Positions 1 through 64,000 of a stretch of 64,000 bases of DNA are shown one piece after another. Positions within the stretch are counted from its first letter, which is position 1. Every line of letters starts with the position of its first letter. This DNA is from Terracoccus luteus. GTDB lineage: Bacteria; Actinomycetota; Actinomycetes; Actinomycetales; Dermatophilaceae. A program made the position numbers and the translations under genes. The DNA is taken from positions 2,728,001-2,792,000 of the forward strand of contig NZ_RBXT01000001.1 in assembly GCF_003635045.1 (NCBI RefSeq), written 5' to 3'. Under the pieces are notes generated by a model that was given only the letters and a program-made list of their open reading frames with translations, was not told the origin of the DNA and did no database searches.

Positions 1-144
1 TCATGCCCCGGCCGGGCCGGGGCGGCTGTGCCAGAGTGGTGCGGTGACCGGCCCGACGACGACGAAGTGGCGCGTGACCCGTCGCGGACGCCGGCTGCCG
101 GGGTCGGACTCGGCGCCGCGGCGACGTCCGCGGGGTGGGCGCTG

Positions 145-1779
145 ATGCCGACGACGCTGCGGCGTCTGGTCGCCGACCGCCGTTTCCACCTCACCCTCGT
201 CACGGCCGCGCCGACGCCCACGGCCGCGCCCGCGCCCGCGCCGACAGGCGACCGGCCGGACGACACCACCGGCGCGCTCGACGCCCCCGTGACGTGGGCG
301 CACAGCTCGGACCTGCCCGACCCGACGCCCTGGCTCGAGCCGGGCCAGCTGCTGCTCACCGACGGGGCCCAGTTCGAGACAGTGCTGGGGGTCGGCCGCA
401 CCGACGACACCGGGGTCGCCGACGTCGACCCCCGCTTCGCCGACGACTACATCCGGCGGCTGGTGCGGGCCGACGTCCTCGCCCTCGGGTTCGCCGTCGA
501 CGTCGTCCACGCCGCCGTGCCGCCCGCCCTCGTCGCCGCGTGCGCCGCGCACGGCCTGCCGCTGCTCGAGGTCGGCGGCCGCACCCCCTTCATCGCCATC
601 GTGCGACACGTCGCCGAGGTGCTCGCGACGGAGGCCCGCGAGCGCCTCGACTGGTCGCTGCGGGCACAGCGCTCCCTCGCCCGCGCCGCCCTGCGGCCCG
701 ACGGCCTGAGCGCGGTGCTCGGCGAGCTCGAGCGGCAGCTCGGCTGCTGGGTGGCGCTCTACGACGCGGCCGGGCACCGGGTGCCCGTGCGCACGCGCCG
801 CGACGTCCCGGCATCCGCGACCCCGGCGCTCGACGAGGCCGTGCACGCCGTGCTCGCCCGAGGGGTGCGGGCGGCCACCCGGCTCGGCGACCTCGGCGGC
901 GGCTCGGGTGGGCTCGACGTCACGCTGCAGACCCTGGGCTCGCGCGGGCGGCTGCGGGGCGTGCTCGCCGTCGGCGCCCCCGTGCCGCTCGACCCGGCGG
1001 CCGCGGACCTCGTCACGAGCGTCATCGCGTTGGCGAGCATCGCGCTCGAGCAGAGCCGCGCGCTCGACGCCGCGCGGCGCAGCCTGCGCTCGGGGCTGCT
1101 CGAGCTGCTGCTCGCCGGCACCCCCGACGTCGCGGCGGCCACGGCGCGGCGCGTGTGGGGCGGCTTCCCCACCGGCGGGCTGCGGGTGCTGGCCTGTGCG
1201 GTTGAGGGCCCGTCGGCCGACCTCGTGCTCGACGACCTCGAGATCACCGCGGCCGACCGTCGGGGGCGGGTCTTCTTCGCCGAGCAGGCCGGCGGGCCGC
1301 TGCTCGTGCTCGCCGGCCCCACCGACGTCGACGACGTGAGCGACGTGCTCGTCGGCCGGCACGGGCTCCGCGTCGGGGTGTCGGGCGCCGGCAACACCGA
1401 GGGCCTGGCCCGGCTCGTCTCCGAGGCCGGTCGGGCGCTCGAACGCACCACCGCCCCAGCCCCGCTCGCGCACTTCGACACCCTGCACGGCGAAGGGCTG
1501 CTCGGCGTGCTGGCCGGTCACGGTGGCACGGAGGTCGCACGGCGTGTGCTGGCCCCCCTGCTCGCCAGCCCCGACTCCGATGAGCTGCTGCGGGCGGTGC
1601 GGGCCTGGTGCGAGCACAACTGCGCGTGGGACCCGGCCGCCCGCTCCCTCGGCATCCACCGCCACACCCTGCGGCACCGGGTCGGCGACGCCGCCCGGCT
1701 GCTCGGGCTCGACCTCGACCGGTTCGACGACCGCGTCGAGCTGTGGAACGCCCTGCGCCTGCACGACCTCGCCACCTGA
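145..1779 (+). CDS. PucR-family transcriptional regulator
   Basis: The product is about 544 residues and looks like a PucR/CdaR-type transcription factor. An N-terminal PucR ligand-sensing region (about residues 1-130) begins MPTTLRRLVADRRFHL. A weakly conserved GGDEF-like middle region follows, and the C-terminus carries the family helix-turn-helix (about 485-540, with AARSLGIHRHTLRHRVGDA followed by LGLDLDRFDDRVELWNAL). The ATG at 145 was chosen because the PucR domain starts there; the frame is open further upstream, but that part is low-complexity and GC-driven. A weak GGGTGGG precedes the start. The family regulates purine, amino-acid or other catabolic genes. The gene converges on a methylmalonate-semialdehyde dehydrogenase, which may or may not be its target. 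The family assignment is firm; the ligand is unknown. Confidence 0.88.
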   Translation: MPTTLRRLVADRRFHLTLVTAAPTPTAAPAPAPTGDRPDDTTGALDAPVTWAHSSDLPDPTPWLEPGQLLLTDGAQFETVLGVGRTDDTGVADVDPRFADDYIRRLVRADVLALGFAVDVVHAAVPPALVAACAAHGLPLLEVGGRTPFIAIVRHVAEVLATEARERLDWSLRAQRSLARAALRPDGLSAVLGELERQLGCWVALYDAAGHRVPVRTRRDVPASATPALDEAVHAVLARGVRAATRLGDLGGGSGGLDVTLQTLGSRGRLRGVLAVGAPVPLDPAAADLVTSVIALASIALEQSRALDAARRSLRSGLLELLLAGTPDVAAATARRVWGGFPTGGLRVLACAVEGPSADLVLDDLEITAADRRGRVFFAEQAGGPLLVLAGPTDVDDVSDVLVGRHGLRVGVSGAGNTEGLARLVSEAGRALERTTAPAPLAHFDTLHGEGLLGVLAGHGGTEVARRVLAPLLASPDSDELLRAVRAWCEHNCAWDPAARSLGIHRHTLRHRVGDAARLLGLDLDRFDDRVELWNALRLHDLAT

Positions 1780-1904
1780 GCCGGACGACCCGGCACCGTG
1801 CGGACGCCCGCACACGTCGCGGACGCGACCACACGGCATCCGGTGGGCGCGGACCCTCGGCCGCGGCAGGTGTCGGCGAGGTGTGCGGGCGTCTCCGACG
1901 GGGG

Positions 1905-1947
1905 CGGATGCCGGTGGCCTCCCCGCGCGGGAGGCCACCGGCATCCG
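1905..1947. terminator. Bidirectional hairpin terminator built from the CGGATGCCG word
   Basis: The arms at 1905-1923 and 1929-1947 are a perfect 19-bp inverted repeat with a 5-base loop. The hairpin sits between the convergent pucR-like gene and mmsA, immediately beside the mmsA stop. There is no T-run, as is common in high-GC actinobacteria. The outermost nine bases of each arm are the over-represented word CGGATGCCG/CGGCATCCG. Confidence 0.75.
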
Positions 1948-1948
1948 G

Positions 1949-3499
1949 TCAGCTCGTCTGCGGGAAGCCGAGGTTGATGCCGCCGTGGCTCGGGTCGAGC
2001 CAGCGGCTCGTGACGGCCTTGGTCTGGGTGTAGAAGCGCACGCCCTCGGCGCCGTGGGCCTTGGTGTCGCCGAAGAGCGAGGCCTTCCACCCGCCGAACG
2101 AGAAGGTGGCGACGGGTACGGGGATCGGCACGTTGATGCCGACCATGCCGACCTGCACCTCGTTCTGGAAGCGCCGGGCGGCGCCGCCGTCGTTGGTGAA
2201 GATCGCCGTGCCGTTGCCGAAGGCGCCGCTGTTGACGAGCGCGACGCCCTCCTCGTAGCTGTCGACGCGCACGACCGAGAGCACCGGGCCGAAGATCTCC
2301 TCGGTGTAGACCCGGCTCGTCGTCGGCACGTGGTCGATGAGGGTCGGGCCGAGCCAGAAGCCGTCGGCCTCACCGTCGACCTCGACGCCGCGGCCGTCGA
2401 CGACGATCTTGGCGCCGTCGGCCTCGGCCACGTCGAGGTACCCGGCGACCTTGTCGCGGTGCTCACGGGTGACGAGCGGGCCCATGTCGCAGCCGCGCCG
2501 GCCGTCGCCGACCGTGAGCGTCTCCATGCGCCCACGGATGCGGGCCACGAGGTCGTCGGCGACGGGCTCGACCGCGACGACGACGCTGATGGCCATGCAC
2601 CGCTCCCCCGCCGAGCCGAAGCCGGCGTTGATGGCGCTGTCGGCGACGAGGTCGAGGTCGGCGTCGGGCAGCACGAGCATGTGGTTCTTGGCGCCGCCGA
2701 GAGCCTGCACCCGCTTGCCGTGCTTGGCCCCGACCTCGTAGACGTACTGGGCGATCGGCGTCGAGCCGACGAACGAGACCGCCCTCACCTCGGGGTGGGT
2801 CAGCAGGCCGTCGACGGCCTCCTTGTCGCCGTGCAGCACGGTGAAGACGCCGTCGGGCAGACCGGCCTCCTTCCACAGCGCGGCGAGCCAGTTGGCGGCC
2901 GACGGGTCCTTCTCGCTCGGCTTGAGCACGACGCAGTTGCCGGCGGCGACGGCGACGGGGAAGAACCACATCGGCACCATGGCCGGGAAGTTGAAGGGCG
3001 AGATGATGCCGACGACGCCGAGCGGCTGACGCAGGCTGTAGACGTCGACGCCGGTCGAGACCTCCTCGGAGTACTCGCCCTTGAGGTGGTGGGCCAGCCC
3101 GGTGGCGAACTCGACGACCTCCTGGCCGCGGCTGATCTCGCCGAGCGCGTCCGAGAGCACCTTGCCGTGCTCGGCCGTGATGATCTCGGCGAGCTCGCCC
3201 TTGCGGGCGTTGAGCAGCTCGCGGAAGGCGAAGACCACCGACTGCCGCTTGGCGAGCGAGGTGTCGCGCCAGGCCGGGAAGGCGGCGGCGGCGCTCGCCA
3301 CGGCGGCCTCGACGTCCTCGGCGTCGGCGAGGGCGACCCGCCTGGTCTCGGTGCCGAGCGCGGGGTCGTACACCGGCGCGGTGCGCGGGCCGTGGCCGGC
3401 GCGCTCGGCGCCGTCGACCCAGTGGGTGACGACGGGCAGGGACTGCGACGACGGCGACGACTGCGACGACTCTGACGACTCTGACGGCTGCTGCGACAT
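1949..3499 (-). CDS. mmsA: CoA-acylating methylmalonate-semialdehyde dehydrogenase
   Basis: This 516-residue aldehyde dehydrogenase matches the MmsA subfamily, which oxidises (methyl)malonate semialdehyde to propionyl- or acetyl-CoA in valine and inositol breakdown. FNFPAMVPMW marks the NAD-binding region, and FGSAGERCMAISVVVAVEP carries the catalytic Cys in the subfamily's characteristic context. The length is slightly above the usual ~500 because of a Ser/Gln-rich tail (about residues 2-20) encoded by a short GACGACTCT-like repeat; such a tail is unusual. The start codon at 3499 has TACGGT exactly six bases upstream, so the mRNA may be leaderless, although GAGGTC in between could act as a weak ribosome site. 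No valine- or inositol-pathway neighbours are visible. Confidence 0.93.
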   Translation of the reverse strand: MSQQPSESSESSQSSPSSQSLPVVTHWVDGAERAGHGPRTAPVYDPALGTETRRVALADAEDVEAAVASAAAAFPAWRDTSLAKRQSVVFAFRELLNARKGELAEIITAEHGKVLSDALGEISRGQEVVEFATGLAHHLKGEYSEEVSTGVDVYSLRQPLGVVGIISPFNFPAMVPMWFFPVAVAAGNCVVLKPSEKDPSAANWLAALWKEAGLPDGVFTVLHGDKEAVDGLLTHPEVRAVSFVGSTPIAQYVYEVGAKHGKRVQALGGAKNHMLVLPDADLDLVADSAINAGFGSAGERCMAISVVVAVEPVADDLVARIRGRMETLTVGDGRRGCDMGPLVTREHRDKVAGYLDVAEADGAKIVVDGRGVEVDGEADGFWLGPTLIDHVPTTSRVYTEEIFGPVLSVVRVDSYEEGVALVNSGAFGNGTAIFTNDGGAARRFQNEVQVGMVGINVPIPVPVATFSFGGWKASLFGDTKAHGAEGVRFYTQTKAVTSRWLDPSHGGINLGFPQTS

Positions 3500-3505
3500 G
3501 ACCTC

Positions 3506-3511
3506 ACCGTA
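3506..3511 (-). promoter_or_regulatory. Putative leaderless -10 box of mmsA
   Basis: TACGGT on the minus strand lies six bases before the ATG at 3499. It belongs to a recurrent TANNNT-N6-start pattern in this window. No -35 element is clear. Confidence 0.45.
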
Positions 3512-3660
3512 GGCACCGGCAGCCCGTCATGGTCGTGCCAGTCCGTCGACGCGGTGCCGGTCGCACCGACAACCCGGCACCGGATGCCGGGTCGCTGGCC
3601 GGGTGCGCCGGCGGCGGGCAGGATGGTGGCGCGCGAACGCGCCGCGACACGGCATCCGAT

Positions 3661-3676
3661 ATCTTGATGTCAAGAT
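3661..3676. promoter_or_regulatory. Palindromic operator upstream of icd
   Basis: ATCTTGATGTCAAGAT has perfect 7-bp arms around a TG spacer, 30 bases before the icd start codon. AT-rich symmetry is conspicuous against this high-GC background, so a dimeric regulator probably binds here. Which regulator is unknown. Confidence 0.6.
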
Positions 3677-3705
3677 TTCTACCCGTACCTCGGAATGGAG
3701 CACCG

Positions 3706-5931
<2,226 letters not shown>

Positions 5932-5948
5932 GCACCCGAGCCGGTACG

Positions 5949-5986
5949 CGAGGGCCCACCCGACCACACGGTCGGGTGGGCCCTCG
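5949..5986 (+). terminator. Rho-independent-type hairpin after icd
   Basis: Arms 5949-5965 and 5970-5986 form a perfect 17-bp stem with the 4-base loop ACAC, starting 17 bases after the icd stop. No T-run follows. Between this hairpin and 6107 there is only short degenerate repeat-like sequence (GCCAC..CTCTCGACGG) related to the dispersed 22-base element described near 40.6 kb. Confidence 0.8.
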
Positions 5987-6107
5987 CACGTGCGGGCTCC
6001 GGCGCCGGTTTCCCCTGCCGTGTGGCCACTCGATGGTGGCTGAGCGCCCGGCCTGAAACCGCCACCTCTCGACGGGGTCGAAGCGCCCTCTCGACGGGCG
6101 GGGTGGG

Positions 6108-6569
6108 TCAGGCGGCCGGGGGCTCGAACCAGCCGGCGATGCTCGCGGCGAGGCCGAGGTCGCCCGAGGCCTTGAGCTTGCCGGTCATGAACATCATCAC
6201 CGGGTTGCCGGTCTTGCTGATGATCTTGACGAAGGCGACCGGCGTCAAGGTCAGCGCGAGCGAGGCGTCGCCCTCGTGTCCCTCGGTGACGCGGCACGTG
6301 CCGTCGGCCACGGCCACGGTGTAGCGGTCCTCGCCGCCGTCGGGGCGCTCGGTGATGGTCCAGTGCGTCAGGGCCCGGGCGTCGCCCGCCCGCTCGGGAC
6401 GGAAGATCTGCGGCATCCGCTCGAAGACGTTCTCGACGATCGGCGCGCGGTTCGGCCCGCGCATGAGGGCCCCCAGCTCACCGTCGGACATCGTCCTGAC
6501 GACGGCGATGAACTCCCCGGGCTCGAGCGCCTTGAGCTGCTCGGGGGTGGCGGTGGTGAGGTCGAGCAT
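6108..6569 (-). CDS. SCP2 sterol-binding domain protein
   Basis: The 153-residue product has an SCP2-like fold signature: an N-terminal helix (MLDLTTATPEQLKALEPGEF), the strand-rich middle WTITERPDGGEDRYTVAVADGTCRV, and the C-terminal segment with SLALTLTPVAFVKI followed by GNPVMMFMTGKLKASGDLGLAASIAGWF. The latter (limited amount, 'GKLKxxGD') is typical of bacterial SCP2 proteins thought to bind lipids or hydrophobic cofactors. The ATG at 6569 is chosen because GAGGAGC precedes it; the reading frame continues upstream only as antisense noise within the PIG-L gene. The substrate is unknown. The gene lies 59 bases downstream of the PIG-L deacetylase and could be co-transcribed. Confidence 0.85.
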   Translation of the reverse strand: MLDLTTATPEQLKALEPGEFIAVVRTMSDGELGALMRGPNRAPIVENVFERMPQIFRPERAGDARALTHWTITERPDGGEDRYTVAVADGTCRVTEGHEGDASLALTLTPVAFVKIISKTGNPVMMFMTGKLKASGDLGLAASIAGWFEPPAA

Positions 6570-6628
6570 CGGGCTCCTCGGGTCACGGGTGCAGCACGCG
6601 CGGCACCGGACGGCGCCGTCACCGCAAC

Positions 6629-7432
6629 CTAACCCGTGGGCTCGCCCTCGAGGAACCAGCCCCGCACCATGCCCTCGGGCCGGCCCGGCTCGATGAGGTG
6701 CTCGGTCGAGAACCCGGCCGCGAACATCTCCTCGGGCATCTCGAGCATCCCCCGCGCGTCGGACTGGCTGGCGTGCGCCTGCAGCGCGCGCCGCTTGACC
6801 TCGATGAACTCGCCGACGTCGCAGGCCCAGTGCAGCTCGCTCTCGGGGGTGCCGAGGGGGTTGCCGTCGTCCATGGGCTGGCTCGGGTCCCAGTCGCCGA
6901 CGTCCATGCCGGCGCCCTTGGCCGCCTCGAACGAGCGCATCATCGCGTCGCGGTTCATCGTGCTCTCGAGGTAGCGACGGATGCCGGTCAGCTCGGCCGC
7001 ACGCTTCGCCACCGCGTGCACCTTGACGTGGTCGGGGTGGCCGTAGCCGCCGTGCCAGTCGTAGCCGACGAGGACGTCGGCCCGCTCCTCGCGCAGGATC
7101 GCCGCCACGCGCTCGGCCGCCTCCTCGGTGTCGGCCCGGGTGAAGCTGTCGTCGTGGTCGTTCTGGGACCACCCGCTCATGCCCGAGTCGGCGTAGCCGA
7201 GCCACTCGACGCGGTGCGTGCCGATGATGGCGTTGCTGCGACCGGCCTCGACGTGGCGGCGCTGCACGACCGTCTCGCCCTCGCCGAGGTCGTCGGGGGC
7301 GTCGCCGTGGTCGCCGTTCGTGGCGATGACGAGCACGACGCGGTGGCCCTCGGACACGGCCCGCGCCATCGATCCGGAGGTCTGCGACGCCTCGTCGTCG
7401 GGGTGGGCGTGGACGAACACGACGGTGGCCAT
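6629..7432 (-). CDS. PIG-L (LmbE) family deacetylase, cytoplasmic
   Basis: The 267-residue product is a zinc-dependent N-deacetylase of the PIG-L/LmbE family. AHPDDE at residues 9-14 supplies the catalytic Asp and two zinc ligands, and GHPDHVKVHAVA supplies the third ligand. In actinobacteria this family includes MshB and Mca of the mycothiol pathway. The sequence between the two motifs (GDHGDAPDDLGEGETVVQRRHVEA, in part) does not look like canonical MshB or Mca, so I leave the substrate open. There is no signal peptide. It lies between SCP2 and GNAT genes on the same strand. The start at 7432 has only a weak GAGAGG far upstream. Confidence 0.88.
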   Translation of the reverse strand: MATVVFVHAHPDDEASQTSGSMARAVSEGHRVVLVIATNGDHGDAPDDLGEGETVVQRRHVEAGRSNAIIGTHRVEWLGYADSGMSGWSQNDHDDSFTRADTEEAAERVAAILREERADVLVGYDWHGGYGHPDHVKVHAVAKRAAELTGIRRYLESTMNRDAMMRSFEAAKGAGMDVGDWDPSQPMDDGNPLGTPESELHWACDVGEFIEVKRRALQAHASQSDARGMLEMPEEMFAAGFSTEHLIEPGRPEGMVRGWFLEGEPTG

Positions 7433-7461
7433 GGCGTCAGCCTCTCACCCGGCGGTGACGC

Positions 7462-7970
7462 TCAGAGCGGCAGGCGGTAGACGACGAAGCCGCTGAAGGG
7501 CACGAGCGAGTCGTAGAGGCGGCGGGCCACCGCGTTGTCCTCCGCCGTCTGCCAGTAGACCCGGCCGCACCCCTGGGCCCGGGCCCACTCCGCCACCGCC
7601 TCGACGAGCGCCCGCCCGACGCCACGGCCCCGGGCCTCGGGCGAGGTGAAGAGGTCCTGCAGGTAGCAGACGTCGGGGCCGCTCGTGTTGGCGTGCACGA
7701 GGAAGTGCGTGATGCCGACGAGCTCGCCGTCGACCCGCGCGCCCAGCGCGTGCAGCACGGTGTCGGAACGGAACTCGCGCCAAGCGCGGTCGTAGGCCGC
7801 CTGCGGCAGCTCACGCCCGTAGAAGGCGATGTAGTCACGGAACAGCGCCTCCCACCGGTCGTGGTCGGCATCGGTGAGCGGCCCGACCTCCCCGGCGGGG
7901 TGGTCGGGCCGCCCCGGGCCCTCGCCCGAGGCACCCGGAGCTCCCGGAGCTCCCGGGCCGCCCGACCCGG

Positions 7971-7974
<4 letters not shown>
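7462..7974 (-). CDS. GNAT family N-acetyltransferase
   Basis: The 170-residue product is a GNAT acetyltransferase: the acetyl-CoA loop motif SPEARGRGVGRALVEAV is followed by WARAQGCGRVYWQTAEDNAVARRLYDSL and a C-terminal strand. A Gly/Pro-rich tail (about residues 4-25, GAPGAPGAPGASG) precedes the domain and is encoded by a short CCCGGAGCT repeat; it is probably disordered. The start at 7974 overlaps the topA stop by four bases, so translation is likely coupled to topA. The substrate cannot be read from the sequence. Confidence 0.88.
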
Positions 7975-10730
<2,756 letters not shown>

Positions 10731-10913
10731 GACTGTTCCTCGACTTCCTCGGTCGCACGTGCAGCGGATTCGTCGCTGCTCCGACGTGGACGCGGCTAGA
10801 CCGTAACAGCCCGAACCCGACACGACCTGAACGGCTCACGCGGGGTCGTGCCGTCGCACCGCCTCGGATGCCGGGTGGCCCGGCAGGTGCCCGGCGGCCA
10901 CCGGGCGTGGTAA

Positions 10914-10927
10914 GTTTAATGTTCAAC
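10914..10927 (+). promoter_or_regulatory. Candidate operator/promoter of the dioxygenase gene
   Basis: GTTTAATGTTCAAC fits GTTNAANNTTNAAC, an imperfect dyad of the kind MarR-family regulators bind. It is an AT-rich island ending 17 bases before the start codon, and TTTAAT inside it could be the -10. Regulator unknown. Confidence 0.45.
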
Positions 10928-10944
10928 ACACGGAGGAGCCGACC

Positions 10945-11778
10945 ATGACCGCCACCACCCGCGAGAGCGACCGCACCGCCACGACGAGCCCCGCGCCCGT
11001 GCTGTACCTCAGCCACGGCGCGCCGCCGCTCGCCGACGACGCGCGGTGGACCGGCCAGCTGGCCGACTGGTCGGCCTCCATCGACAAGCCCGAGAACGTG
11101 CTCATCGTCTCCGCCCACTGGGAGGACGCCCCGACGACGCTCGGCACGACGACCGGCGCCCCGCTCACCTACGACTTCTGGGGCTTCCCCCAGCACTACT
11201 ACGAGGTGACCTACGACGCCCCGAACGCGCCGGGCCTCGCCGACGACGTGACGAAGCTGCTCACCGCCCCGGGAGCGGCGTCGTCGTCCGACGTGCACCG
11301 CGACGAGCAGCGCGGCCTCGACCACGGCGCCTACGTGCCGCTCAAGGAGATGTTCCCCGACGCCGACGTGCCGGTGCTGCAGATGTCGATGCCGACGCTC
11401 GACCCGCGGGGGCTGTTCGACATCGGCCGTCGCCTCGCCCCCCTGCGCGACCAGGGCACGATGATCGTGGGCTCCGGCTTCACGACCCACAACCTGCGGT
11501 GGTTCGACCCGCGCGCCGGCGCCGACGCCGCCGCCCCGCAGGCGAGCGCAGAGTTCGACCAGTGGGCGCAGGAGGCCATGCAGGCGCAGGACGTCGACAG
11601 CCTGCTCGACTTCCTCGCCAAGGCCCCGGCCGCCCGCGAGGCCCACCCCCGCACCGAGCACTTCGCGCCGCTCTTCGTCACCCTCGGCGCGGCCTACGAG
11701 TCCGGCGGCCTCGACAACCGCAGCGTCATCGACGGCTTCTGGTTCGGCCTCAGCAAGCGCAGCTGGCAGTTCGGCTGA
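10945..11778 (+). CDS. Class III extradiol ring-cleavage dioxygenase, DODA/YgiD type
   Basis: The 277-residue product belongs to the LigB-superfamily DODA branch (4,5-DOPA-extradiol-dioxygenase-like), cytosolic metal-dependent enzymes that open catechol rings. Candidate metal-ligand histidines lie in LYLSHGAPP, VSAHWED and GSGFTTHNLRW, and the active-site DHGAYVPL is present. The family length is 260-280. The ATG at 10945 has a perfect GGAGGAG nine bases upstream. An AT-rich dyad (10914-10927) overlaps the promoter. In other actinobacteria such genes often sit beside a MarR regulator, but none is adjacent here. The natural substrate is unknown. Confidence 0.9.
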   Translation: MTATTRESDRTATTSPAPVLYLSHGAPPLADDARWTGQLADWSASIDKPENVLIVSAHWEDAPTTLGTTTGAPLTYDFWGFPQHYYEVTYDAPNAPGLADDVTKLLTAPGAASSSDVHRDEQRGLDHGAYVPLKEMFPDADVPVLQMSMPTLDPRGLFDIGRRLAPLRDQGTMIVGSGFTTHNLRWFDPRAGADAAAPQASAEFDQWAQEAMQAQDVDSLLDFLAKAPAAREAHPRTEHFAPLFVTLGAAYESGGLDNRSVIDGFWFGLSKRSWQFG

Positions 11779-11832
11779 GCCCCGGCGGGCCGGACGCCCG
11801 TGCGTCGGCTCACAGGGTCGGGCCGGAACTCG

Positions 11833-11864
11833 CCCCACCGGGCACCCGTTGTCGGGAGGTGGGG
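11833..11864 (+). terminator. Compound hairpin after the dioxygenase gene
   Basis: CCCCACC (11833-11839) pairs with GGTGGGG (11858-11864), and an inner CCCG-TTGT-CGGG hairpin fills the loop. It starts 54 bases after the stop. The remaining sequence up to 12211 holds no gene that I can support; a TAGAGT at 12084-12089 is the only promoter-like word. Confidence 0.45.
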
Positions 11865-12211
11865 GCCACACACCGCGGTCGTGGCCCGGGAACTCCCCTG
11901 ACCCCGGGCCGCGGCCGCTCCCCCGGCCTACCTGCCCGTCCCGGACGGCTGCCGCCCGCGACGGCGCCCGGTCGACGCCGGTGCGACAGCCTTTCGTCGG
12001 GGCCTGCAGCGTGGTCACCCGGGTGCGGCAGGGCGGCATCCGGAACCGGCCGCGGCCCCGTCCCGTCCTCGAGGGGCTGCCCGTAGAGTGTCCGTACGCT
12101 CGCCCGGCGGCACCTGCACCACGCCTGCACCACACGCCTCCGGCGGGCTCCGGGACCACCGTCCGGGCCCTCGGGCCACGGCCGGAACATAGGGGAAGGA
12201 CCCGTTCGACG

Positions 12212-13462
12212 ATGACCGATCAGCCCGCCACCGCTGCCGCGCAGCCGGCCCCCCTCGCGCCGCCCGCGGCCGACGCGTTCGCGCTGACGCCGCCCCCGGT
12301 GGCCGCGCCCGTCGCCGAGACCGCCGCGCCGAAGATGGCCCCCGCCGTGCCCGAGGCGGCGCTGCCCGGCCTCGACGCCAAGGTCGACACCTACCTCACC
12401 GACCTCATGAAGGCCGCGACGAAGTCGCCGGAGTGGGAGGCCAAGGCGGCCGACGTCCGCTCGATGGGCAACGACGAGGTGCGCTTCGCCGCCGAGAGCA
12501 GCAACCGCATGCTGCAGCTGCCGGTCAAGGCCCTCAACGACGGCAACCTCTCGGGCAGCTCGAAGGTCGGCAAGACCCTGCTCGACCTGCGCCGCACCGT
12601 CGAGGACCTCGACCCCGGGCAGGCGACGGGCGCGAAGAAGTTCCTCGGCATGATCCCGTTCGGCGACCGCGTCACCGACTACTTCCGCAAGTACCAGAGC
12701 AGCCAGAGCCACCTCAACGGCATCCTGCACTCGCTGCAGTCGGGGCAGGACGAGCTGACGAAGGACAACGTCGCCCTCAACCTCGAGAAGCGCTCGCTGT
12801 GGGACTCCATGGGTCGGCTCAACCAGTACGTCTACGTCGCCGAGCGGCTCGACGCCAAGCTCTCGGCCCAGGTCGCGACCCTCGACGCGACCGACCCCGA
12901 GAAGGCCAAGGCGATGCGCGAGGACGTCCTGTTCTACGTGCGCCAGAAGCACCAGGACCTGCTGACGCAGCTGGCCGTGTCGATCCAGAACTACCTCGCC
13001 ATCGACATCGTCATCAAGAACAACATCGAGCTCATCAAGGGCGTCGACCGGGCCACGACGACGACGGTGTCGGCGCTGCGTACGGCCGTCATCGTCGCGC
13101 AGGCCCTCAACAACCAGCAGCTCGTGCTCGACCAGATCACGGCGCTCAACACGACGACGTCGGGGCTCATCGAGCGCACGAGCGAGCTGCTCAAGACGAA
13201 CTCGGCGCGCATCCAGGAGCAGTCGGCCAGCTCCACCCTGTCGATCGAGTCGCTGCAGAAGGCGTTCGCCAACATCTACGAGACGATGGACGCCATCGAC
13301 CAGTTCAAGGTGCGCGCCCTCGACAACATGGCCGCCAGCATCGGCACCCTCGAGACCGAGGTGGCCAAGTCGCGCAGCTACCTCGACCGCGTCAAGGCGC
13401 ACGACGACCGCACGGCGAGCGGCACGGCATCCGGCGTGCTCGACCTCGGGGCGCCGCGCTGA
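12212..13462 (+). CDS. telA: TelA-family (toxic anion resistance) protein
   Basis: The 416-residue, mostly helical product matches the TelA family. After a Pro/Ala-rich head (residues 5-50) comes the characteristic SSNRMLQLPVKAL, then KKFLGMIPFGDRVTDYFRKY with spaced Gln-rich helices, DVLFYVRQKHQDLLTQLAVS, and ALRTAVIVAQALNNQQLVLDQI. The family is linked to tellurite and cell-envelope stress, but its biochemical role is not established. The ATG at 12212 follows AGGGGAAGG with a longish spacer. It heads a 13.5-kb plus-strand run ending with the FHA gene, so it probably works with the PknG signalling genes. Confidence 0.9.
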   Translation: MTDQPATAAAQPAPLAPPAADAFALTPPPVAAPVAETAAPKMAPAVPEAALPGLDAKVDTYLTDLMKAATKSPEWEAKAADVRSMGNDEVRFAAESSNRMLQLPVKALNDGNLSGSSKVGKTLLDLRRTVEDLDPGQATGAKKFLGMIPFGDRVTDYFRKYQSSQSHLNGILHSLQSGQDELTKDNVALNLEKRSLWDSMGRLNQYVYVAERLDAKLSAQVATLDATDPEKAKAMREDVLFYVRQKHQDLLTQLAVSIQNYLAIDIVIKNNIELIKGVDRATTTTVSALRTAVIVAQALNNQQLVLDQITALNTTTSGLIERTSELLKTNSARIQEQSASSTLSIESLQKAFANIYETMDAIDQFKVRALDNMAASIGTLETEVAKSRSYLDRVKAHDDRTASGTASGVLDLGAPR

Positions 13463-13558
13463 GGGCACCGACCGTGACGAGAGCACGGGTGGCACGAGCG
13501 GCAGGGTCGCCGGACGCGACGCGGCCGCGGCAGGCGCAGCGGTAGAGGACGGGACGCA

Positions 13559-14149
13559 GTGGGCATCAGGTCGTGGTTCGGGCTGGGCAGGCCCGAGGTG
13601 CCCGAGCCTGCCCCCACGCCCGGCCCGCCCACGACCGAGCAGCTGCTGACGGCGCTCGACGGCATCGAGCAGCTCGCCCGCGACGGCAAGGTGCCCGGCG
13701 TCGTGCTCTCGCGGCTGCTGCGCGTCACCCGGGTCGTGCGCCAGTGCCTGCCGCGGCTGTCGAACCTCGGCCTCGGCAGCGCCCAGGGTTTCAGCGTCAT
13801 GGCGACGGTGACCGACTACCTGCCCGTCGCCATCGGCAACTACCTGCGGCTGCCCCGCGACTGGGCCAACACGCGGCCGATCGCAGCCGGCAAGAGCTCG
13901 GTCATGCTGCTCGTCGACCAGCTCGACCTGCTCGGCTCGACGATGGACAAGGTCTACGACGCCGTCAACCGGGCCGACGCCGAGGCGATCATCGTGCACG
14001 GCGCCTTCCTCGAGCAGAAGTTCGGCCACCCGGCCTCCGGTGGCTCGCTCGGTCTCGACGCCCCCGACCCGACACCGCCGTCGCGGTCCGTGGATCCGGA
14101 CGGCGCCCCCGTGCGTCCGTCCGTCGACCCCCTCGCCCCGCCGACCTGA
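13559..14149 (+). CDS. Conserved-looking hypothetical protein between telA and the AAA+ gene
   Basis: A 196-residue product that I do not recognise. It has no signal peptide or clear transmembrane segment. A short Pro-rich stretch (residues 12-25) precedes a helical core (LLTALDGIEQLARDGKVP, then VLSRLLRVTRVVRQCLPRL and NYLRLPRDWANTRPIAAGK), and the last ~35 residues are Pro/Asp-rich and probably disordered. The start is GTG at 13559 with GGACG upstream. It lies 96 bases after telA and 59 before the next gene, consistent with one operon. The position beside telA and a helical core containing LPRDWANTRP suggest a TelA partner; this is inference only. Confidence 0.7.
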   Translation: MGIRSWFGLGRPEVPEPAPTPGPPTTEQLLTALDGIEQLARDGKVPGVVLSRLLRVTRVVRQCLPRLSNLGLGSAQGFSVMATVTDYLPVAIGNYLRLPRDWANTRPIAAGKSSVMLLVDQLDLLGSTMDKVYDAVNRADAEAIIVHGAFLEQKFGHPASGGSLGLDAPDPTPPSRSVDPDGAPVRPSVDPLAPPT

Positions 14150-14208
14150 GAGCACCCGCCACCGACATGAGCCGTGACGACCAGCCGGGAGAGCAGCTGT
14201 GAGCAGAC

Positions 14209-14817
14209 ATGAGCACTGACGCCGACACCCACCTCGACGAGGCGCTGGGCGGGCTGGCCGACGTCGCCGGCGAGGCCGGCCTCGACCCGGCCGTCGCCCG
14301 CGACGAGGGCCTGCGCGTCGCGGCCGCACTCGCCGAGTCGGTGCCCGGAGCCGCCGTGTCGTGGGCCGCCGTCGCGAGGCCGGGCACGACCGACCTCGGC
14401 GCCGCCAACGAGGCCTTCTTCGACGCGGCCTCCCGCGGCCGTCGCTGGCGCGCCGCCCCGACCGACCTGCTCGCCACGCTCGTGGAGTCGGGGAGCCCCC
14501 GCGCCGCCGACTACGCGCAGGCCCTCACCGAGGTCGCCTCCGCCGCCGTCATGCTCGGCACCGCACCCATCTGGGTCATCGCCAACGCCTCGGCCACCTC
14601 GGCCGCCTACCTCGCCGCCGCCCGCCCCGCGACCGCGCCGCCCGCCGTCCCCGCCCTGCCGCCCCACGCCTTCCCGACCCCCACGCTCACCGGGGGGATG
14701 CCGGGGAGCCCGCTCGGCGGCATCCGCGCGGGTGCTGACGGGGCCGGGTCACCGGCCACCGGTGCGGCGGGCGCTCCCGCGGCCACGCAGACGGCCGAGC
14801 CGGGCGCGACGGCCTAG
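14209..14817 (+). pseudogene. N-terminal part of an AAA+ protein gene, cut by an in-frame TAG
   Basis: The frame encodes 202 residues: a helical domain (about 1-145, with YAQALTEVASAAVMLGTAPIWVIA) and a Pro/Ala/Gly-rich linker, ending at TAG (14815-14817). The same frame then continues without another stop through 14818-14877 (PEAPAEPEKTVEELLAELDD) straight into the AAA+ domain. The linker composition is seamless on both sides of the stop, and TAG is one base away from GAG, giving ATAEPEAPAEPE. I therefore read 14209-15765 as one gene broken by a nonsense change or a sequencing error. A separate functional N-terminal protein cannot be excluded. Confidence 0.6.
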
Positions 14818-14877
14818 CCCGAGGCGCCGGCGGAGCCCGAGAAGACCGTCGAGGAGCTGCTGGCCGAGCTCGACGAC

Positions 14878-15765
14878 ATGATCGGTCTCGACGCCGTGAA
14901 GAAGGAGATCCACCGCCAGGTGGCCCTGCTCACGGTCGAGAAGCTGCGCACCGAGGCCGGCCTCAAGGCCCCGCGGATGAGCCGCCACCTCGTCTTCGTC
15001 GGCAACCCCGGCACCGGCAAGACGACCGTCGCCCGGCTCGTCGGCGGCATCTACAAGGCGCTCGGGCTGCTGCCGACCGGTCAGCTCGTCGAGGTCGACC
15101 GCAGCGAGCTCGTCGCCGGCTACGTCGGGCAGACCGCCATCAAGACGGCCGAGGTGTGCGCGAAGGCCGTCGGCGGGGTGCTCTTCATCGACGAGGCCTA
15201 CTCGCTGGCCGGCGACCAGTACGCCCAGGAGGCGGTCAACACCCTCGTCAAGGAGATGGAGGACCACCGGCACGACCTCGTCGTCATCGTGGCCGGCTAC
15301 CCCGACCCGATGGCGCGGTTCATCGCCCAGAACCCGGGGCTCGCGAGCCGCTTCACGACGACGATCGAGTTCGACGACTACGACGACGACGAGCTGATGG
15401 CCATCCTCACCTCGATCGCGTCGGGCTCCGACTACGAGCTGTCGGACGAGGCGGAGCAGCGCGTGCGGGCCATGCTGCAGGCGACCCCGCGCGGCCCCGC
15501 CTTCGGCAACGGCCGCTTCTCGCGCAACCTCTTCGAGGCGGCCGTCGGGCGCCACGCCTGGCGGCTGCGCGACGAGAAGGCGCCGACGGTCGAGCAGCTG
15601 CGTCGCCTCGAGGCCGGCGACCTCGTCGAGATCCCCGAGACCGAGCCGACGGCGCCCGTCCCGGGGTCGGCTCCGGACACGCTCAGGGACGACCCTGATG
15701 GGGTCGGCGCCGACGATGAGGCACGCTCGGACGAGCACCCCCACGACGACGAGGGCTCCGCATGA
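14878..15765 (+). CDS. CbxX/CfxQ-type AAA+ ATPase (C-terminal part of split gene)
   Basis: The 295-residue product has a complete AAA+ module: Walker A GNPGTGKTTVARLVG, the pore-loop-like VDRSELVAGYVGQTA, Walker B GGVLFIDEAYSLAG, sensor-1 VIVAGYPDPM and the arginine-finger region NPGLASRFTTTI. This is the CbxX/CfxQ (Rubisco-activase-like) family, whose non-photosynthetic members are general remodelling ATPases. The ATG at 14878 has no ribosome site and lies mid-way through the usual TVEELLAELDDMIGLDAVK entry into the domain, so independent initiation is doubtful; see the preceding fragment. Its stop overlaps the glnX start (ATGA). The acidic tail (DDEARSDEHPHDDEG) is probably disordered. Confidence 0.8.
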   Translation: MIGLDAVKKEIHRQVALLTVEKLRTEAGLKAPRMSRHLVFVGNPGTGKTTVARLVGGIYKALGLLPTGQLVEVDRSELVAGYVGQTAIKTAEVCAKAVGGVLFIDEAYSLAGDQYAQEAVNTLVKEMEDHRHDLVVIVAGYPDPMARFIAQNPGLASRFTTTIEFDDYDDDELMAILTSIASGSDYELSDEAEQRVRAMLQATPRGPAFGNGRFSRNLFEAAVGRHAWRLRDEKAPTVEQLRRLEAGDLVEIPETEPTAPVPGSAPDTLRDDPDGVGADDEARSDEHPHDDEGSA

Positions 15766-17123
15766 GTGCACCGACGACCAACATCCCCGTGTCCGTCCCG
15801 GCCGGACAGCGTTCCCCCGCGCCCTCCGGAGGGCGTGGGGGGCCCGGCACCGGCCCGGCCACCATCGCGGGCAGCCTGTCCGGCATCCCCGACGCCCGGT
15901 CGGTCGTGACGCGCCTGCTGCACGGCACCCCGGGGCGCATGCGGGTGCTCGGCCTCGTCGCCGTCGTCGCGGCCCTCGTCGTCGGCGCGGTCAGCGTCAG
16001 CGCGCTGCTCGGCGCCCAGGCGGCCGTCGACCGGGCCGCCACGAACACCGCCCAGGTGGTGCGGGCGCAGACGATGCACGTCGAGCTGCTGCGCGCCGAC
16101 GCCCTCGCGACCAACGCCTTCCTCGTCGGCGGCCTCGAGTCGCCGCAGTCGAGGGCCCAGTACGAGGCGGCCATGAGCGCCGTCGCCCGAGGGATCAGCG
16201 AGGCCGCCGCGGCCCAGCCCGCCGACGCCGAGGCCCTCGGCGCACTGTCGGCGCAGGTGCAGCAGTACGCGGCCCTCGTCGAGCAGGCCCGCACGAACAA
16301 CCGCCAGCTGCTGCCCGTCGGGGCGCAGTACCTCAGGCAGGCGAGCGCCGGCCTGCGCGCCGAGGCGATCCCCACCGTCGAGGCGGTCGTCACGGCCAAC
16401 GAGAAGCGGTCGCGCGACGAGTTCTCGCACTCGTCCTCGGTCGTGCTCCTCGTGCTGGGCGCCCTCGCGCTCGCCGTGCTCGTCTACGTGGCGGTCTGGC
16501 TGGCCCGCCGCACCCACCGCTACCTCAACCGCTCGCTCACCGGGGCGGTGGCGCTGCTGCTCGTCGGCCTCGTCGCCGCCGCGGTCACGGTCGGCAACAT
16601 CAGCCGCGACGCCCAGGCGGTCGACCGGGGCAGCTACACCCAGGTCAAGGCCCTCGCCGACGTGCGCACCGCCGCCTACGACGCCCGGGCCCAGGAGGGC
16701 CTCGGCCTCGTCGCCCGCGGGCAGAGCGGTGACAGCGAGAAGGCGTTCACGGCCGACGTGCGGGAGGTCAGCGACGCCATCAACGACGTGACGCCCAGGC
16801 AGACGCGTCAGTCCCTGGGTGAGCAGTGGTCGGCGTACACGACCAAGCACGGTGAGATCCGCGCGGCCGACGACTCCGGCGACTGGGAGCAGGCCGTCGG
16901 GCTCGCCACGTCGACGGGCTCGGGCTCCGCGACGGCCACCTTCACCACTTTCGACACGACGGCCAGCAACCTGCGTGAGGACGCCTCCCGCGAGGTGGCC
17001 GCCTCGCTCGACGGCATCGGTGGGAGGGCGCCGTGGATCGCCCTCGCCCTCGGTGCCGCCGCCCTCGCGGCCGCCTGGCTCGTGCTTCGAGGGTTCGCCC
17101 AGCGACTGCAGGAGTACCGATGA
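15762..17123 (+). CDS. glnX: GlnX-like transmembrane sensor
   Basis: The 453-residue membrane protein has four predicted transmembrane helices (about 62-84, 227-248, 260-279, 424-444). They enclose two Ala/Gln-rich helical extracytoplasmic domains (about 85-226 and 280-423), each resembling a four-helix-bundle sensor. Gene order glnX-glnH-pknG matches mycobacteria, where GlnX relays the state of the amino-acid-binding lipoprotein GlnH to the kinase PknG. I base the name on that order and the topology, since the sequence itself is poorly conserved. It overlaps the AAA+ gene upstream and glnH downstream by four bases each, so translation is coupled. Confidence 0.8.
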   Translation: MSAPTTNIPVSVPAGQRSPAPSGGRGGPGTGPATIAGSLSGIPDARSVVTRLLHGTPGRMRVLGLVAVVAALVVGAVSVSALLGAQAAVDRAATNTAQVVRAQTMHVELLRADALATNAFLVGGLESPQSRAQYEAAMSAVARGISEAAAAQPADAEALGALSAQVQQYAALVEQARTNNRQLLPVGAQYLRQASAGLRAEAIPTVEAVVTANEKRSRDEFSHSSSVVLLVLGALALAVLVYVAVWLARRTHRYLNRSLTGAVALLLVGLVAAAVTVGNISRDAQAVDRGSYTQVKALADVRTAAYDARAQEGLGLVARGQSGDSEKAFTADVREVSDAINDVTPRQTRQSLGEQWSAYTTKHGEIRAADDSGDWEQAVGLATSTGSGSATATFTTFDTTASNLREDASREVAASLDGIGGRAPWIALALGAAALAAAWLVLRGFAQRLQEYR

Positions 17124-18124
17124 CACGACGACCGCGCGCCGTCCGCCGGGCCCGGGCCGGCCTCGTCACCGCCGGGGCGGCCCTGACCACCGCCGCCCTC
17201 GCCGCCTGCTCGTCAGGGGGCTACACCCCCACCGCGGTGCCGACCCCGCGGCCCACGGCGACCCAGGCGCAGGGCAACAGCCCGGCCGCGAGCTGCAGCA
17301 CCGCCACCCAGTCGTACGACCCGCTGCCGAGCCTCCCCGCCGCCGACTCGATCCGCGACGCCGGCCTGCGCAAGATCCTCGACGCCGGACGCATCCGGGT
17401 CGGGGTCTCGGCCGACACCTACCTTTTCGGGTCCACCAACCCGAAGACCGGCGCCATCGAGGGGTTCGACATCGACCTCGCGCGCTACGTCGCGGAGCGC
17501 CTCTTCGGTGACCCCGGCAAGGTGCAGCTCGTCGTCATCTCCGCGGCCGATCGGCTGCCGCTGCTGCAGTCCGGCCGCATCGACATGGTGGCCCGCAACT
17601 TCTCGATGACGTGCGACCGGTGGGACGACATCGCCTTCTCGGCGGAGTACTACCGCTCGGGTCAGACCCTGCTCGTCTCGAGCGACCTCAAGGACGCCGA
17701 GAACGCCACCTTCGCGACGGTGAAGGGGCTGCGGGTCTGCGCCCCGACGGGCACCTCGTCGCTCGCGCTGCTGCGCCAGCAGGCCGAGCGGTACGACCTC
17801 AAGCCGGTCGACGCCCCCAACCACACCGGCTGCCTCGTGCGCTTCCAGCAGGGCGAGGCCGACGCGATCACCGGCGACGACACCGTGCTGGCCGGGCTCG
17901 CGGCCCAGGACCCGTACACCGTCGTGAGCAAGGCCAAGCTGGTGACGACCGAGCCGTACGGCCTGGGCGTCAACAAGGACGACGTCTATCTCGCCCGCTA
18001 CCTCAACCGCGCCATCGCGGAGTACGAGTCGAGCGGGCGGTGGAAGAAGAGCTACGACACGTGGCTGGCCGACACGCTCGGCCAGGCCCCGGCTCCGCCC
18101 ACCCCCCGGTACGGGCGCTCATGA
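17120..18124 (+). CDS. glnH: GlnH-like amino-acid-binding lipoprotein
   Basis: The 334-residue product is a periplasmic-binding-protein type lipoprotein: a basic head, a hydrophobic stretch, and a lipobox TTAALAAC with the lipidated Cys near residue 28. A Thr/Pro/Gln-rich spacer precedes the SBP_bac_3 domain (about 75-310; RIRVGVSADTYLFG, IEGFDIDLARYVAERLFG, GRIDMVARNFSMT, ADAITGDDTVLAGL). In mycobacteria GlnH binds aspartate/glutamate/asparagine-type ligands and signals through GlnX to PknG rather than serving an importer. No permease genes are nearby, which fits a sensing role. ATGA overlaps link it to glnX and to the next gene. Confidence 0.88.
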   Translation: MTRRPRAVRRARAGLVTAGAALTTAALAACSSGGYTPTAVPTPRPTATQAQGNSPAASCSTATQSYDPLPSLPAADSIRDAGLRKILDAGRIRVGVSADTYLFGSTNPKTGAIEGFDIDLARYVAERLFGDPGKVQLVVISAADRLPLLQSGRIDMVARNFSMTCDRWDDIAFSAEYYRSGQTLLVSSDLKDAENATFATVKGLRVCAPTGTSSLALLRQQAERYDLKPVDAPNHTGCLVRFQQGEADAITGDDTVLAGLAAQDPYTVVSKAKLVTTEPYGLGVNKDDVYLARYLNRAIAEYESSGRWKKSYDTWLADTLGQAPAPPTPRYGRS

Positions 18125-19347
18125 CGCCGTTCCCGCAGACCTCCGACGGCGCCGGTCCGGGCGCGACGAGTGGCGCCGCCGGACTCACGGCCCCCGCGGC
18201 GCCCGGCTCACTCGGCGTCCCGGTGCAGGCCGGTGCCGCGCAGACCTACCTCAACGCCCTGCGTCAGTGGGTGACCCAGCGACGGGCCGACCTCGCCGAG
18301 GTGGATGCCGTCGTGCTGACCCTCCCGCCGGCCGACCAGGCGGCGATCACGACCGACCTCACCGTGGCCCTGTCGTTCTGGAAGGCGGTCGACGACCGGC
18401 TCGTGCTGCTCGAGACCACCTTCGACGGAGGGCGGGTCGGGCCGAAAGAGGCGGAGCGCCTGTCGACGCTCATCCACGGCCGCCTCGACTCGAACAGCTC
18501 GGGCAACCTGTCCCTGCCCTCGAGCGGGTCTCTGGCCGTCAGCCTGCCCGAGGCCTGCCGCCTGCTCGACTCGCTCACCCGCACCCTGCAGGCACGGGCG
18601 TCACTCGCCCCGGGGGCAGCCGAGTCGTCGCAGCGGATCACACTGACCCGCAACGGGATCGAGCGGGTGCGCGACCAGCTTCCCCTCGTGCCAGCAGGAT
18701 CGGAGCGCGACGCGGCCGCCCAGCAGCTCGCGCGGCTCGACCGCCGGCTCACGGACCTCGTCGACCGGGCCCGCCGCGGCGCCGAGGTCGGCGGCATCAT
18801 CGCCCCGCTCGAGATCGAGGTGGCGACCCTCGAGCGCGACCTCATCGTCGCCTCGGCCGAGCGCGCCAACGCCGCCCGCGACCGCACCCAGACGCTGCGA
18901 CGCGTCGACGAGCTCGACGCCCGGGCGGCCGCCATCCGCGCCCTCGAGAAGGCGTGCCTCGACGCCGTGACCCCGGCGCCGCACCTCGCCGTGCCCAACG
19001 TGCACGCCCTCGGACCGGTCCCCCGGGGCCGGGCCGACCTCGACGCCTTCCGCACCCGTCTCGACCGGGTGTCACGGGCGCTCGACCTCGCCCACGAGAC
19101 GTACGCCGCCGCCCTCGCCGAGCGCGACGAGGTGGCCGGCCTCGCCGGCGCCCTCACCGCCATGGCCGGCGCGACGTCGGTGCCCGAGGAGGGCCGCGAC
19201 GACCTCACCGAGCTGCGCGCGCGCATCAGCGCCGCGACGTCCGAGCGACCGCTGCCCGTGCACCGCACCCGGGCCCTGCTCGCCGCCCACCAGACGTACG
19301 TCGACGCCATCACCCGAGGCGCGAGCACCTCACGAGGGGGCCGCTGA
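18121..19347 (+). CDS. Coiled-coil hypothetical protein between glnH and pknG
   Basis: The 408-residue product is unrecognised. It has no signal peptide or membrane span. After a Gly/Ala/Pro-rich head (1-40) it is almost wholly helical, with long charged heptad-like stretches (for example RNGIERVRDQLPLVP, then AAQQLARLDRRLTDLVDRARRG and IEVATLERDLIVASAERANA). This suggests a rod-like cytoplasmic scaffold. It overlaps glnH and pknG by four and one bases, so it is translated with the kinase and is a strong candidate partner or substrate of it. Mycobacteria lack a gene in this position between glnH and pknG. Confidence 0.75.
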   Translation: MTPFPQTSDGAGPGATSGAAGLTAPAAPGSLGVPVQAGAAQTYLNALRQWVTQRRADLAEVDAVVLTLPPADQAAITTDLTVALSFWKAVDDRLVLLETTFDGGRVGPKEAERLSTLIHGRLDSNSSGNLSLPSSGSLAVSLPEACRLLDSLTRTLQARASLAPGAAESSQRITLTRNGIERVRDQLPLVPAGSERDAAAQQLARLDRRLTDLVDRARRGAEVGGIIAPLEIEVATLERDLIVASAERANAARDRTQTLRRVDELDARAAAIRALEKACLDAVTPAPHLAVPNVHALGPVPRGRADLDAFRTRLDRVSRALDLAHETYAAALAERDEVAGLAGALTAMAGATSVPEEGRDDLTELRARISAATSERPLPVHRTRALLAAHQTYVDAITRGASTSRGGR

Positions 19348-21911
19348 TGACCAGCCCGACCAGCACCACGACCGGCACCGGGGCCCGGTGCACCCAGCCC
19401 GGCTGCACCGGCACCATCAGCGACGGCTACTGCGACGTCTGCGGCATGGCCGCCGGCTCGGCGCCCGCCCCTACCGCTTCCCCCGCCGCTGCGAGCGCGG
19501 GCACGCAGGCCGGCCCACCGGCATCCGGCACCACCGGCTCGTCGGCCGCGTCCCTGCCGACCGTGCCCCCTGTCGGACCCCCTGTCGGTCCACCTGTCAC
19601 ACCCCCGCCCGGGGTCCCGGCGCCCGTCGTCTTCGACCCCAACGCGATCCCCGAGGGCGGACGCTGCCGTCAGCCCGGCTGCACGGGCACCATCGAGGCG
19701 GGCTACTGCAACGTCTGCGGCACCCCGGCCGACCAGCGGGCGGGCGTCCCCGTCACCGCGGGGTCGGGCGACGGCCCCGACAGCACCGCGACGGCCGCGG
19801 TGGCCGGCGTGGCGGGGGTCGGCCCCGAGCTGTCGACCCGGTCGGCCGCGTCGAGCAACCTCGCCTCGGCTGCCCTCGGGTCCAAGCGCGCCCGCGAGTC
19901 GGGCAGCATCGCCACCCGGCGAACCGGCGGGTCGCAGCGGCTGCGCTCGGCGCGCCTCGGCGGCGGCATCACGACCGTGCGGCCGGCCCCCCAGATCGAC
20001 GCCGAGCGGGCCCTGCTCACCAACCCCTCGGTGCCCGAGGGCAAGCGGTTCTGCCCCAAGTGCGGCGAGCCCGTGGGTCGTGGCCGCGACGGCAAGCCGG
20101 GGCGCACGAGCGGCTTCTGCGCCAACTGCCGCCAGCCGTTCTCGTTCGAGCCCAAGCTCAGGCAGGGTGACCTCGTCGCCGGGCAGTACGAGGTGGCCGG
20201 CTGTCTCGCCCACGGCGGTCTGGGCTGGATCTACCTCGCCCGCGACAAGAACGTGTCCGACCGCTGGGTGGTGCTCAAGGGCCTGCTCAACTCGGCCGAC
20301 CCCGACGCCCTCGCCGCGGCCATCGCCGAGCAGCGCTTCCTCGCCCAGGTCAGCCACCCGAGCATCGTCGAGATCTACAACTTCGTCACCCACGACGACG
20401 CCGGCTACATCGTCATGGAGTACGTCGGCGGCACGTCGCTCAAGTCGATCCTCAAGCAGCGCATGCAGACGACAGGCCGCTACGACCCGCTGCCCGTCGA
20501 CCAGGCGCTCGCCTACCTGCTCGAGATCCTGCCGTCGTTCCAGTACCTGCACGACCTCGGGCTCGTCTACTGCGACTTCAAGCCCGACAACATCATCCAG
20601 GTCGGTGACGAGGTCAAGCTCATCGACCTCGGCGGCGTGCGGCGGGCCGACGACGACGACTCCGCCATCTTCGGCACGGTCGGCTACCAGGCGCCCGAGG
20701 TGGCCGAGCTGGGCGTCTCGGTCGCCTCCGACATCTACACGATCGGGCGCACGCTCGTCGTGCTGACGATGGAGTTCCGCGGCTACCAGTCGACGTACCT
20801 GAACACGATCCCGGCGCAGGACTCCAGCCCGGTGTTCCAGCGCTACGACTCCTTCTACCGGCTCGTGGCCAAGGCCTGCGCCCCCAACCGCGACGACCGC
20901 TTCGTCTCCGCCGACGAGCTGCGGTCGCAGATGGTCGGCGTGCTGCGCGAGGTCGTCGCCATCGACCGCGGCTCGGGCGCAGCCACCTCGACGGTGAGCT
21001 CGCTGCTCTTCGAGTCACCGACGACCGGCACCGAGCCCGACGACTGGCGCACCCTGCCCAACCTGCGCCGCGACCCGCACGACCCGCAGACCGGCTGGCT
21101 CCAGACCGTCGCCGGCACCCCCGGCGAGCGCCTCGCCACCCTCGACCGGGCCCCGGCCAAGTCGACCGAGGTGCTGCTCGAGATGGCCCGCACCGCCCTC
21201 GAGGCGGGCAAGCGCGACGTCACCGACAAGACGACGACGGCCCTGCTCGCCGCCGACCCGTGGGAGTGGCGGGCGGTCTGGATCCAGGGCCTCGCGGCCC
21301 TCGAGCGTGGTGACGCCCGTGGCGCGCAGGCGGCCTTCAACGCCGTCTACGGCCAGGTGCCGGGCGAGCTGGCCCCCAAGCTCGCCCTCGCCCACTCGTG
21401 CGAGAAGGCCGGCGACGACACCGTCGCCGAGAACCTCTACACCGCCTGCGCCCGCACCGACGCGACGTACGTGCCGATGGCGGCCTTCGGCCTCGCCCGG
21501 GTCAGGGGCACGCGCGGCGACATCGACGGCGCCGTCTCGGCCTACCGCCTCGTGCCGCCGCAGTCGAGCGCGTACCGCACCGCCCGGGCCGGGCTCGCCG
21601 AGCTGCTGACGACCGCCAACCGCGGCCTGCCCGACCTCGCCGAGGCGCTGCGCACCCTCGACGACACCTCGCTCACCGCCCGCCGCAAGGCCGAGCTGAC
21701 GGCGCAGATCTACCGCGAGGCGCTCGCGGGCGTCGAGACGAGCGGCAACAAGGCCGACGTCCGCATCGGCGAGCACGCGGGCACCCCGACCAACCTGCGC
21801 CTCGGGCTCGAGTCGGCCCTGCGCGAGCTGGCCCGGCGCACCCCCGACCTCGGCGAGCGCGTCGCCCTCGTCGACGAGGCCAACACCGTCCGACCCTGGA
21901 GCATCTGGTGA
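19347..21911 (+). CDS. pknG: Serine/threonine protein kinase PknG with two extra zinc ribbons
   Basis: The 854-residue product matches PknG throughout. A rubredoxin-like domain (about 232-262, FCPKCGEPVGR then FCANC) precedes the kinase (about 275-530: VAGCLAHGGLGWIYLARDKN, catalytic YCDFKPDNII, LIDLGGVRR in place of DFG). TPR-like helices follow, ending DEANTVRPWSIW. PknG controls 2-oxoglutarate/glutamate metabolism by phosphorylating FHA proteins (GarA/OdhI). Two extra Cys4 ribbons at the N-terminus (RCTQPGCTGTISDGYCDVCG and RCRQPGCTGTIEAGYCNVCG) flank a long disordered segment and are not in mycobacterial PknG. The start overlaps the previous stop (TGATG). Confidence 0.96.
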   Translation: MTSPTSTTTGTGARCTQPGCTGTISDGYCDVCGMAAGSAPAPTASPAAASAGTQAGPPASGTTGSSAASLPTVPPVGPPVGPPVTPPPGVPAPVVFDPNAIPEGGRCRQPGCTGTIEAGYCNVCGTPADQRAGVPVTAGSGDGPDSTATAAVAGVAGVGPELSTRSAASSNLASAALGSKRARESGSIATRRTGGSQRLRSARLGGGITTVRPAPQIDAERALLTNPSVPEGKRFCPKCGEPVGRGRDGKPGRTSGFCANCRQPFSFEPKLRQGDLVAGQYEVAGCLAHGGLGWIYLARDKNVSDRWVVLKGLLNSADPDALAAAIAEQRFLAQVSHPSIVEIYNFVTHDDAGYIVMEYVGGTSLKSILKQRMQTTGRYDPLPVDQALAYLLEILPSFQYLHDLGLVYCDFKPDNIIQVGDEVKLIDLGGVRRADDDDSAIFGTVGYQAPEVAELGVSVASDIYTIGRTLVVLTMEFRGYQSTYLNTIPAQDSSPVFQRYDSFYRLVAKACAPNRDDRFVSADELRSQMVGVLREVVAIDRGSGAATSTVSSLLFESPTTGTEPDDWRTLPNLRRDPHDPQTGWLQTVAGTPGERLATLDRAPAKSTEVLLEMARTALEAGKRDVTDKTTTALLAADPWEWRAVWIQGLAALERGDARGAQAAFNAVYGQVPGELAPKLALAHSCEKAGDDTVAENLYTACARTDATYVPMAAFGLARVRGTRGDIDGAVSAYRLVPPQSSAYRTARAGLAELLTTANRGLPDLAEALRTLDDTSLTARRKAELTAQIYREALAGVETSGNKADVRIGEHAGTPTNLRLGLESALRELARRTPDLGERVALVDEANTVRPWSIW

Positions 21912-23341
21912 CCGAGACCCCCACCCAGCCCGGCGAGCCCGTGAGCGTGGCGCCAGTCGCCGCGCCCGCCGAGGGGGAGGCCTGCGCCGTCTGCGGCGCC
22001 GTCAACGACCCCGGCGCCAGCTTCTGCGAGGAGTGCGGGGCCGACATCTCCGCGGGGGCCGGCCACCCGGCATCCGCCCCGGCGCAGACCGCCCCGGCCG
22101 GTGAGGAGTCGCCGCTCGACGTCGGGTGGACCGGCCCCGTCGTCCCGCAGTCCGGGCCCGCGCCGGCCGACGCCCTGTGCACCGCGTGCGGCATCGGGCA
22201 CATCGTCGACGGCTACTGCGACCACTGCGGCACCCCGCCGCCCGACCCGCGCAACCACGTCGTCGTGCCCGCGGCCACGTGGGTGGGCGGTGTGAGCGAC
22301 ATCGGCCGTCGCCACAGCCGCAACGAGGACGCCATCGCCGTCGGCGCCGGCGAGGCCCCCGGGTCGCGTGCCGTGCTCGTCGTCTGCGACGGCGTCTCGA
22401 TGGCCACCGACTCGCACCTCGCCTCGCTCGCCGCGGCCCAGGCGGCCAAGGCCGTGCTCGACCGCCCCTTCCCGCAGGGGGTGGGCACCCCCGACGCGTG
22501 GGCGGCCGGCGCCGCCCGGGCGTTCACCGAGGCGGTCGAGCGTGCCAACGAGGCCGTGGCCGCCACCGTCGACGACGACGTGCCCAACCCGCCGTCGTGC
22601 ACCTTCGCCGCCGCCGTGGTCGAGAACGGCGCGGTCGTCTCGGGCACGCTCGGCGACAGCCGCGTCTACTGGCTGCCCGACCGCGACGAGGAGCCCGCCC
22701 GCCAGCTCGGCACCGACGACTCCTTCGCGCAGGAGCAGATGGCCGCCGGGGTCCCCCGCGAGGAGGCCGAGAACGGCCCGCAGGCGCACTCGATCACGCG
22801 ATGGCTCGGCCGTGACTCGCCCGACGACCTCACGCCGCACCTGACCACCCTGCCCGGGGGCGAGGGCTGGCTCATGGTCTGCAGCGACGGCCTGTGGAAC
22901 TACTGCTCGGATGCCGGTGAGCTGAGAGAGCTGGTCCGCGCGCGGGCCCGCGCCGGGGCGACGACCGACCCCACCGAGCTGGCCGGCGCCCTCGTCGACT
23001 TCGCCAACGAGCAGGGCGGGCGCGACAACATCACGGTTGCCCTCGCCCGGCTGGCCGGGCGAGGATCGGCACCGGCGCTCCCGACCGCGGGGGCGACCGA
23101 CGTGACGACCGAGAGCGCGCCCGGGCTGGACGGCGGGAGCGACTCCACCGCCCCGACCACCCCGGTCGCCCGCACCGTGACGGGCACGACCGACCCGGCG
23201 GGCGCGGGTACGAGGGACGCACCCGGCCCGGGGGTCGCGACCGACGCGAGCGCAGGACCGCAGAGCACGGCCGCCACCACGGCGGCGACGAGTGGGGCGG
23301 CCGCGACGGCCGCCCGGGAAGAGGACCCGACCCATGGCTGA
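21908..23341 (+). CDS. PP2C-family protein phosphatase with two zinc ribbons
   Basis: The 477-residue product is a metal-dependent Ser/Thr phosphatase (PPM/PP2C). Motifs include IGRRHSRNEDA, VVCDGVSMATDS, GTLGDSRVYWL, MVCSDGLWNYCSD and GGRDNITVALARL, spanning about residues 125-380. Before the catalytic domain are two Cys4 ribbons (CAVCGAVNDPGASFCEECG and CTACGIGHIVDGYCDHCG). After it lies a ~90-residue Thr/Ala/Pro-rich tail, probably disordered. GTGA overlap with pknG makes it the natural antagonist of that kinase. The start is GTG at 21908. Confidence 0.93.
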   Translation: MTETPTQPGEPVSVAPVAAPAEGEACAVCGAVNDPGASFCEECGADISAGAGHPASAPAQTAPAGEESPLDVGWTGPVVPQSGPAPADALCTACGIGHIVDGYCDHCGTPPPDPRNHVVVPAATWVGGVSDIGRRHSRNEDAIAVGAGEAPGSRAVLVVCDGVSMATDSHLASLAAAQAAKAVLDRPFPQGVGTPDAWAAGAARAFTEAVERANEAVAATVDDDVPNPPSCTFAAAVVENGAVVSGTLGDSRVYWLPDRDEEPARQLGTDDSFAQEQMAAGVPREEAENGPQAHSITRWLGRDSPDDLTPHLTTLPGGEGWLMVCSDGLWNYCSDAGELRELVRARARAGATTDPTELAGALVDFANEQGGRDNITVALARLAGRGSAPALPTAGATDVTTESAPGLDGGSDSTAPTTPVARTVTGTTDPAGAGTRDAPGPGVATDASAGPQSTAATTAATSGAAATAAREEDPTHG

Positions 23342-24662
23342 CTTCACCGCTGAGGTGTTCCAGAACGAGTTCCTGCCCGACGGCGGCACCGACCTGCACG
23401 CCATCGTGCGCATCACCTCGAGCGGCGCCTCGGGGGCCGCGGCCGGCGCTGCCGGCCCGGCCGGCGCGGGTGGCTACGGCACGTCACCGTCCGCCGCCGC
23501 GCCCGGGTCGTCGGCCGAGGTCATCCTCATCGACACCTCCGGGTCGATGGGTCGTCGCGGGGTCGCCGCCGCCGGCGAGGCAGCCAAGGCCGCGCTGCAC
23601 GAGATCGTCGACGGCACGCTGTTCGCCGTGGTCTCGGGCAATGGCACGGCGCAGATCGTCTACCCCTACAGCCACCAGGGCGCCCTCGTCGCCATGTCGT
23701 CGCAGACGCGCGCGGAGGCGGTGCGCGCCGTCGAGGGATTGCGCGCCAACGGCGGCACGGCGATGGGAACGTGGCTCTCGCTCGCCCGCCAGATCTTCGA
23801 GACGGTGCCGCACGTGACGAAGCGGCACGCGATCCTGCTCACCGACGGCGTCAACGAGGGCGAGACGCCCGCGTCGCTGCAGGCCGCCGTGCAGTCGTGC
23901 GTCGGCGTCTTCCAGTGCGACTGCCGTGGCGTCGGCGACCAGTGGCGGGTCGAGGAGGTCCGCGGCATCGCCTCGGCGCTGCTCGGCAGCGTCGACCTCA
24001 TCCCCGCGCCGGAGGAGATGGCGGCCGAGTTCCAGGCCATGATGCGCGCCTCGATGGCCCGCGGCGTGGCCAACGCCGAGCTGCGCGTGTGGACCCCGCA
24101 GGGCGCCGAGCTGCTCTTCGTGCGCCAGGTCTCCCCGACCCTCGAGGACCTCACCTCCCGCGGCACGCAGTTCAACCCGCTGACGCGCTCCTTCCCGACC
24201 GGGGCGTGGTCGGACGAGAGCCGCGACTACCACGTCGCCGTACGACTCCCCGCCCGCACGCTGGGCCAGGAGCAGCTGGCGGCCCGCGTGCAGATGGCGC
24301 TCGGGCCTGACGCGGTCGCCCAGGCGCTCGTCAAGGCGAAGTGGAGCAACGACGACGCGCTCACCACGCGCATCGACCCGGCCGTCGCGGCCTACACGGG
24401 CCAGACCGAGCTGGCCAAGACCATCCAGGAGGGCCTCGCCGCCAAGTCGGCCGGGCAGGACGACATCGCCACGTCGAAGCTCGGCCGCGCCGTGCAGCTG
24501 GCCGCGCAGACCGGCAACGCGGAGATGACGACGCGGCTGCGCAAGGTCGTCGAGATCGACGACGAGGACACCGGCACCGTGCGCCTGAAGAAGGGGGCCT
24601 CGAAGATGGACGAGATGTCGCTCGACACGGCCTCGACGAAGACGAGCCGGGTGCGCCGGTGA
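23334..24662 (+). CDS. VWA-domain protein
   Basis: The 442-residue cytoplasmic protein has a von Willebrand A domain (about 58-250) with an intact MIDAS: IDTSGSMGRRG, a Thr in NGGTAMGTWLSLA, and ILLTDGVNEGE. A C-terminal helical region (about 330-420) follows. In bacteria such proteins often serve as metal-dependent adaptors in ATPase or phosphosignalling complexes. The gene overlaps the PP2C gene by eight bases and the FHA gene by four. An extra Gly/Ala-rich insert (about residues 28-55) precedes the VWA core. The specific partner is unknown; the AAA+ protein or the FHA protein of the same operon are candidates. Confidence 0.9.
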   Translation: MADFTAEVFQNEFLPDGGTDLHAIVRITSSGASGAAAGAAGPAGAGGYGTSPSAAAPGSSAEVILIDTSGSMGRRGVAAAGEAAKAALHEIVDGTLFAVVSGNGTAQIVYPYSHQGALVAMSSQTRAEAVRAVEGLRANGGTAMGTWLSLARQIFETVPHVTKRHAILLTDGVNEGETPASLQAAVQSCVGVFQCDCRGVGDQWRVEEVRGIASALLGSVDLIPAPEEMAAEFQAMMRASMARGVANAELRVWTPQGAELLFVRQVSPTLEDLTSRGTQFNPLTRSFPTGAWSDESRDYHVAVRLPARTLGQEQLAARVQMALGPDAVAQALVKAKWSNDDALTTRIDPAVAAYTGQTELAKTIQEGLAAKSAGQDDIATSKLGRAVQLAAQTGNAEMTTRLRKVVEIDDEDTGTVRLKKGASKMDEMSLDTASTKTSRVRR

Positions 24663-25711
24663 GCGCGGTCTGCCCCAACGGGCACACGTCCGACGCCGAG
24701 GACTACTGCGACACGTGCGGCTCGCCGATCGACGCCGCCGCCCAGCCGGCCGCCGGTGGTGGCGTCGGGGGCGGCCGGTCCTCGCTCGACCTCGACCCGC
24801 CCCCGTCCGCGCCGTCCGCCGGCGGAGGGGGCCAGGCGGCGCCGGCGAGCGCCCCCGAGACGCTCGCCTGCCCCAACTGCCACACCGAGAACTCCCCGGG
24901 CGCCCTGTTCTGCGAGGCGTGCGGCTACGACTTCACCACCGGGGCCATGCCGCGCGGCTCCGAGCCCACCGGTGGTGACCCCGCCGTGGCGGGGGCCTCC
25001 GACGGTGGTGACGGTGGTGACGGTGTCGTGTCCCCCACTGACGGCACCGACGGCACGGATGCCGGGTCGCCGGCCGCCGTCACCGACGACCCGTCCGGCG
25101 CCGCCGGGGTCCCTGGTCCGGCCTCTCCCGCCGACCCGGCGGACCCGGCCGACACCACCGACCCGACTGACACCACCGACCCGTCCGACGCCCCTGGTCC
25201 TCGCGGCCCCGGCGACGGCGGCACCGCGGCGACCGCGGGGGCCGGCTCACCGGCATCCGCCCCGACCGGCACGGGCACGACCACGGGCACGACGGGCTTC
25301 GAGTGGCTGGCGGAGGTGTGGGTCGACCCCGACTGGTACCAGACGCAGGAGGCCGACGACCCGTGCCCGTCGCCCGGGCTGCCGACGATCATGCCGCTGC
25401 GCCACCGCAGCGTGCTGCTCGGGCGGATGTCGACGAGCCGCAACACACGGCCCGAGATCGACCTGTCGTCCGACCCGGGCGTCAGCCGCCGTCACGCGCA
25501 GCTGACGACCGACGGCAGCCGCTGGTTCGTCGAGGACCTCGGCAGCTCGAACGGCACGTTCGTCGGCCCGGCGTCGGGCCCGCTGCCCGCGGCGCCGGTC
25601 GCCGTCGGCCCCCGCACCGAGCTCGACGACGACGACCGCCTCTACGTCGGTGCGTGGACCCGGGTCGTCGTGCGGCGCGCGACCCCCGACGAGGTCGAGG
25701 CCTACGGCTGA
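24659..25711 (+). CDS. Zinc-ribbon/FHA-domain protein
   Basis: The 350-residue product has two Cys4/His-type ribbons (CPNGHTSDAEDYCDTCG near residue 5 and CPNCHTENSPGALFCEACG near 71). A long Asp/Thr/Pro/Gly linker (about 95-215, with DTTDPTDTTDPSD) follows, then a C-terminal FHA domain (about 250-345; LLGRMSTSRNTRPEIDL, GVSRRHAQL, VEDLGSSNGTFVG). FHA domains bind phosphothreonine. PknG's known substrates are FHA proteins phosphorylated N-terminally of the FHA domain, so this Thr-rich linker is an attractive phosphorylation site, by inference. It is not a plain GarA/OdhI, which are about 150 residues. It ends the operon. Confidence 0.92.
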   Translation: MSAVCPNGHTSDAEDYCDTCGSPIDAAAQPAAGGGVGGGRSSLDLDPPPSAPSAGGGGQAAPASAPETLACPNCHTENSPGALFCEACGYDFTTGAMPRGSEPTGGDPAVAGASDGGDGGDGVVSPTDGTDGTDAGSPAAVTDDPSGAAGVPGPASPADPADPADTTDPTDTTDPSDAPGPRGPGDGGTAATAGAGSPASAPTGTGTTTGTTGFEWLAEVWVDPDWYQTQEADDPCPSPGLPTIMPLRHRSVLLGRMSTSRNTRPEIDLSSDPGVSRRHAQLTTDGSRWFVEDLGSSNGTFVGPASGPLPAAPVAVGPRTELDDDDRLYVGAWTRVVVRRATPDEVEAYG

Positions 25712-25741
25712 GGTACGGCGACGGCGCGGCGCCGACGCCCC

Positions 25742-25747
25742 TAGGGT
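25742..25747 (+). promoter_or_regulatory. Putative leaderless -10 box
   Basis: TAGGGT lies six bases before the GTG start at 25754, matching the window's recurrent leaderless pattern. No clear -35. Confidence 0.45.
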
Positions 25748-25753
25748 GGTCGT

Positions 25754-26320
25754 GTGACCGCGCCCTCGCCGCTGCCGCCCGAGGTCGACGTGCCGCAGGT
25801 GGTCGTCGTCACCGGCGTCATGGCGGCCGGCAAGTCGACGGTGTCGCAGCTGCTCGCCGAGCGGTTCTCGCGCGCCGTGCACCTGCGCGGAGACGTCTTC
25901 CGGCGGTTCGTCGTGAGCGGGCGGGTCGAGATGTCGCCGCAGGGTGACGACGAGGCCGAGCGCCAGCTGGCCCTGCGCCACACCATCGCGGCGCGCACCG
26001 CCGACAGCTATGTCGAGGCCGGCTTCACCGTGGTCGTGCAGGACCTCTTCGTCGGCGAGACGCTCGCCCCGTTCCTCGACCAGGTGCGGTCGCGCCCGGT
26101 CAGCCTCGTCATGCTGGCGCCCGACGTCGCCGTCGTCATGCAGCGCGAGTCGGAGCGCACGAAGGTCGGCTACGGCGACCTGTGGTCGGTGCGCGACTTC
26201 GACCACATGGTGCGCACGAAGACGCCGCGCATCGGGCTGTGGCTCGACAGCTCGCAGCAGACTCCGGACGAGACGGTCGACGAGGTGGTGCGGCGTCTCG
26301 CCGAGGCGAGGGTGGCCTGA
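25754..26320 (+). CDS. P-loop small-molecule kinase/phosphotransferase-like protein
   Basis: The 188-residue product is a P-loop NTPase of the adenylate-kinase/chloramphenicol-phosphotransferase-like group. Walker A is VVTGVMAAGKSTVSQLLAERF, and LRGDVFRRFVVSG follows where nucleoside or antibiotic kinases bind substrate. A lid-like RESERTKVGYGDLW occurs near residue 135. The substrate is unknown. The start is GTG at 25754, probably on a leaderless mRNA (TAGGGT six bases upstream). One base separates its stop from the soxR start, so the two are likely co-transcribed. Confidence 0.82.
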   Translation: MTAPSPLPPEVDVPQVVVVTGVMAAGKSTVSQLLAERFSRAVHLRGDVFRRFVVSGRVEMSPQGDDEAERQLALRHTIAARTADSYVEAGFTVVVQDLFVGETLAPFLDQVRSRPVSLVMLAPDVAVVMQRESERTKVGYGDLWSVRDFDHMVRTKTPRIGLWLDSSQQTPDETVDEVVRRLAEARVA

Positions 26321-26321
26321 C

Positions 26322-26756
26322 GTGCCGCCCACGCTGACGATCGGTGAGGTCGCCCACCGCACCGGCGTCGCCGCCTCGGCGCTGCGCTACTGGGAGCAGC
26401 TCGGCCTCATCCACAGCGAGCGTACCGGCGGCAACCAGCGCCGGTACGACCGCGCCACGATCCGACGGGTCTCGTTCGTGCGCGCCGCCCAGCGGGTCGG
26501 GCTCTCGCTCGACGAGGTCGCCGCCGCCCTCGACACGCTGCCCGCGGGGCGCACGCCTACTGCCCGCGACTGGGCCCGGCTGTCGCGGTCGTGGCGAGGG
26601 CGGCTCGACGACCAGATCGTGCGGCTCGAGCGGCTGCGCGACCAGCTCGACTCGTGCATCGGCTGCGGCTGTCTCAGCTTGGCGAGGTGCGTGCTGCACA
26701 ACCCTGACGACGTCCTCGCCGAAAAGGGCCGGGGCGCAGTGCTGCTCGACCCGTGA
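26322..26756 (+). CDS. soxR: SoxR-like MerR-family redox sensor
   Basis: The 144-residue product has an N-terminal MerR helix-turn-helix (LTIGEVAHRTGVAASALRYWEQLGLI then RRYDRATIRRVSFV). Its C-terminal CIGCGCLSLARC fits the SoxR [2Fe-2S] motif CX2CXCX5C exactly. SoxR proteins sense redox-cycling compounds and activate target promoters with long spacers; in actinobacteria they control efflux pumps and oxidoreductases. The GTG at 26322 follows the upstream stop by one base. No SoxR-type target promoter was noticed in the window. Confidence 0.93.
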   Translation: MPPTLTIGEVAHRTGVAASALRYWEQLGLIHSERTGGNQRRYDRATIRRVSFVRAAQRVGLSLDEVAAALDTLPAGRTPTARDWARLSRSWRGRLDDQIVRLERLRDQLDSCIGCGCLSLARCVLHNPDDVLAEKGRGAVLLDP

Positions 26757-26759
26757 GGT

Positions 26760-27239
26760 CTAGAACCGCGGGCGTCGGATGCCGTGTCGTTCCAGCACCG
26801 CGTCGACGGCGCGGCTGTCGCGCTCGAGCCATTCGAGCGAGGCCCAGTGCTGGGTCTCGCCCTGGTCGGCACCGTCGCTCGCGGCGGTACCGCTGAGCAC
26901 CTGCGCGTCGACACCCATCGACTGCAGCTCGAGGGCGACCGCCTCGACCTCGTCGCGGCTGGCGCCCCAGTCGTGGCTCGTCGACGTGCTGCCCCACCGG
27001 CGGCGGTCGAGCACGGTGACCACCACGACGGGGACGAGCGCCAGCAGCGCGCCCCAGCCCCACGGCATCCCGAGGGCGGCGACGACGACAGCGCCGAGCG
27101 CACCGGCCACGAGGCAGGCACCCACGAGAGCGGACCAGCCGACGAGGTTGAGCTGCGCCGTGCGGAAGGGGTGCCGTCGTCGGCGCGGCGGGCCGAGCTC
27201 GTACCTGCTCGCTCCGCGCGACCGCACCATGCCCGGCAT
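26760..27239 (-). CDS. Small two-helix membrane protein, hypothetical
   Basis: The 159-residue product has a basic N-terminus, then two adjacent hydrophobic helices (about residues 33-55 and 60-78; GWSALVGACLVAGALGAVVVA and WGALLALVPVVVVTVL), and a C-terminal cytoplasmic domain with EAVALELQSMGVDAQVLSG near residue 100. I do not recognise the family. It converges on soxR with four bases between stops and is divergent from the MOSC gene. An alternative ATG exists nine bases downstream of the chosen start. Confidence 0.7.
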   Translation of the reverse strand: MPGMVRSRGASRYELGPPRRRRHPFRTAQLNLVGWSALVGACLVAGALGAVVVAALGMPWGWGALLALVPVVVVTVLDRRRWGSTSTSHDWGASRDEVEAVALELQSMGVDAQVLSGTAASDGADQGETQHWASLEWLERDSRAVDAVLERHGIRRPRF

Positions 27240-27268
27240 CCTGACACAGGTGCCCCGCAGGCCTCACG

Positions 27269-27274
27269 TACCGT
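27269..27274 (+). promoter_or_regulatory. Putative leaderless -10 box of the MOSC gene
   Basis: TACCGT lies six bases before the GTG at 27281; no Shine-Dalgarno is present. Confidence 0.5.
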
Positions 27275-27280
27275 GACGGG

Positions 27281-27718
27281 GTGACCGCGACCGTCGTCTC
27301 CATCCACGTGGCCAAGGGCCGTCGGCTGCCGACCCGCTCGGTCGAGACGGTCGAGGCCGAGGCGGGGGCCGGCCTCGTCGGTGACCGGTACCACGGCAGC
27401 CGTCACCGCCACGTCACGATCCAGACCACCGAGGCGCTCGAGGCGGCCGCCGCCGACCTCGGCCGCCCCGTCGACCCAGGCCTCACGCGGCGCAACCTCA
27501 CCGTCACCGGCGGCGAGCTGCCCACCCGCCCCGGCGAGCGCGTCAGCATCGGCGAGGTCGAGCTCGAGGTGGTGCGCATCGCGGCGCCCTGCCGGCTGCT
27601 CGACGACGAGCTGGGGCCGGGTGCGGCGCGGGCCCTGCACGCCCGGGGCGGCACCGTGTTCCGTCTGCTCACCTCCGGCACGATCTCGGTGGGCGACGGG
27701 GTCACCCTGCCGTCGTAG
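27281..27718 (+). CDS. MOSC-domain protein
   Basis: The 145-residue product is a stand-alone MOSC domain, the sulfur-carrier fold shared with molybdenum-cofactor sulfurases and YiiM-type enzymes. It shows VETVEAEAGAGLVGDRYHG, VTIQTTEALEAA, GLTRRNLTVTGGELP (the R-R-N-L motif), and a single conserved Cys in RIAAPCRLLDDEL, the expected persulfide-carrying or cofactor-contacting residue. GTG at 27281 probably starts a leaderless mRNA. It lies 37 bases before the DUF899 gene, which has its own leaderless-type promoter. The physiological substrate is unknown. Confidence 0.9.
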   Translation: MTATVVSIHVAKGRRLPTRSVETVEAEAGAGLVGDRYHGSRHRHVTIQTTEALEAAAADLGRPVDPGLTRRNLTVTGGELPTRPGERVSIGEVELEVVRIAAPCRLLDDELGPGAARALHARGGTVFRLLTSGTISVGDGVTLPS

Positions 27719-27743
27719 CCCACCACCCGGCATCCGCCCCCGC

Positions 27744-27749
27744 TACCGT
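27744..27749 (+). promoter_or_regulatory. Putative leaderless -10 box of the DUF899 gene
   Basis: TACCGT, identical to the MOSC box, again lies six bases before the start (ATG 27756). Confidence 0.5.
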
Positions 27750-27755
27750 CGGTGG

Positions 27756-28436
27756 ATGAGCGCTCCGAAGCTGCGACAGCCCACGGCCGCCCCCGACCCG
27801 GTCGACCGCGCGGCCTTCGACGCCGCCCTCGCCCGGCAGGTCGACCTCGAGAAGGAGGTGACCCGCCACGGCGACCGGGTGTCGGCCGCGCGGCGACGGC
27901 TGCCCATGGTGGAGGTCGAGAACTACGTGTTCGCCGGCACGGACGGGCCGGTCAGCCTCGTCGACCTCTTCGGCAGGCACTACCTCCTGCTCGTGCAGAA
28001 CGTCATGTTCGGGCCCGGCTGGGAGAGCGGGTGCCCCAGCTGTACCTGGGCCGTCGACAACCTCCCTGCGAACATGGGGCGCCTCGACGACGAGGGCATC
28101 GCGTTCGCGATGGTCTCGCAGGCACCCGTCGACAAGCTCGAGGCCTGGCGGGTCGCCCACGGCTGGGACCACACGTGGGTGTCGTCGTTCGACACGACCT
28201 ACCACCACGACTGGGGGTGGACGCAGACCGACGACACGGGTCAGGAGGGGCAGCTGCCCGGCTACTCGTACTACCTGCTGCGCGACGGCGTGCCGTACCT
28301 GACGTACATGACGACCGCGCGAGGCACCGAGGCGATCCTGCCGACGGCGCACATCATGGACCGCACCTGCTACGGCCGTCAGCAGGACTGGGAGGACAGC
28401 CCCGAGGGCTGGCCGCAGTACCCCACCTACGGCTGA
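27756..28436 (+). CDS. DUF899 thioredoxin-like family protein
   Basis: The 226-residue product matches DUF899, a thioredoxin-fold family found in actinobacteria and proteobacteria. It contains a CXXC pair in GWESGCPSCTWAVDNL, the YLLLVQNVMFG strand, DTTYHHDWGWTQ and the C-terminal AHIMDRTCYGRQQDW. Whether it is a redox enzyme is not established. The start was set at ATG 27756 by family N-terminus (LRQPTAAPDPVDRAAFDAAL) and the six-base spacing from TACCGT. It converges on the PaiB-like gene. The 160 bases after its stop contain a 13-base copy of its own 3' end (see findings). Confidence 0.88.
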   Translation: MSAPKLRQPTAAPDPVDRAAFDAALARQVDLEKEVTRHGDRVSAARRRLPMVEVENYVFAGTDGPVSLVDLFGRHYLLLVQNVMFGPGWESGCPSCTWAVDNLPANMGRLDDEGIAFAMVSQAPVDKLEAWRVAHGWDHTWVSSFDTTYHHDWGWTQTDDTGQEGQLPGYSYYLLRDGVPYLTYMTTARGTEAILPTAHIMDRTCYGRQQDWEDSPEGWPQYPTYG

Positions 28437-28596
28437 CCTGGGCCGCGGCCGAGGACGCCCGGGGTGAGTGGGCTGCTCGGACGACCGTTGGTCGCAGGGT
28501 GACCGGCGGCGCCCGTGCCCGCAGGCGGGGGCGAGCCGGGTCGCACAGAGAAATGGTCGTCCGAACGACCGCCCGCAGCCTGACCCCGGGCCCGAC

Positions 28597-29256
28597 CTAC
28601 GGCTGACGGGGCTGCGGCGTCGGCAGATCGGAGGCCATCGCACCGGCCACGGCATCCGCTCCGGCCTTCTGCACGGGGAGGAGGACGTCGGACTGCAGCC
28701 CGTCGACCACGCCCGCCCGGTCGGCGGCCGACCGGTTCTGGCTCAGCTTCGCCTTCCCCTCGACGCCCGTGACGGTGAGCTCGATGCCGACGATGCCCCT
28801 CAGCTGCGCGGCGACGAACGGCTCCGGCGCGTCGTCCACCGTCCAGGGCTGCTCGCGGCCCGCCTCGTGCGTCTCGGTGAGGGTGGTCACCGCGTGGCGC
28901 ACCCACTCCGGGTCGTCATGCACCCGGACGGTGCCGCTCAGGTGCACGGCGCTGTAGTTCCACGTCGGGACGACGCGTCCGTGCTCGGCCTTGCTCGCGT
29001 ACCACGACGGCGACACGTACGCCTCCGGGCCGGAGGCGATGAGGAGCCCTGGCATCCCGTCGGTGATGCCGCGCCAGTGCGCGTTGGCCCGCGCCATGTG
29101 CGCGACCACCGTGTCGTCGTGCCAGAGGACGGGGAGCAGCGTCGCGCGCGGCACCTGGTCCGGTCCGGCCGTGACCAGCCAGGCCGAACGGTAGGCAGCG
29201 ACCATGGCCCGGACGGCATCCTCGTCGTCGACGACGTTGAAGGGTGGTGAGTACAC
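28597..29256 (-). CDS. PaiB-like FMN-binding protein
   Basis: The 219-residue product resembles PaiB/FMN-binding negative transcriptional regulators: YSPPFNVVDDEDAVRAMV at the N-terminus, LLPVLWHDDTVVAHMARAN-HWR, VSPSWYASKAEHGRVVPTWNY, and a C-terminal LSQNRSAADRAGVVDGL. These are split-barrel flavin-binding proteins whose regulatory role was proposed in Bacillus. GTG at 29256 is preferred because PaiB proteins begin at YxPP, and because TACGAT lies six bases upstream. An in-frame ATG at 29364 would overlap the yefM promoter and ribosome site. It is divergent from yefM-yoeB. Confidence 0.87.
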   Translation of the reverse strand: MYSPPFNVVDDEDAVRAMVAAYRSAWLVTAGPDQVPRATLLPVLWHDDTVVAHMARANAHWRGITDGMPGLLIASGPEAYVSPSWYASKAEHGRVVPTWNYSAVHLSGTVRVHDDPEWVRHAVTTLTETHEAGREQPWTVDDAPEPFVAAQLRGIVGIELTVTGVEGKAKLSQNRSAADRAGVVDGLQSDVLLPVQKAGADAVAGAMASDLPTPQPRQP

Positions 29257-29262
29257 CCGAGG

Positions 29263-29268
29263 ATCGTA
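29263..29268 (-). promoter_or_regulatory. Putative leaderless -10 box of the PaiB-like gene
   Basis: TACGAT on the minus strand sits six bases before the chosen GTG start and supports it. Confidence 0.5.
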
Positions 29269-29313
29269 CGAGCCGATCGTCAGAACGATGAGTCCGTGTT
29301 CGGGCCTCGCCCT

Positions 29314-29352
29314 TTGCGTCCCACCTGACCGTGGCGTACGCTTTTCTGTACA
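29314..29352 (+). promoter_or_regulatory. yefM-yoeB promoter with paired operator palindromes
   Basis: TTGCGT (29314-29319) and TACGCT (29337-29342) are separated by 17 bases. CGTACG (29335-29340) overlaps the -10, and TGTACA (29347-29352) follows; their centres are 12 bases apart. In E. coli, YefM-YoeB represses its own operon through two palindromes with TGTACA cores at that same spacing, so autoregulation is likely here. Confidence 0.75.
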
Positions 29353-29362
29353 GGAGGCAACC

Positions 29363-29620
29363 ATGAAGACGATGAGCTACACAGAGTCCCGTGCCCGCTA
29401 CGCCGAGGTGCTCGACGCTGTCGCCAACGATCGCGAAGAGGTCGTCATCACCCGCGCAGGGCACGAGCCGGTCGTCATCGTCTCCCTGGACGACTATGAG
29501 TCCCTGCGCGAGACCGCCTACCTGATGCGCTCTCCGGCCAACGCCCGACGCCTCCTCGATGCGATGGAGCGCCTCGAGGCCGGCCAAGGCGACGCCCACG
29601 AGCTCATCGAGACCGAGTGA
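29363..29620 (+). CDS. yefM: YefM-type antitoxin
   Basis: The 85-residue product is a Phd/YefM antitoxin: MSYTESRARYAEVLDAVAND, EEVVITRAGHEPVVIVSLDDYESLRETAYLM, then the toxin-neutralising acidic C-terminus (ERLEAGQGDAHELIE). It binds its own operator through the N-terminal half and masks YoeB with the C-terminal half. ATG 29363 has a perfect AGGAGG nine bases upstream; the frame reads further upstream only through the promoter. yoeB starts one base after its stop. The locus has lower GC than most genes here, which suggests acquisition. Confidence 0.95.
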   Translation: MKTMSYTESRARYAEVLDAVANDREEVVITRAGHEPVVIVSLDDYESLRETAYLMRSPANARRLLDAMERLEAGQGDAHELIETE

Positions 29621-29621
29621 C

Positions 29622-29879
29622 GTGCTGCTCGTCTGGGACGAGAACGCGTGGGACGACTATCTGTGGTGGCAGGCGCAGGACCGCAAAGTACTCAAGCGCA
29701 TCAACGCACTTCTGGTCGACATCCAACGCAACGGTAACGAGGGCATCGGCAAACCCGAGGCACTGAAGCACGACTTCGCCGGCTACTGGTCCCGACGAAT
29801 CACCGACGAGCATCGCCTCGTCTACAAGGTCACCAGCGGTGAGGTACGCATCGCCGCCTGCCGGTACCACTACGGGTAG
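29622..29879 (+). CDS. yoeB: YoeB-type mRNA interferase toxin
   Basis: The 85-residue product is a YoeB ribosome-dependent mRNA interferase of the RelE superfamily. It has WDDYLWWQAQDRKVLKRINAL, GIGKPEALKHDFAGYWSRRITDEHRLVY, and ends CRYHYG. The catalytic residues of the family (Glu in GKPEALKH, Arg in SRRI, the C-terminal His-Tyr) are all present, so the toxin looks intact. The start is GTG at 29622. The length matches E. coli YoeB (84). Confidence 0.96.
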   Translation: MLLVWDENAWDDYLWWQAQDRKVLKRINALLVDIQRNGNEGIGKPEALKHDFAGYWSRRITDEHRLVYKVTSGEVRIAACRYHYG

Positions 29880-29999
29880 CTGAACCCGCGCATGGGCCGC
29901 GACACGGAGTCACCGGCCCGAAGTCGTGGCGACTCTTCGTCCGTGCTCGCTCAGCTCTTGAGGTGGTCCAGACGAGCAGACCAGCCCGGACGTGTGATG

Positions 30000-30299
30000 T
30001 CAGGGGGCTGGCGGGGTCTCGGCATGTGCCGCTCCCCAGCGACCGAGGGCCTCGATCGCCTCCCACAGAGCGCTCCCCCGGTCGGTCAGCGCGTAGGCAC
30101 GGGTGTTGTGCCGCAGGGGCAGTCGGTGCAGCACCCCGGCAGCCTCGAGCTCGCGCAGCCGGGTGGCGAGCATGTTCGTCGGCACCCCGAGCTCGCGCTG
30201 CAGGTCCCCGTACCGCTGCGGCCCGTCGAGCAGTCGCTCCACGATGAGCAGAGCCCACCGGGGCCCGACGACGTCGAGAGCGGCGCCGAGGTCGCTCAC
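30000..30299 (-). CDS. HxlR-family transcriptional regulator
   Basis: The 99-residue product is a HxlR winged helix protein: ALDVVGPRWALLIVERLLDGPQRYGDLQREL, GVPTNMLATRLRELEAAGVLHR, then the wing (RHNTRAYALTDRGSALWEAIEAL). It lacks the conserved N-terminal Cys of the YodB/HypR redox-sensing branch. GTG at 30299 overlaps the VOC gene stop (GTGA), so the two form an operon, probably autoregulated through the dyad at 30709-30727. The 120 bases between yoeB and this gene contain nothing else I can identify. Confidence 0.92.
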   Translation of the reverse strand: MSDLGAALDVVGPRWALLIVERLLDGPQRYGDLQRELGVPTNMLATRLRELEAAGVLHRLPLRHNTRAYALTDRGSALWEAIEALGRWGAAHAETPPAP

Positions 30300-30700
30300 G
30301 CGGTGGGGTCGCCATCCGGCTTCATCCAGAACGGCGAGTAGTGGTAGCCGTCGAGGTCGTCGAACTGGCGCTGGTACATGAAGGGGTATTCGTCGGTGTC
30401 GCCGACGCGGCCGCCGGCGGCCCCGGCACGCTCGACGAGGGCATCGACCGCCTCGCGGCTGCCCAGGTCGAACGAGACCGTGACCTTCGAGGGGGTGTCG
30501 GCATCGCCGACGAGCTGCTCGACGCCGCCGACGCTCGCGTACATCTCACGGCTGCCGAGCATGACGTACTGCTCCGGAGCGATCGCGAAACAGGACACGT
30601 TGTGGTCTGACATCTCGGCGTTGAGGGTCCAGCCGAGGTCCGTGTAGAAGGCCGTCGCCCGTTCGACGCTCTCGACGGGGCAGGTGATGAAAAGGCTCAT
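30296..30700 (-). CDS. VOC/glyoxalase-superfamily protein
   Basis: The 134-residue product is a VOC-fold protein of the PhnB/YdfO-like type: MSLFITCPVESVERATAFYTDLGWTLN, then VSCFAIAPEQYVMLGSREMY, and the second half VTVSFDLGSREAVDALVERA with FDDLDGYHYSPFWM. Such proteins are metal-binding dioxygenase, lyase or resistance proteins; the role here is unknown. The ATG at 30700 was preferred over the upstream one (30736) because the family begins at SLFIxxPV and because the operator dyad lies between them. It is co-transcribed with hxlR. Confidence 0.88.
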   Translation of the reverse strand: MSLFITCPVESVERATAFYTDLGWTLNAEMSDHNVSCFAIAPEQYVMLGSREMYASVGGVEQLVGDADTPSKVTVSFDLGSREAVDALVERAGAAGGRVGDTDEYPFMYQRQFDDLDGYHYSPFWMKPDGDPTA

Positions 30701-30708
30701 GGCGGGCA

Positions 30709-30736
30709 CACTTGCAAAATGCAAGTGATCCGTCAA
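30709..30736 (-). promoter_or_regulatory. Promoter and operator of the VOC-hxlR operon
   Basis: CACTTGCA (30709-30716) and TGCAAGTG (30720-30727) are perfect 8-bp arms around AAA. On the minus strand TTGACG (30731-30736) is a good -35, so the dyad sits in the spacer where a repressor would block polymerase. HxlR is the likely ligand. Confidence 0.65.
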
Positions 30737-30760
30737 GGGGTCTTTGCTGCTGCGCAGGCC

Positions 30761-32098
30761 CTACTCGAAGACTCGGGCCAGGGTCGGGATGCGGTCGCGG
30801 TAGCCGTCGAAGAGCACGCGCGCGGTCGTCACCGAGTCGACCAGCGGGTGCAGCGCGAAGGCCGTGACCGCCGCTCGCCTCGACCGGGTCAGGGACGCCT
30901 CGATGACGAGCTGCTCGACGGCCTTGACCTGCTGCACGAGCCCGAGCTCGGCGCCGGGAAGCGACACCCCGCCGACCGGCCGCGGGCCGTTCGCGTCGAC
31001 CTCGCACACGACCTCGACGACGGCCTCGGCGGGCAGGCCGGGCAGGGTCGACCCGTTGCGCACGTTGAGGATCATGCGCGTGCGCCGGTCGTGCCGGATC
31101 GCGGCCATGATGTCGAGCGCCACACCCTCGTAGCCGCCGCCCTCCACGTCGGCGGCGTCACGCTCCTCGTCCTCGGCGCGGGATTCCTTCATGTAGCTGG
31201 CGTCCCGCTCCTCGCGGGTGCGGCGCCATTGCGCCACAGCCGAACCCGGGTCCCGGGCCACCGCGTCGTAGAACGCCGTCTGCTGTTCGAGCAGGTACTC
31301 GCCCCGCGTCCCGGAGTCGCCCTTGATCGCCGCGACCGCGTCCCGCGTGAAGTAGTAGTAGTACAGGTACTCGTTGGGGATCGCCCCGATCGACTGCAGC
31401 CAGTCGGCGCCGAAGAGGCGCCCCTCCTCGAAGCTCGTCAGCAGCTCACGGTCGGCGAGCAGGTCGGGCAGCACGTCACGCCCGTCGAGGTCGAGACCGC
31501 GCAGCCAGCCGAGGTGGTTGAGGCCCGCGTAGTCGAAGCGCACGGATGCCGGGTCGTGGCCGAGGGTGCGCGCGGCGCGGCGCCCGAGCCCCAGCGGCGA
31601 GTCGCAGATGCCGACGACCCGCTCGCCGAGCACCCGCTGCATCGCCTCGGTCACCATGCCGGCCGGGTTGGTGAAGTTGATGACCCACGCCCGGGGGCAC
31701 ACGGCCGCCACCCGCTCGGCGACGTGCGTGGCCACGGGCACGGTGCGCAGCCCGTAGGCCACCCCGCCCGGTCCCGTCGTCTCCTGGCCGAGCAGGCCGA
31801 GGTCGAGCGCCACCCGCTCGTCGGCGGTGCGACCCTCGAGACCGCCGACCCGGATCGCCGAGAAGACGAAGTCGGCGTCGGTGAGCGCGACGTCGAGCTC
31901 GCCCGTCAGCTCGACCGCGGCAGGCTCGTCGTGGTCGGCCGCCATCCCCTGCAGCACGTGACCGATGGCCTCGAGGCGCGCCGCGTCGGGGTCGTACAGC
32001 GAGACGTGGGTGACCCGACCAGGGTCGGTGTCGCGCAGGATCGCCTCGTACACGAGGGGGACGCGGAAGCCGCCGCCCCCGAGGATGGCCAGCTTCAT
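30761..32098 (-). CDS. Family 4 glycoside hydrolase (6-phospho-beta-glucosidase-like)
   Basis: The 445-residue product is a GH4 enzyme, an NAD- and Mn-dependent glycosidase acting by oxidation-elimination. The Rossmann start is KLAILGGGGFRVPLVYEAI. NFTNPAGMVTEAM, the manganese-binding Cys in VVGICDSPLGLG and His in AGLNHLGWLRGLDL are present, as is the Tyr-rich NEYLYYYYFTRDAV. Closest in feel to 6-phospho-beta-glucosidases, though the sugar and need for a 6-phosphate are not proven. The ATG at 32098 overlaps the DeoR stop by four bases. It is divergent from the kinase/ABC-importer operon and probably acts on what that operon imports. Confidence 0.9.
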   Translation of the reverse strand: MKLAILGGGGFRVPLVYEAILRDTDPGRVTHVSLYDPDAARLEAIGHVLQGMAADHDEPAAVELTGELDVALTDADFVFSAIRVGGLEGRTADERVALDLGLLGQETTGPGGVAYGLRTVPVATHVAERVAAVCPRAWVINFTNPAGMVTEAMQRVLGERVVGICDSPLGLGRRAARTLGHDPASVRFDYAGLNHLGWLRGLDLDGRDVLPDLLADRELLTSFEEGRLFGADWLQSIGAIPNEYLYYYYFTRDAVAAIKGDSGTRGEYLLEQQTAFYDAVARDPGSAVAQWRRTREERDASYMKESRAEDEERDAADVEGGGYEGVALDIMAAIRHDRRTRMILNVRNGSTLPGLPAEAVVEVVCEVDANGPRPVGGVSLPGAELGLVQQVKAVEQLVIEASLTRSRRAAVTAFALHPLVDSVTTARVLFDGYRDRIPTLARVFE

Positions 32099-32862
32099 GC
32101 GGTCAGCACCTCCACGTCGTTCTCGGCCAGGACGGCCAGGGTCTGGGCGTCGGCACCCGGGTTGGTCACGACGGTCGAGAGCGCGTCCGCGCCGCACACG
32201 CGCAGGGTGCCGGTGCCCGGGAACTTGTGCTCGTCGGCGAGCAGCACCACCCGGTCGGCCGCCCCCAGCAGGGCCCGCTTGACCGGGACCTCGACGAGCG
32301 TCGTGTCGAGCACGGCACCGTCGGCCCGCACCCCGCTCGCGCCGACGAAGGCGAGGTCGGCGTGCACCTGGCGCAGGGCGTCCTCGGTGAGCACGCCGAC
32401 CATGGAGTGGTACGGCCGGCGGACGAAGCCGCCGAGCAGGACGAGCTCGACGACCGGGTCGTCGCGCAGGGCGTCGAGCACCGCGAGGCTCGCGGTGAGC
32501 ACCGTGACGGGCCGGCCGCGCAGCTGCTGAGCGAGCAGCTGCGTGCTCGTGCCGATGTCGAGCAGCACGGTGCACCCGTCGTCGACGAGGCCGGCGGCCC
32601 TGGCGGCGACGGCCCGCTTGCTCTCGACGTGGTCGACCGCCACTGCGGCGAAAGGCCGCCCGACGTCGGCGTCCTCCGGCGACACCGCGCCGCCGTTGAC
32701 GCGGACGAGCTGACCCGTGGCGTCGAGCAGCTGCAGGTCACGCCGTATGGTCGAGGCGCTGACCCCGAACGAGCGGGCGAGGTCGTCGACCGACGAGACG
32801 CCGTGCACCCGGAGGCGCTGCACGATCTCGAGGTGTCGATGCTGGCGCACATCGAGCAACAT
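32095..32862 (-). CDS. DeoR-family sugar-responsive repressor
   Basis: The 255-residue product has the N-terminal DeoR helix-turn-helix (VSSVDDLARSFGVSASTIRRDLQLLDATG) and the C-terminal sugar-phosphate sensor (KRAVAARAAGLVDDGCTVLLDIGTSTQLLAQQL, VLLGGFVRRPYHSMVG, FVGASGVRADGAVLDT). ATG 32862 gives the usual short head MLLDVRQHRHLEIVQRL; an ATG at 32871 is also possible, and neither has a ribosome site. It shares an operon with the GH4 gene and probably represses both directions from repeats at 32883-32913. The inducer is likely a sugar phosphate made by the PfkB kinase. Confidence 0.9.
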   Translation of the reverse strand: MLLDVRQHRHLEIVQRLRVHGVSSVDDLARSFGVSASTIRRDLQLLDATGQLVRVNGGAVSPEDADVGRPFAAVAVDHVESKRAVAARAAGLVDDGCTVLLDIGTSTQLLAQQLRGRPVTVLTASLAVLDALRDDPVVELVLLGGFVRRPYHSMVGVLTEDALRQVHADLAFVGASGVRADGAVLDTTLVEVPVKRALLGAADRVVLLADEHKFPGTGTLRVCGADALSTVVTNPGADAQTLAVLAENDVEVLTA

Positions 32863-32882
32863 AACAGTCATACGCGCGCACG

Positions 32883-32948
32883 TCTGCGCAGGATCGCGCA
32901 ACAAATGCGCAGAGATGCTTGTCAACCAGCGGCCCGGGTGGGCAGGAT
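32883..32948 (+). promoter_or_regulatory. DeoR-type operator and promoter of the kinase/importer operon
   Basis: TCTGCGCA (32883-32890) and TGCGCAGA (32906-32913) are perfect inverted 8-mers, and a third half-site CGCGCA lies between them (32895-32900), giving roughly 10-11-base periodicity. Downstream, TTGTCA (32919-32924) and CAGGAT (32943-32948) with an 18-base spacer form a plausible promoter. Confidence 0.55.
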
Positions 32949-32983
32949 GGCCGCACGTCACACGAGTTGAGGGAGGCGAGGCG

Positions 32984-34237
32984 GTGACCACGGCGTCACG
33001 CACCGGGTTCGACCCTCTCGGCAGCGTCCGGACCCCCGGCGAGCCCGACTACGACGTGCTCCTCTGGGGCACGGTGTTCCTCGACGTCATCTTCACCGGC
33101 ATGGCCGAGATGCCCGCGGCCGGCGAGGAGGTCTGGGCCGAGGGGATGGGCTCCAGCCCGGGCGGCATCGCCAACCTCGCCGTCGCCTCGAGCCGGCTCG
33201 GCCTGCGCACCTCGCTCGCCGCCGCCTTCGGCGACGACGTCTACGCCGACTTCTGCTGGACCGCGCTCGCCGACCAGGAGCGCGTCGACCTGAGCCGGTC
33301 ACGTCGCTTCGAGGGCTGGCACTCCCCCGTCACCATGTCGATGTCGGTGCACCACGACCGCAGCATGGTCACGCACGGGCACCCCTCCCCCATCAGCGCG
33401 TCCGAGCTCATCGGCACGCCGCCCACGTGCCGGGCCGTGATGGTCGACCTCGGTGGTGACGAGCACATCGGCGACGCCGACCACCCGACCTGGGTCGACC
33501 TCGCCCACGAGCAGGGCGCCCTCGTCTTCGGCGACGTGGGCTGGGACCCGACCGGCGCCTGGTCGCCGGCCCTGCTCGACCAGCTGCGCCTGTGCCACGC
33601 CTTCATGCCCAACGCCCGCGAGGCGATGGCCTACACACGCACCGAGACGGCATCCGACGCGTTGTACTCGCTCGCCGACCGGGTGCCGCTGGCCGTCGTC
33701 ACCAACGGCTCGGCCGGTGCGCTCGCCATCGACGGCACGACCGGTGAGGAGGCGACGGTGCCCGCGCTGCGGGTGCCGGCCCTCGACCCGACCGGTGCGG
33801 GCGACGTCTTCGGCGCCGGCGTCGTGCTCGGCACCCTCGCCGGGTGGCCGCTGGCCGACCGGCTCGCCTTCGCCTCACTGTGCTCCGGGCTCGCCGTGCA
33901 GCACTTCGGCGGCTCGCTGTCGGCACCCGGCTGGGGTGACATCGGCGAGTGGTGGCACGGGGTGCGAGACTCGAGCGACCGCTCGAGCTACCACCAGTCG
34001 CTGCGGCGCCGCTACGCCTTCCTCGAAGAGCTCGTCCCCGACATCCCGTTGGGTGCGGTCCACCGCGCCCACGCCACGATCGCCCGGTACGCCGACGTGG
34101 CCGACGGCCCCCACGCCGACGGTGCGCCGCCCCCGGCCAGCGAGGCCGGCCCCGACACCGGCTCCCTCACCACCCCCGGCGCCACCCCGACCCTCGACCC
34201 GCACCCCGCAGCCCCGCTCGAAGGAGACCCGTCATGA
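32984..34237 (+). CDS. PfkB-family carbohydrate kinase
   Basis: The 417-residue product is a PfkB/ribokinase-family sugar kinase. The N-terminal substrate-binding GMGSSPGGIANLAVASSRLG and the C-terminal catalytic ALDPTGAGDVFGAGVVLG (anion hole and catalytic Asp) are intact. It is about 90 residues longer than typical members; the extra C-terminal part (SYHQSLRRRYAFLEELVPDIP then a Pro/Asp-rich tail) is unexplained. GTG 32984 is preceded by GGGAGG. Its stop overlaps the binding-protein start (ATGA), so kinase and importer are co-translated. The likely role is to phosphorylate the imported sugar. Confidence 0.9.
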   Translation: MTTASRTGFDPLGSVRTPGEPDYDVLLWGTVFLDVIFTGMAEMPAAGEEVWAEGMGSSPGGIANLAVASSRLGLRTSLAAAFGDDVYADFCWTALADQERVDLSRSRRFEGWHSPVTMSMSVHHDRSMVTHGHPSPISASELIGTPPTCRAVMVDLGGDEHIGDADHPTWVDLAHEQGALVFGDVGWDPTGAWSPALLDQLRLCHAFMPNAREAMAYTRTETASDALYSLADRVPLAVVTNGSAGALAIDGTTGEEATVPALRVPALDPTGAGDVFGAGVVLGTLAGWPLADRLAFASLCSGLAVQHFGGSLSAPGWGDIGEWWHGVRDSSDRSSYHQSLRRRYAFLEELVPDIPLGAVHRAHATIARYADVADGPHADGAPPPASEAGPDTGSLTTPGATPTLDPHPAAPLEGDPS

Positions 34238-35589
34238 CCCGTTCTCGACTCGCGACGCTGACCGCCGGCGCGCTCGGCGTCGTCGTGCTGGCCGCCTGCA
34301 CACCAGGCAGCAACACGGCGAGCACGCCTGCGCCCACGGTCAGCTCGGTCAACACCGACGCGGCCAAGCTCGGCAACGTGACCCTGACGATCTGGGACCA
34401 GGAGGTGCGCGGCGGGCAGGCGGCCCAGATGCAGAAGCTCAACGACGAGTTCCAGAAGGCCTACCCGAACATCAAGATCAAGCGCGTGTCGCGCTCGTTC
34501 GACGACCTCAAGACCACCCTGCGGCTGGCGCTCAGCGGCAACGAGCCCCCCGACGTCGTCGAGGCCAACAACGGGCGCTCCGACATGGGCGAGTTCGTCA
34601 AGGCCGGCCAGCTGCTCCCGCTCGACAAGTGGGCCGAGGCCTACGGCTGGAACGAGCGCTACCCGGCATCCGTGCGCCAGTACGTCTCGTACAGCCCCGA
34701 CGGCAAGACGTTCGGCGAGGGCAACCTCTACGGGCTGCCGCAGGTCGGCGAGGTCGTGGGCATCTACTACGACAAGAAGGTGCTCGCCGACGCCGGCGTG
34801 ACCGCGCCGACGACGTGGGCCGACTTCGAGACCTCGCTCGCGACCCTGAAGGGCAAGAACCAGGTGCCGCTCATGCTCGGCAACCTCGAGAAGTGGCCGG
34901 CGATCCACGTCTTCGGCACCATCCAGGGCCGCACGACGCCCGCCGACCAGATCCGCGAGCTCGCGTTCGGCCGACAGGGCCCGACGTGGAACACCCCGGA
35001 GAACACGAAGGCCGCCCAGACGCTCGTCGACTGGGTCGACAAGGGCTACCTCAACCCCGGCTTCAACGGCGAGGACTACGACCCCGCGTGGCAGGCGTTC
35101 AGCAAGGGCACCGGTGCGTACCTCATCGCCGGCACGTGGCTGCAGGCCGACCTGCAGAAGGCCATGGGCGAGAACGTCGGCTTCATGCTGCCCCCCGGTG
35201 ACACCGCCGACGCCAAGCCCGTCGCGACCGGCGGCACCGGGCTGCCCTTCTCGATCACGAGCAAGAGCAAGAACCCCGACGCGGCCGCCGCGTACATCAA
35301 CTTCATCACCAACGCCAAGGCGTCCGCGGTGCTCGCGACGACCGGCAACCTGCCCCTCGCCGACACGGCGGAGCAGCAGAGCGCCGGTCTGCAGAAGGAC
35401 GTCTTCACCAGCTTCGCCAAGGCGGTCGACGGCGACGGGCTCGTGCCCTACCTCGACTACGCGACGCCGACCATGCCCGACACGCTCGGCGCCGCGCTGC
35501 AGGACCTGCTGGCCAAGAAGGCGACACCCGAGCAGTTCCTCGCGACGGTCGAGAAGGACCGCAGCGCCTTCGTCGCGAAGAACGGCTGA
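34234..35589 (+). CDS. Extracellular sugar-binding lipoprotein of an ABC importer
   Basis: The 451-residue product is an SBP_bac_1-type carbohydrate-binding lipoprotein. It has a basic head, a hydrophobic stretch with lipobox VVLAAC (Cys near residue 21), a Thr/Ser/Pro linker and the binding domain: LTIWDQEVRGGQAAQMQKL, PPDVVEANNGRSDMGEF, GLPQVGEVVGIYYDKK, TGLPFSITSKSKNPDAAAAYI. The ligand is unknown; neighbours (GH4, PfkB, secreted deacetylase) point to an oligosaccharide or amino-sugar glycan fragment. The permease genes follow directly. Confidence 0.93.
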   Translation: MTRSRLATLTAGALGVVVLAACTPGSNTASTPAPTVSSVNTDAAKLGNVTLTIWDQEVRGGQAAQMQKLNDEFQKAYPNIKIKRVSRSFDDLKTTLRLALSGNEPPDVVEANNGRSDMGEFVKAGQLLPLDKWAEAYGWNERYPASVRQYVSYSPDGKTFGEGNLYGLPQVGEVVGIYYDKKVLADAGVTAPTTWADFETSLATLKGKNQVPLMLGNLEKWPAIHVFGTIQGRTTPADQIRELAFGRQGPTWNTPENTKAAQTLVDWVDKGYLNPGFNGEDYDPAWQAFSKGTGAYLIAGTWLQADLQKAMGENVGFMLPPGDTADAKPVATGGTGLPFSITSKSKNPDAAAAYINFITNAKASAVLATTGNLPLADTAEQQSAGLQKDVFTSFAKAVDGDGLVPYLDYATPTMPDTLGAALQDLLAKKATPEQFLATVEKDRSAFVAKNG

Positions 35590-36582
35590 GTGGCCCTCGG
35601 GGCGGGCGTCGGCGTCCGCGCCGGCACGGGCACCGACACCGAGCGGGGCGCCGCCACGGTCGCCCGTGGCGGCGGCCGACGCCTGCGCCGCGGGCGGGTC
35701 CCGCTGTCGCACGCGCCGGGCGAGCCGCGACGCATCGCGTACCTGTACCTGCTGCCCGCCTTCCTCGTCTACGCCGCGTTCCTGCTCTACCCGCTCGTGC
35801 GTGCGGTGCAGATCTCGTTCTACGACTGGGACGGGCTGACCCTCGCGTCGTGGGTCGGCTTCCAGAACTACGCCGACGTGCTCGCCGACGAGGGCCTGCG
35901 CGCCGCCTTCGGCCACGCCCTCGTGCTCATCGGCTTCTTCGCCGTGCTGCCGACGGTCGTCGGTCTCGTGCTCGCCTCGATCCTCAACCGGGCGCGGGTG
36001 CGGGGCCTGCCGTTCTTCCGCACCGTTGTCTTCCTGCCGCAGGTCATCGCCATGGTCGTCGTCGCGGTGGCCTGGCGCCGCATCTTCGCCCCCGACGGGG
36101 GCCTCAACAGCCTGCTGGATGCCGTGGGGCTCGGTTCGCTGGGCCGCGCGTGGCTCGGCGACTACGGCACCGCGTTGCCCGCCATCGGGTTCGTCGGGAC
36201 CTGGTTCGAGACCGGCCTCGTGACGATCCTGCTGCTCGCCGGCATGGGCCGCATCAACCCCGAGCTCTACGAGGCCGCCCGCCTGGACGGCGCCGGGCCG
36301 GTGCGCGAGTTCCTCGCCGTCACGCTGCCGTCGGTGCGTGGCGAGATCTCCGTCGCCCTGACCCTGACCGTCATCGCGGCCCTGCGCACCTTCGACCTCG
36401 TCTACGTCACGACCCGCGGCGGCCCCGGCACCACGACCTCGGTGCCGTCCTACGAGGTCTACAACCGGGCCTTCCAGCTGGGCCAGGTCGGCTCCGCCGC
36501 GGCGATCGGCGTGTGCCTCACGGTGCTCATCTTCGCCATCTCCTTCGTCATCACCCGCATCGGCGACCGGGGCGACTCGTGA
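35590..36582 (+). CDS. ABC sugar transporter permease (MalF/UgpA type)
   Basis: The 330-residue membrane protein follows the binding-protein stop with no gap (GTG 35590). After a ~48-residue Gly/Arg-rich cytoplasmic head come six predicted helices, starting YLYLLPAFLVYAAFLLYPLV. The EAA loop that contacts the ATPase reads YEAARLDGAGPVREFLAVTLP. The head is longer than usual and low-complexity. It pairs with the next gene to form the channel. Confidence 0.93.
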   Translation: MALGAGVGVRAGTGTDTERGAATVARGGGRRLRRGRVPLSHAPGEPRRIAYLYLLPAFLVYAAFLLYPLVRAVQISFYDWDGLTLASWVGFQNYADVLADEGLRAAFGHALVLIGFFAVLPTVVGLVLASILNRARVRGLPFFRTVVFLPQVIAMVVVAVAWRRIFAPDGGLNSLLDAVGLGSLGRAWLGDYGTALPAIGFVGTWFETGLVTILLLAGMGRINPELYEAARLDGAGPVREFLAVTLPSVRGEISVALTLTVIAALRTFDLVYVTTRGGPGTTTSVPSYEVYNRAFQLGQVGSAAAIGVCLTVLIFAISFVITRIGDRGDS

Positions 36583-37400
36583 GGGTCGGGCGGGGCGAGC
36601 GCACCGCGAACTACGTCATCCTCATCGCCTTCGCGCTCTTCGCGCTCTGGCCCATCGTCACGGTGCTCGTCTCGGCGCTCGGGGCCGACGACACCGGGGC
36701 ACAGGGGTCCTCGTTCGCCGGCCTGCACCTCGGCAACTTCGCGCAGGCCTGGGACATCGGCCGCTTCGGCACCTACCTGCGCATGTCGGCGCTCGTCTCG
36801 ACCTTCGTCGTCGCCTGCACGGTCGTGCTGTCGGTGCTGGCCGGCTACGCCTTCGGCTGCATGCGCTTCCGCGGCCAGACCGTGCTGTTCTACCTCTTCC
36901 TGCTCGGCATCATGATGCCGAGCGAGGCCGTCGTCGTGCCGCTCTTCTTCGACCTGCGCGCCATCGGCCTCACCGACACCTTCTGGGCGGTGGCCATGCC
37001 CCAGGTGGCGCAGTCGGTCGCCTTCGGCACCTTCTGGATGCGCGCCTACTTCCGCAGCAGCAGCCGGGTGCTCGTCGAGGCGGCCCGCATCGACGGGGCG
37101 TCGACCCGCCGCATCCTGTGGCAGGTGCTCGTACCCCTCGCCCGGCCCGCCATCGTCACGCTCGTCGTCCTCGTCTTCATGTGGACCTGGAACGAGTTCC
37201 TCATCCCCCTGGTCATGGTCACCGACGAGTCGCTGCGCACCGCGCCGCTCGGGCTGGCCTTCTTCCAGGGGCAGTACACGTCGGGCTTCACGCTGCTGGC
37301 CGCCGGCGCGGTCATCGTCGCGACCCCCGTCGTCGTGCTCTACCTCTTCCTGCAGCGTCACTTCATCGCAGGCATGTTGGAGGGCGCGATCAGGGAGTAA
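36579..37400 (+). CDS. ABC sugar transporter permease (MalG/UgpE type)
   Basis: The 273-residue product has six predicted transmembrane helices and the EAA loop VEAARIDGASTRRILWQVLVP. It overlaps the preceding permease by four bases (GTGA). No ATP-binding subunit is encoded in the locus, so the importer must borrow a shared multiple-sugar ATPase of the MsiK type from elsewhere, as is common in actinobacteria. Confidence 0.93.
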   Translation: MRVGRGERTANYVILIAFALFALWPIVTVLVSALGADDTGAQGSSFAGLHLGNFAQAWDIGRFGTYLRMSALVSTFVVACTVVLSVLAGYAFGCMRFRGQTVLFYLFLLGIMMPSEAVVVPLFFDLRAIGLTDTFWAVAMPQVAQSVAFGTFWMRAYFRSSSRVLVEAARIDGASTRRILWQVLVPLARPAIVTLVVLVFMWTWNEFLIPLVMVTDESLRTAPLGLAFFQGQYTSGFTLLAAGAVIVATPVVVLYLFLQRHFIAGMLEGAIRE

Positions 37401-37429
37401 CCGCATCACCAGACCCAGGGAGAATCGCA

Positions 37430-40400
37430 ATGCAGCGATACCGCTCTACGGTCGCCGTGCTCACCGCCGCCTCCGCGGCCGTGACACTGGCGGTCGGCAC
37501 CGGAGCGGCGGCGGCCTCGGCCACCGCCGGACAGCCGGTGACATCGTCACCCAGCACCACGGCATCCGCCGACAGCCAGAAGGCGGGCGGGCGCTACGTC
37601 GCCGACCCGGCCACGAAGATCAACGTCATGGGCGAGTGGGCCCACCCCGACGACGACACGAGCATCATCGGCCCGTGCGGCGTCTGGCACGACCGGTACG
37701 GCGTCAAGTGCGGCGTTATCATGGTCACCCGCGGTGAGGGCGGCGGCAACGCGGTCGGCACCGAGATCGGGCCGGCGCTCGGGCTCCGGCGCGAGAACGA
37801 GGACCGCGTCGCGCACTACCGCTCGGGCACGATCGACATCTTCAACCTCGACCGCGTCGACTTCTTCTACAACCAGAGCGCGCCGCTGACCCAGAAGTTC
37901 TGGGACCACGACGAGACGCTGCGCCGGATCACCCGGGTCATCCGCGAGACCCAGCCCGACGTCTACGTCGGCTTCACCCCGACCCTCGCCGCCGGGCACG
38001 GGAACCACCAGCAGGCAGGACGGTTCATCTGGGAGGGCGTGCTCGCGGCGGCCGACCCGACGATGTTCCCCGAGCAGCTCAAGGGCCCGAACGCCCTGAG
38101 CACGTGGCAGGTCAAGAAGGTCTTCTCGGGCGGCAGCACGCTCGGCACCGGTGGCACGACGACCAGCGCCGACTGCACGACGGGCTTCGTGCCCGACGCG
38201 ACGAACAACGACACCGTCGCCGGCGTCTGGACCGGCTACCCCTCGCCGTACGCCTGGCCCGCGGGCAACCTGCAGGGCCAGCCCGCCGGCACGCCGAAGA
38301 TCTGGCAGCAGGTCGCCGACGAGGGCCGCTCGGCCTACCCGACCCAGAGCCGGGTCATGTACAAGGGCGTGTCGAACCCGGGCTGCCCGCGCTTCGGCAT
38401 GACCGAGGCCTTCGTGCCCTTCCAGCCCAACGTCGGCGCCGACGGCGCCGCCAACCCGCTGGCCGGCAAGGACGACGCCATCCTCTACGGCGCCGTCGTC
38501 CAGGACCCGGGCGGCCTGCCGCTCGGCACGACCCAGAAGATCACCTTCTCGCGGTTCTACAACGTCGCCGGTGTCCCCTTCACCGCGACGGTGCACCTGC
38601 GCTCCGGTGGTGCGGCGCTCGCCGCCGGGACCGTGGCGCTGGGCGTCCCGGCCGGGTGGACCGTCTCGGCCCCGCAGCGGGTCGGGCGCGTCACGAGCGG
38701 TCGCGAGACGACCGTCGACTTCGAGGTGACCCCGCCCGCCGGGGTGGCCGTCAACGCCAACGCCAAGGTCTCGGCCCGCTACACGACCGGTGACAAGAGC
38801 GGCTACACCGACAACGTCGTCCGCGCCGTGGCACCGGTCGAGGGCCGCTTCCAGCGGTGGGGCAACTGGGCCGAGTACGACAGCTGGCTGACCGATGTCG
38901 CGCCCCAGGCGCAGCGCCTCGGCCGGTCCACCGCCATCGCCTCGATGGGCGTCGGCACGACCCGCGACGTCGACGTCGTCGTGCACAACTGGTCGGCGAC
39001 GACCCAGTCGGGCACGGTCTCGCTGGCGCTGCCGGCGGGCCTCACGGCATCCGAGACGACCAAGCCCTACGCCGACCTCGCCGCCGGCGCGGAGGCCACG
39101 GTGACGTTCTCGGTCACGAGCACCGACACGGCGCTGCCGCCGGTGCAGAACCTCACCATCCCGATCACGACGACGTTCGGGGCGGGCGACTCCGCGGGGT
39201 CCGGGTCCGAGAACCTCACGATGACCATCGTGCCCACGACGACGATCCCCGAGGTCGCGACCGCGCCCGTCGTCGACGGCACGGCCACGGCCGAGGAGTA
39301 CCCCGGTCCCACCCTCGACCTCGGCCGCATCTGGCAGGGTGCGACGGGCTGCACCGGCACCGCCGACTGTGGTGTGTCGAGCACGGGTGAGGGCAGCACC
39401 GCCAAGGTGACCCGCACCGGCGACGCGCTGTACGTCTTCGCGCACATCAAGGACGACTACCAGTCGTACGCCGTCACGCCCGCCGAGTGCGTCGCGCACT
39501 GGCAGGCCGACTCGGTCGAGATCCTGCTCGACCCGCGCGGTGACTCGTCGGAGAAGCTCACCGACACGGCGAGCACCTTCAAGCTCGGCGTCTTCCCGTT
39601 CACCAACGACCCCACCGGGTCGAACGGCAACGGGGCCAACGGGCCGTGCTGGTCACGTGACGCCGACAACCACCAGGGGTACTCGACCGGCCCGCTGGCG
39701 AGCACCGTCGACGACGCCCCGAACGCCCCCGGCGTCGAGGTCGCCTCGACGGCGAAGTGGGTCGGCAGCAACGAGACGACGACCGACCACGCCTACACCG
39801 GTGGCGGCTACGACCTCGAGGTGAAGATCCCGCTCGCCGACCTGCCGGCGGCGGTCGACCCCGACCGCATGGGCCTGAACATCACGCCCTACGACAACGA
39901 CGACACGTCGGCGGCCGGCACGACCACCCTGCGGCACATCGACATGAGCACCCGTCTCGGGTGGTCGGCGCTCGGCTCCGTGCAGTCGGACCCGTACCGC
40001 TGGGGCCTGGCCACGCTGCCCGGCTACACCCCGCCGGCCGACCGGCCGACGACGGCACCTCCGGCCAACGTCAGCAGCCCCAACCTCAACGGGGCGGAGT
40101 CGCCGCAGACGATCGCGCAGTCGGCGCGCAACGGCGTGCCGATCTCGGGTCGCACGCCGGTGGCCCCGGGCAAGGAGCTGCAGGTCAAGGCGGTCAACCT
40201 CGCCCGCTCGACGGTCAACGTGCGGCTGCAGTCGCGCGGCGTCGGCACGGCGCGGATGTTCCTGTGGTCGGGCAACACCGGCTACATCCCGGTGTGGACG
40301 ACGAGCTGCGACCCCGCGGCCGACCCGGCGCCCGACTACGGGATGACGCCGTGCGCGCTCGCCGACGGCGGCATCCCGGCCTGGTCGCCCGACATGAGCG

Positions 40401-40573
40401 GGCGGGTGCTCTCGAAGGCCACCACGCGGGTGCGTCCGGGGACCTCGTACGTGTCGCTGCTGCTCTCACCGGCCGAGCGCAAGCTCGTGGCGGCGGGGCA
40501 GGCGCGGCTGCTCGTCTCCTACGAGACGAAGGACGACGAGGTCCAGGCCATCGACCGGGCCGTCACGCCGTGA
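37430..40573 (+). CDS. Secreted PIG-L deacetylase with carbohydrate-binding C-terminus
   Basis: The 1047-residue product has a Sec-type signal peptide (MQRYRSTVAVLTAASAAVTL, cleavage after ~33). A PIG-L/LmbE N-deacetylase domain follows (about 60-370) with HPDDD and the distal GHGNHQQAGR zinc-ligand motifs; the usual HPDDE glutamate is Asp. Then come Ig-like/NEW3-like strand domains (about 370-600), a CBM9-like sugar-binding domain (about 610-870), and a further C-terminal domain. ATG 37430 has AGGGAGAA upstream, 29 bases after the permease stop. It probably deacetylates an extracellular glycan before import, by inference from context. Confidence 0.85.
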   Translation: MQRYRSTVAVLTAASAAVTLAVGTGAAAASATAGQPVTSSPSTTASADSQKAGGRYVADPATKINVMGEWAHPDDDTSIIGPCGVWHDRYGVKCGVIMVTRGEGGGNAVGTEIGPALGLRRENEDRVAHYRSGTIDIFNLDRVDFFYNQSAPLTQKFWDHDETLRRITRVIRETQPDVYVGFTPTLAAGHGNHQQAGRFIWEGVLAAADPTMFPEQLKGPNALSTWQVKKVFSGGSTLGTGGTTTSADCTTGFVPDATNNDTVAGVWTGYPSPYAWPAGNLQGQPAGTPKIWQQVADEGRSAYPTQSRVMYKGVSNPGCPRFGMTEAFVPFQPNVGADGAANPLAGKDDAILYGAVVQDPGGLPLGTTQKITFSRFYNVAGVPFTATVHLRSGGAALAAGTVALGVPAGWTVSAPQRVGRVTSGRETTVDFEVTPPAGVAVNANAKVSARYTTGDKSGYTDNVVRAVAPVEGRFQRWGNWAEYDSWLTDVAPQAQRLGRSTAIASMGVGTTRDVDVVVHNWSATTQSGTVSLALPAGLTASETTKPYADLAAGAEATVTFSVTSTDTALPPVQNLTIPITTTFGAGDSAGSGSENLTMTIVPTTTIPEVATAPVVDGTATAEEYPGPTLDLGRIWQGATGCTGTADCGVSSTGEGSTAKVTRTGDALYVFAHIKDDYQSYAVTPAECVAHWQADSVEILLDPRGDSSEKLTDTASTFKLGVFPFTNDPTGSNGNGANGPCWSRDADNHQGYSTGPLASTVDDAPNAPGVEVASTAKWVGSNETTTDHAYTGGGYDLEVKIPLADLPAAVDPDRMGLNITPYDNDDTSAAGTTTLRHIDMSTRLGWSALGSVQSDPYRWGLATLPGYTPPADRPTTAPPANVSSPNLNGAESPQTIAQSARNGVPISGRTPVAPGKELQVKAVNLARSTVNVRLQSRGVGTARMFLWSGNTGYIPVWTTSCDPAADPAPDYGMTPCALADGGIPAWSPDMSGRVLSKATTRVRPGTSYVSLLLSPAERKLVAAGQARLLVSYETKDDEVQAIDRAVTP

Positions 40574-40598
40574 GGCGCTGACGACCTGACCCTCTGAA

Positions 40599-40652
40599 CG
40601 TCGAGAGGCCACTTCCCGACACCACGTGTCGTCGGGAAGTGGCCTCTCGACG
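40599..40652. terminator. 22-bp perfect hairpin between convergent genes
   Basis: Arms 40599-40620 and 40631-40652 are a perfect 22-bp inverted repeat with a 10-base loop that contains CACGTG. It lies between the convergent deacetylase and SapA-like genes and is probably a bidirectional terminator. One arm recurs exactly at 59057-59078. Confidence 0.75.
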
Positions 40653-40670
40653 GTTCCCCCCCGCGTCGGG

Positions 40671-41117
40671 TCAGCGGCAGCCGATGGTGCCGGTGCCGAC
40701 CTGGCGCCACGCGCCGTGGAGGTAGACGCCGCCGTCGGCCTGCACGCAGTGGTTGCGGGCGCCGACCTTGACCGGCCCGGCGTAGTACGCGTACACCTTC
40801 GGGCCGTCGACCTTCTGGGCGATGTACGACGTGCACGCCTTGGTGGCGCACGTCGAGAGGCGGACGTAGGTCAGGCGGCCCTGCCCGTAGTCGCCGAACT
40901 CGCCCCCGGCGCGCGAGAACTTCGCGCAGTTCGTGCCCGTCGAGCCGTTCCAGTAGACGTCGAGCGCGCCGACGACCCGGCCGGAGTCCTTGGCCACGCC
41001 GTGCCAGATGAGCGACCCGCCGCACGACTCGGCGGCCGACGAGGTGGCGGCGGAGGGGACGATCGTCGCCCCCGCGAGCCCGACTGCTGCGACGAGGACC
41101 TTGGCCGCACGGTTCAT
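40671..41117 (-). CDS. Small secreted SapA-like protein
   Basis: The 148-residue product has a clear signal peptide (MNRAAKVLVAAVGLAGATIV, cleavage near SSAAES). The mature part is about 115 residues with six cysteines, so up to three disulfides. Its pattern, YWNGSTGTNCAKF, then YYAGPVKVGARNHCV followed by GGVYLHGAW, resembles the spore-associated protein A (SapA) family of actinobacteria, whose function is unknown. ATG 41117 is preceded by AGGAGC; the longer frame upstream lacks a secretion signal. It converges on the secreted deacetylase across a 22-bp hairpin. Confidence 0.75.
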   Translation of the reverse strand: MNRAAKVLVAAVGLAGATIVPSAATSSAAESCGGSLIWHGVAKDSGRVVGALDVYWNGSTGTNCAKFSRAGGEFGDYGQGRLTYVRLSTCATKACTSYIAQKVDGPKVYAYYAGPVKVGARNHCVQADGGVYLHGAWRQVGTGTIGCR

Positions 41118-41224
41118 GACTGCTCCTTCGATCGAGTGGACGTACCTGGCCCTCGACGCGGGCGGGCGGCGACGGGTTCCCGTCACCGCCCGCCTGTCGT
41201 GCGTGCCCACCGTCCGTCAGGAGG

Positions 41225-43348
41225 TCAGCGCTCCTCCGGGTCGTGCGGGGCCGGGACGGCGTCGTCGGGCGCGGGCACACCCGGCCCACCGGCCGGACCG
41301 GGGGCTCCTGCGCCCACGCTGACCAACCCGGGCGCCGCGACCGGCACCTGCACCGGGTCGTCGTCGAGGGCGGATGCCGCCCCCGCGAACTGGGCGCGGT
41401 AGAGGCGCGCGTACGCCCCGTCTGCCTCGAGCAGCTCGGCGTGGCTGCCCTGCTCGACGATGTGCCCGTCCTCCATGACGAGGATGAGGTCGGCGTCGCG
41501 GATGGTCGAGAGCCGGTGCGCGATGACGAAGCTCGTGCGGTCGGCCCGCAGCGCCGCCATGGCCTGCTGCACGAGCAGCTCGGTGCGGGTGTCGACCGAG
41601 CTCGTCGCCTCGTCGAGGATGAGCAGCGCCGGGTCGGACAGGAACGCCCGGGCGATGGTGACGAGCTGCTTCTCACCGGCCGAGATGTTGCCTGCCTCGT
41701 CGTCGAGCACCGTGTCGTAGCCGTCGGGCAGCGAGTGGACGAAGCGGTCGACGTAGGTCGCGCGAGCCGCCTCGAGTACCTCGGCGTCGGTGGCCCCGGG
41801 CCGCCCGTAGGCGATGTTGTCGCGGATGCTGCCGCCGAAGAGCCAGGTGTCCTGCAGCACCATGCCGATGCGCGAGCGCAGGTCGTGGCGGGTGAGGTCG
41901 CGGATGTCGACGCCGTCGATCGTGATGCGTCCGCCGTCGAGCTCGTAGAACCGCATGACGAGGTTGACGAGCGTCGTCTTGCCGGCCCCGGTCGGGCCGA
42001 CGATGGCGACGGTCTCGCCGGGCCGTACCGACAGGTCGAGCCCTTCGATGAGCGGCTTCTCCGGCGTGTACGCGAACGAGACGTCCTCGAAGGCGACGGC
42101 CCCGTGGGGGTCGTCGAGGCGGACGGGCGACCCGGCATCCGGCTCCTGCTCCGGCGCGTCGAGCACCGCGAAGACGCGTTCGGCGGAGGCGACGCCCGAC
42201 TGCAGCACGTTGGCCATGGAGGCCACCTGCGTGAGCGGCTGGGTGAACTGGCGGGAGTACTGGATGAAGGCCTGCACGTCGCCGAGGCTCATCGTGCCGC
42301 TCGCCACCCGGAGACCGCCGACGACGGCGATGGCGACGTAGTTGAGGTTCCCGACGAACATCATGACCGGCATGATGATGCCGCTGATGAACTGCGCCCC
42401 GAACGCGGCGCCGAACAGCTCGTCGTTCTTGCGCTCGAACTCCGCCTCGGTCTCGCGCTGGCGGCCGTAGACCTTGACGAGGCCGTGCCCGGTGAAGGTC
42501 TCCTCGACGATGCCGTTGAGCTCACCCGTGTTGCGCCACTGCTGCACGAACAGCTTCTGCGAGCGCTTGGCGATGAGGGCCGTGACGACGATGGAGATCG
42601 GGATCGTCACGAGGGCGATGAGGGCCAGCACCCACGAGATCCAGAACATGATGCCGAGCACGGCGATGACGGTGAGCAGCGAGTTGAGCAGCTGCGACAG
42701 GGTCTGCTGCAGCGACTGCCCGACGTTGTCGATGTCGTTGGTGACCCGGCTGAGCAGCTCGCCGCGTGGCTGGTTGTCGAAGTACGGCAGCGGCAGCCGG
42801 TTGAGCTTGGCCTCGACCTCCTGACGCAGGTCGTACATGGTGCGCTGGAGCACCCCCTGCAGGATCCAGCCCTGCACCCACATGAGCAGCGAGGCGACGA
42901 CGAACAGGCCGACGACGAGCAGCAGCACGCGACCGACGGCGTCGAAGTCGACGCCTCGGCCGGGGACGAAGTCGACGTTCGACACGAGGTCGGCGTACGT
43001 CGTCTGACCACTGGCGCGCAGGCCGTCGACAACCTGCTGCTTCGTCGTGCCGGGCGGGGCGCCCTCGCCCACCTGCCGCCCGATGATGCCGGCGAAGATG
43101 AGGTCGGTGGCCCGGCCGAGGACCTTCGGCCCGATCGAGCTGAGCGCGACGCTCACGACGGCGAACACGAGCACGACGACGACCTTGGCGCGGTGAGGTC
43201 GTAGCCGGCCGAGCAGCCGCTTGGCCGACGGCCCGAAGTCGAGCGACTTCTCGGCGGGCTGGCCCATCGACATCGGACCGCCCGACCGCTGCGGGCCGCG
43301 GCGCTCGGCGGCGGCCTTCTCCTCCTCGGTCTTGACTCCCTCGGCCAT
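41225..43348 (-). CDS. ABC exporter half, consensus nucleotide site
   Basis: The 707-residue product is a type IV (ABCB-like) exporter half: six transmembrane helices (about 55-345) and an ATPase with Walker A IVGPTGAGKTTLVNLV, Walker B LLILDEATSSVDTRTE with catalytic Glu, and H-loop VIAHRLSTI. The signature is SAGEKQ rather than LSGGQ. A large extracellular insert follows helix 1 (about 85-130), and the C-terminus has a Pro/Gly/Ala-rich extension. It overlaps its partner by one base (TGATG). Together they form a heterodimeric exporter of drugs or lipids. Confidence 0.93.
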   Translation of the reverse strand: MAEGVKTEEEKAAAERRGPQRSGGPMSMGQPAEKSLDFGPSAKRLLGRLRPHRAKVVVVLVFAVVSVALSSIGPKVLGRATDLIFAGIIGRQVGEGAPPGTTKQQVVDGLRASGQTTYADLVSNVDFVPGRGVDFDAVGRVLLLVVGLFVVASLLMWVQGWILQGVLQRTMYDLRQEVEAKLNRLPLPYFDNQPRGELLSRVTNDIDNVGQSLQQTLSQLLNSLLTVIAVLGIMFWISWVLALIALVTIPISIVVTALIAKRSQKLFVQQWRNTGELNGIVEETFTGHGLVKVYGRQRETEAEFERKNDELFGAAFGAQFISGIIMPVMMFVGNLNYVAIAVVGGLRVASGTMSLGDVQAFIQYSRQFTQPLTQVASMANVLQSGVASAERVFAVLDAPEQEPDAGSPVRLDDPHGAVAFEDVSFAYTPEKPLIEGLDLSVRPGETVAIVGPTGAGKTTLVNLVMRFYELDGGRITIDGVDIRDLTRHDLRSRIGMVLQDTWLFGGSIRDNIAYGRPGATDAEVLEAARATYVDRFVHSLPDGYDTVLDDEAGNISAGEKQLVTIARAFLSDPALLILDEATSSVDTRTELLVQQAMAALRADRTSFVIAHRLSTIRDADLILVMEDGHIVEQGSHAELLEADGAYARLYRAQFAGAASALDDDPVQVPVAAPGLVSVGAGAPGPAGGPGVPAPDDAVPAPHDPEER

Positions 43349-45078
43349 CAGGCTGCCACCTCCGCGCTGCGCTGGGACTCGACGATCTCTTGGTAGGTCT
43401 CGCACGTCGCGAGCAGCTCGTCGTGCGTGCCCTGCCCGACGACGCGGCCGTCGTCGAGCACGACGATGTGGTCGGCGTCGACGATGGTCGAGACCCGCTG
43501 GGCGACGATGACGACGGTGCTGGCCGCCGTCACCGGCCGCAGCGCGCGGCGCAGCCTCGCGTCGGTCGAGAGGTCGAGCGCCGAGAACGAGTCGTCGAAG
43601 AGGTAGATGTCCGGCCGCGTGACGACGGCCCGCGCGATGGCGAGCCGCTGACGCTGCCCGCCCGACACGTTGGTGCCGCCCTGCGCGATGGGTGAGTCGA
43701 GCCCGCCCATGGCGCGCACGAAGTCCTCGCCCTGGCTGATGCGCAGGGCCTCCCACAGCTCGTCGTCGCTCGCCTCGGGGTTGCCGTAGCGCAGGTTGCT
43801 CGCCACCGTGCCGCTGAAGAGGTACGGCTTCTGCGGCACGAGCCCGATGCGGTCCCAGAGGTCGTCGAGCTCGAGCTCGCGCACGTCGACCCCACCCACC
43901 TCGACGGTGCCGTCGGAGACGTCGAAGAGGCGGGGCACCAGCCCGACGAGGGTCGTCTTGCCGGCGCCGGTCGAGCCGATGACGGCGGTCGTGCGCCCGG
44001 GCCGCGCCTCGAAGCTCACGTCGTGCAGCACGGCCGCCTCGGCCCCCGGGTAGTGGAAGTCGACGCCGCGGAAGGCGAGACCGGCCGCACCGACCGGCAT
44101 CCGGGTCGGCCGCGAGGGTGCGACGACCGACGAGTCGGTGTCGAGCACCTCGACGATGCGGCCGGAGCTGACCGCCGCGCGCGGGATCATCGTGGCCATG
44201 AACGTGGCCATCATGACGGCCATGAGGATCTGGACGAGGTAGGACAGGAAGGCCGTCAGCTCGCCGATCTGCATCGCGCCCGAGTCGACGCGGTGCCCGC
44301 CGAACCACATGACGGCGACGGTCGAGATGTTGAAGATGAACATGACGATCGGGAAGACGAGCGCGAGCAGCCGCCCGACCTGCAGCCCCGCGTTCGTCAG
44401 CTGCCCGTTGGCCTCGGCGAAGCGGGCCTCCTCGTGCTCCTCCCGCACGAAGGCCCGCACGACGCGGATGCCGGTGATCTGCTCGCGCAGGACGCGGTTG
44501 ACCCCGTCGAGCGAGGTCTGCATGCGCCCGAACCACGGCACCATGCGCGAGATGACGAGGCCGACGACGAGGCCGAGCAGGGGCACCGCGACGGCGACCA
44601 GCCACGAGAGGCCGACGTCCTCGCGCAGCGCCATGACGATGCCGCCGACCATCATGATCGGTGTGGTCACGAGCAGGGCGAAGGCCATGAAGGTCACCGT
44701 CTGCACCTGCGTGACGTCGTTGGTGGTCCGCGAGATGAGGGTGGGCGCGCCGAAGCGGGTGACCTCCTGCGCCGAGAAGTCGACGACCCGGGAGAAGACG
44801 CGGGCGCGGATGTCGCGGCCCATCCCCATCGCCACCCGGGCGGCGAGGTAGGTCGCGGCGACCGACGCGGCGATCTGCACGAGGCTGACGGCGAGCATGA
44901 TGCCGCCGTGCCCGACGATGAACCCGGTGTCGCCCTTGGCGACACCCTCGTCGATGATCTGGCCGTTGAGGCTCGGCAGGTACAGCGAGGCCATCGTGCT
45001 GGCGAACTGCGCGACCACGATGAGCAGGACCAGGGGGCGGTAGGAGCGCAGGTGCGCCCGCAGCAGCCGGATCAGCAT
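43348..45078 (-). CDS. ABC exporter half, degenerate nucleotide site
   Basis: The 576-residue product has six transmembrane helices and an ATPase with Walker A IGSTGAGKTTLVGLV and signature VSGGQRQRLAIARAVV. The Walker B ends IYLFDDSFSALD: the catalytic Glu is Asp, the usual degenerate site in heterodimeric exporters of the BmrCD/TM287-288 type. A Gln replaces the H-loop His in VIVAQRVSTI, which fits. The start overlaps the TetR gene by seven bases, so all three genes form one operon. Confidence 0.93.
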   Translation of the reverse strand: MLIRLLRAHLRSYRPLVLLIVVAQFASTMASLYLPSLNGQIIDEGVAKGDTGFIVGHGGIMLAVSLVQIAASVAATYLAARVAMGMGRDIRARVFSRVVDFSAQEVTRFGAPTLISRTTNDVTQVQTVTFMAFALLVTTPIMMVGGIVMALREDVGLSWLVAVAVPLLGLVVGLVISRMVPWFGRMQTSLDGVNRVLREQITGIRVVRAFVREEHEEARFAEANGQLTNAGLQVGRLLALVFPIVMFIFNISTVAVMWFGGHRVDSGAMQIGELTAFLSYLVQILMAVMMATFMATMIPRAAVSSGRIVEVLDTDSSVVAPSRPTRMPVGAAGLAFRGVDFHYPGAEAAVLHDVSFEARPGRTTAVIGSTGAGKTTLVGLVPRLFDVSDGTVEVGGVDVRELELDDLWDRIGLVPQKPYLFSGTVASNLRYGNPEASDDELWEALRISQGEDFVRAMGGLDSPIAQGGTNVSGGQRQRLAIARAVVTRPDIYLFDDSFSALDLSTDARLRRALRPVTAASTVVIVAQRVSTIVDADHIVVLDDGRVVGQGTHDELLATCETYQEIVESQRSAEVAA

Positions 45079-45806
45079 GACGGTGCCTCTCTGTCGGGAC
45101 GACGTGCGCCGGCGGGGTGGTCGTGACTCGGATGCCGGGTGGCCCGGGACGCCCTCGACGCTACGGACTCACGTGGGGTGGGGGTCAACCCGTTTGTCGG
45201 GGCATCGTCACGACGCCGCAGCCCGAGCAGGACGGTGTCGACGATCTCCTCCGGCGTCAGCACGGCCCCGTCGGTGATGCCGGGGTGGCTGGCCGAGAAG
45301 GTGAACAGGCGCAGCCGGTGCACGAGCTCGGGGCCGGGCACGATCAGCTCGTCGTCGTCGTGCACGAGCAGGGCGTGGACGGTGTCGAGCAGCGGCTGGT
45401 GCACCGGGACGTGCGCGTCGCCCTCAGGGCCGCGGACGTGGCGGCCGGCCTCGTAGCAGGCCAGGTGCGGGCCGCGGTTGGGCGGCTCGGTGAGGCCGAG
45501 GGCGCCCATGAGGCCGAAGACCTCGGTGAAGCGGGCCTGCATGATGCGGGTGAAGGCGACGAGCCGGTCGTGCAGCGAGCCCTCGGGGTCGACGGCGGTG
45601 ATGCGGCGCCGCACCGGCCCCGGGCAGAAGGCGGCCTGCACGGCATCCTGCTCGAGCTGGTCCTTGCTCGCGAAGACCCGGTAGATGGTGCCCTCGGCGA
45701 CGCCCGCCTCCGCTGCGATCTCGCTCGTCGTCGGCGCCCGGCCCTCGCGACGGGCCACCCGGACGAAGGCGTCGACGAGTGCGTCGCGCCGGTCGTCGGG
45801 GGCCAT
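45072..45806 (-). CDS. TetR-family regulator of the ABC exporter
   Basis: About 244 residues from ATG 45806. The TetR helix-turn-helix is APTTSEIAAEAGVAEGTIYRVFASKDQL; the rest is a helical ligand domain. The frame extends upstream to a GTG inside the 45938-45955 operator, through a Pro/Thr-rich repeat (PPTPPPTPPPT) that I consider untranslated or dispensable. A GTG at 45923 is another option. TetR regulators next to an exporter usually repress it and are released by its substrate; here they are in one operon. Confidence 0.85.
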   Translation of the reverse strand: MAPDDRRDALVDAFVRVARREGRAPTTSEIAAEAGVAEGTIYRVFASKDQLEQDAVQAAFCPGPVRRRITAVDPEGSLHDRLVAFTRIMQARFTEVFGLMGALGLTEPPNRGPHLACYEAGRHVRGPEGDAHVPVHQPLLDTVHALLVHDDDELIVPGPELVHRLRLFTFSASHPGITDGAVLTPEEIVDTVLLGLRRRDDAPTNGLTPTPRESVASRASRATRHPSHDHPAGARRPDREAPSC

Positions 45807-45819
45807 GGGTGCGGCCCGG

Positions 45820-45867
45820 GTCGGCGGTGGTGTCGGCGGTGGTGTCGGCGGTGGCGTCGGCGGTGAG
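45820..45867. repeat. 12-base tandem repeat, four copies
   Basis: Four near-identical GTCGGCGGTGGT units lie upstream of the chosen tetR start. They encode the PPT repeat if the longer reading frame is used, and would be prone to slippage. Confidence 0.7.
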
Positions 45868-45937
45868 GCCGGTCGTGCGCTCGGAGGTGCGGTCGACGGT
45901 GCGGTCGGGAGGGGGGCGGGCACCGATCCAGTGTGGC

Positions 45938-45955
45938 TGAGTGAGCACTCACTCA
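45938..45955. promoter_or_regulatory. TetR operator palindrome
   Basis: TGAGTGAG-CA-CTCACTCA has perfect 8-bp arms. Tandem TGAG/CTCA half-sites of this kind are typical TetR-family operators. It lies upstream of the tetR-ABC-ABC operon. Confidence 0.8.
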
Positions 45956-46014
45956 CAAGGCCGTGCCCGGCCCCGGCCCCGATGCCGACGACGTCGACCG
46001 GACCCGGCTCCGGT

Positions 46015-46800
46015 TCACACGGTCGGGACGGTCCCGCCGTCGATGACGTACTCCGCGCCCACGATCGCCGAGGCCCGGTCCGAGACGAGGAACCCGACCA
46101 GGTCGGCGATCTCCTCCGTGGTCGCGAACCGGCCCGACGGGACCCCGCCGAGGGCGTCGAAGACGCTCTGCCTGGCCTCGTCGACCGTCATCCCGTTGCC
46201 GTCCGCCAGCGTCTGCACGAAGTCCTCGTAGGCCTCGGTCCGGATGCCGCCCGGGCTGATCGTGTTGACCCGCACCCCCCGCGGGGCCAGCTCGTTCGCG
46301 AGTCCCTTGCTGTACGTGCGCAGCGCCGCCTTCGCCGACGCGTAGGGCAGCGTGGCGTCGTGGAGCGGCATGAGGCGCTGGATGGGGCCGAAGTGCAGGA
46401 CGACACCCCCGCCGGACGCGACCATGGCGGGCACGAGCGCCCGGTCGAGCCGTACCGCCCCCATGAAGTTGAGGTTCAGCTCGGCGAGCCACTGGTCGTC
46501 GGTCACGGCCGCGAAACCACCGGGAGGCGTCGACGACCCACCGACCACGTGGACGAGGATGTCGAGCGCGCCGTGCTCGGCCACCCGGCCGGCCACGGTG
46601 GCCACCCCTTCGGTCGTCGAGGTGTCCGCCGCGATGAACCGGTCCGGTCGCTCGTAGCCGACGGGCATCGTGCGGGCGGTGGTCCAGACGTCGGCGCCCA
46701 TCTCACGGAGCCGTCCGGCGACGGCTCGGCCCGACCCCTTCGAGCCCCCGGTGACCAGGGCCCTGCGGCCGTCGAGCCGGTCGCGTGCCGTGCCTGCCAT
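46015..46800 (-). CDS. Short-chain dehydrogenase/reductase
   Basis: The 261-residue product is a classical SDR: cofactor motif TGGSKGSGRAVA, structural NxxG-like region (DILVHVVGG), catalytic YASAK (about 150s) and a C-terminal SAIVGAEYVIDGG. The lack of an early acidic residue after the second strand (DVWTTART) suggests NADP preference. In the catalytic Ser position a Gly/Pro is seen (LHFGPIQRLMPL), so activity should be tested before assuming. GAGGAGAAGAC precedes the ATG at 46800. Its substrate is unknown. It may be co-transcribed with the NTF2-like gene upstream (50 bases). Confidence 0.88.
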   Translation of the reverse strand: MAGTARDRLDGRRALVTGGSKGSGRAVAGRLREMGADVWTTARTMPVGYERPDRFIAADTSTTEGVATVAGRVAEHGALDILVHVVGGSSTPPGGFAAVTDDQWLAELNLNFMGAVRLDRALVPAMVASGGGVVLHFGPIQRLMPLHDATLPYASAKAALRTYSKGLANELAPRGVRVNTISPGGIRTEAYEDFVQTLADGNGMTVDEARQSVFDALGGVPSGRFATTEEIADLVGFLVSDRASAIVGAEYVIDGGTVPTV

Positions 46801-46850
46801 GTCTTCTCCTCGGGTGAGTGGTCGGGTGTTCCGGGTCGGTGCGGCGCAGG

Positions 46851-47195
46851 TCAGCCGGCGACGATGTCGAGCCGCCCGACCCGCTCGCCGTCGAGGGCGA
46901 ACCGGTAGTCGAGGTCGGCCGTGCCGCCGGGGAAGTCGCCCTCGAGGTGGTGGCCCACCACCCAGACGGCGCCGTCGCGGGCGACCTTGGTGACCTCGCT
47001 GGTGTAGGTGAACTCCGCGCCCGCCTCGCTCACGAAGTGGCGCAGGGCCGGCTCGCCGCTGAAGGTCTCGCCGAGGTCGGTGATCACGGCTCCCGGGGCC
47101 AGCAGGGCGAGCGCCGCCTCGGCGTCGCTGGCCTCCTGGGCCCGGAGGAAGTCACGGATCGGGGTGGGCAGCTGCTCGAGCGTCGTGGTGTCCAT
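46851..47195 (-). CDS. NTF2-like (SnoaL-type) fold protein
   Basis: The 114-residue product has the short alpha+beta NTF2-like pattern: PIRDFLRAQEASDAEAALALL, APGAVITDLGETFSGEPALRHFV, then strands FTYTSEVTKVARDGAVWVVG and LDYRFALDGERVGRLDIVAG. Such proteins bind small ligands or act as isomerases; no function can be assigned. The ATG at 47195 is divergent from merR, 79 bases apart, and the MerR-type promoter lies between. Regulation by that MerR and co-expression with the SDR are likely. Confidence 0.82.
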   Translation of the reverse strand: MDTTTLEQLPTPIRDFLRAQEASDAEAALALLAPGAVITDLGETFSGEPALRHFVSEAGAEFTYTSEVTKVARDGAVWVVGHHLEGDFPGGTADLDYRFALDGERVGRLDIVAG

Positions 47196-47237
47196 GGGCT
47201 CGAGCGTGGGTGCTCGCGCGGCGGGAGGGGCAAGGCC

Positions 47238-47268
47238 TCGACCCTCCCCCGGGGAGAGGGTCCAGACT
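47238..47268 (+). promoter_or_regulatory. MerR-type promoter with 19-base spacer and operator
   Basis: TCGACC (47238-47243) and CAGACT (47263-47268) are 19 bases apart. The spacer and its borders (47240-47262) form a near-perfect palindrome with GACCCTC/GAGGGTC arms, the typical MerR/TipA-family operator. CAGACT is six bases before the merR ATG, so the transcript is probably leaderless and autoregulated. Confidence 0.75.
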
Positions 47269-47274
47269 GGCGCC

Positions 47275-48096
47275 ATGCTGGCCATCGGCGAGTTCTCACG
47301 GATGACGCACCTGAGCATCCGCACGCTGCGGCGCTACCACGAGGCGGGCCTGCTCGAGCCGCAGCTGGTCGACCCCTCGAGCGGCTACCGGTACTACGAC
47401 GTCGACCAGATCCCCACGGCCCAGGTGATCCACCGGCTCCGTGAGCTCGACGTCCCGCTGGCCGACGTCCGACGGATCCTCGGTTCCGCGGACCCCGAGC
47501 AGCGGGCGGCCCTCGTCACCGAGCACCTCGGTCGCCTCGAGTCCGAGCTGGCCAGGACCAGGGCGGCGGTCGTCTCGCTGCGGCGCCTGCTCGCGCCGGA
47601 GCCGCCGCCCCTGCAGGTCGAGCTGCGCCGGGAGCCGGCGGTGACGGTGGCCGCCGTCGAGGACGAGGTGGACGAGGGCGACGTCGAGGCCTGGTACGCG
47701 GGGGCGATGGCCGAGCTCGACGCGGCCCTCGGCGCAGCCGGAGGGCCGGGCGCGGCAGGGGCCGGACCGGCGGGTGGGCTGTACGACAACGAGCTCTTCG
47801 AGCGCGGCCGGGGACGGATGCTGCTCTACCGTCCCGTCCCCGACCCACCCACCCGCGGGCGCGTGCATGCGGTGACCCTCCCCGCCGTCGAGCTCGTCGT
47901 GACCACCCACGACGGGGAGCACGACGGGATCGACGTGACCTACGGCGAGCTCGGCGCGTGGGTCGCCAGGAACGCGCTCATCGTCGCCGGACCGGTGCGC
48001 GAGCGCTACCTCGTGACGCCCCGCGACACCGACGACCGTTCCGCCTGGCGCACCGAGATCGGGTGGCCGGTCTTCCAGGTCGCGGGGAGGGCCTGA
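47275..48096 (+). CDS. MerR-family regulator with GyrI-like effector domain
   Basis: The 273-residue product has the MerR helix-turn-helix LAIGEFSRMTHLSIRTLRRYHEAGLL with DPSSGYRYYDVDQI, a dimerisation helix (about 80-115) and a C-terminal effector-binding (GyrI-like) domain with AVTLPAVELVVTTHDGEHDGID. This is the BmrR-like arrangement that binds hydrophobic ligands. The start is ATG 47275 directly after its own 19-bp-spacer promoter. Likely targets are itself and the divergent NTF2-SDR pair. A short GC palindrome (48097-48110) immediately after the stop may end transcription. Confidence 0.92.
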   Translation: MLAIGEFSRMTHLSIRTLRRYHEAGLLEPQLVDPSSGYRYYDVDQIPTAQVIHRLRELDVPLADVRRILGSADPEQRAALVTEHLGRLESELARTRAAVVSLRRLLAPEPPPLQVELRREPAVTVAAVEDEVDEGDVEAWYAGAMAELDAALGAAGGPGAAGAGPAGGLYDNELFERGRGRMLLYRPVPDPPTRGRVHAVTLPAVELVVTTHDGEHDGIDVTYGELGAWVARNALIVAGPVRERYLVTPRDTDDRSAWRTEIGWPVFQVAGRA

Positions 48097-48254
48097 CCCG
48101 ACGCGTCGGGCGCGACGACCGCCGCCGACCGGCGCCTGGCGGGGTCCGACCTATGTCGGCCCGAGCGACCGGTGGCCAGCCGGCTCACAGTGGGTACACA
48201 CCGTCTGGATCTCGGGGGCGACGTCCGCTTCGTCACCACGCCCGGGAGGCCATC

Positions 48255-49805
48255 TTGACCGCAACGCAGCAGCGCCCGTCGACCTCGGTCGGACTGCTCG
48301 ACCGGAGGCGCACGATCGCGCCCCTCGGCTTCAACCGGTGGCTCATCCCGCCGGCGGCCCTCGCCGTGCACCTCTGCATCGGGCAGGTGTACGCGACCAG
48401 CGTCTACAAGACCTCGCTCGTCGCCCACTTCGGGGCCTCCCAGACGGCGATCGGTGTCATCTTCTCGATCGCGATCGTCATGCTCGGTCTGTCGGCCGCC
48501 GTCTTCGGCACGTGGGTCGACCGCAACGGCCCCCGCAAGGCGATGTTCGTCGCCGCGATCTGCTGGGGCGTGGGCTTTCTCGTCGGCGCCCTCGGCATCG
48601 CCACGACCCAGCTGTGGCTGCTCTACCTCGGCTACGGCGTCATCGGCGGCATCGGCCTCGGCATCGGCTACATCTCGCCGGTGTCGACCCTCATCAAGTG
48701 GTTCCCCGACCGCCCGGGCCTGGCCACGGGCCTGGCCATCATGGGCTTCGGCGGCGGCGCCATGGTCGCCAGCCCCCTCTCGCGCCAGCTGCTCGGCCTC
48801 TACGACGCCGAGTACCGACCCTCCGACTCGACCTCGCTCGCCGACGGCCGGTCGCTCGCCCTGCTGTTCGTCTCGCTCGGTGTCGTCTACCTACTCGTCA
48901 TGTCGATCGGTGTGCTCAACATCCGGGTGCCGCACCCCGACTGGAAGCCCGAGGGCTGGGTCCCGAAGCAGGACACCTCGGCCCTCGTCACGACCCACTC
49001 GGTCTCGGCCGCCAACGCTGTGCGCACGCCGCAGTTCTGGCTGCTCTGGGTCGTGCTGTTCTGCAACGTCACCGCCGGCATCGGCATCCTCGAGCAGGCC
49101 AGCCCGATGATCCAGGACTTCTTCCGCGAGGGCGGCACGTCGACCGTCACGGTCGCGGCCGCCAGTGGGTTCGTCGGTCTGCTCTCGCTCTTCAACATGG
49201 GCGGCCGGTTCGTCTGGAGCTCGACGAGCGACGCCATCGGGCGCAAGCCGATCTACATGGTCTACCTCGGCGTCGGCATCGTCGCCTACCTCGCCCTCGC
49301 CCTGCTCGGACACGTCGCCACGGCGCTGTTCGTGCTCATCGCCGCCGTGCTCATCTCCTTCTACGGCGGCGGCTTCGCCACCATCCCGGCGTACCTGCGC
49401 GACCTCTTCGGCGTGTTCCAGGTCGGCGCCATCCACGGGCGGCTGCTCACCGCGTGGTCGGCGGCCGGCGTGGTCGGTCCCCTGATCATCAACGGGTTCC
49501 TCGACGCGCAGGGCAAGCCCGGCACGCTCACCGCGGACGCCTACACGCCCGCCCTGCTCACCATGGTGGCCATCCTCGCCGTCGGCTTCGTCGCCAACCT
49601 GCTCGTCAAGCCGGTCGCCGACCGCTTCCACGAGTCCGACGACGCGGTGCGCGCCGCCACCGCCCGCCCCACCGACGACACGGCGGCCGGGTCGTCGCGC
49701 CTGCCCGACACCGGGCGGCTCGTCGCCCTGTGGGCGGTCATCGGCGTCATCCTCGTCTACGGGGTGTTCCAGACCGTGACGACGGCGGCCAAGCTGCTGG
49801 GCTGA
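48255..49805 (+). CDS. MFS transporter, OFA (oxalate/formate antiporter) family
   Basis: The 516-residue product is a 12-helix MFS carrier; IGQVYATSVYKTSL at the first helix and GIGYISPVSTLIKWFPDRPGLATGLAIMGFG are typical of the OFA subgroup. It also shows the usual MFS loop GTWVDRNGPRKAM and a mid-protein cytoplasmic loop. OFA members exchange oxalate/formate or other monocarboxylates; the substrate is not predictable. The start is TTG 48255, five bases after GGGAGG; no ATG fits the N-terminus. The interval 48097-48254 holds no other gene. Confidence 0.9.
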   Translation: MTATQQRPSTSVGLLDRRRTIAPLGFNRWLIPPAALAVHLCIGQVYATSVYKTSLVAHFGASQTAIGVIFSIAIVMLGLSAAVFGTWVDRNGPRKAMFVAAICWGVGFLVGALGIATTQLWLLYLGYGVIGGIGLGIGYISPVSTLIKWFPDRPGLATGLAIMGFGGGAMVASPLSRQLLGLYDAEYRPSDSTSLADGRSLALLFVSLGVVYLLVMSIGVLNIRVPHPDWKPEGWVPKQDTSALVTTHSVSAANAVRTPQFWLLWVVLFCNVTAGIGILEQASPMIQDFFREGGTSTVTVAAASGFVGLLSLFNMGGRFVWSSTSDAIGRKPIYMVYLGVGIVAYLALALLGHVATALFVLIAAVLISFYGGGFATIPAYLRDLFGVFQVGAIHGRLLTAWSAAGVVGPLIINGFLDAQGKPGTLTADAYTPALLTMVAILAVGFVANLLVKPVADRFHESDDAVRAATARPTDDTAAGSSRLPDTGRLVALWAVIGVILVYGVFQTVTTAAKLLG

Positions 49806-49811
49806 GCGAGG

Positions 49812-51494
49812 TCAGACGAGGATGCCGTCGGCGACGAGCCCGCGCAGCACCGGCAGCACCGCGGCGCGCACCGTCTCCGGCGGCACCTCGACGAGGGTCG
49901 CGATGGCGTCGAGGGCCGCACCCGCGGTCAGCTCGCCGTCGGCCACCCCGAGGTAGGCGGCCGCGAGGGTGTCGAGTCGCACCGCCCGACCCAGCCCGCC
50001 GCCCTGCCTGACGAGGATGACGCTGGGGTCGCTCGCGCCGGGCACGTGGTGGCGCTCCTCGGTGACGTCGGGCGCGCACGACCAGGCGACGGCCAGCACC
50101 TCGTCGTCGGAGTGCTCGGCCAGCCAGGTGCGGGCGCGCAGCCCGGCCTCGAGGACCGGACCCATGGCGGCCGCGACGGGTCCCGTCGCCTCGGCGAGGT
50201 CACGCCACGGCGCACGGTCGCTCTCGGGGCGCTGCAGCGTGATGACGCCGAAGCCGACCGACTCGACGTCGCGGGAGGCGAAGTCGCGCAGCCACGCCGC
50301 GTACCGGCGGTCGTCGGTGTCGCCGTCGGCCGTCAGCCCGGCGTCGCGCGACCACAGCTCGGCGTACTGGGCGGGGTCCTGCGTCTCACGCTGGACCACC
50401 CAGGCGTCGAGGGGGACGCCGTCGAGCCACTCCTGCCACACCTCGCGCCACGTGCGGCCCGCGGGCACCTCCCAGTTGCCGAGCAGCTGGGCGACGCCAC
50501 CGGGCTCGAGCACGTCGACGAGGCCGCGCACGAGCGATCGCACGACGGCGTCACCCGAGCGGCCGCCGTCGCGGTACTCGTAGATCGGGACGTCGTCGCC
50601 GCGCGGCGTGATGACGAAGGGCGGGTTGCTCACGACGAGCGAGAAGCGCTGCCCCGCAACGGGCTCGAGCAGGTCACCGAGGACGACGTCGACGCCGGGA
50701 GCAGGGTCGGTCGACCCGGTGGACGCGGTGGACGCGGTGGACGCGGTGGACGCGGCCGACTCGGTGCGGTTGAGGGCGAGGTTGAAGAGGGCGTAGTCAC
50801 GGGCCCGCTCCGAGACGTCGGTCGCCACGACCGACCGGGCGTGACCGACGAGGTGCAGGGCCTGCACGCCGCAGCCGGTGCCCAGGTCGAGGGCGCGGTC
50901 GACGGGGCGACGTATCGTCCAGGCGGCGAGGGTGGTCGAGGCCCCGCCGATGCCGAGCACGTGGTCGGTGCGCAGGGCCGCACCGGTGGCGAGCTCGCCG
51001 AGGTCGGAGGCCACCCACCAGTCGTGCCGCTCGTCGGCGTAGGGGCGCAGGTCGCAGCGGGCGACGAGCGGCTCGTCCGCGGAGCCACCGGCCGCACTGT
51101 CGGTGTCGGTGGTGGTCGCTGCGACGCTCTCGTCACCAGCCGGACCCGCAGAACCGGGCATCACCGTCACGGCCAGCCCGAGGCGCCGCGCGCCCACGGC
51201 CCGCAGGCGAGGCAGGGCTCGGTCCAGGGCCGCGGCCGAGGACGGCTGCCCCAGCGTGAAGAAGGACAGCAGGATGCCGCAGGGGTCGTCGGCCCCGGAT
51301 ACCGCGAGACGGGCGGGCACCGCCTGCTCGCGGTGCAGGGCGGCGGCCGCGACCGGCCCCAGCCGGTCGGCCACCCCGTCGACCGTGAAGCCGGCGTCGA
51401 GCAGGTCGGCTCTCAGTGCCTCCAGCAGCCCCTCGTCGACGACGGGGGTGTCCCGCTCGTCGGGGTCGCGGGTCGCGCCGGCGGCGTCGGTCAC
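49812..51494 (-). CDS. Class I SAM-dependent methyltransferase, NPPF type
   Basis: The product (about 560 residues) has a ~150-residue N-terminal helical/strand domain. The methyltransferase core (about 185-390) has motif I RALDLGTGCGVQALHL, SVVATDVSERARDYALFNLALN, DVVLGDLLEPV, and the catalytic VVSNPPFVITPRG. A winged-helix-like C-terminus follows. NPPF enzymes methylate amide or amino nitrogens in nucleic acid bases or release factors. A 9-base repeat (about 50719-50757) inserts ASTASTASTAST into a loop. Two GTGs (51500, 51494) are candidate starts after TGAGG. It converges on the OFA gene and lies downstream of the STAS gene. Confidence 0.87.
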   Translation of the reverse strand: MTDAAGATRDPDERDTPVVDEGLLEALRADLLDAGFTVDGVADRLGPVAAAALHREQAVPARLAVSGADDPCGILLSFFTLGQPSSAAALDRALPRLRAVGARRLGLAVTVMPGSAGPAGDESVAATTTDTDSAAGGSADEPLVARCDLRPYADERHDWWVASDLGELATGAALRTDHVLGIGGASTTLAAWTIRRPVDRALDLGTGCGVQALHLVGHARSVVATDVSERARDYALFNLALNRTESAASTASTASTASTGSTDPAPGVDVVLGDLLEPVAGQRFSLVVSNPPFVITPRGDDVPIYEYRDGGRSGDAVVRSLVRGLVDVLEPGGVAQLLGNWEVPAGRTWREVWQEWLDGVPLDAWVVQRETQDPAQYAELWSRDAGLTADGDTDDRRYAAWLRDFASRDVESVGFGVITLQRPESDRAPWRDLAEATGPVAAAMGPVLEAGLRARTWLAEHSDDEVLAVAWSCAPDVTEERHHVPGASDPSVILVRQGGGLGRAVRLDTLAAAYLGVADGELTAGAALDAIATLVEVPPETVRAAVLPVLRGLVADGILV

Positions 51495-51567
51495 CCTCAC
51501 GGACGCGCACCGCGGTGACGCCGCCCGACGGCGCGCCTCGCGCCGCTCCCGCCGGTGGGCCGAGCGC

Positions 51568-51912
51568 TCACGCGGTCCCGGCGGCGAGCGCCGACTCGAG
51601 GTCGGGGTGCACCTCGAACACCTTGTCGAGGCCGGTGATGGCGAACACCTTGAGCACGCGGTCGTCGGTGCCGACGAGGCGCATCGAGCCACCCATCGTG
51701 CGGGTCAGCTTGAGCCGCCCGACGAGCACGCCGAGGCCGGTGCTGTCGAGGAAGGTGACGTCGGTGAGGTCGACGACGAGGTCGGTGCGGCCGGCCGTGA
51801 TCTGCTCGTCGAGCTTCTCGCGGACGAGCGGCGCCGTGTAGACGTCGATCTCGCCACCGAGACGGACCACGGTGCGGTCCCCGTGGTCGGCACGGCTGAT
51901 CGACAGCTCCAC
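51568..51912 (-). CDS. STAS-domain anti-sigma-factor antagonist
   Basis: The 114-residue product is a single STAS domain of the RsbV/BldG/SpoIIAA type: VVRLGGEIDVYTAPLVREKL, LVVDLTDVTFLDSTGLGVLVG with the phosphorylatable Ser, and MRLVGTDDRVLKVFAITGL. These proteins bind anti-sigma kinases when unphosphorylated. No kinase or sigma factor gene is adjacent. GTG 51912 follows AAGGGGAGC; the longer frame upstream is low-complexity. Confidence 0.93.
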   Translation of the reverse strand: MELSISRADHGDRTVVRLGGEIDVYTAPLVREKLDEQITAGRTDLVVDLTDVTFLDSTGLGVLVGRLKLTRTMGGSMRLVGTDDRVLKVFAITGLDKVFEVHPDLESALAAGTA

Positions 51913-52029
51913 GCGCTCCCCTTCCGGACGGCCCCCGATTCCCTGCCCCCGCGGGACCCCGCGAGGGTCGACGGCGGCGTATCCTGCGCCGTCACTGCCC
52001 TGCTCGACGGTGACCCTACCCCGACCGCA

Positions 52030-52035
52030 TACGGT
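52030..52035 (+). promoter_or_regulatory. -10-like box before the helicase gene
   Basis: TACGGT lies eight bases before ATG 52044, with no ribosome site; possible leaderless or near-leaderless start. Confidence 0.35.
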
Positions 52036-52043
52036 AGCTCCAC

Positions 52044-54404
52044 ATGGACAGGCCCGACCCCGCCACGCTGCTGGCCGCCCTGGCCGGCGACGATCCCGGC
52101 CGGGTCGTGCACGTCCACGAGGTCCCGGCCCGGGTCGCCACGGAGGCGACGTGGCCGACGTGGGTCGAGCCCACCCTCCTCGGGGCGCTCCTCGGCGCCG
52201 GCATCGAGCGGCCGTGGTCGCACCAGGTGGAGGTGGCCGAGGCCGCGCACGAGGGGCGGCACGTCGTCGTGGCCACCGGGACGGCATCCGGCAAGAGCCT
52301 CGGCTACCTGCTGCCCGCGCTGACCGACCTCGCGGAGGGCAGTCGTGCGCCGAACGGCCGGGGGGCGACCGCGCTCTACCTCTCCCCCACGAAGGCGCTG
52401 GCCGCCGACCAGCTCACGCGCGTCGACGCCCTCGCGCTGCCGGGCGTGCGGGCCGCGACGTACGACGGAGACACCCCGACCGACGAGCGGCGCTGGATCC
52501 GCGACCACGCGAACCTCGTGCTCACCAACCCCGACATGCTGCACCACTCGGTGCTGCCCAACCACGACCGCTGGGCCTCGTTCCTGCGCGCCCTGCGGTA
52601 CGTGGTCGTCGACGAGTGCCACGTCTACCGAGGCGTCTTCGGCGCGCACCTCGCGGCCGTGCTGCGCCGGCTGCGGCGCGTGGCCGGGCGCTACCGGTCG
52701 AGCCCCACCTTCGTCTTCGCGAGCGCGACCGTGGCCGACCCCGACCAGCACGCCGGGCGGCTGCTCGGGCTGCCGGTGCACCCGGTGACGGTCGACGGGT
52801 CGCCCCGGGGGGCCATGACATTCGCGCTGTGGGAGCCGCCGCTGACCACCGACGCCGGGGGCGAGCTGCACCGCACGAGCACCCTGACGGAGGTGGGCTC
52901 GATGCTCGCGGGCTGCGTCTCGCGTGACGTCCAGACCGTCGCCTTCGCCCGCTCGCGCGCAGGCGTCGAGGTCGTCGCCGGCATCGCCCGCGACCGCGTG
53001 TCGGGCACCCTCGAGCACCGGGTGGCGGCCTACCGCGGCGGCTACCTGCCGGAGGAGCGCCGTGAGCTCGAGACCGACCTGCGCTCGCGGCGGCTGCTCG
53101 GCCTCGCCGCCACGAACGCGCTCGAGCTCGGTGTCGACGTCAGCGGGCTGGATGCCGTGCTGCTCGCCGGGTGGCCGGGCACCCTAGCGTCGGTGTGGCA
53201 GCAGGCGGGGCGGGCCGGGCGCTCGGGTGACCCGTCGCTCGCCGTCTTCGTCGCCGCCGACGACCCCCTCGACACCTTCGTCGTGCACCATCCCGAGTCG
53301 ATCTTCGGTCGCGGGGTCGAGGCCGCCGTCGTCGACCCCGACAACCCGCACGTGCTCGCGCCCCACCTCGCGGCCGCGGCCGCCGAGCTGCCGATCACGG
53401 AGGACGACGTCGACGTCTTCGGCCCACAGGCGAGGGGGCTGCTCGAGGCCCTCGTAGCGGCCGGCATCCTGCGCCGTCGACCCCGCGGCTGGTTCTGGGG
53501 CCGCGACGACCGCCCCTCCGACCACCTCTCGCTGCGCGGCGCTGGCGAGCCGGTGCGCATCGTCGAGACGCGCACGGGCCGCGTCGTCGGGACCGTCGAC
53601 GACGCCGCCGCCCACGCGCAGGTGCACACCGGCGCCGTGCACGTGCACCAGGGACAGTCGTGGGTCGTCACCGAGCTCGACCTCGAGGACCGCGCCGCGT
53701 TCGCGGTGCGCGGCGACCCCGGGTGGAGCACGCAGGCGCGGTCGGTGAGCGAGTTCGAGATCGGGCGCGAGCTCGAGCACGAGCAGTGGGGGCCGTTGCG
53801 GGTCAGCTTCGGGGCGGTGACGGTGCGCTCGCAGGTCGTCTCGTTCCTGCGGCGGCTGCCCGGCGGCGAGGTCGTCGGCGAGCACCCCCTCGACCTACCG
53901 GTGCGCTCGCTGGCCACCAAGGCCGTGTGGTGGACCATGCCCGTCGACGAGCTCGCCGCGGCGGGCGTCGACGAGGCCGGTATCCCCGGCGCCGCCCACG
54001 CGGCCGAGCACGCCGCCATCGGCATGCTGCCGCTCTTCGCCACCGCGGACCGGTGGGACATCGGCGGGGTCTCGACGGCCCTGCACCCCGACACCGGGCT
54101 GCCGACGATCCTCATCTACGACGGCCACCCGGGCGGGGCCGGCTTCGCCGAGCGCGGCTACCGGCGCCTGCGCCAGTGGCTGCGCGCGACCCGGGAGGCC
54201 ATCGCCGCGTGCGAGTGCCCGTCCGGCTGCCCCTCGTGCATCCAGAGCCCGAAGTGCGGCAACGGCAACGAGCCGCTGAGCAAGACGGGGGCGGTCGCAC
54301 TGCTCGACCTCACCCTCGGTCACGGGGAGCGCCTCGTGCTGCCCGTGGATGCCGCGGGGCGGGGGGCCGAGCGGACGTCGGGGGCGGGGCACCCGGCCCG
54401 CTGA
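52044..54404 (+). CDS. DEAD/DEAH-box helicase with DUF1998 Cys cluster (MrfA/YprA-like)
   Basis: The 786-residue product is a superfamily 2 helicase of the MrfA/YprA type, linked to DNA repair in Bacillus. Motif Q/I is SHQVEVAEAAHEGRHVVVATGTASGKSLG; motif II is DECH in VVVDECHVYRGVFG; motif III SAT (FASATVADPDQ); motif VI QQAGRAGRSGDPSL. The DUF1998 C-terminus has four clustered Cys, CECPSGCPSC then PKCGNGNEPL, likely binding zinc. Walker A Ala-Ser is encoded by the over-represented CGGCATCCG word. The ATG at 52044 starts close to a -10-like box. Confidence 0.95.
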   Translation: MDRPDPATLLAALAGDDPGRVVHVHEVPARVATEATWPTWVEPTLLGALLGAGIERPWSHQVEVAEAAHEGRHVVVATGTASGKSLGYLLPALTDLAEGSRAPNGRGATALYLSPTKALAADQLTRVDALALPGVRAATYDGDTPTDERRWIRDHANLVLTNPDMLHHSVLPNHDRWASFLRALRYVVVDECHVYRGVFGAHLAAVLRRLRRVAGRYRSSPTFVFASATVADPDQHAGRLLGLPVHPVTVDGSPRGAMTFALWEPPLTTDAGGELHRTSTLTEVGSMLAGCVSRDVQTVAFARSRAGVEVVAGIARDRVSGTLEHRVAAYRGGYLPEERRELETDLRSRRLLGLAATNALELGVDVSGLDAVLLAGWPGTLASVWQQAGRAGRSGDPSLAVFVAADDPLDTFVVHHPESIFGRGVEAAVVDPDNPHVLAPHLAAAAAELPITEDDVDVFGPQARGLLEALVAAGILRRRPRGWFWGRDDRPSDHLSLRGAGEPVRIVETRTGRVVGTVDDAAAHAQVHTGAVHVHQGQSWVVTELDLEDRAAFAVRGDPGWSTQARSVSEFEIGRELEHEQWGPLRVSFGAVTVRSQVVSFLRRLPGGEVVGEHPLDLPVRSLATKAVWWTMPVDELAAAGVDEAGIPGAAHAAEHAAIGMLPLFATADRWDIGGVSTALHPDTGLPTILIYDGHPGGAGFAERGYRRLRQWLRATREAIAACECPSGCPSCIQSPKCGNGNEPLSKTGAVALLDLTLGHGERLVLPVDAAGRGAERTSGAGHPAR

Positions 54405-54458
54405 CCGGCATCCGAGACCGGGGGCGCGAGTATTTGCGTTCTGCTCCCGTCGTGCAAT

Positions 54459-54479
54459 TTCCTATCTAGCCTATAGGAA
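54459..54479 (+). promoter_or_regulatory. Candidate Rrf2/CymR-like operator of the sulfate operon
   Basis: TTCCTAT (54459-54465) and ATAGGAA (54473-54479) are perfect 7-bp arms with a 7-base spacer, in an AT-rich island 50 bases before the sbp start. CymR-type Rrf2 proteins recognise similar TTCC/GGAA palindromes in sulfur genes, and an Rrf2 gene ends this operon. Confidence 0.6.
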
Positions 54480-54528
54480 CAGTTCGGATGAAAGCCGTGC
54501 TGTCGCTGACCCCCACAGGAGCATCTCC

Positions 54529-55563
54529 ATGGCCCGCCGCCTCATCACGCTCGTGTCCGTCACTGCCGCCGCCGCGCTGGGCCTGTCCGCCTGCGGGGGT
54601 GGCGCGAGCGACGTCGTGAACGCCCCGGCCGCCTCGGGCGACGCCGGCGCCGCGACGAGCACGATCAACCTCTACGCCTACGCCGTGCCGAAGGTCGCCT
54701 TCGACGTGCTCATCCCCGCCTTCCAGAAGACCGCGGAGGGCAAGGGCGTGCAGTTCCAGCAGAGCTACGGCGCCTCCGGCGACCAGAGCCGCAAGGTGGC
54801 TGCCGGCGCGACCGCGGACTTCGTCAACTTCTCCGTCGAGCCCGACGTGACCCGGCTCGTCGACGCGGGCCTCGTCGACGCGAGCTGGAACCAGAACGAG
54901 CACAAGGGAATCCCGTTCGGGTCGGTCGTCACCGTCGTCGTGCGCAAGGGCAACCCGAAGGGCATCAAGGACTGGGACGACCTGCTGAAGAGCGGCGTCG
55001 AGGTCGTCACGCCCAACCCGTTCTCGTCGGGCTCGGCGAAGTGGAACCTGCTCGCCCCGTACGCCGCCAAGAGCAACGGCGGCCAGGACAAGGCGGCCGG
55101 CCTCGACTTCGTGCGCACGCTCGTGACCGACCACGTGAAGATCCAGCCGAAGTCGGGCCGCGAGGCGACCGAGGCGTTCCTGCAGGGGTCGGGCGACGTG
55201 CTGCTCAGCTACGAGAACGAGGCCCTCTTCATCGAGAAGAACGGCGACCCCGTCGAGCACGTCACACCGCCCACGACGTTCAAGATCGAGAACCCGGCCG
55301 CCGTGCTCAAGGGCAGCCCCAACGTCGCCAAGGCCACGGCCTTCGACACCTTCCTCTACACGCCCGAGGCGCAGAAGCTCGCCGCCGAGGCCGGCTTCCG
55401 CCCGGTCGACGAGACGGTGGCCAAGGAGTACGCCTCGAAGTTCCCTGCGCCGACCAAGCTGTGGACCATCGCCGACCTCGGCGGATGGAAGAGCGTCGAC
55501 AGCACCCTGTTCAAGAAGGACTCGGGTGACATCGCGACGATCTACGACGAGGCGACGAAGTGA
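54529..55563 (+). CDS. sbp: Sulfate-binding lipoprotein of the CysTWA importer
   Basis: The 344-residue product is a sulfate/thiosulfate-binding protein of the Sbp/CysP family, anchored as a lipoprotein (lipobox LGLSAC, Cys near residue 21). It has QQSYGASGDQSRKVAAGATADFVNFS, RKGNPKGIKDWDDLLKSGVEVVTPNPFSSGSAKW, and GDVLLSYENEALF. The ATG 54529 follows AGGAG. It is the first gene of a four-gene operon joined by ATGA/GTGA overlaps (sbp-cysT-cysW-cysA). Confidence 0.95.
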   Translation: MARRLITLVSVTAAAALGLSACGGGASDVVNAPAASGDAGAATSTINLYAYAVPKVAFDVLIPAFQKTAEGKGVQFQQSYGASGDQSRKVAAGATADFVNFSVEPDVTRLVDAGLVDASWNQNEHKGIPFGSVVTVVVRKGNPKGIKDWDDLLKSGVEVVTPNPFSSGSAKWNLLAPYAAKSNGGQDKAAGLDFVRTLVTDHVKIQPKSGREATEAFLQGSGDVLLSYENEALFIEKNGDPVEHVTPPTTFKIENPAAVLKGSPNVAKATAFDTFLYTPEAQKLAAEAGFRPVDETVAKEYASKFPAPTKLWTIADLGGWKSVDSTLFKKDSGDIATIYDEATK

Positions 55564-56585
55564 CGGCCCACACCGACGCGCCGCTCGAGGCATCGGTCGA
55601 CGCCCCCGCCGGGACGCGCAGCGCCCCGGCGGGGGTCTCCCCGTCCCCGGGCGGCGGGCGCGACGCGGGTGACCCGGCGGGCGGCGGCGCCCACGGGCCC
55701 ACCCGCGGGGTGACCGTGCCGACCCTCGTCGCGCCGCGTCGTCGGCTGCGTCGACGGGGTGGGTCCGGCGGCGCCGGCGGGCCGGGCGGCGCCGCGGGAC
55801 GGGTGAACCCGCTCGGCATCGGCATCGTCACGCTGTGGCTCAGCGTCATCGTGCTGCTGCCCCTGGCCGCGCTCACCGTCGCCTCGTTCGAGGACGGGCT
55901 GTCCGGCTTCTGGCGCGCCGTCACGGCGCCGACGGCCTTCGCCTCGCTGGCGGTCACCGTCGCGGTCTCGGCCGTCGTGGCGGTCATCAACGCGGTCATG
56001 GGCACGCTCATCGCGTGGGTGCTCGTGCGCGACGAGTTCCCGGGCAAGCGCATCGTCAACGCCCTCATCGACCTGCCGTTCGCGCTGCCGACCATCGTCG
56101 CCAGCATCGTGCTGCTCTCGCTCTACGGCCCGAACAGCCCGATCGACGTGCACCTCAACGCCACCCGCTGGGGCCTGGTCGTGGCGCTGGCGTTCGTGAC
56201 GCTGCCGTTCGTCGTCCGCTCGGTGCAGCCGGTGCTCATCGAGGCCGACCGCGAGGTGGAGGAGGCGGCCGCGTCCCTCGGTGCGAGCGGGTGGACGACC
56301 TTCCGGCGGGTCATGCTGCCGGTGCTCGCGCCGGCGATCTTCGGCGGCGCCGGGCTCGCCTTCGCGCGCGCCATCGGCGAGTACGGGTCGGTCGTGCTCA
56401 TCGGCGGCAACATCCCCCGTGAGACCCAGGTGGCCTCGCAGTACATCCAGCAGCAGATCGAGATCGACCGCCCGCAGGCCGCGGCGGCGGTGTCGGTGGC
56501 GCTGCTGGCCATCGCCTTCGTCACGCTCTTCGTCCTGCGCGTGCTGTCGACGCGGGCCCAGCGGCGTCAGGAGCAGGCGGCATGA
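55560..56585 (+). CDS. cysT: Sulfate ABC transporter permease CysT, with long N-terminal extension
   Basis: The 341-residue product has six transmembrane helices starting near residue 85 ([21 protein letters not shown]) and the family EAA loop [21 protein letters not shown]. It is about 70 residues longer than usual: the N-terminus ([20 protein letters not shown] then Gly/Arg-rich) is low-complexity and cytosolic. GTG 55560 overlaps the sbp stop. It pairs with CysW as the channel for sulfate. Confidence 0.95.
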
Positions 56586-57388
56586 GGGTCAGCACCCCCA
56601 CCAGGATCTCGCTGCGCACGGTCGCGCTGGCCTACCTCTTCGTCCTCATCGCCGTGCCGATCGGGGTCATCTTCTGGCGCACCTTCTCGCCCGGCATCGG
56701 TGGCTTCATCGCCTCGATCAGCACACCCGCCGCCATCTCGGCGCTCAACCTCTCGCTGCTCATCGTCGCCATCGTCGTGCCGCTCAACGTCGTCTTCGGC
56801 ATCGTCACGGCGCTGGCGCTCGTGCGTGGGCGGTTCCGAGGGCGTGGCCTGCTGCAGGCGGTCGTCGACCTGCCGTTCGCGGTCAGCCCGATCATCGTCG
56901 GCGTCTCGCTCATCATGCTGTGGGGCGTCGGAGGGTGGTTCGGCTTCGTCGACGAGGCCGGGTTCAAGGTCATCTTCGGCCTGCCCGGCATGGTCATCGC
57001 GACCATCTTCGTCACCCTGCCGTTCGTCGTGCGCGAGGTCGAGCCGGTGCTGCACGAGATCGGCACCGACCAGGAGCAGGCGGCCTCGACGCTCGGCGCC
57101 ACCCGGTGGCAGACCTTCTGGCGCATCACGCTGCCGGCGATCCGCTGGGGCCTGACCTACGGCGTCGTGCTCACGGTCGCCCGCTCCCTCGGCGAGTTCG
57201 GCGCCGTGATCATGGTGTCCTCCGGCTTCGCCGGCGTCTCGCAGACGCTGACCCTGCTCGTGCACGCGCGCTACATCGACGACCACAACACCTACGGCGC
57301 CTACGCCGCCGCCACGCTGCTCATGGGGGTGGCGCTCGTCGTGCTACTGCTCATGACCGTTCTCGACCGCAAGAGGAGCACCCGATGA
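56582..57388 (+). CDS. cysW: Sulfate ABC transporter permease CysW
   Basis: The 268-residue permease has six helices, [22 protein letters not shown] in the early cytoplasmic region, and [21 protein letters not shown] as its EAA loop contacting CysA. Length and sequence match CysW. ATGA overlaps connect it to cysT and cysA. Confidence 0.95.
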
Positions 57389-58452
57389 TCACCGTCGACA
57401 CCGCCCGCAAGCACTACGGCGACTTCCTCGCCCTCGACGACGTCAGCCTCGAGATCCCGCGCGGCTCGCTCACCGCCCTGCTCGGGCCGAGCGGGTCGGG
57501 CAAGTCGACGCTGCTGCGCTCGATCGCCGGGCTCGAGGACCTCGACAGCGGCACGGTCACCATCGACGGGCGCGACGTGACGGACGAGCCGCCGCAGCGA
57601 CGGGGCATCGGCTTCGTCTTCCAGCACTACGCCGCGTTCAAGCACATGACGGTGCGCGACAACGTCGCCTTCGGCCTCAGCATCCGCAAGCGTCCGAAGA
57701 AGGAGATCGACACCAAGGTCGACGGTCTGCTCGAGATCGTCGGGCTCGAGGGCTACCGGGCCCGCTACCCCGCCCAGCTCTCCGGCGGGCAGCGCCAGCG
57801 GATGGCCCTGGCCCGGGCGCTGGCGGTCGACCCCCAGGTGCTGCTGCTCGACGAGCCGTTCGGGGCCCTCGACGCCAAGGTGCGCACCGACCTGCGGACG
57901 TGGCTGCGACGGCTGCACGACGAGGTGCACGTGACGACGGTGCTCGTCACGCACGACCAGGAGGAGGCGCTCGACGTCGCCGACCGCATCGCGGTGCTCA
58001 ACGCGGGCCGCATCGAGCAGGTGGGCGACCCGGAGACGCTCTACGACCGCCCCGCCAACGACTTCGTCATGGGCTTCCTCGGCTCGATCGCCTCGATGGG
58101 CGGGCAGCTCGTGCGCCCCCACGACATCGAGCTCGTCCGCGACCGCGAGGAGGCCTTGGCCCGCGACGCCGAGGTCGCCGACTCCCCCGGGGTCATCGAG
58201 GCGACGGTCGAGCGCGTCGTGCGCCTCGGCTTCGAGGTGCGCGTCGACCTGCGGGCCGACTCCGGCGAGCACTTCGCCGCGCAGCTGACCCGCCGCGACG
58301 CCGACCACCTGCACCTGCACCGCGGCGAGACCGTCTTCGCCCGCGCCGGGCAGCGCTCGAGCGTCGTCGACCGGGTGGTCCTCGCCTCCGCGGCGCCGGC
58401 CGGGGCGGGGCGCTTGGCCGACGAGGCCGTGCGGCAGGCCGCCATCGCCTGA
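57385..58452 (+). CDS. cysA: Sulfate ABC transporter ATP-binding protein CysA
   Basis: The 355-residue ATPase has Walker [19 protein letters not shown]-loop [14 protein letters not shown], signature [16 protein letters not shown], Walker [17 protein letters not shown] and H-loop [15 protein letters not shown]. The C-terminal ~110 residues form the TOBE-like regulatory domain ([11 protein letters not shown]). It drives the CysT-CysW channel with Sbp. It is the last gene of the transcription unit apart from rrf2, which follows after a structured 138-base gap. Confidence 0.96.
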
Positions 58453-58473
58453 GAACGTCACTCGCCGTCCCCC

Positions 58474-58544
58474 GCGGGCCGCGCGTCGAGGATGTCGTCC
58501 CACCCGCCGCCCGGGTGGGGCGGCACCCCCGGCGCGCGGCCCGC
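58474..58544 (+). terminator. Branched hairpin between cysA and the Rrf2 gene
   Basis: GCGGGCCGCGCG (58474-58485) pairs perfectly with CGCGCGGCCCGC (58533-58544). Inside, CCCACCC (58499-58505) pairs with GGGTGGG (58513-58519). It could terminate the cys operon or act as an RNA regulatory fold; no T-run follows. Confidence 0.5.
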
Positions 58545-58578
58545 AGCCGTCGGTGCCGGTGGCCCGCTGCCGGTGCGG

Positions 58579-58584
58579 CAGACT
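58579..58584 (+). promoter_or_regulatory. Putative leaderless -10 box of the Rrf2 gene
   Basis: CAGACT, identical to the merR box, lies six bases before GTG 58591; no Shine-Dalgarno. Confidence 0.5.
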
Positions 58585-58590
58585 GCACCC

Positions 58591-59055
58591 GTGGACATCT
58601 CTGCGCGCGTCGACTACGCCGTCAGAGCCATGCTCATCCTCGCCGACGCGGATGCCGAGGCGTCACCTCCCACCAGCATCGAGACCTTGTCGACGCGGCA
58701 GGACCTGCCGAAGAAGTTCCTCGAGGCGATCTTCGCCGACCTGCGGCGGGCCGGCCTCGTGGCGAGCCGCCGCGGCGCCCGCGGCGGGTACGTGCTCGCC
58801 TCCCCCCGTGACCGGATCAGCATCGGCGACGTCTTCCGCGCCGTCGACGGCCCGCTCGCCGAGGTCCGCGGGCTGCGACCTTCGGAGACGGAGTACGACG
58901 GCGTCGCCCGGCACCTGCCCGACCTCTGGGTCGCGGTGCGGGCCTCGCTGCGGGAGGTGCTCGACGAGACCTCGCTCGAGGACCTCCGGACCGGCGCGCT
59001 GCCCGACCGCGTGCGCCAGCTGCTCGACGCCCCGGACGCCTGGGCCAACCGCTGA
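58591..59055 (+). CDS. Rrf2-family transcriptional regulator
   Basis: The 154-residue product is an Rrf2 winged-helix protein: ARVDYAVRAMLILADADA, LSTRQDLPKKFLEAIFADLRRAGLVASRRGARGGY in sections, then RISIGDVFRAVDGPLAEVRG. It contains no cysteine, so it cannot hold the Fe-S cluster of IscR/NsrR and resembles the CymR sulfur-regulator branch. Position after cysA suggests it controls the sulfate operon, perhaps through the dyad at 54459-54479. GTG 58591 is probably leaderless. Confidence 0.92.
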   Translation: MDISARVDYAVRAMLILADADAEASPPTSIETLSTRQDLPKKFLEAIFADLRRAGLVASRRGARGGYVLASPRDRISIGDVFRAVDGPLAEVRGLRPSETEYDGVARHLPDLWVAVRASLREVLDETSLEDLRTGALPDRVRQLLDAPDAWANR

Positions 59056-59056
59056 C

Positions 59057-59078
59057 CGTCGAGAGGCCACTTCCCGAC
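59057..59078 (+). repeat. Single-arm copy of the 22-base dispersed repeat
   Basis: These 22 bases are identical to the left arm of the hairpin at 40599-40620 but have no partner arm. They begin one base after the Rrf2 stop. Degenerate traces occur near 6056-6100. Confidence 0.7.
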
Positions 59079-59085
59079 AGCCGCC

Positions 59086-59262
59086 ATTGGGCCCTGGCCC
59101 GATAAGGGACAGGGAACCCGTGGGACGTGTCCTCGATCGGGCCGCAGCCCGATAGCGGGCAGCAAAGTCAGTCGGGCGAGACTCGAATCGGGCCGTGGCC
59201 CGGTAACGGACAGGAGAACCCGTCGGACGTGTCCGCAATCGGGCCGTGGCGCGAGCCAGGAC
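59086..59262 (+). repeat. Tandem 50/51-base hairpin-bearing repeat, three and a half copies
   Basis: Units start at 59086, 59136, 59187 and 59238 (the last partial). Each opens with ATCGGGCC-N3-GGCCCGAT-like dyad symmetry, and units 1 and 3 have a second dyad, GGACA to TGTCC. Copies differ by scattered substitutions. It fills most of the space between rrf2 and the Tad locus; 59263-59324 shows nothing else. Confidence 0.75.
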
Positions 59263-59324
59263 GCGCGGGTGGTGCTGAGGTCGGCCGTGTGGCCACGACG
59301 TTCGGCGCGTCCGCTGGACTGGGT

Positions 59325-59729
59325 CTACCGGCCGGCGGGACGCACCCCCGGTGCAGGGTCCGGGCCGGCGCGGGAGCGGGCGACGGCGACCCCGGCCACG
59401 AGCGCGGCGCCGCTGCTCGTCGTCACCTCGACGTCGAACCCGCTCACGGCACAGCCAGTCGGCCGCGAGCCGTTCGACGTGGCCACCTGACCGGCCTCGG
59501 CACAGGCAGCTCCGGCAGATGAACCACGTTGCAGCGCAGCGGCACCCGCGAGAGCGGCGAGGTCGGCTGCCGCGCGGGCCCGGCCGCTGGCCACGACGGC
59601 CGAACCGACCACGAGACCGCCGGCCGTCAGGACGAGGAGTGCCAGCACGACGCCGACGACGAGCACCGACCCGCTGCCGCGGTCACGGTCGCCGAGGTGC
59701 ACGCAGCCGCGTCTGTGTCGGCCGGTCAC
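59325..59729 (-). CDS. Rv3654c-like TadE-family minor pilin/secreted protein
   Basis: The 134-residue product has one N-terminal hydrophobic helix in DRGSGSVLVVGVVLALLVLTAGG, preceded by a prepilin-like Gly-Ser, and a short C-terminal domain with two cysteines (CAEAGQVATSNGSRPTGC). Its order at the end of the Tad locus matches Rv3654c. The usual Glu at position +5 of class III prepilins is absent. GTG 59729 overlaps the tadE stop by four bases. Confidence 0.8.
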   Translation of the reverse strand: MTGRHRRGCVHLGDRDRGSGSVLVVGVVLALLVLTAGGLVVGSAVVASGRARAAADLAALAGAAALQRGSSAGAACAEAGQVATSNGSRPTGCAVSGFDVEVTTSSGAALVAGVAVARSRAGPDPAPGVRPAGR

Positions 59730-60190
59730 GGTGCACCGGCCTGCTCGGCGGACCGCTCGACCGGCACCCGAGCGGTCGACGAGACCGAGAACGAGGGCAG
59801 CAGCCCCCACCCGCCGGACTCGACCTCGACCCGCACCACCGCCTCATCACCACCGGCGGAGACAGAGATTCGAGCCCCGGGCGGCGCGGCCGAGACCGCG
59901 AGCGAACGCACCCGCCCGGCCTCGTCACCGCGCGCCGCGGCCCGAGCCGCGACCCGGGCGGCCTCGGTACACCGGACCTGGTCGACGACGGCCCCCAGCC
60001 CCAACAGGCACGTGGCCAGCACGAGCACGACCGCCGGCAGGGCGACGGCCAGCTCGGCCGTCACCATGCCGGCATCCGGTGTACGGGTACGCCCGGGCCA
60101 GCGCGACCACCACGTCGCAGGGCGCGGGACCGTCGAGCTGGCCGGCGGGTCGGGCGCCGGGCCTGACCGTGGCGCCCGGCGCCGGCCCAC
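59726..60190 (-). CDS. tadE: TadE-like pseudopilin
   Basis: The 154-residue product has a long basic cytoplasmic head (about 40 residues), then DAGMVTAELAVALPAVVLVL, which fits the class III prepilin pattern with Glu at +5 after the Gly, followed by a small extracellular domain ending VPVERSAEQAGAP. Matches Rv3655c by position. GTG 60190 lies one base after the flp stop. It is probably a minor pilin of the Flp pilus. Confidence 0.85.
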   Translation of the reverse strand: MGRRRAPRSGPAPDPPASSTVPRPATWWSRWPGRTRTPDAGMVTAELAVALPAVVLVLATCLLGLGAVVDQVRCTEAARVAARAAARGDEAGRVRSLAVSAAPPGARISVSAGGDEAVVRVEVESGGWGLLPSFSVSSTARVPVERSAEQAGAP

Positions 60191-60191
60191 G

Positions 60192-60401
60192 TCAGCCCGC
60201 CAGGCCGAGGGCGTTCTGCACGATGCCGGTGAGGGCGCTACGGACCGCGTCGGACCGCACCACCCCCAGCAGGACGAGGGCGAAGGTGCACGCGGCCATG
60301 ATGCCGACGGCGTACTCCGCCGTCGTCATGCCAGCGTCGGTCCCCAACCGGGACAGGCGGGTTCGCAGACGGAGGTAGAAGCGTCGAAGCGAAGTGGACA
60401 T
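60192..60401 (-). CDS. flp: Flp-type pilin (DUF4244)
   Basis: The 69-residue product is a small Flp-like pilin: basic leader (MSTSLRRFYLRLRTRLSRLG), then DAGMTTAEYAVGIMAACTFALVLLGVV with prepilin-type Gly and Glu +5, and a short helix tail VRSALTGIVQNALGLAG. DUF4244 proteins are the pilin-position genes of actinobacterial Tad loci (Rv3656c). The ATG 60401 follows AAGGAG; the longer frame upstream is unlikely. A prepilin peptidase is not encoded in the window. Confidence 0.9.
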   Translation of the reverse strand: MSTSLRRFYLRLRTRLSRLGTDAGMTTAEYAVGIMAACTFALVLLGVVRSDAVRSALTGIVQNALGLAG

Positions 60402-60463
60402 GTGGGCTCCTTGGGTGTGTCGGGGTGTTGCGGGTCGCCGCCGGGTCGGTCCCGGCGGCGCGT

Positions 60464-61093
60464 TCACCCGGCCACGAGCGCGCGGCCGAGGGAGACGACG
60501 AGGGGCACCACCGCGGTGAGGCAGAAGGCGGGGAGCAGGACGAGACCGAGCGGGGCGACGAGGCGCACACCGACGCGGGCCGCAGCCACCTCGAGCTGCT
60601 CGAGGCCCGAGCGCCGGACGTCGTCGGCGGCCTTGACGAGCAGCTCACCGGGAGCGATGCCGGCCCGGGAGGCGACGCCGACCGCACGCGCCGCGGGTGC
60701 CCAGCCGTCGCCCACCGACGCCCACGCGTCCTCGTCGGCGGCGCCCCACTGCAGGGCGGCCGCGACCTGGCGCAGGTCGCGGGCGGCCGGTGCGGGACTC
60801 ACATCGGCAACCGCCGTGAGCACCTGCCACGTGGGAAGCCCGGAACGGTAGGCGAGGGCCAACAATGCCAGCGCGTCGCACACCTGCTCGGTGGAGGTCA
60901 CGTCGTCGGCGCCCCGTCCGGCGCGGCGTCGGCCGCCCCGGCCGCAGGCCCACCGGCGGCCCCGTGCCCAGCCTCCGGGTCCCACCTCGCGGGACGTCTC
61001 GGGGTCATCGGTGTCGACGCGGGCGCGCCTCGGCGCCGAGAGCACGGCCGCGACGACGAGGATGCCGGCCAGCCAGGCGAGCGGCCCCGGCAT
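60464..61093 (-). CDS. tadC: TadC-like pilus inner-membrane platform protein
   Basis: The 209-residue product has an N-terminal membrane segment (PLAWLAGILVVAAVLS), a basic stretch, and a GspF/T2SF-type domain: CDALALLALAYRSGLPTWQVLTAVA, AAALQWGA, then the hydrophobic LVAPLGLVLLPAFCLTAVVPLVV. It fits Rv3657c. Its start overlaps the tadB stop by one base (TGATG). It probably forms the assembly platform with TadB. Confidence 0.87.
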   Translation of the reverse strand: MPGPLAWLAGILVVAAVLSAPRRARVDTDDPETSREVGPGGWARGRRWACGRGGRRRAGRGADDVTSTEQVCDALALLALAYRSGLPTWQVLTAVADVSPAPAARDLRQVAAALQWGAADEDAWASVGDGWAPAARAVGVASRAGIAPGELLVKAADDVRRSGLEQLEVAAARVGVRLVAPLGLVLLPAFCLTAVVPLVVSLGRALVAG

Positions 61094-61938
61094 CACGGTG
61101 CCACCGCCTTCGCCACGAGACGGCGGCACCAGGCCCGACCGGCGAGCAGCAGCACCAGCCCGAGCAGGAGCGAGAGCGAGGAGATCGCGTTGCCGAGGTA
61201 GAGCTCGAGGGGCGGCACGCCGCAGATCCACCCGAAGAACGGCCCGGTCAGGGGAAGCAGGGTCAGCACCTGCACCGTGGCCCGCGGACCGGCCACCGCG
61301 ATGTCGACGCGCCGACGTCGGGACCGCCCGGCCCTCAGGCCCTCCGCGGCCCGGTCGACGGCGTCGGCCAGAGGTGCACCGGTCACCTCGGACAGCCGCC
61401 ACGCCGACGCGACGAAGCCGACGGTCGGCGAGCGCGTGACGTCGGCCAGGGCCAGCCACGCCGGTGACAGCGCCGCGCCGCGGTCCGCCGCCTCGAGCAG
61501 GTCGGACCCGAACGTCCCGAGCGGCCCGAACGCCGGGCTGGTGTGACCGGCATCCCGGACCCCGGCAGAACCTCCCGGCCCGCCCCCGCCCTCGCTCCCG
61601 GCACCGGGACCGCCCCACGCATGACCGCCGAGGGTCAGGCGCAGGCACGTCGCGGCCGGCAGACCGGCCCGCAGACCGGGCGCGGTGGCGTCGAGCAGCG
61701 ACAGGACGGCGGTCTCGACGTCGGCGGGCCGTCGGCGCAGGCGCCAGCGATGCCACAGCACGACCGGGTCCTGCGACCACAGACCGGACCAGCCAGCGTT
61801 CACCGGTGCACCACCGGGCGCACCCGGGGCCCCGGTGTCGACGAGGGCCGCAACGCTCGACCCGTGACCTCTGCCGGGCCTGACGAGGAGGGCCGCCACG
61901 ACGAGCAGGGCGACGAGGACGAGCACAGACGACGTCAC
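61093..61938 (-). CDS. tadB: TadB-like pilus inner-membrane platform protein
   Basis: The 281-residue product has an N-terminal helix (SSVLVLVALLVVAALLV), a Gly-rich insert (about 135-155), the T2SF-type core VETAVLSLLDATAPGLRAGLPAATCLRL, WRLSEVTGAPLADAVDRAAEGLRAG, and two C-terminal helices (VQVLTLLPLTGPFFGWI, SLSLLLGLVLLLAGRAW). GTG 61938 overlaps the tadA stop. Partner of TadC. Confidence 0.88.
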   Translation of the reverse strand: MTSSVLVLVALLVVAALLVRPGRGHGSSVAALVDTGAPGAPGGAPVNAGWSGLWSQDPVVLWHRWRLRRRPADVETAVLSLLDATAPGLRAGLPAATCLRLTLGGHAWGGPGAGSEGGGGPGGSAGVRDAGHTSPAFGPLGTFGSDLLEAADRGAALSPAWLALADVTRSPTVGFVASAWRLSEVTGAPLADAVDRAAEGLRAGRSRRRRVDIAVAGPRATVQVLTLLPLTGPFFGWICGVPPLELYLGNAISSLSLLLGLVLLLAGRAWCRRLVAKAVAP

Positions 61939-63110
61939 GGTGCACCCGGCCCGGCATCGAGACCGGACTCCGGACCTCCATCCAGACACAGACGGGCGAC
62001 GACCGCCGGCCAGGCCTGCAACGGGACGGGCGCGTGTCCGTCGCCGGCCCACGTCGCGGCCGGAACGACCTCGGGCCGGCCGTCGCGACGAAAGACCGCC
62101 GCCACCGCCGCGAGGCGTCGCCGCCCGTCCGACCGGGTCACGTGCAGGACGAGGTCGACCGCCGACGCCAGCTGTGACGCGACGGCCTCGGGGCCGAGAC
62201 CGGCGAGCGCGCCGAGGGCCTCGAAACGGGCGACGACGTCGTCCGGCGCGTTGGCGTGGACCGTCCCGCAGCCGCCCTCGTGGCCGGTGTTGAGCGCGGC
62301 CAGCAGCTCGCGGACCTCCGCGCCACGCACCTCCCCGACCACCAGGCGGTCAGGACGCATCCGCAGGGCCTGGCGCACCAGCGTCGTCAGGGTCACCTCG
62401 CCCACGCCTTCGACGTTGGGTGGTCGGGCCTCCAACCGCACGACGTGCGGGTGGTCGACCTGCAGCTCGCGCACGTCCTCGACGACGAGGACCCGCTCAC
62501 GACCCGGCACCAGCCCGAGCAGGGCGGCGAGCAGGGTGGTCTTGCCCGCGCCGGTGCCCCCGGACACGACGAAGGCGACCCGCTGCCGGACGACCGCGTG
62601 CAGCAGCGGCGCCCACGCGGCCGGGAACATCCCGAGGCGCTGCAGCTCGTCGAGACCGACCGCACGCGCGGCCGGGACGCGGATCGTGATGTGCGCACCG
62701 CCGGCCACGAGCGGCGGGAGGACGGCGTGCAGACGCGCACCCGAGGGCAGCTGCCCGTCGACCCAGGGGCTGGCCTCGTCGAGCCGGCGACCGGCCACCC
62801 CGGCGAGCCGCACGGCGAGGGCGCGGGCGTCGGCCGCCTCGAGCACGGCACCGACCTGCTCCATGCCGTCCCCACGGTCGACCCAGACGCGACCGTCGCC
62901 GTTGACCGCGACGTCGGTGACGCCGGGCTCGGTCAGCCAGCGGTCGAGGGGACCGGCGCCGAGCACGCGCGCCGCCAGGGCGTCACGGGTCTGGCTCACC
63001 CGGCCGGCGCCCAGCGGCCCCGCCTCGGACCGGGCCACGTCGTCGACGAGGTCCCGGTCGGGAGCGGCGCCGTCACGGGCGTGCTGCCAGGCGGTGGGGC
63101 TGAGGCTCAC
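61935..63110 (-). CDS. tadA: TadA pilus-assembly ATPase
   Basis: The 391-residue product is a type II/IV secretion-type ATPase of the TadA/CpaF family. It has the N-terminal LTEPGVTDVAVNGDGRVWVDRGDG, Walker A VSGGTGAGKTTLLAALLGLVPG, the Asp box VLVVEDVRELQ, Walker B RMRPDRLVVGEVRGAEV and His box NTGHEGGCGTVHANAPDDVVAR. GTG 63110 overlaps the ssd stop by four bases (GTGA); the longer frame upstream is noise. It powers Flp pilus assembly. Confidence 0.95.
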   Translation of the reverse strand: MSLSPTAWQHARDGAAPDRDLVDDVARSEAGPLGAGRVSQTRDALAARVLGAGPLDRWLTEPGVTDVAVNGDGRVWVDRGDGMEQVGAVLEAADARALAVRLAGVAGRRLDEASPWVDGQLPSGARLHAVLPPLVAGGAHITIRVPAARAVGLDELQRLGMFPAAWAPLLHAVVRQRVAFVVSGGTGAGKTTLLAALLGLVPGRERVLVVEDVRELQVDHPHVVRLEARPPNVEGVGEVTLTTLVRQALRMRPDRLVVGEVRGAEVRELLAALNTGHEGGCGTVHANAPDDVVARFEALGALAGLGPEAVASQLASAVDLVLHVTRSDGRRRLAAVAAVFRRDGRPEVVPAATWAGDGHAPVPLQAWPAVVARLCLDGGPESGLDAGPGAP

Positions 63111-64000
63111 GCCGCCACCTCCATCGAGACGAGACGCAGCAGCAGGTCGTCGGCCAGCCGCACGACCGGGCCCCGCCCACGGCTGCCCGGGGCCCGGCCG
63201 GCCACGAGGTCGTCGGCCGCACGGGGGTCGCGCGGCAGCACCCCCACGAGAGGCAGGTCGAGGTGGTCGACGACGGCGTCCTCGGCCTCGACGGTGAGCC
63301 GGTCGTCGCTGCGCAGCACGAGCCACGCCTCGGCCGGGCCGTCCGACCACGGGTCGACGACGCCCGACGGAGAGACCGAGCCCGCGGTGGTACCGCTCGC
63401 ACCAGAGCCCGCCGCCGCAGCGGTCAGGGCGTGCGGGTCGCCGAGCGCCGACCGCAGGCGCGGCACGGAGCGTGCCGCGGCGCTCAGCCCCGCGACATCG
63501 GCCCCCACGACGACGACGAGGGCGTCGACGAGACCTGCCACCGCCTCGAGCACGGCGGGGTCGCGCGGGAGGTCGAGCACGCAGACGTCGTGCGAGCGTG
63601 AGAGCCCGGTGACGACGTCGGGGACGATGTCGAGCCACGGGCGCGACACCGTCGGCTCCCCCGGGTGGGACGGACCGGCATCCCCGACGAAGCCCGCCGA
63701 GCGTCCGGTCGGACGTCTCGCTCGCGCCTCGCCCGCGTCGTCACGGCCACCCTCGGCGCCGCAAACCACCGGGTGCGCGAGCACCGTGACGCCCTCGGCC
63801 ACGGGCAACCGCGCCGCGAGCCGTCCGCCCTCGACGACGCCGGCGACGTCCGCGAGAGCGTCCCAGCGCCAGCCGGCCACCTCCTCGCAGCCGAGCAGCA
63901 CGTCGAGGCGGCCCGCGACGACGTCGAGGTCGACGGCCACGCACGAGCGGCGGGCCGCGGCCGCCCGGACGGCGACGGCTGCCGCGAGCAGGCTGGCTCC
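63107..64000 (-). CDS. Ssd/CpaE-like ParA-superfamily protein (partial, N-terminus outside window)
   Basis: At least 298 codons lie in the window and the frame remains open at the right edge. Near the edge, GASLLAAAVAVRAAAARRS looks like the end of a deviant Walker A (G-x-S-x-LAAAVA), followed by VAVDLDVVAGRLDVLLGCEE and DVCVLDLPRDPAVLEAVAGLVDAL, typical of MinD/CpaE proteins. In mycobacteria the corresponding gene, ssd (Rv3660c), starts the Tad locus. An N-terminal receiver-like region is expected beyond 64000. It probably localises the pilus machine. Confidence 0.88.
   Translation of the reverse strand, partial: GASLLAAAVAVRAAAARRSCVAVDLDVVAGRLDVLLGCEEVAGWRWDALADVAGVVEGGRLAARLPVAEGVTVLAHPVVCGAEGGRDDAGEARARRPTGRSAGFVGDAGPSHPGEPTVSRPWLDIVPDVVTGLSRSHDVCVLDLPRDPAVLEAVAGLVDALVVVVGADVAGLSAAARSVPRLRSALGDPHALTAAAAGSGASGTTAGSVSPSGVVDPWSDGPAEAWLVLRSDDRLTVEAEDAVVDHLDLPLVGVLPRDPRAADDLVAGRAPGSRGRGPVVRLADDLLLRLVSMEVAA

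Follow-up and report, generated by a model that had tools for sequence, protein, structure and literature searches.

The GlnH-GlnX-PknG operon for amino-acid signalling: a predicted long form in Terracoccus luteus and its relationship to the three-gene operon of mycobacteria

Signalling by GlnH, GlnX and PknG has been studied in mycobacteria and Corynebacterium glutamicum, and PknG itself for glutamate metabolism and mycobacterial infection; passages of the papers cited here (PMC6069109, PMC9769921, PMC8546545) build on a three-gene operon, and one in the first of them calls the operon arrangement widely conserved on the basis of STRING. In type VI secretion, a kinase, a PP2C phosphatase, an FHA protein and a VWA domain are encoded together for the threonine phosphorylation pathway PpkA-PppA-Fha (pathway in PMC5995506). 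The present analysis also met sets, both on a Sphaerotilus plasmid and in other actinobacteria, in which TelA adjoins a helical protein of the kind called H1 here and a VWA domain; in two of these sets (L219, L247) the vWA protein appears by eye to be a fusion, bearing a signal sequence, with a substrate-binding-like domain. TelA and Ter stress systems, reportedly described by Anantharaman, Iyer and Aravind in 2012, are said to include sets of vWA protein, phosphatase and kinase.

The window analysed here is a stretch of 64,000 nucleotides from Terracoccus luteus, in which positions 12212-25711 hold ten named genes, all on the + strand (Table 1). From its sequence we take this locus to be the GlnH-GlnX-PknG operon for amino-acid signalling in its long form. 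The same three proteins are encoded in the same order, PknG has the rubredoxin, kinase and TPR domains, and a GarA/OdhI homologue is likewise encoded elsewhere in the genome. The locus differs in having CC between glnH and pknG, genes for PP2C, VWA and FHA proteins after pknG and telA-H1-AAA in front, and in the zinc ribbons that lie ahead of the rubredoxin domain of PknG. It resembles PpkA-PppA-Fha in its set of kinase, PP2C, FHA protein and VWA domain; however, VWA is a separate protein here (a profile scan gave no VWA match in PknG), the kinase is of the PknG type with rubredoxin and TPR domains, the sensor is GlnH/GlnX, and no type VI family was found among the ten operon proteins scanned. 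TelA, VWA, PP2C and a kinase in one neighbourhood are a feature in common with the TelA/Ter systems, the kinase in the window being PknG, and the TerD family was absent from the ten operon proteins scanned. As in the TelA-vWA-H1 sets, TelA occurs with an H1-type protein and a VWA domain; no match to the operon-type PP2C or GlnX was obtained in the stretches of those sets that were searched. Among the listed titles and abstract openings of open-licence PMC papers, those on PknG together with TelA, PP2C, von Willebrand or FHA proteins included, none describes the long operon, and no paper there treats PknG with a zinc ribbon in Streptomyces; as subscription literature lay mostly outside the search an earlier description may exist.

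Table 1. Features of the long operon, with positions numbered from the first nucleotide of the window.
Feature	Description	Position	Strand	Basis
telA	TelA family PF05816, 416 aa	12212..13462	+	profile match
H1	helical TelA-partner-type protein, 196 aa	13559..14149	+	AlphaFold2; without Pfam family
H2	N-terminal part of AAA+ protein, stops at in-frame TAG seen in the window only	14209..14817	+	ORF comparison across loci
AAA+	ATPase domain with AAA_lid_6, frame shared with H2; first ATG 14878	14818..15765	+	
glnX	GlnX-family signal transduction membrane protein (NF058618), 453 aa	15762..17123	+	profile match
glnH	SBP_bac_3, 334 aa, lipoprotein-like signal	17120..18124	+	profile match
CC	all-helical, between glnH and pknG, 408 aa	18121..19347	+	mean pLDDT 90.0
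pknG	854 aa; two N-terminal YC-type zinc-ribbon-like segments, rubredoxin, kinase, TPR	19347..21911	+	
PP2C	phosphatase, 477 aa, two N-terminal zinc ribbons	21908..23341	+	profile and motifs
VWA	442 aa, MIDAS residues complete	23334..24662	+	profile and alignment
FHA	350 aa; two N-terminal zinc ribbons, C-terminal FHA domain	24659..25711	+	

Domain profiles and coordinates place every gene named in the first-pass annotation in frame on the + strand. The tight overlaps described there are found at the seven junctions from AAA through FHA, where by coordinates they amount to four bases (AAA/glnX, glnX/glnH, glnH/CC, pknG/PP2C and VWA/FHA), one base (CC/pknG) and eight bases (PP2C/VWA); at the front, gaps of 96 bases between telA and H1 and of 59 bases between H1 and the following ORF (H2) depart from this description. 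A promoter and terminator scan of a type that suits high-GC actinobacteria poorly found none, with 0.1 and 1.8 expected. A reading of the locus as a defence system was set aside, as the PADLOC matches were to generic kinase or AAA models.

TelA scored 309.9 bits against PF05816 (cut-off 30) and is the sole match to this family in the genome, while GlnX scored 297 bits against NF058618 (cut-off 250) and GlnH 87 bits against SBP_bac_3; LAAC in GlnH we take to be a lipoprotein-like signal motif. PknG matched PknG_rubred (PF16919, 86 bits), Pkinase (PF00069, 103 bits) and PknG_TPR (PF16918, 172 bits), and the remaining matches were to PP2C_2 (48 bits), VWA_2 and VWA_3_C (38 and 62 bits) and FHA (46 bits). 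The window phosphatase contains the NED, GDSR, SDGL and DN motifs, and regular expressions across loci recovered NED, SDGL and DN in 95/95, GDSR in 90/95 and CDG in 81/95. In VWA the MIDAS residues D67/S69/S71, T142 and D171 are invariant in 18 aligned proteins; across loci DxSxS was matched in 52/93 by a tight expression. GR, SRRH and SNGT residues are found in the window FHA domain, and such residues are kept in 77/94 loci when counted by alignment, which was used because the FHA profile slipped into other reading frames. By regular expression, D-K-N was found in 96/118 and DxG in 87/118 of the PknG proteins, and Walker B in 38/46 of the AAA+ proteins.

The AAA+ ATPase of the first-pass annotation is recovered as a domain (AAA 64 bits, AAA_lid_6 63 bits; Pfam), but its gene is interrupted in the window by an in-frame TAG at 14815-14817. 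The segment between H1 and AAA (14209-14817, H2) shares its frame with AAA, and the two form one ORF in 38 of the 39 loci with both parts, the window being the sole exception, and in five of five further loci; H2 is therefore the N-terminal portion of that protein. The TAG may be a mutation, a split gene or a sequencing error. Scores against the NCBIfam equivalogs for EccA (230.5 bits, cut-off 466.65), SpoVK (270.1, cut-off 422.95) and CbbX (218, cut-off 459.25) all fall below the cut-offs, and the protein is a relative of these three and no more.

H1 was modelled by AlphaFold2 with an all-helical core (mean pLDDT 84.7). It has no Pfam family, for CC neither a Pfam nor a PDB relative was found, and a fold search against the PDB gave at best E 0.16 (H1) and 0.71 (CC) with low TM-scores, so that structure gives no function for either. 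As a qualification of the first-pass reading, relatives of H1 adjoin TelA or a vWA protein in other genomes; relatives of both H1 and TelA also occur outside PknG operons. Identity of H1 with XpaC was rejected, the PF10112 (Halogen_Hydrol) model having no match in 29 H1 members, nor in the window genome at E 0.001. XpaC lies next to TelA in Listeria (PMC12791056) and is kept for that reason as an analogy for H1, no more. Roles for TelA and the AAA+ protein in PknG signalling must be regarded as guesses.

Conservation of the gene row was examined in 82 loci, namely 80 named loci, one plasmid-collection record and the window, the named loci being, by similarity to the window protein, the best 80 of at least 593 relatives and hence an uneven sample. 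Gene order is kept in most of these best 80, and in this respect the row proposed in the first-pass annotation is conserved across relatives. Profiles matched PknG in 82, GlnX in 75, GlnH in 74, FHA in 73, CC and PP2C in 72 each and VWA in 70 of the 82 loci, and the front genes AAA, TelA and H1 in 42, 41 and 41, several of the misses being contig ends and some FHA and PP2C matches being cross-matches through common ribbons. A core of glnX-glnH-CC-pknG-PP2C-VWA-FHA, without AAA+ and TelA, is widespread in actinobacteria. In an even class draw of 148 genomes, 41 had a PknG_rubred match and 107 had none; of the 40 genomes read among the former, 25 have VWA beside pknG (six of these with telA), nine have three genes only, and six are cut, partial, divergent or without an operon match. 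The VWA family occurs in 26 of the 148 genomes (in one, G088, as a fragment with stops), and these make up 26/41 of those with a PknG_rubred match as against 0/107 of those without; neither is found in three genomes from the family to which the window belongs. By a loose criterion for junctions, an in-frame start lying at most 25 bases ahead of the preceding stop or 12 beyond it, close spacing was found at AAA to glnX (45/45), glnX to glnH (99/108), CC to pknG (85/91) and pknG to PP2C (88/97), with -4 overlaps prevailing at the first three, and less often at PP2C to VWA (46/91), VWA to FHA (67/91), glnH to CC (57/78) and telA to H1 (17/46).

The kinase, the phosphatase and the FHA protein have in common a zinc-ribbon motif, [GD]YC[DN]xCG. 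A search of the whole genome with its DNA pattern gave four matches, all within this operon. A wider pattern gave 42 matches in 24 of the 26 VWA-matching genomes (G056 and G088 being left out), 41 of them near a VWA gene, compared with 17 for a reversed control pattern in the same 24; ten genomes of genus g25 have one wider-pattern match each. As the pattern was derived from this operon, its recurrence in homologous proteins is expected from homology, and what is informative is that proteins outside the operon almost never have it. A similar motif is carried by two or more of the three proteins in 43/45 long loci and in 19/49 core loci (all three in 9/49, none in 7/49), and 0/15 three-gene PknGs have it, so that the ribbon is most regular in long operons, Terrabacter being one of their hosts, and much less so in core operons. 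A test for linked loss of VWA and ribbon had three independent pairs only, too few to reach significance, with L055, L096, L103, L043, L126, L218, L127, L098, L085, L106 and L122 left out.

GarA/OdhI is the known substrate of PknG. Its homologue in the window genome has 178 aa and scores 171 bits where the curated cut-off is 200, with PRTLRF at the N-terminal motif where mycobacterial-type GarA has ETTSVF. GarA/OdhI matches were found in 60/60 genomes tried, whatever the operon form, 16 of them above the curated cut-off. TSVF is present in 12/61 GarA rows (f6 rows, Pseudonocardiaceae rows and Nocardia colli), and a looser motif, [TRS]T-x-x-[FLIV], in 55/61. The idea that genomes with the long operon have a GarA without its PknG motif was dropped after fuller extraction. 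An N-terminal ribbon of the FCxxCG kind is found in GarA of Streptomyces, Actinomadura, Nocardioides, Kribbella and others. Since the genome encodes this homologue, there may be FHA targets or readers besides the FHA protein of the operon. What is supported of the first-pass reading is a conserved row that joins the amino-acid sensor to kinase, phosphatase and FHA protein.

A writer-eraser-reader complex tied to GlnH/GlnX offers the best explanation as a whole, and we consider it probable. The analysis shows the gene content, order and tight spacing, the catalytic and binding motifs, the occurrence of VWA together with PknG, a ribbon motif confined to the operon and the nesting of the PknG tree; every interaction, substrate and output that follows is inferred. 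An extracellular amino acid would be bound by GlnH, and GlnX, by homology, would relay the signal through the membrane to the TPR domain of PknG. The kinase would then phosphorylate its targets, probably GarA/OdhI among them, the operon PP2C would take the phosphates off, and the operon FHA protein would bind phosphothreonine. VWA could act through its metal site as a bridge between partners, with CC as a structural partner, and the zinc ribbons may be assembly tags that hold kinase, phosphatase and FHA protein together or bring them to one place. In one clade TelA-H1-AAA+ might add an envelope-stress or remodelling output.

It is also conceivable that these genes are co-located with separate functions, glnX-glnH-pknG acting on GarA/OdhI as in mycobacteria while PP2C-VWA-FHA and telA-H1-AAA form an independent pathway that shares the transcript only. 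The persistence of the three-gene form without the other genes would fit this reading, as would the GarA/OdhI matches in all 60 genomes (16 over the cut-off), the H1 and TelA relatives outside PknG operons and the frequent restriction of the ribbon motif to one protein in core operons. We consider it unlikely, however, given that VWA was found in none of the 107 genomes in the draw without a PknG_rubred match and that an operon-restricted ribbon is common to kinase, phosphatase and FHA protein in long operons. Very unlikely in our view is a threonine-phosphorylation switch that turns on a remodelling or secretion machine of AAA+, VWA and TelA, in the manner of PpkA-PppA-Fha. The parts lists are indeed alike in kinase, PP2C, FHA and VWA, PpkA carries a VWA domain (part of PMC1262709), and the AAA+ domain matches EccA (231 bits) and SpoVK (270 bits), in each case under the cut-off; yet no secretion component was found among the ten operon proteins scanned, core operons are without AAA+ and TelA, and the AAA+ gene is broken in the window.

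Phylogenetic analysis of PknG bears on the direction of change. In a tree of 42 hand-picked rows out of 117, rooted on one Dormibacteraeota MAG, the three-gene operons are nested inside core operons with a least possible number of 2 changes, 14 three-gene rows forming one clade (support 82) and the long operons another (support 100). One of the 15 intact three-gene rows is not in this tree, L055 and L096 having been removed from the original 17 as contig ends, and Nocardia colli (L104), which has a core operon, was omitted as a long branch. In a larger tree, without L075, L092 and L060 and with L105 and L082 dropped earlier for want of an anchor, the three-gene rows make up two separate groups and the labels need 14 changes. 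Because the three-gene operon nests within core operons, CC, PP2C, VWA and FHA look lost from its lineage, and telA-H1-AAA is the only part that looks added; the mycobacterial version appears to be a trimmed-down descendant of a longer row, and the term expanded, as first applied to the whole locus, suits telA-H1-AAA alone. It could instead be that PP2C-VWA-FHA joined a three-gene ancestor and then spread by transfer, a history that might account for the odd placement of Nocardia colli and of Streptomyces sp. SID13031 (grouped with Kribbella) in the larger tree and for the less regular ribbons of core operons, and that draws on the weakness of a single outgroup. We judge it distinctly improbable, as the 14 three-gene rows form one nested clade and pknG-PP2C-VWA-FHA is also present in two MAGs that branch basally in the trees, one from Acidimicrobiales and one from Dormibacteraeota.

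For the PknG family as a whole we put forward, tentatively and as something that may well prove otherwise, that the ancestral pathway was a zinc-ribbon-tagged complex in which kinase, dedicated phosphatase and FHA reader docked through a private ribbon type on a common hub, either VWA or the coiled-coil protein, so that the mycobacterial and corynebacterial PknG paradigm would represent the stripped core only. GarA with its own FCxxCG ribbon may indicate that the metabolic target docks too. Should the three-gene operon be a reduced form, PknG once had a phosphatase, a reader and a scaffold of its own, and the switch-off and spatial organisation of PknG signalling would be directly testable in laboratory streptomycetes with the core set.

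The genes around pknG in Terracoccus luteus form a genuine row that is conserved and coherent in function. This row represents a variant of the known PknG system and not a system of a new kind. Within the reach of these searches, the novelty lies in the direction of change between operon forms, and in an operon-restricted zinc ribbon common to the PknG kinase (writer), the PP2C phosphatase (eraser) and the FHA protein (reader) in long operons, those that carry telA-H1-AAA ahead of glnX. All junctions from the AAA gene through the FHA gene overlap, by 1-8 bases from their coordinates, and the front of the operon has two gaps of 96 and 59 bases with no overlap. Among the matches listed, the nearest relatives of this PknG come from three Terrabacter and one Intrasporangiaceae isolate, at 86-88% identity. 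The AAA gene is interrupted by an in-frame TAG, which falls within a variable, proline- and alanine-rich linker and splits off the N-terminal part, H2. Both parts form one ORF in 38 of the 39 loci having them, the window being counted and the sole exception, and in five further loci; the TAG occurs in none of the 43 other loci with both parts. H2 is therefore not a separate gene elsewhere, and the TAG represents a mutation, a split gene or a sequencing error.

Coordinates of the operon, features within and beside it, the GarA homologue and second VWA copies (window positions, or contig and position)
Feature	Genome	Position	Observation
Operon	T. luteus	12212-25711	13.5 kb, eleven coding stretches, all on the + strand
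In-frame TAG	T. luteus	14815-14817	splits H2 from AAA
ATG	T. luteus	14878	candidate start for AAA after the TAG
Downstream genes	T. luteus	25754-26756	small P-loop kinase-like gene (42-base gap), then MerR-type regulator with cysteine cluster, presumably SoxR-like
GarA homologue (L113)	T. luteus	C1:1515969-1516316	PRTLRF in place of mycobacterial-type ETTSVF
Second VWA copy	G018	C1:537232	
Second VWA copy	G057	C1:3599742	
Second VWA copy	G112	C1:2495856	
Second VWA copy	G038	C1:7093681	
Second VWA copy	G072	C119:22909	
Second VWA copy	G142	C239:21883	

GTDB genome contigs were searched with a PknG alignment, and profiles of all eleven proteins were mapped onto the best 80 of at least 593 relatives, among which two arrangements prevail. 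The long order, telA-H1-AAA-glnX-glnH-CC-pknG-PP2C-VWA-FHA (CC being a helical protein), is found in Terrabacter, Nocardioides, Kribbella, Kineosporia, Cellulomonas, Oerskovia, Promicromonospora and others, and the core order, which lacks telA-H1-AAA, is that of Streptomyces, Kitasatospora, Actinoplanes and one Nocardia. In these 80 loci glnX-glnH also lies at or 3' of FHA (Actinomadura, Nonomuraea and one Dormibacteraeota MAG), and glnX-glnH-pknG stands alone in Kibdelosporangium, Amycolatopsis, Prauserella, Herbihabitans and Actinophytocola. An Acidimicrobiales MAG has CC-pknG-PP2C-VWA-FHA, with glnX-glnH absent from the stretch examined. Because resemblance to the window had decided the ranking of these loci, a separate analysis covered 148 genomes drawn evenly from the class. 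The PknG rubredoxin model matched in 41, and the pknG region was read in 40 of them, one being the window; the weakly matching G110 was left out. VWA adjoins pknG in 25 of the 40 regions, six of which also have telA; the three-gene operon stands alone in nine, all from family f6, which we infer from its GarA sequences to be the Mycobacteriaceae; and six are cut, partial, divergent or, in G028, without any operon match. An alignment search (E up to 1e-40) placed the VWA family in 26 of the 148, and every one of these belongs to the 41 that match PknG. Profile searches of three genomes from the window's own family (G048, G081 and G128) detected neither PknG_rubred nor VWA, which shows an uneven distribution of the operon even at family level.

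The first-pass annotation regarded the operon as an expansion of the three-gene form. A mixture-model tree was built from 42 PknG sequences with the Dormibacteraeota row as its root; on it two changes, the minimum, suffice to explain the operon forms. Acquisition holds for telA-H1-AAA only, which accounts for one change (support 100). For the rest the tree does not support an expansion: the 14 three-gene rows form one clade, with a support of 82 that is not decisive, nested among core operons below branches with support 96 and 100. A larger, simpler tree of 114 rows also nests them, but as two groups, with three changes for VWA presence and 14 for all labels, partly due to contig ends. With nesting in both trees, reduction is the best reading of the textbook operon. 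The core-type operon of Nocardia colli sits on a long branch; two genomes with Nocardia-like GarA or PknG (G107 and G031) have three-gene operons and a second rubredoxin match, and given these, the N. colli operon may represent an additional copy or one gained by transfer.

Zinc ribbons occur in PknG, N-terminal of the rubredoxin, in PP2C and in the FHA protein, and one type ends in [GD]YC[DN]xCG. As a DNA pattern this ending occurs four times in the 4.02 Mb genome, each time inside the operon (two in pknG, one each in PP2C and FHA), and its reversed control had no match. Across 24 VWA-carrying genomes a wider pattern gave 42 matches, against 17 for its reversed control; 41 had a VWA gene no more than 8 kb away, three of them adjoining second VWA copies, and one genome, G122, had no match. 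The nine f6 genomes with three-gene operons had two matches in total, neither at pknG. Additional CxxC knuckles precede the PknG rubredoxin in 44/44 long, 41/47 core and 1/15 intact three-gene rows (nine more rows fall outside all classes, five with knuckles), and thus PknG ribbons accompany the partner genes. In the same rows the YC type is present in 41/44, 23/47 and 0/15, respectively. All three proteins carry the ribbon-type motif in 28 of 45 long loci and at least two do in 43; for core operons the figures are 9 and 19 of 49, with none in seven, so the exact shared type marks chiefly the long operon. We take it to be a putative assembly tag.

MIDAS residues are invariant in the 18 VWA proteins aligned; the PP2C motifs NED, SDGL and DN are found in 95/95, GDSR in 90/95 and CDG in 81/95; and phosphopeptide-binding residues are present in 77 of 94 FHA proteins, five of the remainder being truncated or unaligned. 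Several of the second VWA copies lie near weak PknG_rubred matches, and these copies suggest paralogous clusters. Core-operon CC proteins are weak relatives of the window CC (profile comparison probability 98%, a score that helical proteins can inflate), and their ORFs have the expected codon bias in all 27 examined. AlphaFold2 models of CC and of H1, a 196-aa protein, are mostly confident helical folds, and a fold search with them found no PDB relatives.

H1 matched no Pfam family. In the even draw its scores exceed 200 bits in six genomes, precisely those whose operon has telA, and are weak in 16 others. Its profile also matches, at 72 bits, a protein that a Sphaerotilus plasmid (L219) encodes 3' of TelA and of a vWA protein, and TelA lies within about 2 kb in six of ten regions read around weaker actinobacterial relatives. 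From this proximity H1 is best seen as a putative TelA partner. The genes for TelA, a vWA protein and H1 form a separate set at L219 and four other loci (L247, L251, L252 and L253). To judge by eye, the vWA proteins of L219 and L247 also look like fusions to a substrate-binding-like domain, with a signal sequence. PMC12791056 describes a Listeria telA-type mutant with raised sensitivity to nisin and tellurite, the one observation here that favours a possible envelope-stress role.

On the target side, a homologue of GarA/OdhI, the known PknG substrate, was present in all 60 genomes tried, above the curated cut-off in 16; that of T. luteus scores 171 bits, under the cut-off, and in its PRTLRF motif Arg stands in place of the first Thr, a change shared with Terrabacter. 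Among 61 such proteins, 26 have an N-terminal ribbon with four cysteines (FCxxCG kind), including those of Streptomyces, Actinomadura, Nocardioides, Kribbella and Granulicoccus; it is absent from those of Terrabacter, Cellulomonas, Promicromonospora, Actinoplanes, Amycolatopsis, f6 and T. luteus itself. The metabolic branch through GarA/OdhI is probably kept, and the FHA protein of the operon is a candidate for an additional reader.
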